The position numbers and the translations under genes are program-made. The notes under the pieces are model-generated. The model saw only the letters and a list, made by a program, of their open reading frames with translations, was not told the origin of the DNA and made no database searches. A stretch of DNA of 64,000 nt, taken from NCBI RefSeq assembly GCF_036373705.1, contig NC_089869.1, positions 15,584,050 to 15,648,049 of the forward strand. The letters run 5' to 3'. The DNA is from Amia ocellicauda (lineage: Eukaryota; Chordata; Actinopteri; Amiiformes; Amiidae). This document shows, in pieces, positions 1 through 64,000 of this stretch (the stretch's first letter is position 1; each line of letters begins with the position of its first letter).

Positions 1-161
1 GTGCCAGATGCATTGCTACTCGCACCAGATCTCCCACAGCATTCTCCTGTGTTTTTTTTTTTTTTTTTTTTTTGTGGTCCTTCTGAAATGCACTGTTTGC
101 TAGACCACATAGCCTATATATGCATTCTCCACCATATGTGCTGCCATTGGGGGCATATCTA
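1..161. other. Unassigned window edge
   Basis: No gene is visible. A run of about 22 T lies near 52-73, possibly the tail of a retroposed sequence whose body is outside the window or too decayed to name. The TA at 160-161 is the left target site of the adjacent Tc1 element. Confidence 0.4.
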
Positions 162-1730
<1,569 letters not shown>

Positions 1731-1731
1731 A

Positions 1732-4700
1732 TATATATGTTATGGTAAATGTGTGAAAATGGTAAATTATACATTTACTGGTAAATTTACAGTTAATACA
1801 TTAATTTGCTAGGAATACATTTTAGCTGGGAAACTCAGGTTTACATGTAAAGTCATGTTTCATTTATGCTGTAGCTACATGTGGGATATTGTACCTATGT
1901 GCACCGCTAATAGAGGACATGTGGTTTATGTGCATGTTTCAGGCATGTCAAATTCTACTAGAATTTGGGATATAGACTTTTGAAACGTATGTAGGCTCTG
2001 AGCGCTATGGAGCACAACAGTACCGTCCGTTTAACCACTTTTGATAGTGACTGATATTTAGTTGATAATTACTATTAATGTATTATCATTTCTTACATTT
2101 ATTATAGCGTTTCAGTGTATTTTAATTTGTTTCAGTGTATTGCGTATTTTTATTTTGCGTTTTAGTGCTTTGTTTACCCTTTTTATTATAAAGTATTATA
2201 TTGTAAACTAAAAAAAATGCATTTGCATTGTTTTCTTTCTTCAAACAAAAGAAAACCTTGTATTTATCTCTACTGAACATAGATATGTAGTACACAGAAG
2301 TGTAAAGGGTTAATGCAAAATGCATTTTGGTTAAAAATAAAAAAAGTCATATATTTACATTTTAAAGTGATTTTAGGTGTTAAAACATTATTTCCAAAAT
2401 CTGTTACCTGGGAAGAGTTTTCATGTTTTTATCTGGAGTTAAAGTGGTTAAATGTAATGTAAAAGTGCTAGTCCTGGTCAGGGCAAACCTTTCCCTGGAA
2501 TCAGTTCGGTGAACTCAAGAATAGGACGTCATGTTGACACCAGGACCCCACAAGAATGCATTGATAATAAAGCAATGTTTTTGTTTTGATTATTCAAATA
2601 ATCGATCCCTTTATGTATAGACAAATCGATTATCATATCGATAGCAGCAGCCTTAATTTGTAGAGTACATTTGTACACTCAATTGTTTCACGGAGGTTTG
2701 ATACCACTGTTCTAAAACCATTCCACACAAAGTATAGAAATACTACCAGTTTAGTTATTTTACAAAATGTAAAAGCAGTAGATATTGTAAGTAAATGTAC
2801 ATTTAAAAAAAAATGAAGGCATACTGGTAATCATTGATTGCTAAACAATATGGAAGGGTTACTAATGCAGCAAAATTAAGAAATGTCTTACTTACTCTAA
2901 CGGCAGGGCAATGGGGTAATCCGTGGGACTTTTGGACTCGCGGGGGTGGGGGGCAGTTTGTGTGCTTTGTGATAGAAAGCGAGTAAGGAGTGTACGTGTA
3001 ACATCACCGACCACCGAAAATTAGAGAGATATTAAATAAATCTCTATAGAATCAAGTGTGACATATCAAGAAAGGTTTCAAATAGTGTTGCATTTACCAG
3101 TTAGAAATGTTCGATTTAAATATAAAACTATTTTGGGTATTTGAATAACATCTGGATAAATTGTCAATTAAGTTGATATGCACATATATTTTTCCTTCCA
3201 AACTCCTTCTTTGTAAGCTGCTGCAATATAATTTAGTAACCAAAAATATTTAATTCTTCATGGCATGAAATTATATAAATGTGTAGAAAACAACACAGAG
3301 ACAACTGGACGTTGTCCCTAAGCAGCACCTTATGTTTAAATTGTATATATTTAACTCGAATATCTTTAGTAGTTACAATTTTAGTTACATGCACTAACTG
3401 GTATAGCATGCACACAAAGCTGGTATCATACTTGCCTTAATTGGTTATGTGTGATCTGTAATGTATTGGGTGGAAAAATAGTCCAGTTCCACAGAGGAGT
3501 TTTTCAACCTCGCACAATCACCTCGATAACACAAATGGTCATGAAGTGTAATCTGCCTGTTGGCCTTTTCTATTTTAAAATCTAAATCTAAATGCCAACT
3601 TGGTCTGGCAACATCTGCTACGTTCCTCCAAGGTTATACACGGCTACTAGCACACAGAGAGAGTGTTTAGCACTACTATGTCACTTTCACAAATGGAATA
3701 AAATGCATAATTACAATGGCTGCCAATTACACTTGCTGACATGTGGGCACCTAACATGTGAGTGTGTTTATAGTGTGGCAGCCACTGAGCACAAAGCAGC
3801 AGTACTCTGAGTAGCAGACCCTGTCGCCCCTTGTCAGACAATGAACCAAAAGACCAGACCACCTGCTGTCTGTCCTGGCAGCAAAACATTACACACACAA
3901 TCTTTACTATTATTGGCCGCATTGAAGAGGTGACTTGCACATGAGGCACAAATCAACAGCTATCGTTCCACAAGAGTAGAACACAACACAAGGCATTTCT
4001 CTTTTAAAATATGCATTTATTACTTCATGTACAAAGAATATTTTAATTTTGTTGCATTTGTTAGGAATTGTAATGCCACAACAAATGAAACATTTGTTTT
4101 TATTCTGGTGGAGACTTCACACAGATTCTACCCCCCATTTTATATTCAGCAAAAGTCATTGTTATTGGCTCAATTTGGCTTTCTTAGTTCACATTTCTGT
4201 TTCAGTAGAGCATGACGAGAAACTTAAATTCTTCCTTTAACAGAATGCTTTTTTTTTTTTTTTTTCCCCTTCCCTACAGCCCTGTCTTTGCTTTCATCAG
4301 CAGGGATTTCTTACTTTAAATACAAAAATCCTAAGTGCAAATCTCTGGCCTTTTTATCCAAAGAGGATACCAAGGATTAAAATCAACTAAAATACTAATG
4401 TTATAGTGCCTAGAATAACACGTTAATATAGAGACCTACTTGTATATCTTCAAAATACCTTTTTGATTTTTTTCTTTTCTGAACCTATTATTTATTCTTC
4501 TGCTCTGTTCAAAATAATAAAATGGTCCAACCATCGAAAGGAATGCTTGACATGCATTATCATTTTGCTTACATTTCAGGACCATCATAAGTTCATGTAA
4601 CCTTTGTGACCTAGTGATTTAAATACTCCCAGCGGACCACAGTACCATTACATTTGGTGTAGCAGAACAGTATATATATTATAACCTAGATTATTTAAAA

Positions 4701-4803
4701 AAATACCACAAAACAGCAACAGTAACCACAAAATAAATACAAACGGCAGCAGCTTCAGAGATTGATTGAAATTGTCCTCATCTTATTTCTCTTCTTCTCT
4801 TTG
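1732..4803. other. Intergenic DNA, no gene seen
   Basis: About 3 kb of AT-rich sequence downstream of the minus-strand phosphatase gene. I see no exon-like conserved stretch, no RNA gene and no inverted-repeat element. Only short low-complexity runs occur, such as poly-T near 4249-4265. The part next to 4803 is probably the 3' untranslated region of the phosphatase. The neighbouring gene expected here by human synteny (DUSP29) is not visible and may lie to the left of the window. Confidence 0.5.
4491..4496 (-). terminator. Candidate polyadenylation signal (AATAAA, minus strand)
   Basis: TTTATT on the plus strand reads AATAAA on the minus strand, about 310 bases after the stop codon of the dusp13-like gene. 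It is the nearest consensus hexamer I noticed; another lies at 4016-4021. Usage is inferred. Confidence 0.4.
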
Positions 4804-7155
4804 TCAGAGGAGAAGACACATTCTTCGTTTCCTTTTTAATTGGTTATCCAGATCACCTAATTGTCGAAGGAAATTCCTGTTGGGATAAATAAATCTGCTC
4901 TGAATGACCTTTAGGATGGCATCGCGTAGAGAGAGGTGGTGATACAACATGAGGTAAGCCAGCACCAAAGTAGAGGATCGACTTATTCCCATAATGCAGT
5001 GCACGAACACCTTTCCTGTAATGAGAAGAATGTAAGATGAAATGGACTAAAGTTAGAGGCTTTCACTTATTAGTTAAAGGTATTTGCTAGCCTGTAAGGA
5101 AAGACCTCAATTCACAAATGAAAATTAAATATAGTATCCATAATCCTTTGCCTTTGTACTGTCACAAACTCTCCTCTTGCCTTCTGTATCTGTAAATATC
5201 TGTAAATCCTTTTCATAATATTTAATGAACCATAGCTGTTTTAGCATCTGTATTATTCTGGCACCAACAGATATGCAGGGGGCAACAAAAAGAGTTTAAA
5301 GCGTGGAAGTGGAGTGAGAGTGCCAATCTGTCTTTCTGGGAAACTCAGTTGTCTTAGTTGTTGCTTGTTATTGCAAACAATATACAATATACAAAAAATG
5401 TACATGAAAATGCAAATACCATCCACAACAGAAACCAATTAATCTGTACACCTATTATTAGAAAATATAGATACAATAACTTTGCCTCTTGACTATCAAT
5501 TCAGATTTTTTATGTAGCCAGTTTATTTTATTTCTTTTCACTATTGACTGAGGCATTCAATTTATTGCCACATTCAAAACATACATTCATCCTTTTGAAG
5601 GGAAATGACATTTAAAAAATTCATGAAATGTCATGCAAAACTAACATGTTTCTTGTATCATTTGGAAGGGGCACATCAAATATATGTATTTTAGACGTCT
5701 CCCAATTTATCTTACCATTTTTCTTTTTCAGGCCTTTGTGAATGAAATCCGCGGCAGGTCTGAATTGAACGCTCAGGTCAAAGTTCAAGGAGTCCTCCGC
5801 AGGGATGCCGTAGTATTGAATGTCTTTGCCATAGAAGGCTTGGTCCCCTATGCAGCCCTGCTTGGAATGTGCAGCATTTAATACGTGGGTAAAACCCATT
5901 TTCTGTAAGGCATTCCTGTTTTGGGCTATAGCACTGTGTTGAGAAGAGAGAGAGAGAGAGAGAGAAACCAAACAAGGACACTTTTTAAAGTTAATTCTTT
6001 ATGGAACAATGAAAATGTATAGATATATGGTTTGCCTATTTCTTACAATAGCCGTTTTCATCTTATTGACAGGGATACGATTTTAACTATTAATCTTGTA
6101 TTGAAATGAACCTCCAAGGTAACTTATACAGCGGGGCATGGTTAATAATTAAGGTGTGGACTAGATTAAAAGATGGATTCGGGTTATGGTTTGGTTTTAC
6201 GAGGGGAACGGTGAGGAATGGGGAAGTTGGGTGTAGCTTCTGGATTTTGTTAGTGATGATGATATTAAAACATAGCAGTATATAATGCTAAATGTAAAGC
6301 TAACGGCAATATTACCTTTAAATATTGCTCTAATCAAACCAAAGAAAGTATTCACTTTCTTTAACATCATCCATGACCAAAAAGCAAATGAAACCATATA
6401 AAAATGCAATGTAATATAGCTTCACTGTAAATGCAAATCCTATCTGGGTTTTAATACCGTTTTATCCCCCTCCATACTTTCACACTTTTATCTTCTGTCA
6501 CACATTATTATGTATGTTATATACTTTGTGGTTAAGCTCATATTTTAAGGATGATAATTCTTAACAATATATGCTATATTTAATATATTTATCATCCAGG
6601 CAAATTAAAAACTACCAAATTAACTGAAATAAATGTAAACAAAAATGCATTGGATGTAGAACAAAATAAGACAACATACATACATACATAGCCAATAATA
6701 ACCTTTGGTTATTTAATTTGTTTCATGACTTTGCAGTTTGACAGCTGGCACTAAACTGAGGTAATGATTAATTATTGGATTATTTTGACTGTGTGCCCAG
6801 GCTGATTTCAGCACAAAAACTAATTGTTTAAGAGACTAGAAGGAACTTTTCATTCCACAGAAATCAATTCAACCAGTACTTTCTGAAACTGACTTCATCC
6901 CCGAAGAACCTTAAACTAATACAAAAACTAGAACATGTTTATTATAAACCTCTATTTTATTTTTACAACTGTTAGTGCATCAGCTCAGATTCTCAACTTC
7001 AATGTTTTCAAAACGTTCCATACTCACACATTTCCTATATACAAATTAGGCCAAACCTCGTCAACTGGGGTCAATCCTACTTTGCATGTATCCAAAATAG
7101 TTTCCATTTCCTTGACAAACAGATTTCCTGTTCCATGTTCTTTCAAAGATGTCAT
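4804..7155 (-). CDS. Atypical dual-specificity phosphatase, DUSP13-like (three exons)
   Basis: Coding exons are 7155-7028 (128 nt), 5933-5716 (218 nt) and 5015-4804 (212 nt), each with GT-AG borders. They join to 185 residues plus stop, close to human DUSP13A (188). The start ATG at 7153-7155 is directly preceded by an in-frame TAA. The product should remove phosphate from Tyr and Ser/Thr in proteins. The family entry motif [11 protein letters not shown] is at residues 31-41, the general acid is Asp90 ([10 protein letters not shown]), and the signature HCIMGISRS puts the nucleophile at Cys122 with the Arg six residues on. The Asp-to-Cys spacing of 32 equals that of DUSP3. There is no MAP-kinase-binding domain. 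The gene lies tandem to a DUSP13A-like gene 0.6 kb upstream and shares its exon phases and the 218-nt middle exon. Its position would fit DUSP13B, but the sequence ([15 protein letters not shown]) resembles DUSP13A or DUSP29 at least as much, so I leave the symbol blank. Confidence 0.9.
5941..5966 (-). repeat. (GA)n / (CT)n microsatellite at a splice acceptor
   Basis: On the minus strand this is a CT repeat followed closely by TCTCAACACAG, the acceptor of exon 2 of the dusp13-like gene. The microsatellite therefore forms most of the polypyrimidine tract. Confidence 0.85.
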
Positions 7156-7793
7156 TTATCTGAATTACAATGAAATAAGTGAAGGCTCCTGGTGTTTATT
7201 CTGTCTAAGTGACTTCTTGTTCTGTTCCCTCATAGGCTGTGATTCACTTGAACAGGTGCTTTTTTAATGTCACTGTCCCAATTTAGCACAGAGTCGGTCA
7301 TGCACTCTTGTTCTATAAAGTGGTAAGATACGTTTGAGAATGTTAGAGAAGGTTGATTGCACATCAATACACAAATAAACTCTTAATGATTTGATTACAC
7401 ATTTATTTGAATTGTTTCATATGAGCAAATAAAATATATTACAATTATAGACTTTTTCCAGGAACTTCAAACTTGCTTTGCGTGTTGCCTTACAAAGTTA
7501 ATCCTGTGTGTCCTGCTTGGCTTTACTGACTTAAAAACTATATTTGCCTCACAAAGGTTTAGTGCAAGAGGGATGAATGGAAATTGTTTCCAGCATGCAT
7601 GCTCTCATACAAAAATAAAAGCTTCCCGACACTTGAGTTTTATAATAAAAATATAATTGAGATTCATTTAAAACCTGCCAAAAAAGAGAATTAATAAATT
7701 AATAGTTCAAACACAACCTTAAAACTTAATTTCTATAAACATTGATATGTTCTTCATTACCAAAATATACAACCTATGCAAGTATGACCGTTA
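7156..7793. other. Short spacer between the two phosphatase genes
   Basis: The 640 bases between the tandem genes hold no exon. TTTATT at 7402-7407 (AATAAA on the minus strand) lies about 390 bases past the dusp13a-like stop and is a reasonable polyadenylation signal for that gene. The promoter of the downstream phosphatase must also be here, but I see no clear TATA box. Confidence 0.45.
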
Positions 7794-10592
7794 TCATTCC
7801 AGAGAGTGACTGTGTTTCTGTAAATTCATGTCCAAGGTCCTCAGCTGTTTCAAGAATCCTCTGTTTGGAAAAATCCACCGGTTTTCCTTTACTTTTTTAA
7901 TGGCGTCCACTAATGAGAAATGATGATAGATCATGAGATAGGCCAACACCAAGGAAGCAGATCTGCTCACCCCTACCGCACAGTGGACAAAGATCTTGGC
8001 TGTGAAGGGCAAAAAAAAGATGTAACAACTGAGGTTTAGTTAGCAACTGATTTGTTGGTTACCCAACACTTTCTTACTTCATTATATAAACATTCCTTGA
8101 TTTAAATATTTAAGTTTTTACCTCTTTGTAAATTAGGGTTTATTAAGTTCATACACATGAATAAATGTAATGACTTTTGCACATGTCAAATACTGCATAT
8201 ACTGCTATTAAAAAATACATGGACATTATAATCATTACTTATCTATATTTTTCCTGATGTGTTAAGATTACAATCTGAACAACTTATTAACAGAACATGA
8301 CTTACCGCCTGGACTGGTTAATGCCCCATGTATGAACTGAGCTGAGGGATAGAAGTAGGGAGATAAGTCAAATCCTGGCAGGTCGTTCGCTGGAACCCCG
8401 TTGTAATCTACAGTCGTCCCATAAAAATCATGGCTTCCTTTGCAGCACATTTTGCCATGAGCTGCGTTCAGAACGTGGGTGATCCCCATTTTCCATAAAG
8501 CATATCTGTCATGGGACATAAACCTACAGCAATAGTAACATGAAATAAGATCAATAATCCTGCAGTCCACAGCGGCAGTGCATAAGAATGGGCAGGATAT
8601 AGCTCTACGTTTGCATGTTTACCTTACTCCTTATTTTTACAGAATTACAATTACATTCTCCTTTTTACATTAAAGAAGATATCATTTATACAGTGAGGGG
8701 AAAATATTTGATCCCCTGCTGATTTTGTATGTTTGCCCACTGACAAAGAAATGATCAGTCTATCATTTTAATGGTAGGTGTATTTTAACAGTGAGAGACA
8801 CAATAACAACAAAAAAATCCAGAAAAACGCATTTCAAAAAAGTGATAAATTGATTTGCATGTTAATGAGGGAAATAAGTATTTGACCCCTTCGACTTAGT
8901 ACTTGGTGGCAAAACCCTCGTTGGCAATCACAGAGGTCAGACGTTTCTTGTAGTTGGCCACCAGGTTTGCACACATCTCAGGAGGGATTTTGTCCCACTC
9001 CTCTTTGCAGATCCTCTCCAAGTCATTAAGGTTTCGAGGCTGACGTTTGGCAACTCGAACCTTCAGCTCCCTCCACAGATTTTCTATGGGATTAAGGTCT
9101 GGAGACTGGCTAGGCCACTCCAGGACCTTAATGTGCTTCTTCCTGAGCCACTCCTTTGTTGCCTTGGCTGTGTGTTTTGGGTCATTGTCATGCTGGAATA
9201 CCCATCCACGACCCATTTTCAATGCCCTGGCTGAGGGAAGGAGGTTCTCACCCAAGATTTGACGGTACATGGCCCCGTCCATCGTCCCTTTGATGCGGTG
9301 CAGTTGTCCTGTCCCCTTAGCAGAAAAACACCCCCAAAGCATAATGTTTCCACCTCCATGTTTGACGGTGGGGATGGTGTTCTTGGGGTCATTCCTCCTG
9401 AGTTGATGCCAAAGAGCTCGATTTTGGTCTCATCTGACCACAACACTTTCACCCAGTTCTCCTCTGAATCATTCAGATGTTCATTGGCAAACTTCAGACG
9501 GGCCTGTACATGTGCTTTCTTGAGCAGGGGGACCTTGCGGGCGCTGCAGGATTTCAGTCCTTCACGGCGTAGTGTGTTACCAATTGTTTTCTTGGTGACT
9601 ATGGTCCCAGCTGCCTTGAGATCATTAACAAGATCCTCCCGTGTAGTTCTGGGCTGATTCCTCACCGTTCTCATGATCATTGAAACTCCACGAGGTGAGA
9701 TCTTGCATGGAGCCCCAGACAGAGGGAGACTGACAGTTAATTTGTGTTTCTTCCATTTGCGAATAATCGCACCAACTGTTGTCACCTTCTCACCAAGCTG
9801 CTTGGTGATGGTCTTGTAGCCCATTCCAGCCTTGTGTAGGTCTACAATCTTGTCCCTGGCATCCTTGGACAGCTCTTTGGTCTTGGCCATGGTGGAGAGT
9901 TTGGAATCTGATTGATTGATTGCTTCTGTGGACAGGTGTCTTTTATACAGGTAACGAGCTGAGATTAGGAGCACTCCCTTTAAGAGAGTCTCAGCTCGTT
10001 ACCTGTATAAAAGACACCTGGGAGCCAGAAATCTTGCTGATTGATAGGGGATCAAATACTTATTTCCCTCATTAACATGCAAATCAATTTATAACTTTTT
10101 TGAAATGCATTTTTCTGGATTTTGTTGTTGTTATTCTGTCTCTCACTGTTAAAATATACCTACCATTAAAATTATAGACTGATCATTTCTTTGTCAGTGG
10201 GCAAACGTACAAAATTAGCAGGGGATCAAATACTTTTTTTTCCCCCACTGTATATGTAAGTAAAGCAAAATATAATCTCCAGCCAATATATTTGGTATAG
10301 TGGAATTTGCAGGTCAGTGCAAGAATTATTTTCATTAACTACATATATGTTTAGTAAGAAAATATCCTTGTTTCAACCCTCACATTTTTGCCTTCATAGA
10401 AAACATAATGTGCATAATGTAATTAAAAATAAATTATACTTACATGTCCCCAAGGAATAGGTTGGGCCACACTTCATCAACGTGGTTACAGGAGGTTTTA
10501 CCACTGTGCAATATGTCTTCTAGCTCTTTTACAGATGGAGTCTGAGATTGTGCACTGTGGCTATCGCAAACGGCAGATGCATGATCTGCCAT
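7794..10592 (-). CDS. dusp13a: Dual-specificity phosphatase 13A (three exons)
   Basis: Coding exons are 10592-10444 (149 nt), 8523-8306 (218 nt) and 7999-7794 (206 nt). They join in frame to 190 residues plus stop; human DUSP13A has 188. I chose the ATG at 10590-10592 because its MADHAS start and the following [13 protein letters not shown] align with the human N-terminus (MAET..ELEELLRAGKSSC); an upstream in-frame ATG exists at 10623-10625. [12 protein letters not shown] lies near residue 40-49, the general acid is Asp97 in [10 protein letters not shown], and HCAVGVSRS gives catalytic Cys129. The family acts as a small cytosolic protein phosphatase, in mammals mainly in skeletal muscle. Intron 1 (about 1.9 kb) contains a 1.56-kb Tc1 element. 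Head-to-head with samd8, about 1.6 kb away, as in the human locus. Confidence 0.93.
8896..9890 (-). pseudogene. Tc1 transposase with one small deletion/frameshift
   Basis: Reading starts at the minus-strand ATG 9888-9890 ([20 protein letters not shown]) and ends at the stop 8896-8898 after EGFATKY. The paired helix-turn-helix region is followed by all three catalytic residues: Asp in [12 protein letters not shown], Asp in [10 protein letters not shown] and Glu in [10 protein letters not shown]. Near 9395-9405, just after FGINS, the frame shifts; about 13 residues expected before [13 protein letters not shown] are reduced to about four. I infer a deletion of roughly 28 bases. Apart from this break the frame is open over the whole usual length. 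Confidence 0.9.
9933..10020. repeat. 32-bp perfect inverted repeat (hairpin) near the transposase start
   Basis: CAGGTGTCTTTTATACAGG and following bases (9933-9964) are exactly repeated in inverted orientation at 9989-10020, separated by 24 bases. It lies just upstream of the transposase ATG inside the Tc1 element, so it may carry part of the element's own leader or promoter. Confidence 0.85.
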
Positions 10593-11097
10593 TACTCCTT
10601 TGTGTGTATATTGAAGTATAAGCAAAATTTGAATGCGTGTCTGATTTTAAATCTTTGATCTGTTTCCTATTTCCTGCAAGTTGTTTATTCAGACATGGCA
10701 GTATGTCTGACCAATTCTGCTATGAGTGACATCTGTGAACAGGTGTAACTCAAACCCTCCAGCCACATAGAAAAACCCTTCTCTAAAAGCACAGTCTCTC
10801 CAAATTAAACATTTAGGTTTTAAAATAACCTTTTAAATAAGAATTGAAATGATCGAACCACAAGTGAGGAATAAGTTGATCTTTTCTTTAAAGATGCTAT
10901 CATTTATTATGATCATTTTGAGGAAAACGTAAGAAGCAGTGCACTGCTATTCTACAAACGGGAATTTGTATTAATAAAACTCATTAATATGACACAACAT
11001 GATAACGTCACAACAGGGCTGTAGGTAAGGTTAGTGAATCAGGAATTACTTATACCACTGTTAACCTGTACAGTTGTGAAGGAAGTATACACATGTA
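10593..11097. other. dusp13a upstream region
   Basis: About 500 bases between the dusp13a start codon and the next transposon. No exon is visible. The dusp13a promoter or 5' untranslated sequence must lie here or further right; I see no convincing TATA box. Confidence 0.4.
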
Positions 11098-11973
11098 CAC
11101 CGATCAGCCATAACATTATGACCACCTGCCTAATATTGTGTAGGTCCCCCTTTTGTCGCCAAAACAGCCCTGACCCATCATGGCATGGACTCCACTAGAC
11201 CTCTGAAGGTGTTTTGTGGTATCTGGCACCAAGACATTAGCAGCAGATCCTTTAAGTCCTGTAAGTTGCGAGGTGGGGACTCCATGGATCGGAGTTGTTT
11301 GTCCAGCACATCCCACAGATGCTCGATTGGATTGAGATCTGGGGAATTTGGAGGCCAAGTCAACACCTTGAACTCGTGATTCATCAGACCAGGCCACCTT
11401 CTTCCATTGCTCCGTGGTCCAGTTCTGATGCTCACGTGCCCATTGTAGGCGCTTTCGGCAGTGGACAGGGGTCAGCATGGGCACCCTGACTGGTCTGCGG
11501 CTACGCAGCCCCATACGCAACAAACTGCGATGCACTGTGTGTTCTAACACCTTTCTATCAGAACCAGCATTCACTTTTTCAGCAATTTGAGCTACAGTAG
11601 CTCATCTGTTGGATCGGACCACACGGGCCAGCCTTCGCTCCCCACGTGCATCAATGAGCCTTGGCCGCCCATGACCCTGTCGCCGGTTCACCGCTTTTCC
11701 TTCCTTGGACCACTTTTGATGGGTACTGACCACTGCTGACCGGGAACACCCCACAAGAGCTGCAGTTTTGGAGATGCTCTGACCTAGTCGTCTAGCCATC
11801 ACATTGTGGCCCTTATCAAAGTCGCTCAGATCCTTACGCTTGCCCATTTTTCCTGCTTCTAACATCAACTTTGAGGACAAAATGTTCACTTGCTGCCTAA
11901 TATATCCCACCCACTGACAGATGTTATTATTCACTTCACCTGTCAGTGCTCATAATGTTATGGCTGATCGGTG
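11098..11973 (-). mobile_element. Internally deleted Tc1-like transposon
   Basis: The ends are inverted copies starting CACCGATCAGCCATAACATTA, and TA flanks both sides (11096-11097 and 11974-11975). At 876 bp it is shorter than the usual 1.2-1.3 kb because the middle of the transposase gene is missing. It occupies most of the interval between the divergent dusp13a and samd8 promoters. It cannot move by itself but keeps both ends. Confidence 0.9.
11130..11847 (-). pseudogene. Tc1-like transposase remnant with central deletion
   Basis: The N-terminal part starts at the ATG 11845-11847 ([13 protein letters not shown]) and contains the helix-turn-helix segment and [17 protein letters not shown]. 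The first catalytic Asp is in VAWSDES. Directly afterwards the frame jumps to [19 protein letters not shown], which carries the third catalytic residue. The stretch that should hold the second Asp (about 100 residues) is deleted. The C-terminus KGGPTQY is shifted again near 11180. Confidence 0.85.
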
Positions 11974-12119
11974 TATATCATGTATACAATTATTAATCAC
12001 AATATAATATATATAGATATACACAATGTATAACCCCATTATCGCATATTAGACTTGTCTGACAGTGAGCTATACATTCTCAACCATTCTGAAAACAATC
12101 ACGTCTACTACTAGTACCA

Positions 12120-12390
12120 GCCAGCAGGTGGCACTCGATTAATTCCCCGCCCCTCTTTCCCAGAGCCTCTCTTTGACGAGTGTCCTTCCTGCCCAACCCC
12201 TCTGCCTACGTACTTCCTGTTTACTGTCACTCCTGCTGGGCTGTCAGAGCATGTTTGTAAGTCGGGCAGCGATGGTGTGCAGCAGCCCTCTCACTCCTCC
12301 GAGCTCCGGGACGCCTCTCACAGCAGCATGTGAGAAGATTGGCTCATAAATTATAATTAACTTAGTGTATCGAATGAGCGAACTGCTCGG
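12120..12390 (+). promoter_or_regulatory. samd8: samd8 promoter and 5' noncoding exon
   Basis: A locally GC-richer stretch with several CTTCCTG (ETS-like) motifs at about 12183-12220 ends in a good splice donor, CTCGG|GTAAGTAAC, at 12390/12391. It joins to the acceptor before the first coding exon at 17740. The exact transcription start cannot be read from sequence. The exon contains a short open frame (ATGAGCGAACTGCTCGG) which, when spliced, meets TAG after six codons. Confidence 0.6.
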
Positions 12391-15300
12391 GTAAGTAACT
12401 TATGGGCTTCGTGCAGACATTGTATCTGAGTCCGAGTTGGAAACTGTAGTGGTTATAATAATCGAACCGCTCTGTCTTCCAATAAATCACTTATTTTTAT
12501 TTAACTGAGCGTCTTCGTTTGTCGCCGTTAATTGTTTTTTTAATTTTGTTTATTCTAATCTTTAATTACTTCAGTCATATTCAGCTCTTTACTCATTGGA
12601 CCATGTTTGTATGTAGCTTTAACCGTTCGTCTTTGTAAAGCAAGGACCTTTAATGCCAGTTCTCATCTTTAAACGCGCTGGCGTGATTCATGAAACATGA
12701 TGCGTTAAGCTATGTTTGGCATTGCTTTTATTGGTCTATATTTATTAGGAAGATATAGTAGTTTAAATATAGTACACTTGAAAGCACAAATAAGTGAATA
12801 CTACGGATAAGAGGAAAATCTTTAGCTAACAGTAATGGTGTTAATTATGAATCTAAACTTTATACATCTGTGGGAGTTTTTAGCTCGCCTTAATTTTGAG
12901 TACATTTTTGTAATTAAGGCGTTTTGAAATTGAATAACTGGGATTGCGTAGTCTGGATAACTATACATTGAACTTGAGAGAAACTGTATTTTCACTCCCT
13001 GCCAAAGATTGAATCGCCCTGTATAGTTGATTCAACTCGATTGATTTTAAACCAATTAGGTAATTAAAAGAAAAAAATAATACGTTTTTATTTTGTAAAG
13101 TACATGTAGTTGATTTATTATTCTGACATTTATTTTGGAATGTAAACATTATACATTTAATGTCTTCTGTATTTAAACCCACTTTTTTCAAGATGGCCAT
13201 GTCAGCAGAGTTCAGAAATTGAGTAAGAATAATCCCTGACTCAAACATATTAACATCTTTTCATTTAATGTTAAAACAGGTTGGTGCATTAGTCTTAGGA
13301 AAAGGATCAGGTCTCATGTTTATGATTGAACTTTTTTTTGGGGTCTTTTATACTCTGGCACACAGCTGAATATAGTCTTCTGATTCAGAACATAAGTTAA
13401 ATACTACTTTCTTACTCTGACTGTAATGGCTTAAGTTGTAGTTCTTGCTTAGCATTTTTCTTTCCATCCCTTATTTTTTTCTTTGTTCATTAAAAAAAAG
13501 AGTATAATCTCTCATCTGCAAGTTTTTATTCAATAATGGTTATTTTAAAAATAGTAATGTTATTACAACAACAAGGAATACTTTAACTTTTTGTCTTTTT
13601 CTGCTTGCGTCTGGTCTATTGGTTCTCAGTTAGACCAGAAATACTCTGAAGACACCATCCCTGTAGGAACACAATTAGTCGCTATGGCTCAGTAGGGCCA
13701 CTGCCAGTACAAAACCAGAACTGTTGCATGACCTATTGAATTTTTATGTGCAGTATAGGACATTTGCTAGGACCTGTCTGTCTTCATAGTTTGACTTGGG
13801 AACCAGTTTTATAGCTGTGTTCATGCTTGAGCAATACTGAGATTGAATCCTTCAATTTCTGGTACTCCTGCCAGCAGTTTATTTCTTAGTTACAGACAAA
13901 CTTTGTACTTGTCTTAATCTATTGAAAGATTAAAATGTATTCTGCGTGCGGACAGATATTTAGTTGTACAGGTTACTCACTTGTACAACAAGGCAATGGG
14001 CATAGGTTGAGTATTTATAGTTCTAAGTGATCTAACATTTGTAACCTATTCCAGGAGAACTACGTTTTATCAGTCTGTGATTAGAGATTAGATGCTGCTT
14101 TTCTGATTCTCAGCAACTCTGTCAATGTCACAGCCCACAATGTCAAGTAGTTAATGAATCTGATTTTATATATATATATATATATATATATTAGACTTAC
14201 ATTTGATAGGGGACTCTTTATAGCAACAGTGGTCTGCTGTGTATCCCTTCTATTGTCCTGTCAGACATAAAATACTACTCTACTACTGATAGTTCAGCCT
14301 ACTACCATTACTAAATTGGTCAATCTCAATTTATACAGGAACCTTCCTATCAGTCAGTCACAGTAGTTGAGCTCATTGGCAGCATCCCAGCATCCCAGAG
14401 CAACAGCGGAAGCACTAGTGGAGGATTACAGCACCTTGAAACAGGTGCAGTGCTGTGTCTTTTGAAATGTTGACTAACACCAGTAATCAAGCTGTGATTG
14501 CTGGCAAATACTCCTCTAGATTGTATTAATACTTGATTGTGTAAACCATTGTGTTCATAAGGAAACCATAACTTCACCCTGTTCCTTTTGCAACAGGTTA
14601 CATTGCTGCACACTGGGGAGGATATTTCAGTGCAACTCTCTGCCATTCTGTTATCACTGTTCCTTTGTGGTATGCCATTTGCATGTGGCTGTATTGTATC
14701 TTTGTATTCGTTTTCTTAAGAGTCATTGTCTAGACTGGTCATAGAAATGGTGATCACTCGGATTCCTTTTTGTTTTTATTTTATTTTTATATATTTACAG
14801 GTAGTATTGTATGTAGCTCCCACAATATATTAATTAATGTGATTAGCAGTGACATAAAATGTGCTATTACAGTTAATTGCTTAAGATATGTGAAGAACCA
14901 TTCTTTAATGAAGTGGAGAAGTAAAGCAATAGAATCTTTAATACAAGCTAGCAGGGAAGAGTGACATAGGAAAAATCCAAGTGTCAGTCTTAAATGCTTA
15001 CAAGTTGTGACAGGCTTTATACACTTAATGGGCTGGGCAACTCCCATTACAGAAACGTATATATTCACACATGTATTCATTATCTTTGGTGCATGTCCAG
15101 GTCTTAAGTTAGAAACGGAAAAAACTAAAAACTGTTTGTGCTTTCTTCAAGTCCTTCATCAGGACTAATTTAGAACAATGACATTTGTGTTGTAAGCAAA
15201 TGTCATTGATTTAATCTGCTTAAGATAATTGTTTAATATGTGTTTGTTCTGTTTTGTGTAGCACAGCATGATTGATAGCTGACCAAAAAGTTGCACTTTT

Positions 15301-17739
15301 TGCGCAATCTTGTCTACTGTTCTTGCCCAGAAAACAATACATCTAACTGTTGGGACACTTTTTTCCTTCTAAGATGTGGGAAATTCTGTGTGATGGCTTG
15401 TGATCTGGCCACTGCAGCTGGAAATATTGCCAAAACAAAAAGGGCTCCCGATCCGTTTGGACAGCCCTTTGCTGGTGTGTGTTAGCCTGTGCTGTTTCAG
15501 CAGAGAGAAACCCAGCTCCTGGGAGGTTTTCTGCTTCCCTTGTAAAATCTCCCTATGTTTTTAAATGTTTGTATAACCCTCTGTACAGTATATATTTACA
15601 TTTTCATATTGATTTAAAAAATAGTGATGCAAGGGTTTGTTAAAGCTGATGGTGTAAGTCCATATTCTCCTACACACTCATTCCCATATTACTGGCATCA
15701 TATATTTGTTTCATTATTCAAAGTGCTCACATTGAGAATAATTGTAGTGGTGGTGTGTGACTTCCTGCTGAAGTTTCCTTGGCACATAAGTCAGTCTTGT
15801 GTCATCTGAGTCTGAACTCACATATTACAAAAGATCCTTGTTATCACGGAAATGAATAGGGGTTTATTTAGTAAAGGTATAGTCTGTAAGGGGCTGTCAG
15901 TGGTAAATAGAGATGCAATGTGATCTTGGAGCTAGCTGAAGGGCTACAAATCCATTTCTGCCACATGGTGCACCACTAAAATGAACAATATCTCAGATCC
16001 CATCATATACAGTTTTATCACCACTTTCCACATTATAGCTCAGTTTTCATTCTGGTTGAGCACGTTTCATGAAGCATGTTTGTTCTTCACCAGTGAAATG
16101 TAATAAGAGCAAGTTCCAGAAAGCTCTTATGGATAGCAGATGTGCAGTCCCCTTCCCAGTTACAGTGACATCAAAATTTTAAATTTGACTTGTGTTTCTT
16201 CAGACTACTGCTGACTACCTAAACACATTACAATCCTGTTCTGTTTGCCAGACACAAGCAGCCAGTTCAAGTTTGACTTTATTTGCTCTTCATCAGTCTT
16301 TGAAGTACTGTTTTTACTAAATGATATATTCAAAACAGTAATGGTAGTTTGAAAATCTTGCTTTCAGCATTACAAAAATTGATTGTTTCCGTCTAGAAAC
16401 CGGCATACTTTTGTATAGAGAAGTAGGCCTAGCCCTCTTATGCAATCATCCTTGCTTATGGGAGTTTATATTTGCGTTCGAATTCTTACTTCATCATTTG
16501 CTGCGCCTTAAGAACAGAAAAGCTTACACAGCTTCTACCAGCGATTACACCGAGAACTTTGGAACAGATAAGGGCGGTTGTGGTGAGCTGTCAGTTGTGT
16601 GTAAAGTAGAGGGGAAGGAAATTCTTTCATGGGATATATTAGTCATTCTAATATTTCTGCAAAGAAACAGGAATGTCTGGATCCAAGATGCAGAGTGGTT
16701 AATGACAATGGTATTGACTTGTAGCTCTGACAGCGAGAGGTTTCTATGCGGTTTAAGAAATGATCTCTTAATGATGTAACTGAATATATATATATTATAG
16801 AGATGAGTAAAGGTTAAAATAGAACCACTACAGAACCTCTTCAATGTTTAGTTATAAAATAGTATGCTCCAAAATATTAGGGCTATGTCAAAGATTTAGT
16901 TTTTATTACATTATTTTAATACTTTTTGGCAAATTTATTTTTAAAATCTAAATCAGGATACTTATTTGCAGAAAACATTTATTTAATCAGTTGCAGCAGT
17001 TCTGTATACATTTTTATATTTAGCTTTTCCAACTGCCAGATTAAAATGTTTTCTGGGTGCATGCTGTCTTAAACCTTAATGAAAAAACAATCCCAGATAC
17101 AATCTAGGAAGACTACACTGCAGTTTTATTTAAATACTTGTGTGTCATTACAGTTTGTATCATTTGAATCTGTTCCACACCACACATCTATGCATCATCA
17201 TTTCCCTTACAAAAGTACTGCTGTTGCTTTATGTCTAGACGACCAATGCCTTGTGGATTGCTTTCCATATGACCGCATGAAGAAGAAAAAAGAAAAAAAG
17301 CACCTGAATTTATGACAAAATTGTTGTTTTTTTAATAACACATTTAATAATATCACCTTAAGGATGAGTGTTTTGAACCTTAAAAATATATTTTAAGATT
17401 ATCTTATAAAAACACATAGTGTGGAGTGTGTTGCTGGTCAAACAGTTGACAGTTCCGGACTGTCAAAGGGATTCACAAACAAATCACCTGGGCCATGGTA
17501 AATGCCACGTGCAGTGTATTGAATAGATGTGCAGGCTTTGAGGTCATTCTGTACATTATCTGTTCAATCTATAATCCATTAGAAACCACTTATGTATTCA
17601 ATCATCAACTGGTGAATTGCCAGTTTTTAGGACCGTACCATTAAATATTAAATTAGAGAATTTGCAAGAGAAGTCTATCACCAAAACATCAAAAATGACT
17701 TGATCAGTAATCAATTGATTTTATTTGTCTCTTCTCCAG
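12391..17739 (+). other. samd8: samd8 intron 1
   Basis: A 5.3-kb intron in the 5' untranslated region, from GTAAGT at 12391 to CTTCTCCAG at 17739. I see no gene or transposon with recognisable ends in it. It contains a TA microsatellite at 14167-14191 and a 12-bp perfect stem at 15176-15208. The remainder is AT-rich unassigned sequence. Confidence 0.6.
14167..14191. repeat. (TA)n microsatellite
   Basis: About 12 TA units in samd8 intron 1. Confidence 0.9.
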
Positions 17740-17754
17740 GTAGAGTGTATGAAA

Positions 17755-20700
17755 ATGTCTGGGTGTCAGCTAAACATTCGCCGCTGGACGACGAAGCACG
17801 TGGCCAAGTGGCTGAAGGAAGAAGGCTTCTGCGACTATGTGGACCTCCTCTGTAACCGGCACAGGCTGGATGGCACCTCTCTGTTGACTCTGACGGAGTA
17901 CGACCTCCGCTCTCCCCCTCTGGAGCTGAAGGTCCTTGGGGACATTAAGAGGCTCATGGTCTCCATTCGCAAGCTCCAGAAACAGAACAGTGACCTTCTG
18001 GAGGAGCTGGGGTACACTTGTGATGGTTGGCCCGCGGCGTCCGGGAGCCACTCTATGCAGGGCGCTGGAGACTGGCTGTGTAATGGCGACCCGGTGCGAG
18101 ACTGTGTCAGCGCGGTCACGAGCCTGAGCGGGGAGCAGTACCACCAGTACACCAATGGGAAATACAAACCACACACACGGAGACTGGACCCGGAGTACTG
18201 GAAGACCGTCCTGAGTTGCATTTACGTCGTGTTTGTGTTTGGGTTCACGTCCTTTGTGATGGTGATTGTGCACGAGCGTGTGCCCGACATGCGCACCTAC
18301 CCGCCATTGCCAGACATATTCTTAGACAGGTGGGTCATCTGTTCGGCTGAGAAGACAATCTGAAACACCCCCACATCTAATTGTACGCATTTATTTTACA
18401 TTTACGTAAAGTACGTTTTCAGTTCTAAAGATTTAACTGAATTGTGTTTTTAGATTTGTATGGGCCTAGTTTGAGATTTGTTTTGGTCTTTGGACTTGTG
18501 TAATACATTGAGTGCAAAGTTAATTAATTAATGGCTACATCTTGTATTTTTATCAGTTGAATTTGTGGATGTTTAAACTAGCATACAACACATTTATATT
18601 TTTCCTGTTAGGGAGAAATAGAAAATTCTGAACAGTAGTGTTGAAGTATTTAGTACTTACTGTGTGACACTGCTTTTTTGTTATACCTTATGTTTATTTA
18701 GTCCTAGACCTTTAATCTTGCTTTTAATCTGTACAGGAATTAATAATGGATATAATTCTAATGGCACGCTATTTCAGATGCTTGGTGACATGATCTCTGA
18801 AGACCTAAGTTTAGCCTAGAGTATACTCAAGCTGATTATATAAATCTAAGCAGACATAGATTTGTTGTTGCTGGCGCTGTCTCTGAAAACAAACCTGGGT
18901 AGAAAGATGCAGATTAAATAACAGCCCTCTCAGTTGTCTACAGGGTTATTTCTGAAGGACAAGATTTTTATGAAAACAGACAGTCACAGCATATAGCTAA
19001 CATCTTGCCCCCTGACTTAAAGCACATGTTCTACAGTGAAAAGCTGTTGATTTTCAGTATTATAAAATATGATATGATTGTTTAAACTACTAAGTTTTCC
19101 AGAGAATGGTCTTTCTCTGTTAATTTGTTTTTGTCTATTTGTGAAAATTGCTCCCACATTTTAAGAAACCTGCTGGTAATGTCATCACATCAGAGATTTT
19201 GTTTTCCTGCCAGCCCTGGTGCCCAGAATCAATGTTTCGACTATCAGTTGTCAAAACACAGTTGTTAGTGTTCACAAACTTTTCCCAACCCTTAACATCT
19301 GAAGGGGAGTTACTGTAGAATTGCAAGTGTGCCAGTGTTTCTTATGAAATATATTTTATTTTAATGCAACCGGGAAATTGGCAGGAATGCTCAGGGGACC
19401 ACACTGTAGAAGTGCCAACAGTAATAATTCTGTTGTTTGTATCCTTTGACCCAAAGCCATGGAAAGTGCTTTCTGTAGCCCTGTTGAGTGTATCAGAAGT
19501 TACTCACTCTGGTCACTATTAATTCACGTCTCAGGAGGGCTTGTGATGTTTGAACGGAGTAAAGCTGTCCTCCCTTTAGTCAGATGTTACAGAAAACTAG
19601 GTCACACTAGCAAAGGCAGAATCTTAAAAAGGAGTCACTTTGTGTATATGGAAGACTGAGACTATGATTAATACAATGTAATTTAACTATTTTAACATTG
19701 TCTTCACAGTGTACCCAGAATACCTTGGGCTTTTGCCATGGCTGAAGCCTGCGGTGTTATTCTGTGCAATATATGGTTGTTGGTGCTGCTTCTTCACAAA
19801 CACAGGTACTGTGATCATGAGGTCAAGAATATTTCCTGACATGAATGGGGGTGGTGGGGGATATTGCACTTGCAAAAGCATTAGAAGACTGCACATGTTT
19901 TTCTGAAGGACAAGTGAGAAGTAGAAACCCTACTATTGACTGTTCTGCATACAGATATCAGAGCTCCCTGCATCTTTGTCTTTCTTCCAGTGCAAACATT
20001 TCAGTAGCTGCTCTGTCAACACATGCAGTTTCTTATCCTTTTTTTGCTTTGAAAGTGAGCCTTTAGTTGGAACAATTATTTCCCACAGTCGCTCTGTCAT
20101 GGTTTCTATCCAGAAGCTGTTATTTAGCTGTTAGTTTATATATAAATAAAAAAACTCGCAGAGGGAGGGGTTTAGTGTCAGAATGTCTTTGTTTCTGAAA
20201 ACACTGCTGCTGTACCAAGGCTGTATGACGTGCTAGATGGGAACTTGGTACCAGTGAGAACATTGTGCTACATATTGTTTTTGTTTAAAAAATAAAAAAA
20301 ATCATTAATTAAATGAATGATGTTTGAGAGGGTAGAAGAAACGCAAACAAAAATTGTTGATTTTATTGCAGATCGATTCTCTTGCGCCGGTTGTGCAGTC
20401 TCATGGGCACGGTGTTCATGCTGCGCTGTGTTACAATGTTTGTCACATCTCTCTCAGTGCCTGGACAGCACCTACAGTGTTCAGGAAAGGTATGTTTTGT
20501 AGCCCCAAGATGAATAACGGCAGTTCACACACCCAAACAGGCTTCTTTTCTTAATCCGATGAACGTTAAAAAAATGCTTAGTCGCCTAATCCAGTGCTTC
20601 TCAGTTTTCCTTTCTTATTCTTTACTTAATTTAATATGTAGCCCCACTTTTTTGAGCCTTATAGATTTGCTTTTATTAAAAACATATATTAAGGAGAGTT

Positions 20701-22665
20701 ATATTCAAATGCTTTGAGTTGATATTTTCTGCTTTTCTTTGTAGTTTACATTACAGGGATTTAGCATATTTCAGCTGTCATAGTCGGTCACACTGAAGTG
20801 GGTTTTAACTGTTCCAGTAAAACTGCTTCATTACCAAGTGTGTGAACGTGTGTCATATACACACATATATACACACACACATGGTTATATGTTAAGTGGT
20901 CTCTTATTTTTTTCCAGAGCTGCATTTTAAGATTTAATGTTATGGCAACTGGATGACGTACAGAAACTGCATTAAATTGAGGCTATTAAAACTACTGATC
21001 ATGTGGGTATGTGCAGCCAAAGTGCACCGTGTAATTAGCTTAATAAGGGAGCATGTCAGATAAAAATGAATTCCTTTGTGAAGAAGAACAATCTGCTTGA
21101 TTAGAATGGGTGCTCTTTGGCTCTGTAGGGCTAAATGATTCAGTTAGATAATGATGCTGCCGCTAATGGATTTTTCTCCTCTGGATCTCTAGTGGGTCAG
21201 ATATATATTTCTTCTGGACACCTCTTATCTGAACTCTGTAATTGTGACAACCTTTGCTAAAACAATATAATTATGACAAGTAATTTGTTTAAAACTAGTT
21301 ATATTCAGAATGTAAACTAATTACAGATTATATACATTTTGTCCTGTCCTTTTTAAACATTTAAAACCATGGTCTTCTGGTTCTTTTTGTTTGTTGTTGT
21401 TTGAAGTAAATCCTTGACGTTTAAATGATTTTATCTTTTTTAAGACCATATTTTATGCTCTCATCTCTATACATTTGATTTTTACTGGCAATATGTAAAC
21501 CTTTTGTTTATTCATTCATGTGTTTGTTTGGATCTTGGCTACATTCTTAAACCAGGCAGACATCTTCCTTACTTTCCTCTCTTTAAGATTTACGGTGACA
21601 TGTGGGCAAAGCTGCGCCGAGCTGTGGCCATCTGGAGTGGTTTTGGGATGACCCTGACAGGCGTCCACACTTGCGGCGATTACATGTTCAGTGGTCACAC
21701 GGTCGTCCTGACCATGCTGAACTTCTTTGTTACAGAATGTAAGTGCATGGGAGTGGCTGTGCCCAGATTGCTGCGTTCTTGTCCTCTGTGAAAGGTATCA
21801 GTCGTGAGTAAAGGTTGTGTTGCCACAGCATAGACATAGGCACATTTTCCGATCCTCCACTCGTGACAGCTGAGAATATGGAACTGAAACCTATTTATTT
21901 ATTTATTATTATTATTTTATTTTTTTACTTGATTCTGTTATTGAGGTTCACAGCAGTCCTATTCAGTCCTATTGAATTCGGTTTTGATGTGGAAATGCTT
22001 TGTCAAATTGACTGCGTGACAAAATGTCAAGTGCACACAAATCTAAACCTTGAATGCATATCTTCAGTCCCATGCACAGAAATGGCTGCCTGTGCTTCTG
22101 CTGCCATCAGATGGTGCTTATTAGAATTACACACAATGCAGAGTACATTCACCTTTTTGTATCGTATACAAAGTTGACATGATATTTTATGTACTGTAGT
22201 TTTTACAATAAATATGTTTGAGTTCACTCCCAAATAAAAAGGACTGATAATCATAATGTATCATGAACTTCAAATGTAACTTTCACAATACATGACCGTA
22301 CATGTATATATACATATGTCTGATTATAAATACCTTTTGATATATATTTTTTTCTCCTAGATACACCAAGAACCTGGAATTTCATACACACACTATCTTG
22401 GGTTTTGAACTTGTTTGGCATCTTCTTCATCCTGGCTGCTCATGAACACTACTCCATAGATGTCTTCATTGCTTTCTACATCACCACAAGACTCTTCCTG
22501 TACTACCACACACTGGCCAACACCAGGGCCTACCAGCAGAGCCGCAGGGCACGGATCTGGTTCCCCATGTTCTCGTTCTTTGAGTGCAACGTCAACGGAC
22601 CCGTGCCCAATGAATACTGCTGGCCCTTCTCCAAACCTTTCATCATGAAAAGGTTAATTGGGTAG
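17755..22665 (+). CDS. samd8: SAMD8 / SMSr, ceramide phosphoethanolamine synthase (five coding exons)
   Basis: Coding exons are 17755-18329, 19710-19805, 20372-20489, 21588-21738 and 22361-22665, all with GT-AG borders and matching phases. They give 414 residues plus stop (human 415). The enzyme is an ER membrane protein that moves a phosphoethanolamine head group to ceramide and helps control ceramide levels. Residues 8-75 form the SAM domain ([18 protein letters not shown]..). Membrane segments start near residue 150 ([14 protein letters not shown]). The catalytic triad of the sphingomyelin synthase family is present: His300 in MFSGHT, and His343 and Asp347 in [10 protein letters not shown] chose the ATG at 17755 because [15 protein letters not shown] aligns with the human start and it has A at -3; an in-frame ATG two codons upstream (17749) has a poorer context. 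The C-terminus IMKRLIG is identical to human. Confidence 0.97.
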
Positions 22666-25600
22666 CATGGTAATCCTCCAGTTATCGCCCTTGGAGCAAT
22701 TTCATTTTGCAGGCCCTGGGCTAGATGTTAACCTCCGAATGACAAATCCGTTACGATGGTGCTGCATATTCATCTGATTTTGTGAAGTCAAGTGATGGTG
22801 ACGATCTTTGCAATAACATCATTCTATTGAAATTGCCATTTTAATCCTAATAATGCTGCAGATGAGAACGGGGCAGAGTGGGGATCCTGTGTTCCTGTGG
22901 TTAACAGTTGGAGGGCTTTCTACGTCAGACTGTACAGAAAACAGATCGAGGGCATGGAAAAGTTTCTGTCTGGTGTCTTTCTGTTTAAAAACCTACTTGT
23001 CTGCTTGGAAAGGCTGAAAAAAGATAAGATTTTCTTTTTTTTAATCTTAGATTGTCTAAAAGTATGGAAATTATAACAGGAGTACAATCTCCCCTGTGGT
23101 CTCTAAATGGGGTTAGAATGATGTAGTATTTGTGTGGTTAATATTGTAATTGGGTATAAGGTGAGGGTCTTAGTGCTATGTAATTGTAATGAGCTTAACC
23201 CATGTAAAGGAAAATGCTACAGCATCCTTAGAAATATTGAAATTCTGTGTAAAAGGTGGGGTACTACTAGAAGGATTTGTATTTGTACCAATTAGCCTAC
23301 TTTTCCAGTGTCCAGGTTGAATTTTAAACTGCTGCTTTAATGAGGGTAATTTAATTTCCTGTCTTTGTTTGGACCCATGGTAGCAATGTACAAGCAGCTG
23401 ACAAAAAGTCTGGACACAAAAAGGTTACCGATTTCAAGGTACATTTGTTTTCTTTAAGACCGCCAATGTTTGGAATAAAAAACTAACAAAAAAGTCTTAA
23501 GATATTATTCCATTTGCCAACAAAGCTTTATTATTATAAATGTTTTCTTTACACTAACAACATTCGAACCCGCTTATGTGGAATTTTGCACAGTTCTGGT
23601 TACGGTCTTCACTGTAATGTAGGCTTGAACAAAGAAAGCTAAGAAATGTGATCCATTTCGAAATAAGTTTACCAACAGTTTACTAAACAATTGAGTTTTG
23701 ACATGGCTAGAAGAAATACAATGAACGTCATTAAAATATATTTACAAATACGTACAAATGGAAGGAATTTGTATGAGGAAGCTTCCAGAGTTCCTTTGAG
23801 GTAATTTAGTCACAGTAAAAATTGTACATTTAAACATGTGACTTTATTTGCCTTTCCAAATGTTCATTATTTTATAAAAAAAATATTTCATGTCTGTGTC
23901 TTAATTTATAGAGTATTTTTAAAGTCTACATTTTTATTTAAATTTGTAAAAAATGGTTATTTGCTAGAAAAGAGAGGTTTGACATTGGTGCACTGAGTAA
24001 ATTGTTTTTTTAGTTAAAGTATTTGCTCTGTGTTTAAGGCTCAATGTTGCATCGGCGATTGGATACAGTTATGCAAAACAAGAACAATACTAAGTGAGAT
24101 CGAAAGTAATCTGTTGTCCTGTTTAATCCTAATTTTATATGTATGTTCAATGTATCTTGTTAAACATCTGCTCCTCAATGCCCACTGTATTAATGAATAA
24201 GTGAATATTGCACAATAAACTATACAAATAATAGTATAACAAAGCCATGACATTAGTTACATAGATTTATTTTAATCAATATTAATTCTGGCTGATTCTA
24301 ACTGACCCCTATTTAGGAAGGGTTTTCATTGAGTATTATAAGATGCATATTTGGAAGAATGTGTGCTAACTATCGCATAACAATGTCTCAAGAAGGACAA
24401 TAATGAGAAAACATTTACTGTACTCTGGAGCACATGTTGAAATTAATATAGCAAATACTACACTATTTTAAATGTAATTTGCTTTTGATTACTAAGCAAA
24501 ACCCTGAGTGTAGAAATAATTATCAGCTGATGTAAAATTCCTTTCCACATCAAAGAGTGACACCATGGTGAAAAGTATGAGAATATAAAACTATCATTTC
24601 CTAAGGCAACTTACTTACAACACTGTAATACTGAATACTGTTTTAAAGGTAAGCCCAATTCCTAATGACAGTTACTATTATACATGTTTTGTGTCACAGA
24701 TCTATATGTATACTTGGAAAATCCACAAATGAAGGCCTTCCCCAACTACAACTAAAGTATTGTCAGTGATGGCAAGCTACAGTTTGTGCGTTCTGAAATA
24801 AATGCCTTTTTTGTTTTCTGCCATGCTTCACTGTTCTTGGTCAAGTTTTTTTATGGGGTTTTCTTTTTATTAAGAGCCCAGATTAGCAATACCCTCACAC
24901 TCTGCCTAAGTTTTAAGTTTTACACTAACCGTTCCTAATTTTACATCCGAGTAATTAGTATGTACCCTCATTAAATATTTACAATTTCACTGATCAATCA
25001 ACATTGATCTAAATATATAGATATGTAGTGTATTTGACTGATAACTCTACTTACCTCAAAGTCACAAAAGCTATTATTGCAGCATTACTGCTTTAATTAC
25101 ATATTAATATCAGAGATATTGTGAGCATGGCAGAGTGCCTTAGATATAAAGAGGAATCTGTGAATCCATTTAGCTGTGTATTTAGTACTACCTTTTGCAC
25201 TTTTTTATATCTAATGCAGTGCTATTTAACTTCCTTTTAGCCTATTGCTGATGTTAGAAGAAGCAATTGTATTTTAATATTTGGAAAGCTTACTTTTTTC
25301 AGGACCGTATATTAACATAGACTTCTAGTGTTTGTATCATAGTTATATTAAAGTACTTGATGAATTCTATAAAACGAGTTTTGACTAAGGTGACCCTGAC
25401 ATAAAGATGGTTTTGGGGTCATGTTGCTTCTCTAGGGTGGTATAGCCCCCAGGGAGACTACTTGCATTTTATTTAAGGCACATATTTTCAAATGCCTTGA
25501 AAGTACATCATCCTCTCTACTCAAAGTGCTTTTAATAACTTTGGAATGATTCACTTTTTATTAAAATACAAATTTTAAAAGGGGAAAGAAGGATTCCTTA

Positions 25601-26615
25601 TTACCGTCCTGGCCTGACTGCTGTACTTGAATAATGAAAGGGATTGTTGCACTCCTCACGTTCTCGTTCTTCAAATTTTGGTGTCATGCATTGAAGTGGA
25701 AGGAACTTTAGTGGTACTACAAGAAAATCTTTGGTAGTGAACTATGGTTTAACTTTGGTTGAGCTATAAATATAAAATGCAAAGTTCTCTCGTTATATTA
25801 AAAGTTTTAACTGCCTTTGTTATATTTACTAAACTGCACATTTCAATTATTTTGTATGTTTTATCTTTTTCTTTAAATGTTTACAAATATGTCTGTGCAG
25901 TATTCGATTGGCCTGTAGATGTATGTCAATAAGTTTACGGTGACTGTTGCAGTATTTCACTTGTTAGCACATTTAGATGATTGGAAACATTTTGGAGCAA
26001 TACTACTGTACACTACTTTGTTTATGTTGCAGTTATCTAGTGGAGTGTTGTCAAAACTCCCAGCAGAACACAAATCTAAAATTCACCATTTTGGTTGCTT
26101 ATATAGTATACATGTTCTTCTTTTGTCTTCAATACAAAGATATGTCATTGCCTGCAACGTAAATAACATTTTAAATGACTTATATATGTAAAATGTATAT
26201 ATTTACATTTTCAATTAAAAAAGAAAAAAAAGGTATAACACTTTAAAAATCTAGCCTTTATTAGTGAAGCTCTCTCAAGCGCCTAGTGTGCTAAAGGTTA
26301 CATTGCATTGTTCAAAGGTACAGTACTATTGATTCCTGTACGTTGTTGCATTTAAAACTGGTAAGGCGGCTGCAATAAAAAACATACTTTTTTCAAACTA
26401 CTGTTTTCGAAGATTGAGTCTTGTTTGATTGATTGTTAGTTTGTCTTTTTTTTTTAACAGCATCACATCGATATTTGAGTCTTTATACTTCAATATGATA
26501 TCAAGACCTGTGTAAAGAGATGTATATATAGACCACAACATCAGATCTCCACCTTACAGCTGATTGTGAGTTTCTCCATTCTTGATCACCAAACCGGGTC
26601 AGCATTTTCTATATA
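22666..26615 (+). other. samd8 3' untranslated and intergenic region
   Basis: About 4 kb without recognisable exons. Several AATAAA hexamers occur (for example 23474-23479 and 26374-26379), so the samd8 transcript could end early or use a long 3' UTR as in mammals. No transposon with recognisable ends was found. Confidence 0.5.
26374..26379 (+). terminator. Candidate distal polyadenylation signal for samd8
   Basis: AATAAA within TGCAATAAAAAAC, followed by T- and GT-rich sequence. It is one of several possible signals; the choice is inferred. Confidence 0.3.
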
Positions 26616-28164
26616 CAGTTAAGTCCATAAATATTTGAACAGTGATACAGTTGTCATCATTTTGGCTCTGTAAGCCACCACAATAGATTTGAATGGAAAC
26701 CGTCAAGATGTGCTTTAAGTGTAGATTTTCATCTTTAATTTGAGGGTAGTTACATCCAGATTGTGTGAACGGTGTAGGAATTACACCAATTTTTATATGT
26801 GCCCCCCCCCCCAATTTTAGGGGCTCAAAAGTATTTGGACAAACTACATAATCATGAATTAAATTGTGAGTTTCAATACTTGGTTGCAACTCATTTGCAG
26901 TCAATGACTGCCTGAAGTCTGGAACCCATAGACATCACCAGCTGCTGGGTTTCTTCCCTGGGGATGCTCTGCCAGACTGCACTGCAGCTGTCTTTAGATC
27001 CTGCTTGTTCTTGGGGCATTTTGCCTTAAGCAAGTGAAATGCTGCTCAATTGGATTCAGGTCAGGTGATTGACTTGGACATTGCAGAACATTCCACTTCT
27101 TCGCTTAAAAAAGTCTTGGGTTGCTTTCGCAGTATGCTTCAGGTCATTGTCCATCTGCACTGTGACACGCCGTCCAATGAATTTTGAAGCATTTGGCTGA
27201 ATCTGAGCAGATTATATAGCCCTGAACACTTCAGAATTCATCCTGCTGCTTTTGTCTGCAGTCACATCATCAATAAATACAAGGGAACCAGTTTCCTTGG
27301 CAGCCATACATGCCCATGCCATAACATGCTTCACAGATGAGGTGGTATGCTTCGGTCATGAGCGGTTCCTTCCCTTCTCCATACTCTTCTCTTCCCATCA
27401 TTCTGGTACAAGTTGATATTTGTCTCATCTGTCCATAGGATGTTGTTCCAGAACTGTACAGGGTTCTTCAGATGTTTTTTTGGCAAACTCTAATCTGGTC
27501 TTCCTGTTTCCTGTTTCCATCTTGTGGTAAACCGTCTGTATTTACTCTGGTGAAGTCTTCTCTTGAGTGTTGACTTTGACACAGATATGCCTACCTCCTG
27601 GAGGGTTTTCATGATCTGGCCAACTGTTGTGAAGGGGTTTTTCTTCATCAGGGAAATAATTCTTCTGTCATCCACCACAGTTGTTTTCCATGGTCTTCCG
27701 GGCCTTTTGGTGTTCCTGAGCTCACCAGTGCGTTCTTTCTTTTTAAGAATATACCAAATAGTTACACCTAATGTTTTTGCTATCTCTCTGATTGGTTTGT
27801 TTTGATTTCTAAGGCAAAACTGATGGCAAAACGCCCCAAGAACAAGCAGGAACTAAAGACGGCTGCAGTGCAGGCCTTGCAGAGCAACACCAGGGAAGAA
27901 ACCCAGCATCTGGTGATGTCTATGGGCTCCAGACTTCAGGCAGTCATTGACTGCAAAGGATTTGCAAGCAAGTATTGAAATTCACAATTTAATTAATGAT
28001 TATGTTAGTTTGTCCAAATACTTTTGAGCCCCTAAAATTGGGGGGACCACATATAAAAATGGATGTAACTACCCTAAAATTAAAGATGAAAGTCTACTCT
28101 TAAAGCACATCTTGATTGTTTCCTTGACTATTGTGTCACTGTCACATATTTATGGACTTAACTG
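26616..28164 (-). mobile_element. Rearranged Tc1 element with very long inverted arms
   Basis: The element starts CAGTTAAGTCCATAAATATT and ends with the reverse complement; TA flanks both ends (26614-26615, 28165-28166). The inverted similarity does not stop at the normal terminal repeat. It continues through sequence normally found only at the transposase 3' end, giving arms of about 410 bp (26616-27025) and 340 bp (27825-28164). The centre keeps the N-terminal part of a minus-strand transposase. The element is therefore a fold-back derivative. Confidence 0.85.
27490..27678 (-). pseudogene. Tc1 transposase N-terminal fragment
   Basis: A minus-strand fragment reads MVDDRRIISLMKKNPFTT and continues with VGQIMKTLQEVGISVSKSTL, the DNA-binding region of a Tc1 transposase. 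It ends in KQETGRPD, out of frame with the more C-terminal remnants at about 26900-27480. No complete catalytic domain can be read. Confidence 0.75.
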
Positions 28165-28959
28165 TATCTAGTCCTCCACCTTAAGACTTAAAATGTACAA
28201 GTCCTGCTACTCCACTATCAGCTTTCATACAAATTAATACATTTTACACATTAAGATGAACTTTCCTTGTGTGATGATACCATTTTATCAGTTTGTTAAA
28301 TTGTATTGATGTTTATTACATTTAATGCAACAATGTGTTAACCATCCTTTGTAGACCTAATTTTACCTAATTTTGTATAGTTTATACAGCAAGGTGAATG
28401 TTTTGACATTGACTCCATACATGTAAAAGGGTCATAGCAAACACATTCACAAATCTTACAGTTTGCACATGGAACTCAAAACACAATGAGGGACAAACTA
28501 TTTGCAGGCATCTACGTGGCAAAATGTTTTCTCTGTTAAGAGTTTAACAAGAGAATACATCATAATTAGCTACATCTGTGGTCTCCATATACTGAAGCAT
28601 TCAACAAATACATGGAGAATCTCTATCTAATATACAAGAACAAACTGCATTGCCCAGCTTTGGCAGGAGAAATCTCACACAAATCCGCTTTTACTTTCAC
28701 TAAACTGACAAACCACACATGTAATACAGAGGTCCTGAAATGTTTCCATGGCGATCCTTTTTTCATAATATCCTAATCATTGCCTGACTCTATCAGCTCT
28801 GTATAAATGGTGTACACACCGCATACACTATTCGATTGATCACCGTTTAATAAGAAATGTAGATTAAAACGAAGAAAATGAAATGAAATATCTTTATTTT
28901 GTTTCAAGTTCAATGTTGCGTTTTTATGCTCAGGCGTTTTGAAGCCATTCCCCGATGGG
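28165..28959. other. Intergenic DNA upstream of vdac2
   Basis: No exon or mobile element recognised. The sequence becomes GC-richer toward 28940, where the vdac2 promoter region begins. Confidence 0.45.
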
Positions 28960-29109
28960 GTCCTGCGGTTTGAGGTTATGACAGGGTTGCTGCGAGAGTA
29001 GTGTCTCCTTCACTTCGCCCTCCAGCCGGAGAGATTGACTGCCGCGGCATAAACCCAGAAACGGCCAAGAAAAGAGCATATCTTTAGCTCCCAGCTCCAT
29101 CTAAAGCAG
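28960..29109 (+). promoter_or_regulatory. vdac2: vdac2 promoter and 5' noncoding exon
   Basis: A GC-richer stretch (GCCCTCCAGCCGG, GACTGCCGCGGC) ends in the splice donor CTAAAGCAG|GTAAGCAGG at 29109/29110. It fits a 5' untranslated exon joined to the acceptor at 31049/31050. The transcription start is inferred; there is no TATA box, as is common for housekeeping genes. Confidence 0.55.
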
Positions 29110-31049
29110 GTAAGCAGGATACAGGTCCACAATGTACGTTAGGAAATCAATAATCCATCAAAATATGGCCTTTCTGATCTCCTTGCTTGTGCTCAGTTTT
29201 GTTATTTTGTTAAGGCCTGGTGGTACATCTCGCTTGAACGTCCGGCATAACTACCGATCAGATGTGGAGCTTAATATAGTTCAGGCCGGGGCAGGAGGGA
29301 CTCGTTACGCACTTCTATTCCCTTTTCAGATATTGAACTTTGATGTTTTTCAGCTGATTTTAGGAAGTGGAGCAGAATGACATTTCAGTCTAAAATGAAT
29401 GTGTCCAGAGGCAACTTGAGATGTTTTTTTCTTTAGTTCTGTGCTTGAATGACGGACAGACATTGCAGGGTCAGACAATGTGTAGTTCAGGGCTGGGGCT
29501 CTTGCACTGTCTATACCTCTTTCGTCTCTGGCATGTAAGAAGCACACTTTGGAGATAAATATTTAGCATATATTAGATTTTAAGCTGACACTGACCGATC
29601 TATTTTAAGACTGTCGCACGCTGTGTGCACCATGTGTAACTCCACCCAAAAATCCGCTGCAAGTCCTTTGTTGCAAATGAGGAAAATGAGTTTGTGATAG
29701 TCCTGCTTCGTAGTGCATTACTGGTGACAAGCTCTTATAGGAATAACTTGTTGCTGTCAAATGCAGTGAATCTGAAACCATCGGTCTGGGCTACATAGCA
29801 GGACTTACCGGGCGAAGAATTGAGGATGTAGTTAATGTCAAGATGGCTGCCTCTAGTTAACCTTGCTAAACTAAAAGTCACATTCGTTTCTGCTGGTCCC
29901 TTTTCAACCAGCACTGAAGTAAGTCCGCATTTTCATATTTAAAAAAAAATAAAATTAAAATGCTATGAAATTGTCACTGGGATTCATTTACTTTTTAACT
30001 AGGTAGCTTTACGTCGCCTGACGTCACGGCGATTCTAAACCCGGAAAACTCATTTATTTGCTGTATTTTGGTTTATGCTTAATGGTTTTGTTTAAATGGA
30101 AATGACATTTTTCCAGGACGTGTCAAGTGGACGTCGTTAATAGTTTGCTGATATGTCATTGCTGAGGTTACTGCAGTACAGAAAGCAAAACCAAAACCAT
30201 GCTTGTATTTGTAACAAGGTGCATTGTGGATTAAAGTCTCGTTGACGTAAGAGGTGAAAACTCCATTCCGTTTGATCCTTGAGCCCTTTTGATGTTAAAC
30301 ACACAGGAGGAATGATGCATACTCTATACCTGGCGATGCACATTCATTTTTAAAACCTCAATCGACAGCCTAGCCGTTTATCTTATTACTATCTTAACTG
30401 AAAGTAAGATTACATCGAAGGACTGTGTGCTGAAATAGCCTACTGATGGTGTAAAAGACTGCAGTTGCAGATGGATAGTTTGACCTTTCTGCAGTATCGC
30501 CACGTTAGAATAGCTGTGTTTTCCATCCTTGGGAATATGGTGGCCTTAACTCGAATGTATTCATTTTTATAACTTTTTTTTTTATCGATGCCAACTTCTC
30601 CTTCCCATACCTGTGACATGCACATCAGATTTAATATGAAATATATAATTAAGACCTCTGGTTTAAGCTGTCAGTTTGCAGTTTTCGGATTCCAGTCCAG
30701 CTGGGTTGTGCTTATGCTGCATCTTGAGAATGTTTGACTCATTACCAGCCTCAGGAAATAATTGGTGCATTCTAACTTGTATAATATCTACAACTTGTAT
30801 GTGTAGTGACATTTTACTAAACTATTTCCATTTTTTCTGGTTGTATGTACTTGCTGTGTAGCCGATTTGTTACACAATTACATTGTTTTTGTACTGATTT
30901 CTATATGTGATAAGTACAAGTATCTCGATGTTCCGGATGTATTCTAATGCATAGAAAAGTATAACAAACTGTCTAATCGCGTGATCTATGTATTTTGTTT
31001 CTTCACTTTTGGCATCAACATCTATTGTGGTATTGCAATGTCTTCACAG
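29110..31049 (+). other. vdac2: vdac2 intron 1
   Basis: An intron of 1.9 kb in the 5' untranslated region, ending TGTCTTCACAG. It contains a perfect cAMP-response palindrome TGACGTCA at 30019-30026 and an AAGATGGCTGCC motif (YY1-like) near 29841. No coding sequence was recognised. Confidence 0.55.
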
Positions 31050-31054
31050 GTAGA

Positions 31055-31671
31055 ATGGCTGTCCCTCCATCATATGGTGACCTTGGCAAATCTGCCCGAG
31101 ACATCTTTAACAAAGGATACGGTATTGTAACTTTATTTGACACGCATGCATAAACACTATGTTCATATTTTAAAGTTGCATTTTAAATGAGACTGAAAGT
31201 GTACTAGTGTCTCAAATGAGGCCTACATTATATAGCAACTCTTAGTACAGTATGTTCTTGTTAAACTGCTGTTAATTTGGTGAATTGACTAGTAATTGGA
31301 GTAAAATCCCTGTTCATGGATGTGACCTCAATGACTGTCTTGTGGAGTTGAGTGCTCATTCTGTTGGTTCAAATGAGCCCTGACAGCTGCTGCATACCAC
31401 CAGTTTAAACACACCCATAATGCAAGTTTATTCCTGTTGATAAATTTATAAAGAGTTTCTGAACTGAGAATATGAATCTTATGTGTAAAATTATTTTTGC
31501 TTCAGGGTTTGGAGTAGTGAAACTTGAAGTAAAGACCAAGTCTGCTAGTGGAGTGGTGAGTAATAGCCTTGAGTTTTTTGTTTGTTTGTGTGTATTTACT
31601 TTACCAGATTAAACTGGCATTAGTTATGGCAGCACTTTAATTGTCATGTTTAGTTTTTTTATCTCACCTTA

Positions 31672-31707
<36 letters not shown>

Positions 31708-34700
31708 TTGTATGTGTGTATATATATATATAATTTTTTTTTTTATTATAATTTTTTTTAATAATTTGCATTAAATGTAGGGCAGTCTTACAGTTCCATG
31801 TGCATTTGCAAATTCTAAGGCCAAGCACTTTTTTTGCACACCTTAGTGCTTTGCATACACGTTTAGTATTCATATTAAGGTGTACAAATAAACACCACCA
31901 AAGAATAGAGCTGCATTCAGGACAGCTATTGTTGCAGATGGAGTTTTGTGTAAAAATTTGATCTAGATTTAAAACTTGTATATGGTGAATATAATTTCTA
32001 AACTAGATTGTTATAATTACTGCTGTGTCTTTAAGGAATGATTAAGTTAAATGTTCTTGCTTGTGCAGGAATTCACAACATCTGGCTCATCCAACACTGA
32101 CACCAGCAAAGTCATTGGAAGCCTGGAAACCAAATACAAGTGGTCTGAATATGGACTGACTTTCACTGAGAAGTGGAACACGGATAACACGTTGGGAACA
32201 GAAATCACAATTGAAGACCAGGTGTGCATTGAGCAAGAAATAACATGGCTGTTTACATTTTCTGTCCAAGTTGCTTCAGATTCTTAATACGTATTGATAT
32301 TCTTCTAGATTGCCAAAGGTTTGAAGCTGACATTTGACACAACCTTCTCGCCAAACACTGGGTAAGGTTATTTATTGAATAGTCAAAATAATAATGAGAC
32401 TTCCTGAACAGCTCTGAACTTGGTGCACTGCAAACACATTCACATGTGCATGATTGCACCTTAAACTATGCAAACCATTAAAAGCTTTAGAGACTGTGTC
32501 AGAAAAAAATAATTCCTGTGAGTTTGAGTATACATCTTTAGATAAGGTTCAGAAGTTGTCAATAACACTGCAATTAGAAGTAAAGCTTTGTCTCTGTATG
32601 AACATTTAGCTGGGAGTGAATGAAAAATTTGTGACTCCAAGACATTCACAGGTTGGCTGTACAGATTTGTTCAGTGCTGTACTCTGCAAAATGTGAAACT
32701 TATAGGTGAGACAGGATATGCTGCTGAGGATGGTGGTTGCAATCTTATTAAGTTGTAATTTGTGAGTAAAAGTATTCATTCCATTATTTTATTATGAAAT
32801 CTCCCCTGATTTTATTCTTTATTACTTTATATTAAAAAAAAAAAAATTGATACTGCTTCGTAGTTTGTCGGGACCAAATTCAAATTTTTGCACATTTAAC
32901 ATTTCTGCAGATCCATACTTTACAGCCAATATCCTAAGGAAGTGTTGGGGACTGGTATAAAAACATTTTTAAATGTAAAAATTCCATTTTTTTTTTTCCT
33001 TTCCTAACAGCAAGAAAAGTGGTAAAGTCAAGACCGCATACAAGCGAGAGTATGTCAATCTGGGCTGTGACGTTGACTTTGACTTTGCTGGACCAGCGAT
33101 CCATGGGGCAGCTGTTGTTGGTTATGAAGGATGGCTTGCTGGCTATCAGATGACCTTTGACACTGCCAAATCCAAGATGACCCAGAACAACTTTGCTGTC
33201 GGTTACAAGACTGGAGACTTCCAGTTGCACACCAATGTGTACGTCTGAGAATTTGTTAAATGCTACTGATTTGTGAAGTGATTGTGAACTAAGGCCGCCT
33301 CACAATTTGTGTCCTTTTTAATATACAGGAGAGTGAGTTTGGCACTTATCTTTGCTAACCAGATTATGTAATGTAATACTTCGTGCACACATTGAATCGC
33401 AAAATCTGTAGTTTATTAACAAATGCATATTAACCATTGTATAGTCAAGTTTAGGTCTTGTTCATTCTGATTCGTGTCCCTTCTGCTTCAGTAATGATGG
33501 CTCAGAGTTTGGAGGGTCTATTTACCAGAAGGTGAGCGACAAACTGGAGACATCTGTCAATCTGGCATGGACCGCAGGCAGCAACAGCACTCGCTTTGGC
33601 ATCGCTGGGAAGTACCAGCTGGACTCCACCGCATCGATTAGTGTAAGTACCTGTTAACATCAGTCAACCGTGGCTTTTGAAACAGTGGCAGGGTTAGTAA
33701 TGGGGCTTAAGTATCCTACAATAATACATTCAGGTATGTTTTAATATCAATGTTTATACAAATTAAACTTCTTGCAATGTAATTTTACACATTTCCTGCC
33801 TTGTGAGAAACTGAGGTACTCTCTTGGGTGTTGAAATTTAGAAATTGTTACATTATGTGCTTATTACTTGAATTTACAGTCATGAATGTTTTCTGTCTAA
33901 TATCTTTGTTTCTGAGATTTAGGGTTGTTTAAACATTAATTCTTGTGTGTGTTTTTCCAGGCTAAAGTGAATAATTCCAGCCTAATTGGCGTTGGCTATT
34001 CCCAGACCCTCAGGCCAGGTATGTGCTTCTGATTGGTTTGGTAGCTTTGGGCACCCACAAGTCAGTGTGGGAGGCTGTAATAATTGTCTGAGGTAGGCTT
34101 ATATATGTGCTCACAGGTAGTTTGCATCCCACTGAATTGGTAATTAGTTTTCCTTCAGTTATTAGGAAGGGATCGAATGTTCATTCTCATAATTTTTTTA
34201 TATACATTTAAAATTTAATTACGCAGGTCTCCAGGTGACACTTACAGCAGAATGTTTTTTTGTAAAAGTACCAGTGAAGTGGTCAAATATAGCAGTGAGC
34301 GACAACAGAAACTAAAGTCACTCAATTAATTTTCAACAACCAAGGCAGAGTAATTACCACGGGTATGTAGATCGAAAAACTGTCAAAGCCATCAATGACC
34401 CTCTTTTGTGAATCCCGGGGGGTCTGATTCTATCGTAATGTAATGCATAAATGTATCGCAATTAATGCAGATTTCCCTGAGTCACTGCATCCCACCCACA
34501 GATGTGTTTAAAACCCACAGCATTGTAATTTAACTGGAATGACTAAGACTTAACTTTTCAAACTTTTATCTGTGTTTACTGTATTTATATAAGACTCATT
34601 CTAGGCTTTGAATAGTGGCTCTGATATTAACTTTTGCCTCTCCTGTAACAGGTGTAAAACTTACCTTGTCTGCCCTTGTTGATGGGAAGAGCATCAATGC

Positions 34701-34743
34701 TGGTGGACACAAACTGGGTCTGGGGTTGGAATTGGAGGCTTAA
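31055..34743 (+). CDS. vdac2: Voltage-dependent anion channel 2 (eight coding exons)
   Basis: Coding exons are 31055-31121, 31506-31555, 32069-32221, 32309-32361, 33011-33238, 33492-33642, 33961-34018 and 34652-34743. The phases match and total 852 nt, giving 283 residues plus stop. The protein is the outer mitochondrial membrane porin: an N-terminal helix ([19 protein letters not shown]) followed by a 19-strand barrel. It carries metabolites and, for VDAC2, holds BAK/BAX regulators. Glu73 (GLTFTEKW), the hexokinase-related residue of VDAC1/2, is present. The last residues LGLELEA are the conserved final strand. There is no N-terminal extension like that of human VDAC2 and only one Cys (NLGCDVDF), as in fish VDAC2. 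Its place directly after samd8 supports VDAC2 over VDAC1 or VDAC3. Confidence 0.97.
31672..31732. repeat. (TA)n(TG)n(TA)n compound microsatellite
   Basis: Alternating TA, TG and TA runs in the third coding-region intron of vdac2, followed by T-rich sequence. Confidence 0.9.
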
Positions 34744-35640
34744 GTGTCTTCACTGCAACTTCAGAATTGAGGGATTATCAGAAGAAATTGGCCTTAAATG
34801 CATTTCCAACTCGACCAGCAGGGGATTTTTGAAAGGGAATTTTCGAAGCACCGAGAGACCCAATCCTTTATACTTTTAGAAGGCTGCCTGTTAGCTGGTT
34901 TCTGTACATTTGGTTTCTAGTTATTAAACATGCTTGTAGTAGATCAGTCATTTATACATTTTAATGTCTGTGTGCTGCCATGCTGATGAAATACACCTTT
35001 ATCAAAAGTGGACATTTGTGCATGTTTTGCTTTTGTTTATTTTACCATTCGTTTGGTTAGGTGAATGTAGATGGTGGGGGTGTGTGGGGCGTGGGTGCAT
35101 TTTGATTTACTACAGCGTTTTTAATAATTAAATATTCCTGATCTGCCTGAATGCAGAATAAAAACCTCCATCTTGTCTGACTTTAGTACTTTAGAAGAGA
35201 TTGTTATTTAACTGCTGTGTATCTTCTTTCTCATCACATACAAAGTGAGTCTCATTTTTTTGTTTTGCCAGCTATCAGGTCTACTTGCAAACCTCAAGTA
35301 CAATCCGAACTAGACACTAAAACCTCTCCTCACCCTTTTCTTCTAAAGAGGGTTATTTAAGATGCAATTGTCAAATGACATGAGACCTACATGCTAAAGA
35401 AATTGGGTCTACTTTTATTTTATGCTTTGAAGTGAAGTGTAGGTCATGGTAATTAAAGTGAACATTTATGCCAATTTTTTTTTTTTTTCCTGGTATGTTA
35501 AGATGGAATTAAACACTAAAGCTGACCGAGGCCCTGTCATGTTGACCGGCGAATCTACTGCTGATAAACCTCACAACTCCTTTCCTTGTATGTTACCTTT
35601 TCAATAAAGTCTTTGAACCCAAGAAGGCCTGATTTATCTA
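34744..35640 (+). other. vdac2: vdac2 3' untranslated region
   Basis: Two AATAAA signals occur, at 35157-35162 and 35603-35608. The second is in TTTTCAATAAAGTCTTTGAAC with GT-rich sequence after it, so at least two transcript ends are plausible. Confidence 0.65.
35603..35608 (+). terminator. vdac2: vdac2 polyadenylation signal (candidate)
   Basis: AATAAA in the context CAATAAAGTCTTTG, 860 bases after the stop codon. An upstream alternative is at 35157-35162. Confidence 0.55.
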
Positions 35641-37096
35641 GAATTAATTTAAGTCAGTCACGCCTTTTATAAATAAATGGGGTGTTGCTTTAGTTATAAA
35701 TTGAGAAGGTATTTTGGACAAACTGATATATAATGAGAACAGTCATGCCTGAAGCATTTAGGTGCAACTTGGTGCTGATACTCGTGAAAACTGCAGTATC
35801 CCTGTTACTGATCTGATATGCCAGCTTACTTAAATGGATCTTGTTGAATATGGTTTGCTTAGTGTTAGTGGTGATGCATTTGCAGAGCTGAAGTCCACAG
35901 CAAGGTGGTGCTGTAGACCAGTGCATATTTTTACACCATTAAAATTCAATTAATACACTTTGTTTGGGTGTATAGTGCCAGCCAGTCTTGAATCCTCATT
36001 GTCCTCAGTGTGTGGAGCTCGAAGGCCACCTTCACATAGTACTTATGACTCCACTGGGACATAGTTTGTAGATGAACGTTTGTCATGAAGATCCCATAGG
36101 TGTTGAGGACAGAGAATCATCCTACCCTCTATATGAGCAGGTAAGCAATGTCAGTTAATAGTGGGCTGGGTAACTCCTGATTGGACTGCAAGGTAAGTGA
36201 TGTTGGTGGATGAGTGCAAAGCTGAGGCCTTTGTACCAAGAACTTTATTGCCCTTTAGTTCTTAAGAAGTGGTTTATAGTAAGACAAATGAATACTGGCA
36301 AGCCTTATCCAATTTATTTAACCATGTAGGATAGTATGAAAATGTAGGTTTCTTGTAACCTTTCCTAATCAAAATGTGTATGAATTTGAAGCATTTTTAA
36401 AATGTTCTTCATTGAAAGTAATTCAGCTATTTCAAAAAGTCCACACTTTTCTTCCAGTAAGTCTCAGTTGTCTTGCTGTGAATGGTTACCTGTCCCATTC
36501 ACCCATTGCATGGCCGACTATATCAACAGTTTAAATCAAAACCATTTTAGTCTGTATTAGATCTCCACAGCTCTCATGTCACAGTGACAAAAAAATGTTT
36601 TTAAATTGTATCAATGTCAGACTGCTAAATCTGACCAACCTGGTAGGATCAACTTTACTAAAAAATGTACAAGAAAATTTAACTATTTTAAGTGTATTTT
36701 TGCTGAAAGCATATTGTAATTGAAATATGGAACCTTTCCTTAATATTTCAAAAGAAACTTCTCTCTTGTCTGACTATATGTGAATGACTGTCTTGGAAAC
36801 TGAATCATATATACATAAAACTATTAATTGCTGAGTTTGCAAAAAAATATTCCATAGAACCATGCATCTTTTAATGTATTAAGTAATGTGAACTATAGCA
36901 AACTTTAAAGCAACACTTTTCACGTGAAGAAAGGCAAGTGGAACATGAAAATCTTTGCAAATGACTTTTATTACTCAGTTTAACTCTTTTACATTGAAGT
37001 ATGGCACAATGTGTATATATATTTTGGCATTTTAAACTTCTAGTTACATTCAACATTGTTAACCTTGAAAGCAAAATATGCATGCATTGTGAAGCA
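35641..37096. other. Spacer between convergent vdac2 and neurofilament-like gene A
   Basis: About 1.5 kb without recognisable exons or transposon ends. The two genes point toward each other, so this holds only their 3' flanks. COMTD1, next to VDAC2 in human, is not seen. Confidence 0.5.
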
Positions 37097-37102
37097 TTTA
37101 TT
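37097..37102 (-). terminator. Polyadenylation signal of neurofilament-like gene A (candidate)
   Basis: TTTATT on the plus strand is AATAAA on the minus strand, about 130 bases beyond the stop codon at 37230-37232. Confidence 0.5.
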
Positions 37103-37229
37103 CATTTTTTATTTGGAAGACTTATTTGTTTCCTCCACATACATTCATTATGCTATATTGCTTAGTTTTGCACATGCAGTTTTAAATGTAGCCATTAATG
37201 CAGTCTATCAATTTAACTTCTCTCGCATC

Positions 37230-40200
37230 CTAGATGTCTTTCTGTGAAGCAATGGGTTCTGTTATTACTTTAGCTGGGTCAGCATGATGCTCCTTTTCTG
37301 GTACTTTTGTTTCTTGCGTTTTAGTTTTAGTTGTATCCTCCACGGCTGCTTCATTTTCATCAAAGCCGTTCTCTTGAATTTCTAGTTTGACTTCTTCCTT
37401 TGACTTTGTTTGAGGCTCTTTCTTTTCTTTCAAATCACTGGTCACTATTTTTTCTTCTTTGCCCTCGTCTTTTACCAGTGAATCCTTAACAGGCTTTTCC
37501 TCTTTAGAGCTGCTACTTGTTTGTTCCTTGCCCTCAGAGTCTTGCCTGCCTACTCTTTCCTGTGGCTTCTCTTTCTGTGGAATCTCCTCTGTGTGCTTCA
37601 CTTCTGCTTTGTCTGGTGGTGTGCTTTCACCTGACTTCCTGCTGTCTGTTGCAGACTCTTGAGGTTTGGGTTCTACTTTTTGCGAATCTCCTGTCTGTTC
37701 AGATTTGACCTCATGCTCCTCCAATTTAGCTATTGTGGTGACCCCTGGTTCTTCAGTCTTCTCTTCTTTGGCATCTGCAGTGCTGTCAGTTTCCCTCTCT
37801 GCTTTGGGAGACGGGCTTGGCTCAGGCTTCTGGGGTCCCTCTGATTCTTTCTCTGTAACTTTCTCTACAGTAGCCGTGACCTTTTCTAATGCTTTATCCA
37901 CTGATGCGCTGGGCTTGTCTGCAGACACTGCTCTGGCCTCACTTTGGTCAGACACTGCAGTGCTGCCCTCTGTGGGTTTCAACTCACTCACACTCTCCTC
38001 TTTTGAGGGGGTTGTGGATTCAGCTTTAGTATCTGCAGTTATTTCAGGTTTTGAAGAATCATCTTTTGATTTCAATGGACTTGCCACTTCCTCTGTTGGA
38101 AGATCTTCAGATACAACTTTATCCGAGTCTGATAGCTGTTCATCCTCCTCTGTCTTCACCTGCTTGACAGTTTCCTTTACGGGACTTTCCTTCAGTTCTA
38201 CTTTGACATCAGAGGGTTTCTCCTCTTCCTCAGCATCAGGTTTTGAGAGCACCTTTCCTTGTGGTTTAACTGAACTGTCTGCATCACTGGGTTCCTTGAG
38301 GGTTTCTTTCTCTGGACTGATGATCTTTTCAGGTTTCTCCTCTGCTGTGACAGTTTGCTCTTTTGGTTTAAGCTCCACTTTCTCTTTTACAGGACTCACC
38401 CGTTTTGTGTCTTCAGAGTCATCTGTTACTTCTTTCTGGGGTTTGTCCTCAGGAGGTACATCTGATCGAGATGCTTCTGTCTCATCCTTTTCTGAGATCT
38501 TTCCACTGTCGCTCTGTTGAGATTCATATTCATCCACTTTGTCTTCTGCTGCCTCTTTAGTTTCACTCAGTGTTTTTACTTCATCTGTAGTGTCCTTTAG
38601 GGCTTTTTCTGTAGCAGCTTTTTTGACTTCCCCCAAGGTCTTCACTGCCTCAGCGATGTCTTCCTTCACTTCCTTCTCCACCTTCGGGTTGTCGGTTTCC
38701 TTTTCCTCCACCGGTTCCACGTCTTCTGGGGCCTCTTCCACTGCAGGTTCCTCTTCAGCAGCACCTCCCTCTTCCTCTTCTTCAGCTGCACCTCCCTCTT
38801 CCTCTAATTCTTCAGCACCTTCCTCTTCCTCACCTCCAGGTGCAGTTTCTCCCTGGTCAGTGGTCTCGGTTAATATCTCTTCTCGCTGCTCCTCAGATGG
38901 AGTCCCCTGTTCCTCTTCAGGCTCCTTAGCTTCAGCTCCCTCCTCCTCTTCACTGCTCACTTTTCCAATCTTGTCATCCTCATCATTTGTTCCCTCAGAC
39001 GCCATGTCTTCAATCTCCATCATCTCTACTTCCTTGGTCGTTTCTGTTATGATCTCCTCCACAAACTTGTATTGTGGTTCTGCCTTTGCAGTCCTGCTCT
39101 TCGGCCTTGTGAGGCTCGGGAGAGTGTACACTGGGGATTGTCTGTATACATAAGGCACTGAACCCTGGGCACCAGACACTGAAGAGAGGCGGGTTTCTTC
39201 CCCTTCCAGAAGTTTCCTAAAAAAAGAAATGTAATTACTAAGGTAAAGGGTAGGGCAATTATTTTGCAATTTGTAAATATTATGTGGATGTTTATACTGA
39301 CCACTAGGCATGGATTATTCAGAACCAAATGTTATTCTCTGTTGTACTGTGTTTTCTACATTTTAATAAAATCTATAGATCATCGTTCTGAAAAATGTTA
39401 CACATCAAAGTAATTTATTAAAACATGAGCTCAATCACATACATTCCATGAATTATATTATTTTTAAACATGCGTGTAAAACGTGTAAATGATTAAACAA
39501 TATATTTGTGTCAGAAAGCAAATTATCTGTATTTTTCACAGAAATGTTGATTTTTCATAAACTAATTATTACCTGTAAGAAGCAATTTCCACATCCAGTG
39601 CCATTTTGACATTAAGCAGATCCTGGTATTCCCTAAGGTGGCCAGACATCTCATACTTTGTATGTTTTAGTTCATGCTCCAGTCCTCTGATGGTGTCCTG
39701 CAAAAGCATCATCACATCAGATTAACGCAATAGCTCAGCAAGCACAATATGTCCTGATGAATAAAACAATATGGAGAATTATTGGCTGATATAATACAGT
39801 CAATATTAGTTTCATATCCATATGTTGTTTAATGCTCAGTTCTTTAAAAATGCTAATGCCATTTGGTTGATATGTTCTTTTTGAAATATTGTTTTATATA
39901 ATTTATATTTATTTAAAAATATATATTGTATGATATTTATGTAAAGAAAAATCAGTACTAAACATTTAAATTGTTACAAATCTTACAATAATTATAATTA
40001 GTCAAATTAAGACTACATATGCAGGTCTTTTGAATAGATTTTCAGGTTTAAAAGTGTAATGCAGATTATTTATTTATGCAATACATATTTTAACCGCTTA
40101 TTAATATACTTATGTCATTGGAGGGTATAACACAAGTTTTATTACGTTTAGCTGTCAACAATATATAATATTCTTACCTGGTAATGACTGATTTCTGCAT

Positions 40201-41179
40201 CGTGTCTTTCTTCGAGGTCATTCAGCTGTTTGTCCAGAGCCTCTTTGGTGCCTTTCACCGTCTCCAGCTCAATGCTCTTGGACTGCAGGTGTCTTCTGTG
40301 CTCGTTGATTTCCTGTCTGGTGGCCCGCAGGGCTTCACTGTTGATTTCGGCGGCTTTGGTCAGTTTTTCCACCCGAGCACGGAAACCCTCCTCGGCTTGC
40401 TGGATGCTGCAGCCGGTGTGACCTTCAAGCTGCTTCCTGATATCCCTCAAAGCCGCAGTGATGTCTGCCTTGCCAAAATCTTTGACTTCTACCCCAACTT
40501 GAGCTTCCTGGATTTGGGCCAACATCTCACACACCTCCTGTTGGTGGTTTTTCTTCAGGAAAATGATCTCTTCAACGAGTGACTGAGATTTCTTTTCCAG
40601 TTCCATCTTAGACAGGTATGCGTCATTAATATCTTTTTTCAATGTCATTATGCTGGCCTCGGTGTCTGTTTTCTGACGAACTTCGTTTTCATATTTATCC
40701 CGTAAAATATAGAAATCTTCCTCCAGATGTTGCTGATCTTGTTCAATTTGACGCTTTTGTTGAGTGATTTCGTGAACAAGTTTGCGCAGGTCTTTAATCT
40801 CGGGGTCGTAGACCTGAGCCAGGGATGAAGGGCTGGCTTTCTTCTGCCTAAGTTCTTCAATTTCCTTCTCCAAAATCGTGTTCTGGCTCTCCAACAGACG
40901 CACCTTGTCTATGAAGCCGGCAAAGCGGTCGTTCAGCCCCTGCAGCAGCTCCTTTTCATTCATATGCGTTAGTTTCAGCTCTCCGGAGACATGGTTGGCA
41001 AAATCAAAGCTGAGATTGGAGCCGTATTCATTTTTCAGCATCACATTGCTCCTTTTGAAAGACGAGGTGTTGCCGGTGTTCACCGAGCTCCTGGGGAACA
41101 GAGATCCGAGTCTCTTTTGCTGAGATCGGAGGACATCGCTGTGGGGTCTCCTGTGTGGAGAACTTGTGAGATACTCCAT
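37230..41179 (-). CDS. Neurofilament-medium-like type IV intermediate filament protein, copy A (three exons)
   Basis: Coding exons are 41179-40178 (1002 nt), 39697-39573 (125 nt) and 39216-37230 (1987 nt). They give 1037 residues plus stop. The two introns lie where NEFM has them: phase 0 after ..SHYQ and phase 2 just before KLLEGEET. The head covers residues 1-80; coil 1A starts at LNDRFAGF (residue 82) and the rod ends at LLEGEET (about 378-384). The post-rod stretch with YKFVEEII is specific to NEFM. The tail is rich in E, K, S and P, has Glu runs, and ends [11 protein letters not shown]. It contains one copy of the unit that is multiplied in copies B and C ([19 protein letters not shown] and following), with four S-P-x-K sites suited to proline-directed kinases such as CDK5 or ERK. 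Such proteins co-assemble into axonal 10-nm filaments. I cannot decide whether this is true nefm or a lost-in-mammals ohnologue, so no symbol is given. Confidence 0.92.
40178..40563 (-). other. Gene-conversion-like tract in exon 1 of copy A
   Basis: These 386 bases, from TTTTCCTGAAG to the last base before the donor, match 47247-47632 of copy B (inverted) with about four differences by eye, synonymous positions included. The rest of exon 1 is strongly diverged, and similarity stops a few bases into the intron. Confidence 0.8.
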
Positions 41180-41229
41180 GCTGTAGCTCCTCTGTGCTGC
41201 TGCTGAATAAAACCAGCGCCGCTGCTGCC

Positions 41230-41236
41230 TTATATA
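41230..41236 (-). promoter_or_regulatory. TATA box of copy A
   Basis: On the minus strand GGGTATATAAGGCAGCAG lies about 50 bases before the start codon, inside a GC-rich stretch. The transcript leader would then be only about 20-30 bases. Confidence 0.6.
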
Positions 41237-41239
41237 CCC

Positions 41240-44200
41240 GCGGCCGGCTGGCGCTGCGCAGTGGAACTGTCCAAAGTGCTGAAACAGACCATCAGCTGTT
41301 TAATTGCCGGGGGGACAAAAACACCGATCATAAAAATTGCTAAGTATGAAATTGTGCTCTGTAAAGCTGGTGTCTTTATCCTAACATTGCATTGTTGATA
41401 ATGAAATACAAATCGAGCACTGTTGCATTTTTTCCAACCTTATTCAATTCCTGTAAGGCAACATAGCAGCAGCGAATAGTTTTTTAAAAATGCCAATCAC
41501 TGTTCTGTTCTATTTAATCTCTTGCTATCTGTCATCATATCCCAGCGAAGAAAATGTCTATTTATACATGATGCTGACGTTAAAGCCTGCCTGTTTTCAA
41601 GGTAGCAGTATGTTTTTGCTGAATATTTTCGATTAAAACATAATATTGAACTACTGGAAATGCTCACTTTGTATGTTCAACCAAAAAGCATTAATGTTCT
41701 TTGGCTTATTTTTTCACACCAATATAATATTTCTTATGATTTATAATGTACGGTCAGGGGGGATTCCAATGAAATCAAAGGCAAAAAAGGCATTTTACCA
41801 GACATGTTTTTCTTCAGAAATATTGTATACTAGCAAATGCACACAACTGTCATTTTCTCGAATAGTATGTATACTGTTGCCACTATACATGTTATCTGCT
41901 GAGTAGATGTCTGTCACTGTCTACTTCATTGAGTTTCCTACTGATCCCTTACTAAGCCCTTTTTGTCCCACAATTGGAGAAACTTGAAAATGCAGTGTTA
42001 TACTCTTCACTATGATTCTGTAACTAGACCTGTAATGTGCCCAGGATGTTATAGCTGACTGGTATAAAGTGAAGTCAACCATTAATTATGCAGTAAGAGT
42101 TTCTTACTCTCACCTCTCATCTTGTGTCAGAAACTTGGAAGTTATGTGCTATGCCTTAGGTGTGAAGGTTAATCTCTTAGATTTTTTGAGCCCTGGAGGA
42201 TGCTGTTTGGCTTCTTACCAGAGACTTCTGACATTTTGTTATTCGTGCAAAGACTACAGGCTCATGATATTTCATCAGGTGAACTCGTTTTATTTCATTT
42301 TTTTTGGGACTGTTTTAAACCGAAGTAGTGAATCCTATTGGAATAGACGGTAATTATTAATGTGAAGTAATAACTAACTGTCCAGATAGGAAAATACATC
42401 GCACGTTATGCAATATTGCATATTCACAAATCCCTTTATTTAAAATTGAACTATTTTAATGTCTTTATTTCTTTTAACTTTAATTTATTATGCATTTAAC
42501 AGGTTTTCTAGTGTTAGTTAATGAAACATCTATTTAATAAGGTATGGCTAAAATGATCCCAGGACATATGAAATAATGTTTCTATAAAAAGGAAAAGTGT
42601 ATTGTGACTATTCATTAATGTATGGGTCTGTTTTTTTTTTTTTTTTTGTCAATTATTATTCACCACAATAAAGCAGCTTTGACTTGGTTGGCAAAATGAT
42701 TTATAGACAGTTTCATTATTGTGTTTTAAAATGCCTTGACACATCCAAATGAGTTTGGCACCATAAATCTCCTTTCCACTCTGTTTAAAGAGTAAAAACA
42801 TCAGGAAACCTTGTGGATTAACTCCAGTAGCGCCGGTTCCCTACTCTTTTTTTATACATTTGATTACTAATATTAATGCTCTGGTGCTTTGTTTAGTGTC
42901 CAAATGCAGGTTTTGTATATTACAGGGTTTTATTAAGTAAATCCATTCCAATGTCAAGATGTGGAACTTGGTTCTGAAAATAAGGTGCAAGCTAACAGAT
43001 GAGGCATTTCTCATCTTTTAAAAATATACCTATATATGTATAAACTCATATAATTAAAGCAATAATTAAAAGGAATACTAAAATATATGGTAATATTTTA
43101 AGAAGCATTATAGGTCATATTGTAACACTGTTAAAAAGCCTATAGTCCTTGACTTTCTTATTGCTACCCAGTGATAGATTAATGCTAATAGGCATTTATA
43201 GATTAAACTTGTTAATGATGATTCTGTACCTTTGCTTCTTTCATGGACGTAGGCTCAGCAGTAAAAATGACTGATTAAGTATTGACAGCAAAGTGCCATT
43301 CACTTTACTATAGTTTCCCTTTGGAGTCAGTCCCATGGAGGTTGGTGTAGTCCTGGAACAGTATACTCTCCTTAAGATAAAGATACAAAATATTTTTTTT
43401 TTACTAAACAGGAAAAAATGTTACAGTGATACACTGTGTTCCCTTTGACATTAATACATTAAAATATGCAAACCAACCATGTCCCTTAGCATTTATTCCA
43501 AGTTTTGGATACACCTGCGCAAGGAGTATAATTGTTGGAGTTGATAAGATTGGACTGGAGACAAAGAAGACTATTTATTTATAGAAAGGGGGTCACCTTG
43601 CTCATAGCAGAACATATTTTTTGTTTTAATTTTGCCATCTGTCTTCTGACTACTAGGTTGGAATTTGCATGTACCTTTTTTTTTTTTTTACCTCAGAGGC
43701 ACCTATAACTAAAATTAACATCTGGATAAAATAAATTAACAAAATTGGGTCCACAATTGGTTTTCTTAAGTGTGTGTGTGTGTGTGTGTCTTTCTGACTA
43801 TGTTGATTCTGAGATTTCAATTATTTTAAAATTGATACAGAATTATCCCTGAAAAAGCAACTGGTTTATTAAGATTGTATATTTGCACTATGAAAATGGT
43901 CAGATTGTGGAATGCAGCAGCTGCTGTATTAAATTCATAAGGACACAGAAAGAAGGTACTGCAGAGTGTTCTTAGCACATAGTCAGAGCTATTTGATTTG
44001 AATTGCCATGGCTGGAGCTGAGAGAAGAAATCAAGATATTGGTCAGCAAGAATACGAACTGAATTGCAAGAGCAGTAGTAGAGATATTTCTATTTGCAGC
44101 ATTGCCTTAAAAAAGGAAACGCTGCAGGACTTGACACTATAAAAATATATGACACAGCAGGCTATGACAATTTATTTTTATGTATTGATTTATGCATGTA

Positions 44201-45395
44201 TTTATTTATTATACCTTTGTAGTTCACATGACTCATACAATTAATGCGGCAAATTCTGAGGAGACTGTATCGGATATCACTTATTCAGTTTAGTTGGAAG
44301 TAGCTTATTTTAATATACAACTTTATGGGTGACAGTAGGACCCATTATAAGTAATTGAAATCCCTCTTCGTACATGCTATTTAATCTGAATGCTTTTCAA
44401 CAATAACCAGAGCCTTCAATGTCATACATTTAAGAAAACTAGGAAAGAAACCATTGCACTTCTCCCCATTCCATAGACTCATAGTAAAATATAATCATGA
44501 GGTTTTTCTCCGCTTTCCTGCAATTGTGCATAGTTGTTGCAATCAAGGTAACCAAGGACTGTCAATAAGTGGAGATCTACTCCCTTTAAATGGCGTTGAT
44601 CCCAGTTCCACATGTATGACATAGACACTTATGATGCTGTGAATGTTTTAAACTTTCAGCACATTCCCTATACAATTCACTAATTAAATTGCTCAAGCTC
44701 CTTTTGCTTCCATATGACTGTTGTGAGTTATTACAAAATTACTAAACAAGTTAATTCTTGATATATGTGCATATATTATTTAAAACTGAGCAATGCTTAT
44801 CTGTTATTCATACATGAACAATTTCGAAAGATACCAAGATTGCCTGTGATGCATTAATGGGTGTGTGTTTATGTAGGACATCAGTGCCCTATTATTCCAT
44901 TTTGAGGTGCCTCAAGGGACTATGATCTAGTCTCCTGAACAGATAAGTGTATTCCAGTTAGTCAAGAGATGGTAATATCATGCCAGTGCAGTCAGAGAAA
45001 CAAAAACTATGAATTATTAAATTCTGATATTAAATTCAGTAACACCTGGGGCTACCACCTTAGATTTTGAGAAATATGCATACATCTATATTGTATTTTG
45101 TAATGCATATAATTTAGACCTAAGTATATGTTCTTTTTTTTGTAAATTAGACAGACATTTGATATGTGACATTTCCTCTAGATAAATATGATTCTCTGAT
45201 TTCCACTTACAATGATAAGTGAGAACTGAATTATATCTGCAGCATATCAGTATTTGGTGCAGTCCCTAAGGAGGAGACTTAAGGGAGTTTAATAAATGTG
45301 TAACTAGTATTTCTACTTTTTGTTTTTGGGTGGTTGAAGGTTAGAATGTATTTAATTAATAGCTTAATTTTCTTTCTGTCCTACACAGAAGTGAA
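41240..45395. other. Intergenic region between divergent copies A and B
   Basis: About 4.2 kb of AT-rich DNA. No exon, RNA gene or transposon with identifiable ends was found. Simple repeats occur, such as TG at 43771-43789 and poly-T near 42630-42650. Regulatory sequence shared by the head-to-head genes may be here, but nothing specific can be named. Confidence 0.5.
43771..43789. repeat. (TG)n microsatellite
   Basis: About nine TG units. Confidence 0.9.
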
Positions 45396-46572
45396 GTTCA
45401 GACTATGAAGTCATCAGTATGCAAAACACACAATAGTGAATCTGGGATAAATGATGAAGAAACCATAATAGCATCCTCTACACTACACAGACTGTCAGCC
45501 CCCTTTTATTTGTAAGACTGTGGAACAAACAAACAAACTCTGATGTAAACGTGATGTTTCTGTGATTCTTTGAGGGAATCTATTTCATGATTATTACCTC
45601 TATATACATTAATTGTCTGTTGTGATTGCAGTCAAAGCAGTTTCATTTTTTTTAAAAGCACACTTTGCCCCCGTTGGCAAATGCTACTGAGCAGCACCTG
45701 GTTTAACATTAAAGGTTACATCTGAATTGTTAATGTGCTTGGGAAAGTACTGCATAGGGTTTTTATGATAAATACTGCACCAAAACCCAGATCTCATCCC
45801 TGTTTAACGATTTCCAAGAAGGAGAGCAGTATCAGCAGGTGTAGCTGCTCAGAGGAATTTAATATTCAGCTATAAAAATGTGCTTTCTGTGCAAGCTGTG
45901 ATGAGATTCACACAATTCAATTAGATTTATGTTTTAGTTAAATCAGCTCAGATCCCCAATTAATGCATGCATACATTTTTCATATGATATATAAATATAT
46001 AAATATTGTCTGTTTATCATCAGGGGTAAAACATATCTGTCCTCCTATCTATTTATCTTACACACACATACACTCCGAATTCTCAAAAGTAATGTAAAAT
46101 GTAGTCAAACCAAAATATTGCTTTTGAAATCTACAGTCAATCGACGGCTAGTGTCTTTCAATTTGTATTGCACCTGAGCTCTTATCTCCCTAGTTGAACT
46201 ATTTATTGTCCTAATTTTCCCACCTGAACTATCTTCCCCAGCGTTTAAGGCACTAATGATTCAAAGGGAGTTATACACCTGTGTTAAAGTGTAGAAAGTC
46301 TGACTCAGGGTTTGTCTAAAAATCATTTGCCCACAATTACAATGTTATAATGTGATTAATGCGAAACCCCATGTCTAATATGAATTCAGTCCAGTTTTGT
46401 CCAGACTACTTTCAAATGAAGGGTGTGAAAACTTTTACAGCTGTATGTGAGGACGGGGTTTTCTGCTGTTGTACAATTAACTCGCAAGTCAGATCTTTTA
46501 CATCTCCAAGTATCGATTTCCCCCCTCAGCAGTATGGACAGCTCCATTGTGCAACGTAAGCTACGGCAGTGC

Positions 46573-46579
46573 TATATAA
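46573..46579 (+). promoter_or_regulatory. TATA box of copy B
   Basis: GTGCTATATAAGCCAGTG lies 49 bases before the start codon. The identical box is found at the same distance in copy C, and copy A has a TATA box at a similar distance. Confidence 0.65.
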
Positions 46580-46627
46580 GCCAGTGTGTGAGGGCTTTCA
46601 GTTCAGGCACTGCTATTCTGTACCACG

Positions 46628-49600
46628 ATGGAATACCGGACAGGTTCTCCGCATAGGCGAGGCCGTGCCGAGTGCGCCCGATTTAACCCGAAGCTCGGCT
46701 CATCTGTAGACCAGCAGTTTCCTCGGACCTCTCATGGATCCGTTTCTTTTAAGAGAAGTAATGGAAGGACGACAGAACAATACAACCGTCCAGTCCTCAG
46801 ACAACCCGATAGAACAGAGTTTGCACAGCAGCTGAGATATGAAAATGCCGATGAAAAACAGGTGCTCCATGGGCTGAATGACCGCTTCGCTGGCTTCATT
46901 GAGAAAGTCCATCAATTGGAAAATGAAAACAAAACTTTAGAAAAAGAGATTAGCGAGCTTAGGCAGAAGGAAGCATCGTCTTTTGCTTTAGCTGAAGTTT
47001 GCGACCCAGAAATTACAGATCTGAGGAGACTCGTTCAAGAGATCACCCTCCAAAAGGCTCAGATTGCATTGGAGCAGATTCGTGTAGAGGAAGATGTGGC
47101 TGTTCTTAATTTAAAGCTTGAAGACAAATCCCGACTTAGATCCTATACCGAGGACACTATTAAGACTTTGAAGAAGGCTGTTGATGATGCTAATCTATCG
47201 AAAATGGAGTTGGAAAAGAGAGTCAACTCCCTCCTTGAAGAAATACTTTTCCTGAAGAAAAACCACCAACAGGAGGTGTGTGAGATGTGGGCCCAAATCC
47301 AGGAAGCTCAAGTTGGGTTAGAAGTCAAAGATTTTGGCAAGGCAGACATCACTGCGGCTTTGAGGGATATCAGGAAGCAGCTTGAAGGTCACACCGGCTG
47401 CAGCATCCAGCAAGCCGAGGAGGGTTTCCGCACTCGGGTGGAAAAACTGACCAAAGCCGCCGAAATCAACAGTGAAGCCCTGCGGGCCACCAGACAGGAA
47501 ATCAACGAGCACAGAAGACACCTGCAGTCCAAGAGCATTGAGCTGGAGACGGTGAAAGGCACCAAAGAGGCTCTGGACAAACAGCTGAATGACCTCGAAG
47601 AAAGACACGATGCAGAAATCAGTCATTACCAGGTAAGATCGAAGGCCATTTATTAGAACATTTTTTACATTCATGAATTCAAGTACTGCGAAGCGTTTCA
47701 CTAAATGCATGCATTACTGTCTGCTTAGAAATGTTGGTATAATTGAACATATGACTGTATAACCCCTCAGAAAAATAGAGATTGTTTATTGCTCTTCAAT
47801 GCATTTGCAAGGACTCTATTTTAATTATATGTATAATGTTCAATCCAACTTAATGTTAGTTTACATGTTTCCATGTTTTGTATATTATTCGGTTTAATTC
47901 AGTCTTGTTAATGCTTTAATCGTATCTTTTTTGCATTCAACTCTGACTAAATAACGTTGTGGAAACAATGTAATAAAGTGAAGTTAGAATAATATAGTGT
48001 TGTAACAACACATTTGTAAAATCCAATGAATATTGTCTAAACATTGTAAAAGTATACAATTACATTCATAAAACAACTTTCTACAGAAACAATTCTCACA
48101 AATTCCAAATTAGAGTGAAATGAAAATATTACATAAATAAATATACTTACACACGTATATAGTCATATAGCTAAAAATAGAATTGCATTTTATATGTATT
48201 GTAATTCCAGAAATTGATTTATGAAATGTGCATTCAGTGTTACTGTGCCAAAATCACATCGATATCAATGTGTTGTCAGGGTAAAACACAGTTCTGATGT
48301 GTAAGCTGAGATGGATTGACATTAGGTAGTACAACAATTACAGTTCTGTATATAAACTTAATTAAACAGAGTAATGTAATGTAAAATGTTGATGTGTTGC
48401 TTTGCAGGATACAGTCACTCAGTTGGAGACTGAGCTGAATCACACCAAATTTGACATGTCTGGACACTTGAGAGAATACCAGGATCTGATGAATGTCAAA
48501 ATGGCATTAGATGTGGAAATAGCATCTTACAGGTAATAGCAGCGTAATCTTGGTGTGCTCTACATATAGACTTGAATAGGAGCCTGCAATGGTTCCTTTA
48601 AGTTATCCATTCTCTTCTACTGTACTACTTGTGCAACAATATAATTCTAGCATGAAACACAATCTAGTCTTCTCCCAGAGTTGAGGGAGGAAGGGGTTCA
48701 GACTATTATAACTCAAGGTGTATGTTAAGACTTTGTGAAAGGTGTGTCTGATTAACTGCAGTCATAAATATTATGAAGTTAAAATGGAGATTAAACATTT
48801 TGCTTTACTGCATGCTGTGTAGGGACTAAAAACATTTTTTTTACATAACAAATGTATTCTTCAAAAATAACACACCTAAGAAATGTACAAAACTGTTTGA
48901 TTTCATGCTGAGAAAGTATATTGAAATATCTTGGCATGTACTATATCAAGCAAATTGATTTATTGTATATCCTATTTACACCTGTGTAATGCATTTTTTA
49001 TTTTTTTTAAGGAAACTACTGGAAGGGGAAGAAACCCGCCTCTCTTCAGTGTCTGGTGCCCAGGGTTCAGTGCCTTATATGTATAGACCATACCCAGTGT
49101 ACACTCTCCCGAGCCTCACGAGGCTGAAGAGCAGGACTGGAAAGGCAGAACCACAGTACAATTTTGTGGAGGAGATCATAACAAAAACGACCAAGGAAGT
49201 AGAGATGATGGAGATTGAAGATGCAGCATCTCAGGGAACAAATGGTGACTATGACAAAATTTGGGAAGTGAGCAGTGAAGAAGAGGAGGCAGCTGAAGCT
49301 CAGGAGCCTGAAGAGAAACAGGAGACTCCAGGAGCAGATGAGCAGCGAAAAGAGATGTTACCCGAGGCCACTGACCAGGGAGAAACTGCAGCTGGAGGTA
49401 AAGAAGAGGGAGGTGCTGTTGAATTAGAGGAAGAGGTCCCAGAAGACATGGAACAGGTGGAGGAAACAGATGATCTGAAGGTGGAGAAGGAGGTGACAGA
49501 AGACATCGCTGAGGCAGTGGAAACCTTGGGGGAGGTCAAAGAAGCTGCTACAGAAAAAGCCCTAAATGACTTAAAAACACTGAGTGAAACTAAAGAGGCA

Positions 49601-51964
49601 GCAGAAGACATAGTGGATGATTCTGAATCTCAACATAGTGAGAAAACAGAACTACAATCAGATGAACCTCCTGAGGACAAACCCCAGAAAGAAGTAACAG
49701 ATGACTCTGAAGACACAAAGCGGGTGAGTCCTGTAAAAGAGAAAGTGGAGCTTAAACCAAAAGAGCAAACTGTCACATCAGAGGAGGAGAAACCTGAAAG
49801 GATCATCAGTCCAGAGAAAGAAACCCTCAAGGAACTGCAAGAAATAGAGCTTTCAAAACCTGATCCTGAGGAAGAAGAGAAACCCACAGATGTCAAAGCA
49901 CAGCTTAAGGAAAGTCCCGTAAAGGAAACGGTCAAGCAGTTGAATACAGAGGAGGATTCTGTGTCAAAATCTGAAAAGACTGAACAGCAAACAGGCTCAG
50001 ATAAAGTGGTAGCTGAGGACCTTCCAACAGAGGAAGTGGTGAGCCCATTGAAATCAAAAGATGATCCTTCACAACCTGAAATAGATGTATACAAAATAAC
50101 TGCAGATACTAAACTTGAATCACAAGAGAGCGACAGTGCAAGGATCTCAGAAAAGGATGAGAAAGAAGCATCTCGATCAGATGTACCTACTGAGGACAAA
50201 CCCCAGAAAGAAGTAACAGATGACTCTGAAGACACAAAGCGGGTGAGTCCTGTAAAAGAGAAAGTGGAGCTTAAACCAAAAGAGCAAACTGTCACATCAG
50301 AGGAGGAGAAACCTGAAAAGATCATCAGTCCAGAGAAAGAAACCCTCAAAGAACCCAGTGATGCAGACAGTTCAGTTCAACCACAAGAAATAGAGCTTTC
50401 AAAACCTGATCCTGAGGAAGAAGAGAAACCCACAGATGTCAAAGCACAGCTAAAGGAAAGTCCCGAAAAAGAAACTGTCGAGCAGGTGAATACAGAGGAG
50501 GATTCTGAGTCAAAATCTGAAAAGACTGGACAGCAAATAATCTCAGATAAAGTGGTAGCTGAGGACCTTCCAACACAGGACGTGGTGAGCCCATTGAAAT
50601 CAAGAGACGATCCTTCAAAACCTGAAATAGACGTATACAAAATAACTGCAGATACTAAACTTGAATCACAAAAGAGTGACAGTGCAATGATCTCAGAAAA
50701 GGATGAGAAAGAAGCATCTCGATCAGATGAACTTCCTGAGGACAAACCCCAGACAGAAATAACAGATGACTCTGAAGACACAAGGCGGGTGAGTCCTGTA
50801 AAAGAGAAAGTGGATCTTAAACCAAAAGAGCAAACTGTCACATCAGGGGAGGAGAAACCTGAAAGGATCATCAGTCCAGAGAAAGAAACCCTCAAGGAAC
50901 CACAAGAAATAGAGCTTTCAAAACCTGATCCTGAGGAAGAAAAGAAACCCTCAGATGTCAAAGCAGAGCTTAAGGAAAGTCCCGTAAAGGAAACGGTAAA
51001 GCAGTTGAATACAGAGGAGGATTCTGTGTCAAAATCTGAAAAGACTGAACAGCAAACAGGCTCAGATAAAGTGGTAGCTGAGGACCTTCCAACAGAGGAA
51101 GTGGTGAGCCCATTGAAATCAAAAGACGATCCATCACAACCTGAAATAGACGTATACAAAATAACTGCAGATACTAAACTTGAATCACAAGAGAGCGACA
51201 GTGCAAGGATCTCAGAAAAGGATGAGAAAGAAGCATCTCGATCAGATGTACCTCCTGAGGACAAACCCCAGAAAGAAGTAACAGATGACTCTGAAGACAC
51301 AAAGCGGGTGAGTCCTGTAAAAGAGAAAGTGGAGCTTAAACCAAAAGAGCAAACTGTCACATCAGAGGAGGAGAAACCTGAAAGGATCATCAGTCCAGAG
51401 AAAGAAACCCTCAAGGAACCACAAGAAATAGAGCTTTCAAATCCTGATCCTGAGGAAGAAGAGAAACCCACAGATGTCAAAGCACAGCTTAAGGAAAGTC
51501 CCGTAAAGGAAACTGTCGAGCAGGTGAAGACAGAGGAGGAGGACCAGCTATCAGACTCAAGGAAGGTTATATCTGAAGATCTTCCATCTGAGGAATTGGG
51601 GAGTCCATTGAAATCAAGAGACGATTCTTTAAAACCTGAAATAAGCGTAGAGAAAATAACTGCAGATACTAAAGCTGAATCCACAACCCTTTCAAAAGAG
51701 GAGAGTGTGAGTGAGTTGAAACCCACAGAGGGCAGCACTGCAGTGTCTGACCAAATTGAGGCCAGAGCAGTGTCTGCAGACAAGCCCAGCGCATCAGTGG
51801 ATAAAGCATTAGAAAAGACCACGGCTACTGTAGAGAAAGTTACAGAGAAAGAATCAGAGGGAAAGTCAGGTGAAAGCACAACACCAGACAAAGTAGAAGA
51901 AATGAAGCACACAGCACACTCTGAGGGCAAGGAACAAACAAGTAGCAGCTCTAAAGAGGAATAG
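46628..51964 (+). CDS. Neurofilament-medium-like type IV intermediate filament protein, copy B (three exons)
   Basis: Coding exons are 46628-47632 (1005 nt), 48408-48532 (125 nt) and 49012-51964 (2953 nt), giving 1360 residues plus stop. Intron positions and phases equal those of copy A and NEFM. The head is residues 1-82, coil 1A begins [17 protein letters not shown] at residue 83, and the rod ends LLEGEET at about 379-385. The tail continues with [20 protein letters not shown] and then four tandem units of 173 or 182 residues, each with four S-P-x-K motifs. Relative to copy A the C-terminus is changed: about 70 residues are missing before KSGEST, and a TAG follows SSSSKEE where A continues for nearly 90 residues. 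The first half of the rod differs strongly from A, the last 128 residues of exon 1 are almost identical to A, and exon 2 is intermediate. Expected role: axonal filament subunit with a phosphorylatable side arm. Confidence 0.93.
47247..47632 (+). other. Gene-conversion-like tract in exon 1 of copy B
   Basis: This is the partner of 40178-40563 in copy A and encodes coil 2 from [12 protein letters not shown] to the exon end. It is shared identically with copy C. Confidence 0.8.
49673..51670 (+). repeat. Four tandem tail-coding units in copy B
   Basis: Units begin with EDKPQ at 49673, 50192, 50738 and 51257, so spacings are 519, 546 and 519 bases, all multiples of three. The 27-base difference is an optional segment encoding PSDADSSVQ. 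Each unit holds [24 protein letters not shown] (or KESPEKET) and VVSPLKS. The fourth unit diverges after about 51600 into the unique C-terminal region shared with copy A. Confidence 0.93.
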
Positions 51965-52460
51965 ACTGTCAAAGAAGCAGAGAAGCCTGTTAAGGATTCA
52001 CTGGTAAAAGACGAGGGTAAAGAAGAAAAGAAAGCTGACCAGTGATTTGAAAGAAAGGATTAGTTCTGAAAAAGAGCCTATATTTCAAGGGAATGGCTTT
52101 GGTGCAAGTGAACATACCACTCAGGATATGACAAAACCGCAGACCCCAGGGTTTCCCAAAAAGATATCTAAGTGTACTGAAAATCAAAAACGACGCTGGA
52201 AAGTTTAAAATTGATTTGAAGAAGTGCATGTGAAAAGCTAAGGCTGAGCAATAATGCAAAATTCAATACATCTTTGGAAACGCTGAGAGAATATGTTATT
52301 GGTACATGAAATCTGTGCACTAGTATTACAGGCCTTTCACAGATAAGCTTGACAGCTTTGACTGTATGGTGCTATCTCATTCAGTGTCACTATATTGTAT
52401 TGTGGCATCACTGAATCTTCTTCATCACTACAGTACTTCCTTCTGGTCTAAAATAAATAT
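51965..52460 (+). other. Former tail-coding sequence and 3' untranslated region of copy B
   Basis: Just after the TAG, the sequence AAGCCTGTTAAGGATTCACT and its surroundings still match the coding tail of copy A ([15 protein letters not shown]). Further stops and frame changes follow. AATAAA at 52452-52457, in CTAAAATAAATATTG, is the likely polyadenylation signal. Confidence 0.7.
52452..52457 (+). terminator. Polyadenylation signal of copy B (candidate)
   Basis: AATAAA about 490 bases after the stop, followed by T-rich sequence (TGTCTGCCTTTTTCTTTTTC). Confidence 0.55.
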
Positions 52461-53800
52461 TGTCTTGCTGAGAAAATCATTGTCTGCCTTTTTCTTTTTC
52501 AAATATAATCATAAAATGATTGATCCATTATTAAAGAGTTGAATTCATAAACATAATATCAATATGCTTTCAATCGGATGTTGATAGTTGTTAAAAGTCC
52601 AGTCTTTACATTGTCTTAATTTTTATTTATGTATATTATGTATATCATGATTGTAATGATTGTATTAAGCACCATAATGTGATCAGAACATCAGATTATT
52701 TATAAAACATACCTTAAACTGAGACTGTGTCATAGTACACACTACAGACCTGTAGATTTGACACAGCCCCACTGCTGCAGTTCATCAGCACTTGTTTATA
52801 GGAGAAATAATTAAGATAGGCACAATACTCAGTGAACCAAAACGTTTATTTGCAAAGGTTACAAATGAAAATACAGAGCATGTCGTTCTCAGCATCCAAT
52901 ACTGAGAGTTTAGAATTCATGTTTATACAAGAATATTAGAAGACCCAAAATAATAACTTATTCCAATTACTCAACAGGTAAATTGGGAAACCATAATCTC
53001 ATTGAAGGATGTACAGATTCAATAGTTGCGGATGATTGCTGATGAAAGCAAAACAAAATAATCAGTTGTTCATCTCAACACAAAACTAAGTATCACCAGT
53101 TGGCACAATCTTAAACATTCAGGTCACTATGCTCTAACTAAGCTTCCCTCCCTTACCTCAACTATTTTGTTTTTTCTTAACCCTTCAGATACATTTGCTG
53201 TGTTATTAAATCCATACTGTCCCTCAACCTTCACAATCAGAATGGTTTAAATCAATGTGTTTGTTATTAAGCTTACAATTAAGAATATGATAAATATTAA
53301 GAATATGATTTTTTCTAATGAAAAAGCAGGAAGTGTCTTACAAATAGTAACTAATAAGTAATAATAGGTAACTTATAGTTTATAGAAAGTTTTAAAAGTG
53401 ATATAAATTAACCAGTAGTACCCAAAAGAAATTAACTAGTTTATGTGTATGAAAACATATTTTCATATATGGCTATTTGGTCATTCTTTGTGAATTATAT
53501 AATTGGCAATCCATAATGTTAAACATAGGGAGGTCATTTAAATATGCAAATATCTGGATTTACATGTCCTGAATTATCTTCCAATGCTCTTTAAATTCTA
53601 TTTTCATGATGATGTAAGTCCCAAAGTGATCCCAGTAAGTGCCAAAGCAGCAGATGTGTGAGTGATTACTCTCAGACTCAGCACTCATGCAAATCCCAAT
53701 TTGTTTCATTATTACAACTGTAGGGAAGGTAACAATTTATAAAATATACAATAATTGTATACTTCAATAGAAAATAGGTTAAGATTAATAATTTGTATCT
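52461..53800. other. Intergenic DNA, no gene seen
   Basis: About 1.3 kb of AT-rich sequence between copy B and the solo LTR. I found no exon, RNA gene or transposon end. Confidence 0.5.
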
Positions 53801-53805
53801 GACCC

Positions 53806-54165
53806 TGTGGCAGGGAGGGGGTTAATTGTCCCTCCCTGTCTGCTCATGAACTGCTGGTGGTTGGGGTGATTGATCAATTAAGTTCAATCAACCCCAGCCA
53901 CCTGCTATATAAGGAGGCCTCAGCCGCCCATTAGGTAGTTTGTGTTGGAGAGTTAGGTGTGGGAGGAAGCAAGCACTGTGTTGTGTGTGCTGTTTTGTTT
54001 CGGGGTTGAAGTTTGGTTTCTGGCCACGGTGAAGTACTTTGACCAGCGTGTGTATTTTGGCTTGTTTGGTTGGCTAACATTATTTGTTAATACATTTAAT
54101 AAAAGTATTGTTTTTCAATACCTGCGGTCTGTCTCTGAGCCTCCATTCCTGGCCACCCCACCTCA
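53806..54165 (+). mobile_element. Solo LTR of an LTR retrotransposon
   Basis: The 360-bp element begins TGTGGCAGGG and ends CCACCTCA, so it has the TG..CA borders. It is flanked on both sides by the same five bases, GACCC (53801-53805 and 54166-54170). It contains a TATA box (TATATAA at 53906-53912) and, about 190 bases later, AATAAA at 54098-54103, the order expected for U3-R-U5. No internal coding region lies next to it, so it is probably the product of recombination between two LTRs. The superfamily cannot be named without the internal part. Confidence 0.8.
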
Positions 54166-54332
54166 GACCCATACACTCATATCAAAGAAACCCTTTCATT
54201 TAATTACAGACATTTCATTTATAACATCTAATTGATTATTGTATACTTTAATTGTTTGTACAGGAGTGACCAATAGGAATTACATTATTGAAAGAGTTAC
54301 AAGCAGGGTTGGGAGAATCGGGAGGTTTCTGG

Positions 54333-54333
<1 letters not shown>

Positions 54334-54376
<43 letters not shown>
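54334..54376. repeat. Poly-A / (TA)n tract at the LINE 3' end
   Basis: About 15 A followed by about 14 TA units directly border the 3' end of the minus-strand LINE, as expected for a simple-repeat LINE tail. Confidence 0.85.
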
Positions 54377-54379
<3 letters not shown>

Positions 54380-56131
54380 AACATAAGAAAGTTTACAAAC
54401 GAGAGGAGGCCATTCGACCCATTATGCTCGTTTGGTGTCCATTAATAACTAAGTGATCCAAGGATCCTATCCAGTCAATTTTTAAATGTTCCCAAATTTT
54501 CAGCGTCATCCACATCGCTGGGGAGTTTGTTCAGATTGTGACGCCTCTCTGTGTGAAGAAGTGTCTCCTGTTTTCTGTCTCGAATGCCTTGAAGCCCAAT
54601 TTCCATTTGTGTCCCCGGGTGCGTGTGTCCCTGCTGATCTGGAAAAGCTCCTCTGGTTTGATGTGGTTGATGCCCTTCATGATTTTGAAGACTTGGATCA
54701 AGTCCCCATGTAGTCTCCTCTGTTCCAGGGTGAAAAGGTTCAGTTCCTCAGTCTCTCAGTAGGACTTTCCCTTCAGACCTGGAATAAGTCTGGTTGCTCT
54801 CCTCTGAACTGCCTCTAGAGCAGCGATATCCTTCTTGAAGTGTGGAGCCCAGAACTGTCCACAGTATCCAGATGAGCTCTAACTAGTGCATTGTACAGTC
54901 TGAACATCACTGCCCTTGTTCTCAATTCTACACTTTTGACAATATACCCTAACACTGCGTTTGCCTTTTTTATTGCTTCCCCACATTGTTTGGATGGAGA
55001 AAGTGAGGAGTCCACATAGACTCCTAGGTCTTTCTCATGCGATACTTCATCTAGTTCTATTCCTCCCAAAGTGTAATTATAGTGGACATTTTTGTTACCT
55101 GCATGTAATACCTTGCACTTGTCCACATTGAATTTCATCTGCCAGGTGTCGGCCCACAACTGAATGTTATCTAAGTCCCTTTGAATGACCTGTGCTGCCG
55201 AGATTGTATCTGCTGAGCCACCTATTTTAGTATCATCTGCAAATTTGACAAGTTTGCTAAGTATCCCAGAGTCCAGATCATTAATATAGATTAGAAATAG
55301 CACAGGCCCTAGTACTGATCCCTGTGGAACTCCACTAACAACCTCTCTCCAGTTAGAAGCGACTCCTCTAATCGACACCCTCGGTTTCCTAGACATCAAC
55401 CAGTTCATAATCCATCTACTTACATTACCCTGAATGCCTACAGCTTCCAATTTGAGGATCAGTCTTTGGTGTGGAACCTTATCAAAGGCTTTTTGAAAAT
55501 CTACGTATATCATATCATATGCTTTCACATGATCTACAGCTGCAGTTACATGTTCAAACAATTCGAATAAATTAGTAAGACATGATCTGCCTCGTCTAAA
55601 CCCATGTCGACCCATCTCCAAGAATATGGTTTTCATTAAGATGCTCCTCTATTTTCTGTCTAATAATTTTTTCCAACATTTTACAGGTGATGCAGGTGAG
55701 ACTGATTGGTCTGTAATTTCCTGGCTCAGTTTTGTCCCCTTTCTTGTGGATTGGTATGACATTTGCTGTCTTCCAGTCAGTCGGCACATCCCCTGTTCTA
55801 AGTGTCATTTGGAATAATCGAGTTAGCGGCCTATAAATAATTTCCCTAATTTCTTTAAGTACTGTTGGAAATATCCCATCTGGCCCAGGTGATTTGTTTG
55901 TTTTTAATTCTGCAGTCCCTTTAGTACCTCCTACTCATTTATCCTGATCTCTCTTAAGGTTTGAATGGACTGGCTGTTAACCTGTGGCATGTTGTCCGTT
56001 TTTTCTTTTGTAAAAACCTCTGTGAAATACTCATTTAGAACATTTGTTACATCTTGTTCGTTTTCTAAGATACTTCCATTTTTGCCCTTTATATATAGCC
56101 TATATACAATAGTTTCATCGGCCGTGTTCAC
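54377..56131 (-). mobile_element. 5'-truncated CR1/Rex-like LINE (non-LTR retrotransposon)
   Basis: The element reads on the minus strand, with its 3' end at 54377 (sequence around AACATAAGAAAGTTTACAAA, a very common 3' end in non-teleost fish) and a truncated 5' end near 56130. It has kept the reverse transcriptase region and C-terminal domain but not the endonuclease. It lies between the two nearly identical neurofilament-like genes. Confidence 0.82.
54478..56131 (-). pseudogene. LINE reverse transcriptase pseudogene
   Basis: Fragments in order on the minus strand are NEYFTEVFTKEKTDN (about 56040), IPIHKKGDKTEPGNYRPISL (about 55740), HGFRRGRSC, YVDFQKAFDKVPH (first catalytic Asp), GVPQGSVLGPVLF, and KFADDTKI (the catalytic Asp pair). 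The C-terminal part KLGFKAFETENRRHFFTQR..VTIWNKLPSDV follows. The main piece, 54815-55636, is open for 273 residues, but frameshifts separate it from the parts on both sides. The 5' part of ORF2 is missing. Confidence 0.85.
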
Positions 56132-56149
56132 TGTGAGCGTGGCCTGAAT

Positions 56150-56962
56150 AGCACACAGCCGTTGTACTGGTGTCTGTATATGCGCTTCAGCGGGTAGACG
56201 AGGATTATGACTGCCGTTTTAGACAAAAGTAGTCAATTATATACATTTGTAATCATGCTAAAATCACTAGCATGATTACACACACCAACATACACTTTGT
56301 ATATTATCCTCCATTAAACTACATCGAATAAACACACAAAATAAACCGCGATTAGCTCTCATCTGGGGATCCTAACATCCAAGCTTTCTCTGATGAATTA
56401 TATGTTTGACTTGCTTCGGGTGGAAGCTTTCAACCAGCTAGAGCTTTAAACAAGAAACACAAACTTGCAGTTTGCAATATTGTCTTTTGGAAAGTAAGCG
56501 ACACCTAATACTGTGAACTGTTTATTTCGTGCGTGTTTGTCATTACAGTAAATGTCTGTGCGCAGTCTGCGTTTCCTCCCACTGTGCAAAGCCACTATGG
56601 ACAATGTAAATGGTGTGCAATACTAAATCAAATATTAACACCATATTCACAATATGTGTATGTGTGTGTATCGTGTAGTATGTGTGTGCATACACACGTC
56701 TGTGTCTGTAACTATTTATCGTTATAGCATTATGCGTTGTCCTAAAGGGGATATTGTAACGCATCTTGTTCTGACAGGGATACTTTTATATGTTTGTGTA
56801 ATCTGTTTATTTGGTCAATGCATTCTCTTTAATGTATTTGATCCTCCTATCATTAAATTATTGACTAATGGTTCGTCATCAGCTTTCTTTTTCTTCATTT
56901 TAATTACTTTAATTTTGTAGCACAGGGCTGTCTGATAGTGTAGTGATGCACAGTTTGGAAAC
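56150..56962. other. Unassigned DNA left of the second duplication copy
   Basis: About 800 bases with no gene recognised. A TG/TATG-rich stretch lies at about 56655-56705. Confidence 0.5.
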
Positions 56963-57750
56963 GTTCAGACTATGAAGTCATCAGTCACAATAGTGAATCT
57001 GGGATTAATTAATTTAATATTCAGATATAAAAATGTGCTTTCTGTGCAAGCTGTGATGAGACTCACACAATTCAGTTAGATTTATGTTTTAGTTAAATCA
57101 GCTCAGATCCCTAATTAATGCGTGTATACATTTTTCATATGATGTATAAATATATAAATAGTGTCTGTTTATCATCAGGGGTAAAACATATCTGTCCTCC
57201 TATCTATTTATCAAACACACACATACACTTCGAATTCTCAAAAGTATGATGTAAAAGTAAGAAAAGTAAGATGTAAGAAAATGCTATGGAAATCTATTGT
57301 GTTAATTCAACCCCAGTCAATCAAGGGCTGTAGTTTCTTTCAATTTTTATTCCACCTGAGCTCTTATCTCCTTAGCTGAACTATTGTCCTAATTGTCCCA
57401 CCTGAACTATCTTCCCCAGCGTTTAAGGCACTAATGATTCAAAGGGAGTTATACACCTGTGTTAAAGTGTAGAAAGTCTGACTCAGGGTTTGTCTAAAAA
57501 TCATTTGCCCACAGTTACAATGTTATAATGTGATTAATGCGAAACCCCATGTCTAATATGAATTCAGTTCAGTTTTGTCCAGACTACTTTCAAATGAAGG
57601 GTGTGAAAACTTTTACAGCTGTTTGTGAGGACGGGGTTTTCTGCTGTTGTACAATTAACTCGCAAGTCAGATCTTTTACATCTCCAAGTATCGATTTCCC
57701 CCCTCAGCAGTATGGACAGCTCCATTGTGCAACGTAAGCTACGGCAGTGC

Positions 57751-57757
57751 TATATAA
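57751..57757 (+). promoter_or_regulatory. TATA box of copy C
   Basis: Identical in sequence and distance to the box of copy B (GTGCTATATAAGCCAGTG, 49 bases before the ATG). Confidence 0.65.
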
Positions 57758-57805
57758 GCCAGTGTGTGAGGGCTTTCAGTTCAGGCACTGCTATTCTGTA
57801 CCACG

Positions 57806-60800
57806 ATGGAATACCGGACAGGTTCTCCGCATAGGCGAGGCCGTGCCGAGTGCGCCCGATTTAACCCGAAGTTCGGCTCATCTGTAGACCAGCAGTTTCC
57901 TCGGACCTCTCATGGATCCGTTTCTTTTAAGAGAAGTAATGGAAGGACGACAGAACAATACAACCGTCCAGTCCTCAGACAACCCGATAGAACAGAGTTT
58001 GCACAGCAGCTGAGATATGAAAATGCCGATGAAAAACAGGTGCTCCATGGGCTGAATGACCGCTTCGCTGGCTTCATTGAGAAAGTCCATCAATTGGAAA
58101 ATGAAAACAAAACTTTAGAAAAAGAGATTAGCGAGCTTAGGCAGAAGGAAGCATCGTCTTTTGCTTTAGCTGAAGTTTGCGACCCAGAAATTACAGATCT
58201 GAGGAGACTCGTTCAAGAGATCACCCTCCAAAAGGCTCAGATTGCATTGGAGCAGATTCGTGTAGAGGAAGATGTGGCTGTTCTTAATTTAAAGCTTGAA
58301 GACGAATCCCGACTTAGATCCTATACCGAGGACACTATTAAGACTTTGAAGAAGGCTGTTGATGATGCTAATCTATCGAAAATGGAGTTGGAAAAGAGAG
58401 TCAACTCCCTCCTTGAAGAAATACTTTTCCTGAAGAAAAACCACCAACAGGAGGTGTGTGAGATGTGGGCCCAAATCCAGGAAGCTCAAGTTGGGTTAGA
58501 AGTCAAAGATTTTGGCAAGGCAGACATCACTGCGGCTTTGAGGGATATCAGGAAGCAGCTTGAAGGTCACACCGGCTGCAGCATCCAGCAAGCCGAGGAG
58601 GGTTTCCGCACTCGGGTGGAAAAACTGACCAAAGCCGCCGAAATCAACAGTGAAGCCCTGCGGGCCACCAGACAGGAAATCAACGAGCACAGAAGACACC
58701 TGCAGTCCAAGAGCATTGAGCTGGAGACGGTGAAAGGCACCAAAGAGGCTCTGGACAAACAGCTGAATGACCTCGAAGAAAGACACGATGCAGAAATCAG
58801 TCATTACCAGGTAAGATCGAAGGCCATTTATTAGAACATTTTTTACATTCATGAATTCAAGTACTGCGAAGCGTTTCACTAAATGCATGCATTACTGTCT
58901 GCTTAGAAATGTTGGTATAATTGAACATATGACTGTATAACCCCTCAGAAAAATAGAGATTGTTTATTGCTCTTCAATGCATTTGCAAGGACTCTATTTT
59001 AATTATATGTATAATGTTCAATCCAACTTAATGTTAGTTTACATGTTTCCATGTTTTGTATATTATTCGGTTTAATTCAGTCTTGTTAATGCTTTAATCG
59101 TATCTTTTTTGCATTCAACTCTGACTAAATAACGTTGTGGAAACAATGTAATAAAGTGAAGTTAGAATAATATAGTGTTGTAACAACACATTTGTAAAAT
59201 CCAATGAATATTGTCTAAACATTGTAAAAGTATACAATTACATTCATAAAACAACTTTCTACAGAAACAATTCTCACAAATTCCAAATTAGAGTGAAATG
59301 AAAATATTACATAAATAAATATACTTACACACGTATATAGTCATATAGCTAAAAATAGAATTGCATTTTATATGTATTGTAATTCCAGAAATTGATTTAT
59401 GAAATGTGCATTCAGTGTTACTGTGCCAAAATCACATCGATATCAATGTGTTGTCAGGGTAAAACACAGTTCTGATGTGTAAGCTGAGATGGATTGACAT
59501 TAGGTAGTACAACAATTACAGTTCTGTATATAAACTTAATTAAACAGAGTAATGTAATGTAAAATGTTGATGTGTTGCTTTGCAGGATACAGTCACTCAG
59601 TTGGAGACTGAGCTGAATCACACCAAATTTGACATGTCTGGACACTTGAGAGAATACCAGGATCTGATGAATGTCAAAATGGCATTAGATGTGGAAATAG
59701 CATCTTACAGGTAATAGCAGCGTAATCTTGGTGTGCTCTACATATAGACTTGAATAGGAGCCTGCAATGGTTCCTTTAAGTTATCCATTCTCTTCTACTG
59801 TACTACTTGTGCAACAATATAATTCTAGCATGAAACACAATCCAGTCTTCTCCCAGAGTTGAGGGAGGAAGGGGTTCAGACTATTATAACTCAAGGTGTA
59901 TGTTAAGACTTTGTGAAAGGTGTGTCTGATTAACTGTAGTCATAAATATTATGAAGTTAAAATGGAGATTAAACATTTTGCTTTACTGCATGCTGTGTAG
60001 GGACTAAAAACATTTTTTTTACATAACAAATGTATTCTTCAAAAATAACACACCTAAGAAATGTACAAAACTGTTTGATTTCATGCTGAGAAAGTATATT
60101 GAAATATCTTGGCATGTACTATATCAAGCAAATTGATTTATTGTATATCCTATTTACACCTGTGTAATGCATTTTTTATTTTTTTTAAGGAAACTACTGG
60201 AAGGGGAAGAAACCCGCCTCTCTTCAGTGTCTGGTGCCCAGGGTTCAGTGCCTTATATGTATAGACCATACCCAGTGTACACTCTCCCGAGCCTCACGAG
60301 GCTGAAGAGCAGGACTGGAAAGGCAGAACCACAGTACAATTTTGTGGAGGAGATCATAACAAAAACGACCAAGGAAGTAGAGATGATGGAGATTGAAGAT
60401 GCAGCATCTCAGGGAACAAATGGTGACTATGACAAAATTTGGGAAGTGAGCAGTGAAGAAGAGGAGGCAGCTGAAGCTCAGGAGCCTGAAGAGAAACAGG
60501 AGACTCCAGGAGCAGATGAGCAGCGAAAAGAGATGTTACCCGAGGCCACTGACCAGGGAGAAACTGCAGCTGGAGGTAAAGAAGAGGGAGGTGCTGTTGA
60601 ATTAGAGGAAGAGGTCCCAGAAGACATGGAACAGGTGGAGGAAACAGATGATCTGAAGGTGGAGAAGGAGGTGACAGAAGACATCGCTGAGGCAGTGGAA
60701 ACTTTGGGGGAGGTCAAAGAAGCTGCTACAGAAAAAGCCCTAAATGACTTAAAAACACTGAGTGAAACTAAAGAGGCAGCAGAAGACATAGTGGATGATT

Positions 60801-63800
60801 CTGAATCTCAACATAGTGAGAAAACAGAACTACAATCAGATGAACCTCCTGAGGACAAACCCCAGAAAGAAGAAACAGATGACTCTGAAGACACAAAGCG
60901 GGTGAGTCCTGTAAAAGAGAAAGTGGAGCTTAAACCAAAAGAGCAAACTGTCACATCAGAGGAGGAGAAACCTGAAAGGATCATCAGTCCAGAGAAAGAA
61001 ACCCTCAAGGAACTGCAAGAAATAGAGCTTTCAAAACCTGATCCTGAGGAAGAAGAGAAACCCACAGATGTCAAAGCACAGCTTAAGGAAAGTCCCGTAA
61101 AGGAAACGGTCAAGCAGTTGAATACAGAGGAGGATTCTGTGTCAAAATCTGAAAAGACTGAACAGCAAACAGGCTCAGATAAAGTGGTAGCTGAGGACCT
61201 TCCAACAGAGGAAGTGGTGAGCCCATTGAAATCAAAAGATGATCCTTCACAACCTGAAATAGATGTATACAAAATAACTGCAGATACTAAACTTGAATCA
61301 CAAGAGAGCGACAGTGCAAGGATCTCAGAAAAGGATGAGAAAGAAGCATCTCGATCAGATGAACTTCCTGAGGACAAACCCCAGACAGAAATAACAGATG
61401 ACTCTGAAGACACAAGGCGGGTGAGTCCTGTAAAAGAGAAAGTGGATCTTAAACCAAAAGAGCAAACTGTCACATCAGGGGAGGAGAAACCTGAAAGGAT
61501 CATCAGTCCAGAGAAAGAAACCCTCAAGGAACCACAAGAAATAGAGCTTTCAAAACCTGATCCTGAAGAAGAAAAGAAACCCTCAGATGTCAAAGCAGAG
61601 CTTAAGGAAAGTCCCGTAAAGGAAACGGTAAAGCAGTTGAATACAGAGGAGGATTCTGTGTCAAAATCTGAAAAGACTGAACAGCAAACAGGCTCAGATA
61701 AAGTGGTAGCTGAGGACCTTCCAACAGAGGAAGTGGTGAGCCCATTGAAATCAAAAGACGATCCTTCACAACCTGAAATAGACGTATACAAAATAACTGC
61801 AGATACTAAACTTGAATCACAAGAGAGCGACAGTGCAAGGATCTCAGAAAAGGATGAGAAAGAAGCATCTCGATCAGATGTACCTCCTGAGGACAAACCC
61901 CAGAAAGAAGTAACAGATGAGTCTGAAGACACAAAGCGGGTGAGTCCTGTAAAAGAGAAAGTGGAGCTTAAACCAAAAGAGCAAACTGTCACATCAGAGG
62001 AGGAGAAACCTGAAAAGATCATCAGTCCAGAGAAAGAAACCCTCAAAGAACCCAGTGATGCAGACAGTTCAGTTCAACCACAAGAAATAGAGCTTTCAAA
62101 ACCTGATCCTGAGGAAGAAGAGAAACCCACAGATGTCAAAGCACAGCTAAAGGAATGTCCCGAAAAAGAAACTGTCGAGCAGGTGAATACAGAGGAGGAT
62201 TCTGTGTCAAAATCTGAAAAGACTGAACAGCAAACAGGCTCAGATAAAGTGGTAGCTGAGGACCTTCCAACAGAGGAAGTGGTGAGCCCATTGAAATCAA
62301 AAGATGATCCTTCACAACCTGAAATAGATGTATACAAAATAACTGCAGATACTAAACTTGAATCACAAGAGAGCGACAGTGCAAGGATCTCAGAAAAGGA
62401 TGAGAAAGAAGCATCTCGATCAGATGAACTTCCTGAGGACAAACCCCAGACAGAAATAACAGATGACTCTGAAGACACAAGGCGGGTGAGTCCTGTAAAA
62501 GAGAAAGTGGATCTTAAACCAAAAGAGCAAACTGTCACATCAGGGGAGGAGAAACCTGAAAGGATCATCAGTCCAGAGAAAGAAACCCTCAAGGAACCAC
62601 AAGAAATAGAGCTTTCAAAACCTGATCCTGAAGAAGAAAAGAAACCCTCAGATGTCAAAGCAGAGCTTAAGGAAAGTCCCGTAAAGGAAACGGTAAAGCA
62701 GTTGAATACAGAGGAGGATTCTGTGTCAAAATCTGAAAAGACTGAACAGCAAACAGGCTCAGATAAAGTGGTAGCTGAGGACCTTCCAACAGAGGAAGTG
62801 GTGAGCCCATTGAAATCAAAAGACGATCCTTCACAACCTGAAATAGACGTATACAAAATAACTGCAGATACTAAACTTGAATCACAAGAGAGCGACAGTG
62901 CAAGGATCTCAGAAAAGGATGAGAAAGAAGCATCTCGATCAGATGTACCTCCTGAGGACAAACCCCAGAAAGAAGTAACAGATGAGTCTGAAGACACAAA
63001 GCGGGTGAGTCCTGTAAAAGAGAAAGTGGAGCTTAAACCAAAAGAGCAAACTGTCACATCAGAGGAGGAGAAACCTGAAAAGATCATCAGTCCAGAGAAA
63101 GAAACCCTCAAAGAACCCAGTGATGCAGACAGTTCAGTTCAACCACAAGAAATAGAGCTTTCAAAACCTGATCCTGAGGAAGAAGAGAAACCCACAGATG
63201 TCAAAGCACAGCTAAAGGAATGTCCCGAAAAAGAAACTGTCGAGCAGGTGAATACAGAGGAGGATTCTGAGTCAAAATCTGAAAAGACTGGACAGCAAAT
63301 AATCTCAGATAAAGTGGTAGCTGAGGACCTTCCAACACAGGACGTGGTGAGCCCATTGAAATCAAGAGACGATCCTTCAAAACCTGAAATAGACGTATAC
63401 AAAATAACTGCAGATACTAAACCTGAATCACAAAAGAGTGACAGTGCAATGATCTCGGAAAAGGATGAGAAAGAGGCATCTCGATCAGATGAACCTCCTG
63501 AGGACAAACCCCAGACAGAAATAACAGATGACTCTGAAGACACAAGGCGGGTGAGTCCTGTAAAAGAGAAAGTGGATCTTAAACCAAAAGAGCAAACTGT
63601 CACATCAGGGGAGGAGAAACCTGAAAGGATCATCAGTCCAGAGAAAGAAACCCTCAAGGAACCACAAGAAATAGAGCTTTCAAAACCTGATCCTGAGGAA
63701 GAAATGAAACCCTCAGATGTCAAAGCAGAGCTTAAGGAAAGTCCCGTAAAGGAAACGGTCAAGCAGTTGAATACAGAGGAGGATTCTGTGTCAAAATCTG

Positions 63801-64000
63801 AAAAGACTGAACAGCAAACAGGCTCAGATAAAGTGGTAGCTGAGGACCTTCCAACAGAGGAAGTGGTGAGCCCATTGAAATCAAAAGATGATCCTTCACA
63901 ACCTGAAATAGACGTATACAAAATAACTGCAGATACTAAACTTGAATCACAAGAGAGCGACAGTGCAAGGATCTTAGAAAAGGATGAGAAAGAAGCATCT
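57806..64000 (+). CDS. Neurofilament-medium-like type IV intermediate filament protein, copy C (partial, runs off the window)
   Basis: Coding exons are 57806-58810, 59586-59710 and 60190 to beyond 64000, with no stop in the last one; at least 1647 residues are encoded. Exon borders and phases equal copy B. The first two exons differ from B by only two changes I noticed (Leu to Phe in the head, NPKFGSS; Lys to Glu in the rod, LEDESR). The rod is complete, from [12 protein letters not shown] to LLEGEET. The tail is longer than in B, with at least six tandem units in the window against four. Two long units carry KECPEKET where B has KESPEKET, removing one S-P-x-K serine. The gene looks intact as far as visible. 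It may be the most extended side-arm form of the cluster, or an assembly copy of B with an altered repeat count. Confidence 0.9.
60851..64000 (+). repeat. Tandem tail-coding units in copy C (at least six)
   Basis: Units begin with EDKPQ at 60851, 61370, 61889, 62435, 62954 and 63500, spaced 519, 519, 546, 519 and 546 bases. From 61370 the pattern is a dimer of 519 + 546 = 1065 bases, repeated at 62435 and again from 63500. All spacings preserve the frame. The array continues past the window edge. Confidence 0.93.

Follow-up and report, generated by a model that had tools for sequence, protein, structure and literature searches.

A neurofilament-type gene cluster with variable numbers of an SPxK tail module in Amia ocellicauda

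What kind of protein is encoded by a gene cluster whose tail exons carry long repeats studded with S-P-x-K motifs, and how did neighbouring copies come to hold different numbers of the repeat? We addressed this in a window of 64,000 bases, the whole stretch of DNA analysed, and read the contig beyond it for the copies that lie or run past its end. The probable answer, in our view, is an NEFM-related type IV gene cluster, an ohnolog of NEFM, in which the tail module would have spread by crossing-over and been shared between copies by conversion.

Gene structures and the tail repeat

The original prediction described a cluster of three genes. Copies A, B and C are indeed present and intact, but the cluster has five copies, with D and E beyond the window. 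Copy A, on the minus strand, consists of exon 1 (40178..41179; 334 aa covering the head, coil 1 and the greater part of coil 2), exon 2 (39573..39697; the end of coil 2, DTIRGLE...ASYR, with the last codon split over the intron) and exon 3 (37230..39216; a 661-aa tail with one unit). Copy B, on the plus strand, has exon 1 at 46628..47632 (335 aa, with a head of 74 aa), exon 2 at 48408..48532 and exon 3 at 49012..51964, a 983-aa tail closed by a TAG stop at 51962. Copy C, also on the plus strand, has exon 1 at 57806..58810 (335 aa), exon 2 at 59586..59710 and the first part of exon 3 at 60190..64000, from where the open frame extends beyond the window as far as 67945. Copy D is broken (2 units, no start, an 8-bp deletion), and E, with 5 units, is interrupted by one in-frame stop (TAA). 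Heads are 73 to 74 residues long in the cluster proteins. Splice sites read in A and in B to E give three exons, and the few introns, one in coil 2 and a phase-2 intron between YR and KLLEGEE, follow the type IV layout; judged by ORF borders, the INA-, NEFL- and NEFM-like genes of the genome fit the same layout.

Anchored on RVSPVKEKV, the tail units number 1 in copy A (at 38402, minus strand), 4 in copy B (starts 49721, 50240, 50786 and 51305; spacings 519, 546 and 519 bp) and 13 in copy C (60899 to 67289; spacings 519 or 546). The counts given originally stand for A and B and for the six units that start in the window in C, but the C array really has 13 and is cut by the window end. The single unit of A (37884..38402, minus strand) has 173 aa as delimited here and four SPxK. 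On the plus strand, units 1 to 3 of B have 173 aa (49721..50239), 182 aa (50240..50785) and 173 aa (50786..51304), and the terminal unit (51305..51823; 173 aa as delimited here) is of the copy A type, 92.7% identical to the A unit and about 78% to the internal units. Units 1 to 6 of C occupy 60899..64000 (plus strand; starts 60899, 61418, 61937, 62483, 63002 and 63548), the sixth being cut. The entire C gene encodes a 2,962-residue protein with a 2,585-residue tail, a stop-free frame of 2,585 codons. The repeat itself is therefore as claimed, with units of 173 or 182 codons and spacings that are all multiples of three.

Four SPxK slots recur in each unit, as proposed: SPVK, SPEK, SPVK or SPEK, and SPLK. 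They are intact in 49/52 slots of copy C, Cys replacing Ser in the other 3. The residue before slots 1 to 4 is V, I, E and V, which agrees with the claim that V, I or E, not K, precedes the serine, except that some fourth slots have A (copy A) or G (the terminal unit of each of B, C, D and E). KSP is absent from the tails scanned, those of A, B, C and of E up to its stop, where we counted 0 K-S/T-P. Every SP is an SPxK in the B tail (16) and the C tail (49), as are 4 of the 7 SP in the A tail. For the three units tested out of 25, four SPxK per 173 residues exceeded unit shuffles (mean 0.22 to 0.33; P 0.0002 or less), and the shuffles together with the unit alignment rule out a chance origin of the tail repeats. 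Tandem Repeats Finder, whose longest period is 500, did not report the arrays, and no convincing Pfam family was found for the tails (best E 0.18).

Placement among neurofilament genes and origin of the locus

The cluster genes are type IV intermediate filaments. Their rods match PF00038 (E 2.5e-69 for B, 7.5e-74 for A), the conserved rod ends are present in the cluster proteins, B to E included, and vimentin is the solved chain nearest to the rod (E 1.1e-52). In the first rod tree, which like the others includes human rows, the cluster rods join NEFM and NEFH against NEFL, INA and vimentin with 100/100 support. This M/H branch was recovered from the first rod half only (99/99), without A (100/100) and with type VI rods added (100/100); these three trees were built without the C and E rods, and all trees without D. 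NEFM, NEFH and the cluster form a three-way split without order in 3/4 trees, and the fourth joins the cluster to NEFM at 80/79. Orthology with NEFM was rejected: a separate gene on C9 pairs with human NEFM (99/98 in the first rod tree), and in 4/4 trees the cluster falls outside this pairing. The cluster is thus a third M/H-type branch beside NEFM and NEFH. ‘Neurofilament-like’, the term used in the original prediction, is apt for type IV genes of the M/H branch, but these are not NEFM or NEFH themselves, since the genome has separate NEFM-like and NEFH-like genes. Their K-S/T-P counts are 0 and 28, respectively; as the NEFM-like tail also lacks KSP, such repeats do not define the M/H group here.

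The neighbourhood bears on the origin of the locus. VDAC-type porin exons (PF01459) lie just upstream of the cluster at 32066..33636 (C26:15616115-15617685, plus strand), and another neighbour is a SAM-domain exon at 17719..18360 (plus strand), which is probably SAMD8-like; it has one close copy, its two further matches reaching 32 and 36% identity. An exon presumably of KAT6 type had no match to any Pfam family and matches two places in the genome, C26:15.564 and C9:32.94 Mb. VDAC exons occur at C26:15.616 and C9:33.027 Mb, with a third locus on C11. NEFL- and NEFM-like genes lie at C9:33.42 and 33.44 Mb, at most about 0.5 Mb from the KAT6 and VDAC relatives. The same flanking families, the two tested being the KAT6 and VDAC types, are hence found on two chromosomes, C26 and C9. 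From these paired neighbours and the third-branch position, both observed, we infer on strong grounds that the cluster is most likely an NEFM ohnolog from the early vertebrate genome duplications.

Proposed array turnover, mosaic divergence and alternative readings

Divergence between the copies is mosaic. A–B dS is 1.83 in the first part of exon 1, 0.012 in its rest and 1.26 in exon 2; in the tail it falls from 0.17 at the start to 0.06 at the end, and the A unit differs from the terminal units by a dS of 0.12. The last part of copy A exon 1 looks gene-converted with B to E. In the first part of exon 1, where dS (1.8) is saturated, dN/dS between A and B is 0.22, which indicates that both lineages have long been under constraint. 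B and C have 0 differences in 700 bases of intron 1, and we disregard the 83 to 84% identity of E intron 2 to B, C and D because of a deletion of about 100 bases in that intron.

Within the C array, mean identity between units (C13 omitted) peaks at lag 3 among lags 1 to 7, with 98.0% against 94.7% at lag 1; units 2 and 4, 5 and 11, and 6 and 12 are identical. The low divergence within the array supports the predicted expansion as such and makes it recent. The S, P and K of the motifs are the most conserved part of the unit, and constraint on the rest of the array is weak. Over 25 units, 11/12 motif columns are invariant against 83/161 others (P 0.006), the motif columns, here as in the dN/dS contrast, being those with the residue shared by 15 or more units, a choice that favours conservation. 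For that reason the contrast in dN/dS (0.03 in motif and 0.59 in other columns, A1 vs B and C units) is not our main evidence. In a comparison of A with the B/C consensus, motif residues were not significantly better conserved than others (12/12 vs 22/27, P 0.14). Among 50 derived states in the 15 internal B and C units (without terminal units B4 and C13, the A, D and E units and columns missing from the consensus), 16 are synonymous against 11.7 expected (P 0.09) and 0 are stops against 3.0 expected (P 0.035). Of the proposed ‘selected coding repeat’, then, the spacing in multiples of three holds, but the synonymous excess and a dN/dS of 0.70 within the C array argue only weakly for selection.

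Taken together, we propose that the rod would join these proteins into neurofilaments, from which the tail would project as an acidic, disordered side arm. The tail exon contains a module, 173 or 182 residues long, that bears four candidate proline-directed kinase sites (SPxK) and has probably multiplied in frame by unequal crossing-over to 4 copies in B and 13 in C, where the array has a three-unit higher-order period. Gene conversion may homogenise the tail exon and a portion of coil 2 between copies, whereas copy A has kept a head, coil 1 and exon 2 anciently diverged from those of B to E. Expression would be neuronal, and Cdk5- or ERK-type kinases may phosphorylate the tail sites.

How far phosphorylation drives this design is a separate matter. 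An overlapping reading, which we rate somewhat short of probable, takes the tail as an independent, phosphorylation-driven counterpart of the mammalian KSP side arm. In its favour are the SPxK themselves, 49 in the C tail and 16 in that of B, where every SP takes that form, and the conservation of the motif residues; neurofilament KSPXK motifs are described as Cdk5 targets in a passage of PMC11502590. The serines, however, lack a preceding lysine, and the site density of the cluster tails (1.5 to 2.0 S/T-P per 100 residues) is below that of the NEFH-like tail of the same genome (5.5; the NEFM-like tail has 0.7). The C tail is strongly acidic beforehand: its net charge of −333 would become −437 if every S/T-P were phosphorylated, so that length may matter more than phosphorylation. 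In mouse, according to part of a review (PMC3337605), axon diameter did not change when Ala replaced Ser at the KSP sites of NF-M but was reduced by loss of the NF-M tail; the same part presents tail length versus tail phosphorylation as a disputed determinant of calibre. The ‘multi-site phosphorylated’ side arm of the original prediction stays a putative one, read from sequence.

We think it unlikely that the cluster is simply decaying, with B and C open through recent amplification of intact units and B to E adding nothing to A. The state of D (no start, 8-bp deletion) and E (in-frame TAA), the weak array constraint and the near-identity of B and C in places such as intron 1 would fit such a history, but the 2,585 stop-free codons of C, the deficit of stops among derived states and the exon 1 dN/dS of 0.22 between A and B speak against it. 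Less likely again is an assembly artefact, in which the array lengths or the D–E block would come from misjoined reads or haplotypes. Several units are identical and a 9.1-kb B-to-C stretch matches D to E at 98.3%, but the 154 kb contain no N, all 18 tail matches lie in the cluster (among the matches listed; 47 of 196 candidates scored), and short-read assembly is expected to shrink such an array, not lengthen it. The 5' flank of D is also distinct from that of B, with 79% identity as far as 80481 before this rises to 99.5% over the 219 bases compared; D is therefore not an allele of B, and false haplotype duplication of D is made unlikely.

Type VI filaments have a short head, whereas the cluster heads measure 73 to 74 residues; the C20 and C4 rods of the same genome, which we take to be type VI, separate from the others (96/98), their branches being very long, and the cluster keeps its place in M/H (100/100). 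We rejected membership of type VI (nestin, transitin, synemin) as very improbable, as the rods do not group, long type VI branches notwithstanding, and although the tail is very long, charged and repetitive and type VI tails often carry repeats too, as a passage of PMC2075511 has it.

Significance and comparison with known systems

Neurofilament side arms are regarded as setting axon calibre, and the module copies of these neighbouring, largely similar genes (1, 4 and 13, with 5 in the stop-cut E) form a natural length series, the 13 copies of C making what would be an unusually long filament side arm. The same genome also retains two further genes, one NEFM-like and lacking KSP, the other NEFH-like and carrying it. 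Tentatively, and as a possibility we ourselves doubt somewhat, the locus may preserve a third neurofilament gene of the M/H class that arose together with NEFM and NEFH in the early vertebrate genome duplications. Its side arm would be a length-tunable array still changing by unequal crossing-over in a 333-kDa subunit; unit number may vary between individuals, tuning filament spacing and axon calibre. Mammals are not known to have such a third gene. The history of the family is usually told with NEFL, NEFM, NEFH and INA, and a third M/H lineage, if true, would revise it.

No paper title on a cluster of this kind appeared in the open-licence literature, among the matches listed. The zebrafish neuronal filament genes named in a section of PMC10683209 (nefma, nefmb, nefla, neflb, inaa, inab and neff1), set beside the cluster without sequence comparison, share with it a fish neuronal filament family in which genome-duplication duplicates are kept. 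Type VI proteins (nestin, transitin, tanabin) share the long, repetitive, acidic tail but differ in rod class and in their short repeats (7 residues in transitin, 11 in nestin), and nestin repeat number differs among species, both according to a portion of PMC2075511.

NEFH shares with the cluster the M/H branch, a long charged tail and many S-P sites. The NEFH-like gene on C23, by contrast, has its 28 K-S/T-P, an extra coil 2 intron and KSPVEEKS in a regular run, whereas the cluster sites are sparse, spread over modules of 173 or 182 residues. From NEFM the cluster is set apart by its separate place in the genome, its long rod branch and a tail of SPxK modules with no KSP. The two nevertheless share the rod class, a three-exon structure (suggested for the C9 gene by its ORF borders), a copy A tail start similar to HKFVEEIIEETKVEDE in the NEFM-like gene on C9, and a matching neighbourhood of KAT6 and VDAC types.

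Gene models and tail arrays

We analysed 154 kb without N, comprising the window at C26:15584050-15648049, 20 kb before it and 70 kb after it, from a source genome of 988 Mb in 385 contigs; coordinates above 64000 carry the window numbering on past its end. The region holds five neurofilament-like gene copies, A to E. Splice sites were read for exons 1, 2 and 3 of copy A (41179-40178, 39697-39573 and 39216-37230, minus strand), copy B (46628-47632, 48408-48532 and 49012-51964, plus strand) and copy C (57806-58810, 59586-59710 and 60190-67948, plus strand). Their introns have GT-AG donors and acceptors, with intron 2 splitting the Arg codon in YR/KLLEGEE. The tails of A, B and C span 661, 983 and 2,585 residues, in proteins of 1,037, 1,360 and 2,962 residues (116, 153 and 333 kDa). 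Copy D is B-like from 80482 onward, lacks its first codons including the start and carries an 8-bp deletion at 83119. In copy E, exon 1 (90526-91530) is intact, and the tail reads for 903 residues before an in-frame TAA; at that point it departs from a C unit through substitutions and not through an indel.

The tails are built from a module of 173 or 182 codons with four SPxK slots. Anchoring on RVSPVKEKV gives 1 unit in A, 4 in B, 13 in C, 2 in D and 5 in E, spaced at 519 or 546 bp, which bears out the original prediction of one unit in A, four in B and at least six in C. Copies B, C and D stop after SSSSKEE (B: 51962-51964), and the frame of A extends to SQKDI; as read from the sequence, the tail end of the B family is truncated. 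The Glu-rich part of the A tail also contains a 27-bp tandem repeat in three copies (38752-38831).

Family membership and chromosomal setting

The cluster proteins match Pfam Filament, and their nearest solved chain is vimentin, the best 20 chains listed including vimentin, GFAP, keratins and lamin. In IQ-TREE rod trees, which use hand-typed human sequences, the cluster falls with NEFM and NEFH in a single group, apart from NEFL, INA and vimentin (100/100). This group is recovered with the first rod half only (99/99), without A (100/100) and with type VI rods included (100/100). The last tree places the cluster with NEFM at 80/79 only, and the other three leave a three-way split of cluster, NEFM and NEFH. 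Without A, the branch to B is long, measuring 1.0 against 0.11 plus 0.13 for the NEFM-like gene of the same genome. The bowfin's other filament genes were named from these human sequences, tail sequence and position. The NEFM-like tail (contig C9, 33.44 Mb) has no KSP, and the NEFH-like tail (C23, 29.26 Mb) has 28 K-S/T-P, with a regular KSPVEEKS run. Two further filament genes are of unsure class in the trees, one resembling NEFL/INA (C9, 35.62 Mb) and one on a long branch (C19, 2.99 Mb). When the B tail was compared with the genome, all 18 matches listed fell within the cluster (47 of 196 candidates scored).

Upstream of the cluster, on C26, lie an exon at 15.564 Mb without a Pfam match, which we take to be KAT6B-like, a SAM-domain exon, presumably SAMD8-like, VDAC exons (15.616 Mb) and a weak match to a dual-specificity phosphatase, whose 28.2 bits fall short of the curated 33.5. 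The KAT6 exon matches elsewhere in the genome only at C9:32.94 Mb; VDAC-type sequence is also matched at C9:33.027 Mb, at C11:21.40 Mb and, only just reaching the cut-off, on C18. Contig C9 also carries the NEFL-like gene (33.42 Mb) beside the NEFM-like one, and an INA-like gene is likewise on C26 (4.78 Mb). In human, KAT6B, SAMD8 and VDAC2 lie at 10q22, KAT6A and VDAC3 at 8p11, and NEFL and NEFM at 8p21. The cluster's position, taken with a paralogon study, thus fits an ohnolog of NEFM: that study names Hsa4, 5, 8 and 10, with (Hsa8, Hsa10) as the commonest sister pair, and describes for the NEF family a local duplication predating the ray-finned/lobe-finned split plus additional fish duplications (PMC2453138). 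No paper on such a gene cluster was among the matches listed in a search of open-licence literature. For zebrafish, PMC10683209 names the neuronal filament genes nefma, nefmb, nefla, neflb, inaa, inab and neff1.

Unit turnover, constraint and probable conversion

In each of copies B to E, the terminal unit is 92.7 to 93.3% identical to the A unit versus about 78% to internal units, so the internal units represent a second type, which has multiplied. Across lags of one to seven units in C, mean identity peaks at lag three (98.0%, versus 94.7% at one, 96.2% at two and 97.1% at six), and the second and fourth, fifth and eleventh, and sixth and twelfth units are identical. This higher-order period points to recent unequal exchange. 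SPxK is intact in 49 of the 52 slots of C; Cys replaces Ser in the third slot of the third, fifth and eleventh units, a change that, given the identity of the fifth and eleventh throughout, arose once in at least these two and was then copied.

The repeat had been proposed to be under coding selection. This finds weak support: the SPxK motifs probably persist, and the greater part of the module drifts. Motif S, P and K columns are invariant over all 25 units in 11 of 12 cases, versus 83/161 other columns (P 0.006) and 28/48 S, P or K columns outside the motifs (P 0.028). Between A and the B/C consensus up to the fourth motif, motif residues are kept 12/12 versus 22/27 other S, P and K, which is not significant (P 0.14); over the entire alignment 32/47 of the latter are kept. 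The dN/dS is 0.70 among C units and 0.55 when the A unit is compared with B and C units. Among 50 derived states in 15 internal B and C units, 16 are synonymous versus 11.7 expected (P 0.09) and none is a stop versus 3.0 expected (P 0.035).

Divergence between A and B is strongly uneven. The first part of exon 1 has dS 1.83 and dN 0.40 (dN/dS 0.22) and the rest dS 0.012 (A versus E there, 0); exon 2, with just 28 synonymous sites, has dS 1.26, and exon 3 has 0.17 at its start and 0.06 at its end. The A unit has dS 0.12 versus terminal units and 0.36 versus all B and C units, and A-B similarity is lost 6 to 27 bases from exon-intron borders. This is most simply explained by successive conversion events between the inverted copies at sites where homology still suffices.

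Pairwise differences within copies B to E amount to 0 to 1.1% in intron 1 and, in the 5' flanks, to 4.8% (B versus C) and 0.3% (C versus E). The flank of D is 79% identical to B up to 80481 (522 columns) and 99.5% beyond. The B-to-C stretch 50690-59820 has a 98.3% identical counterpart spanning D to E; it contains a LINE reverse transcriptase (RVT_1; 54818-55648, minus strand), which an ORF in the D-E interval matches (87580-88410, minus strand). As far as sequence dates them, the D flank up to 80481 is older than the rest, and the LINE insertion predates the block duplication. Two 496-aa ORFs, both presumably IFIT-like, lie within the duplicated block behind C (70110-71597, minus strand; a TPR protein by Pfam) and E (98475-99962, minus strand). 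A Tc1-like transposase fragment occurs at 8899-9998 (minus strand; DDE_3, HTH_SB, HTH_Tnp_Tc3_2), and further ones at 78548-79072 and 103896-104933 were recognised by eye.

A proposed side arm

In NEFM and NEFH, the rod joins NEFL-type filaments and the tail projects. By class, the cluster proteins would be expected to do the same. With 741 acidic and 408 basic residues, the C tail carries a net charge of -333, and a calculated one of -437 with every S/T-P phosphorylated; the same calculation takes the NEFH-like tail from -34 to -102. Phosphorylation would thus be a large switch in NEFH and a modest one in the cluster, where length is what has changed most. In mice, according to a review, axon diameter is reduced by loss of the NF-M tail and not by Ser-to-Ala changes at its KSP sites (PMC3337605). 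Cdk5 is described in PMC11502590 as phosphorylating KSPXK motifs; the cluster slots carry V, I or E before the Ser.
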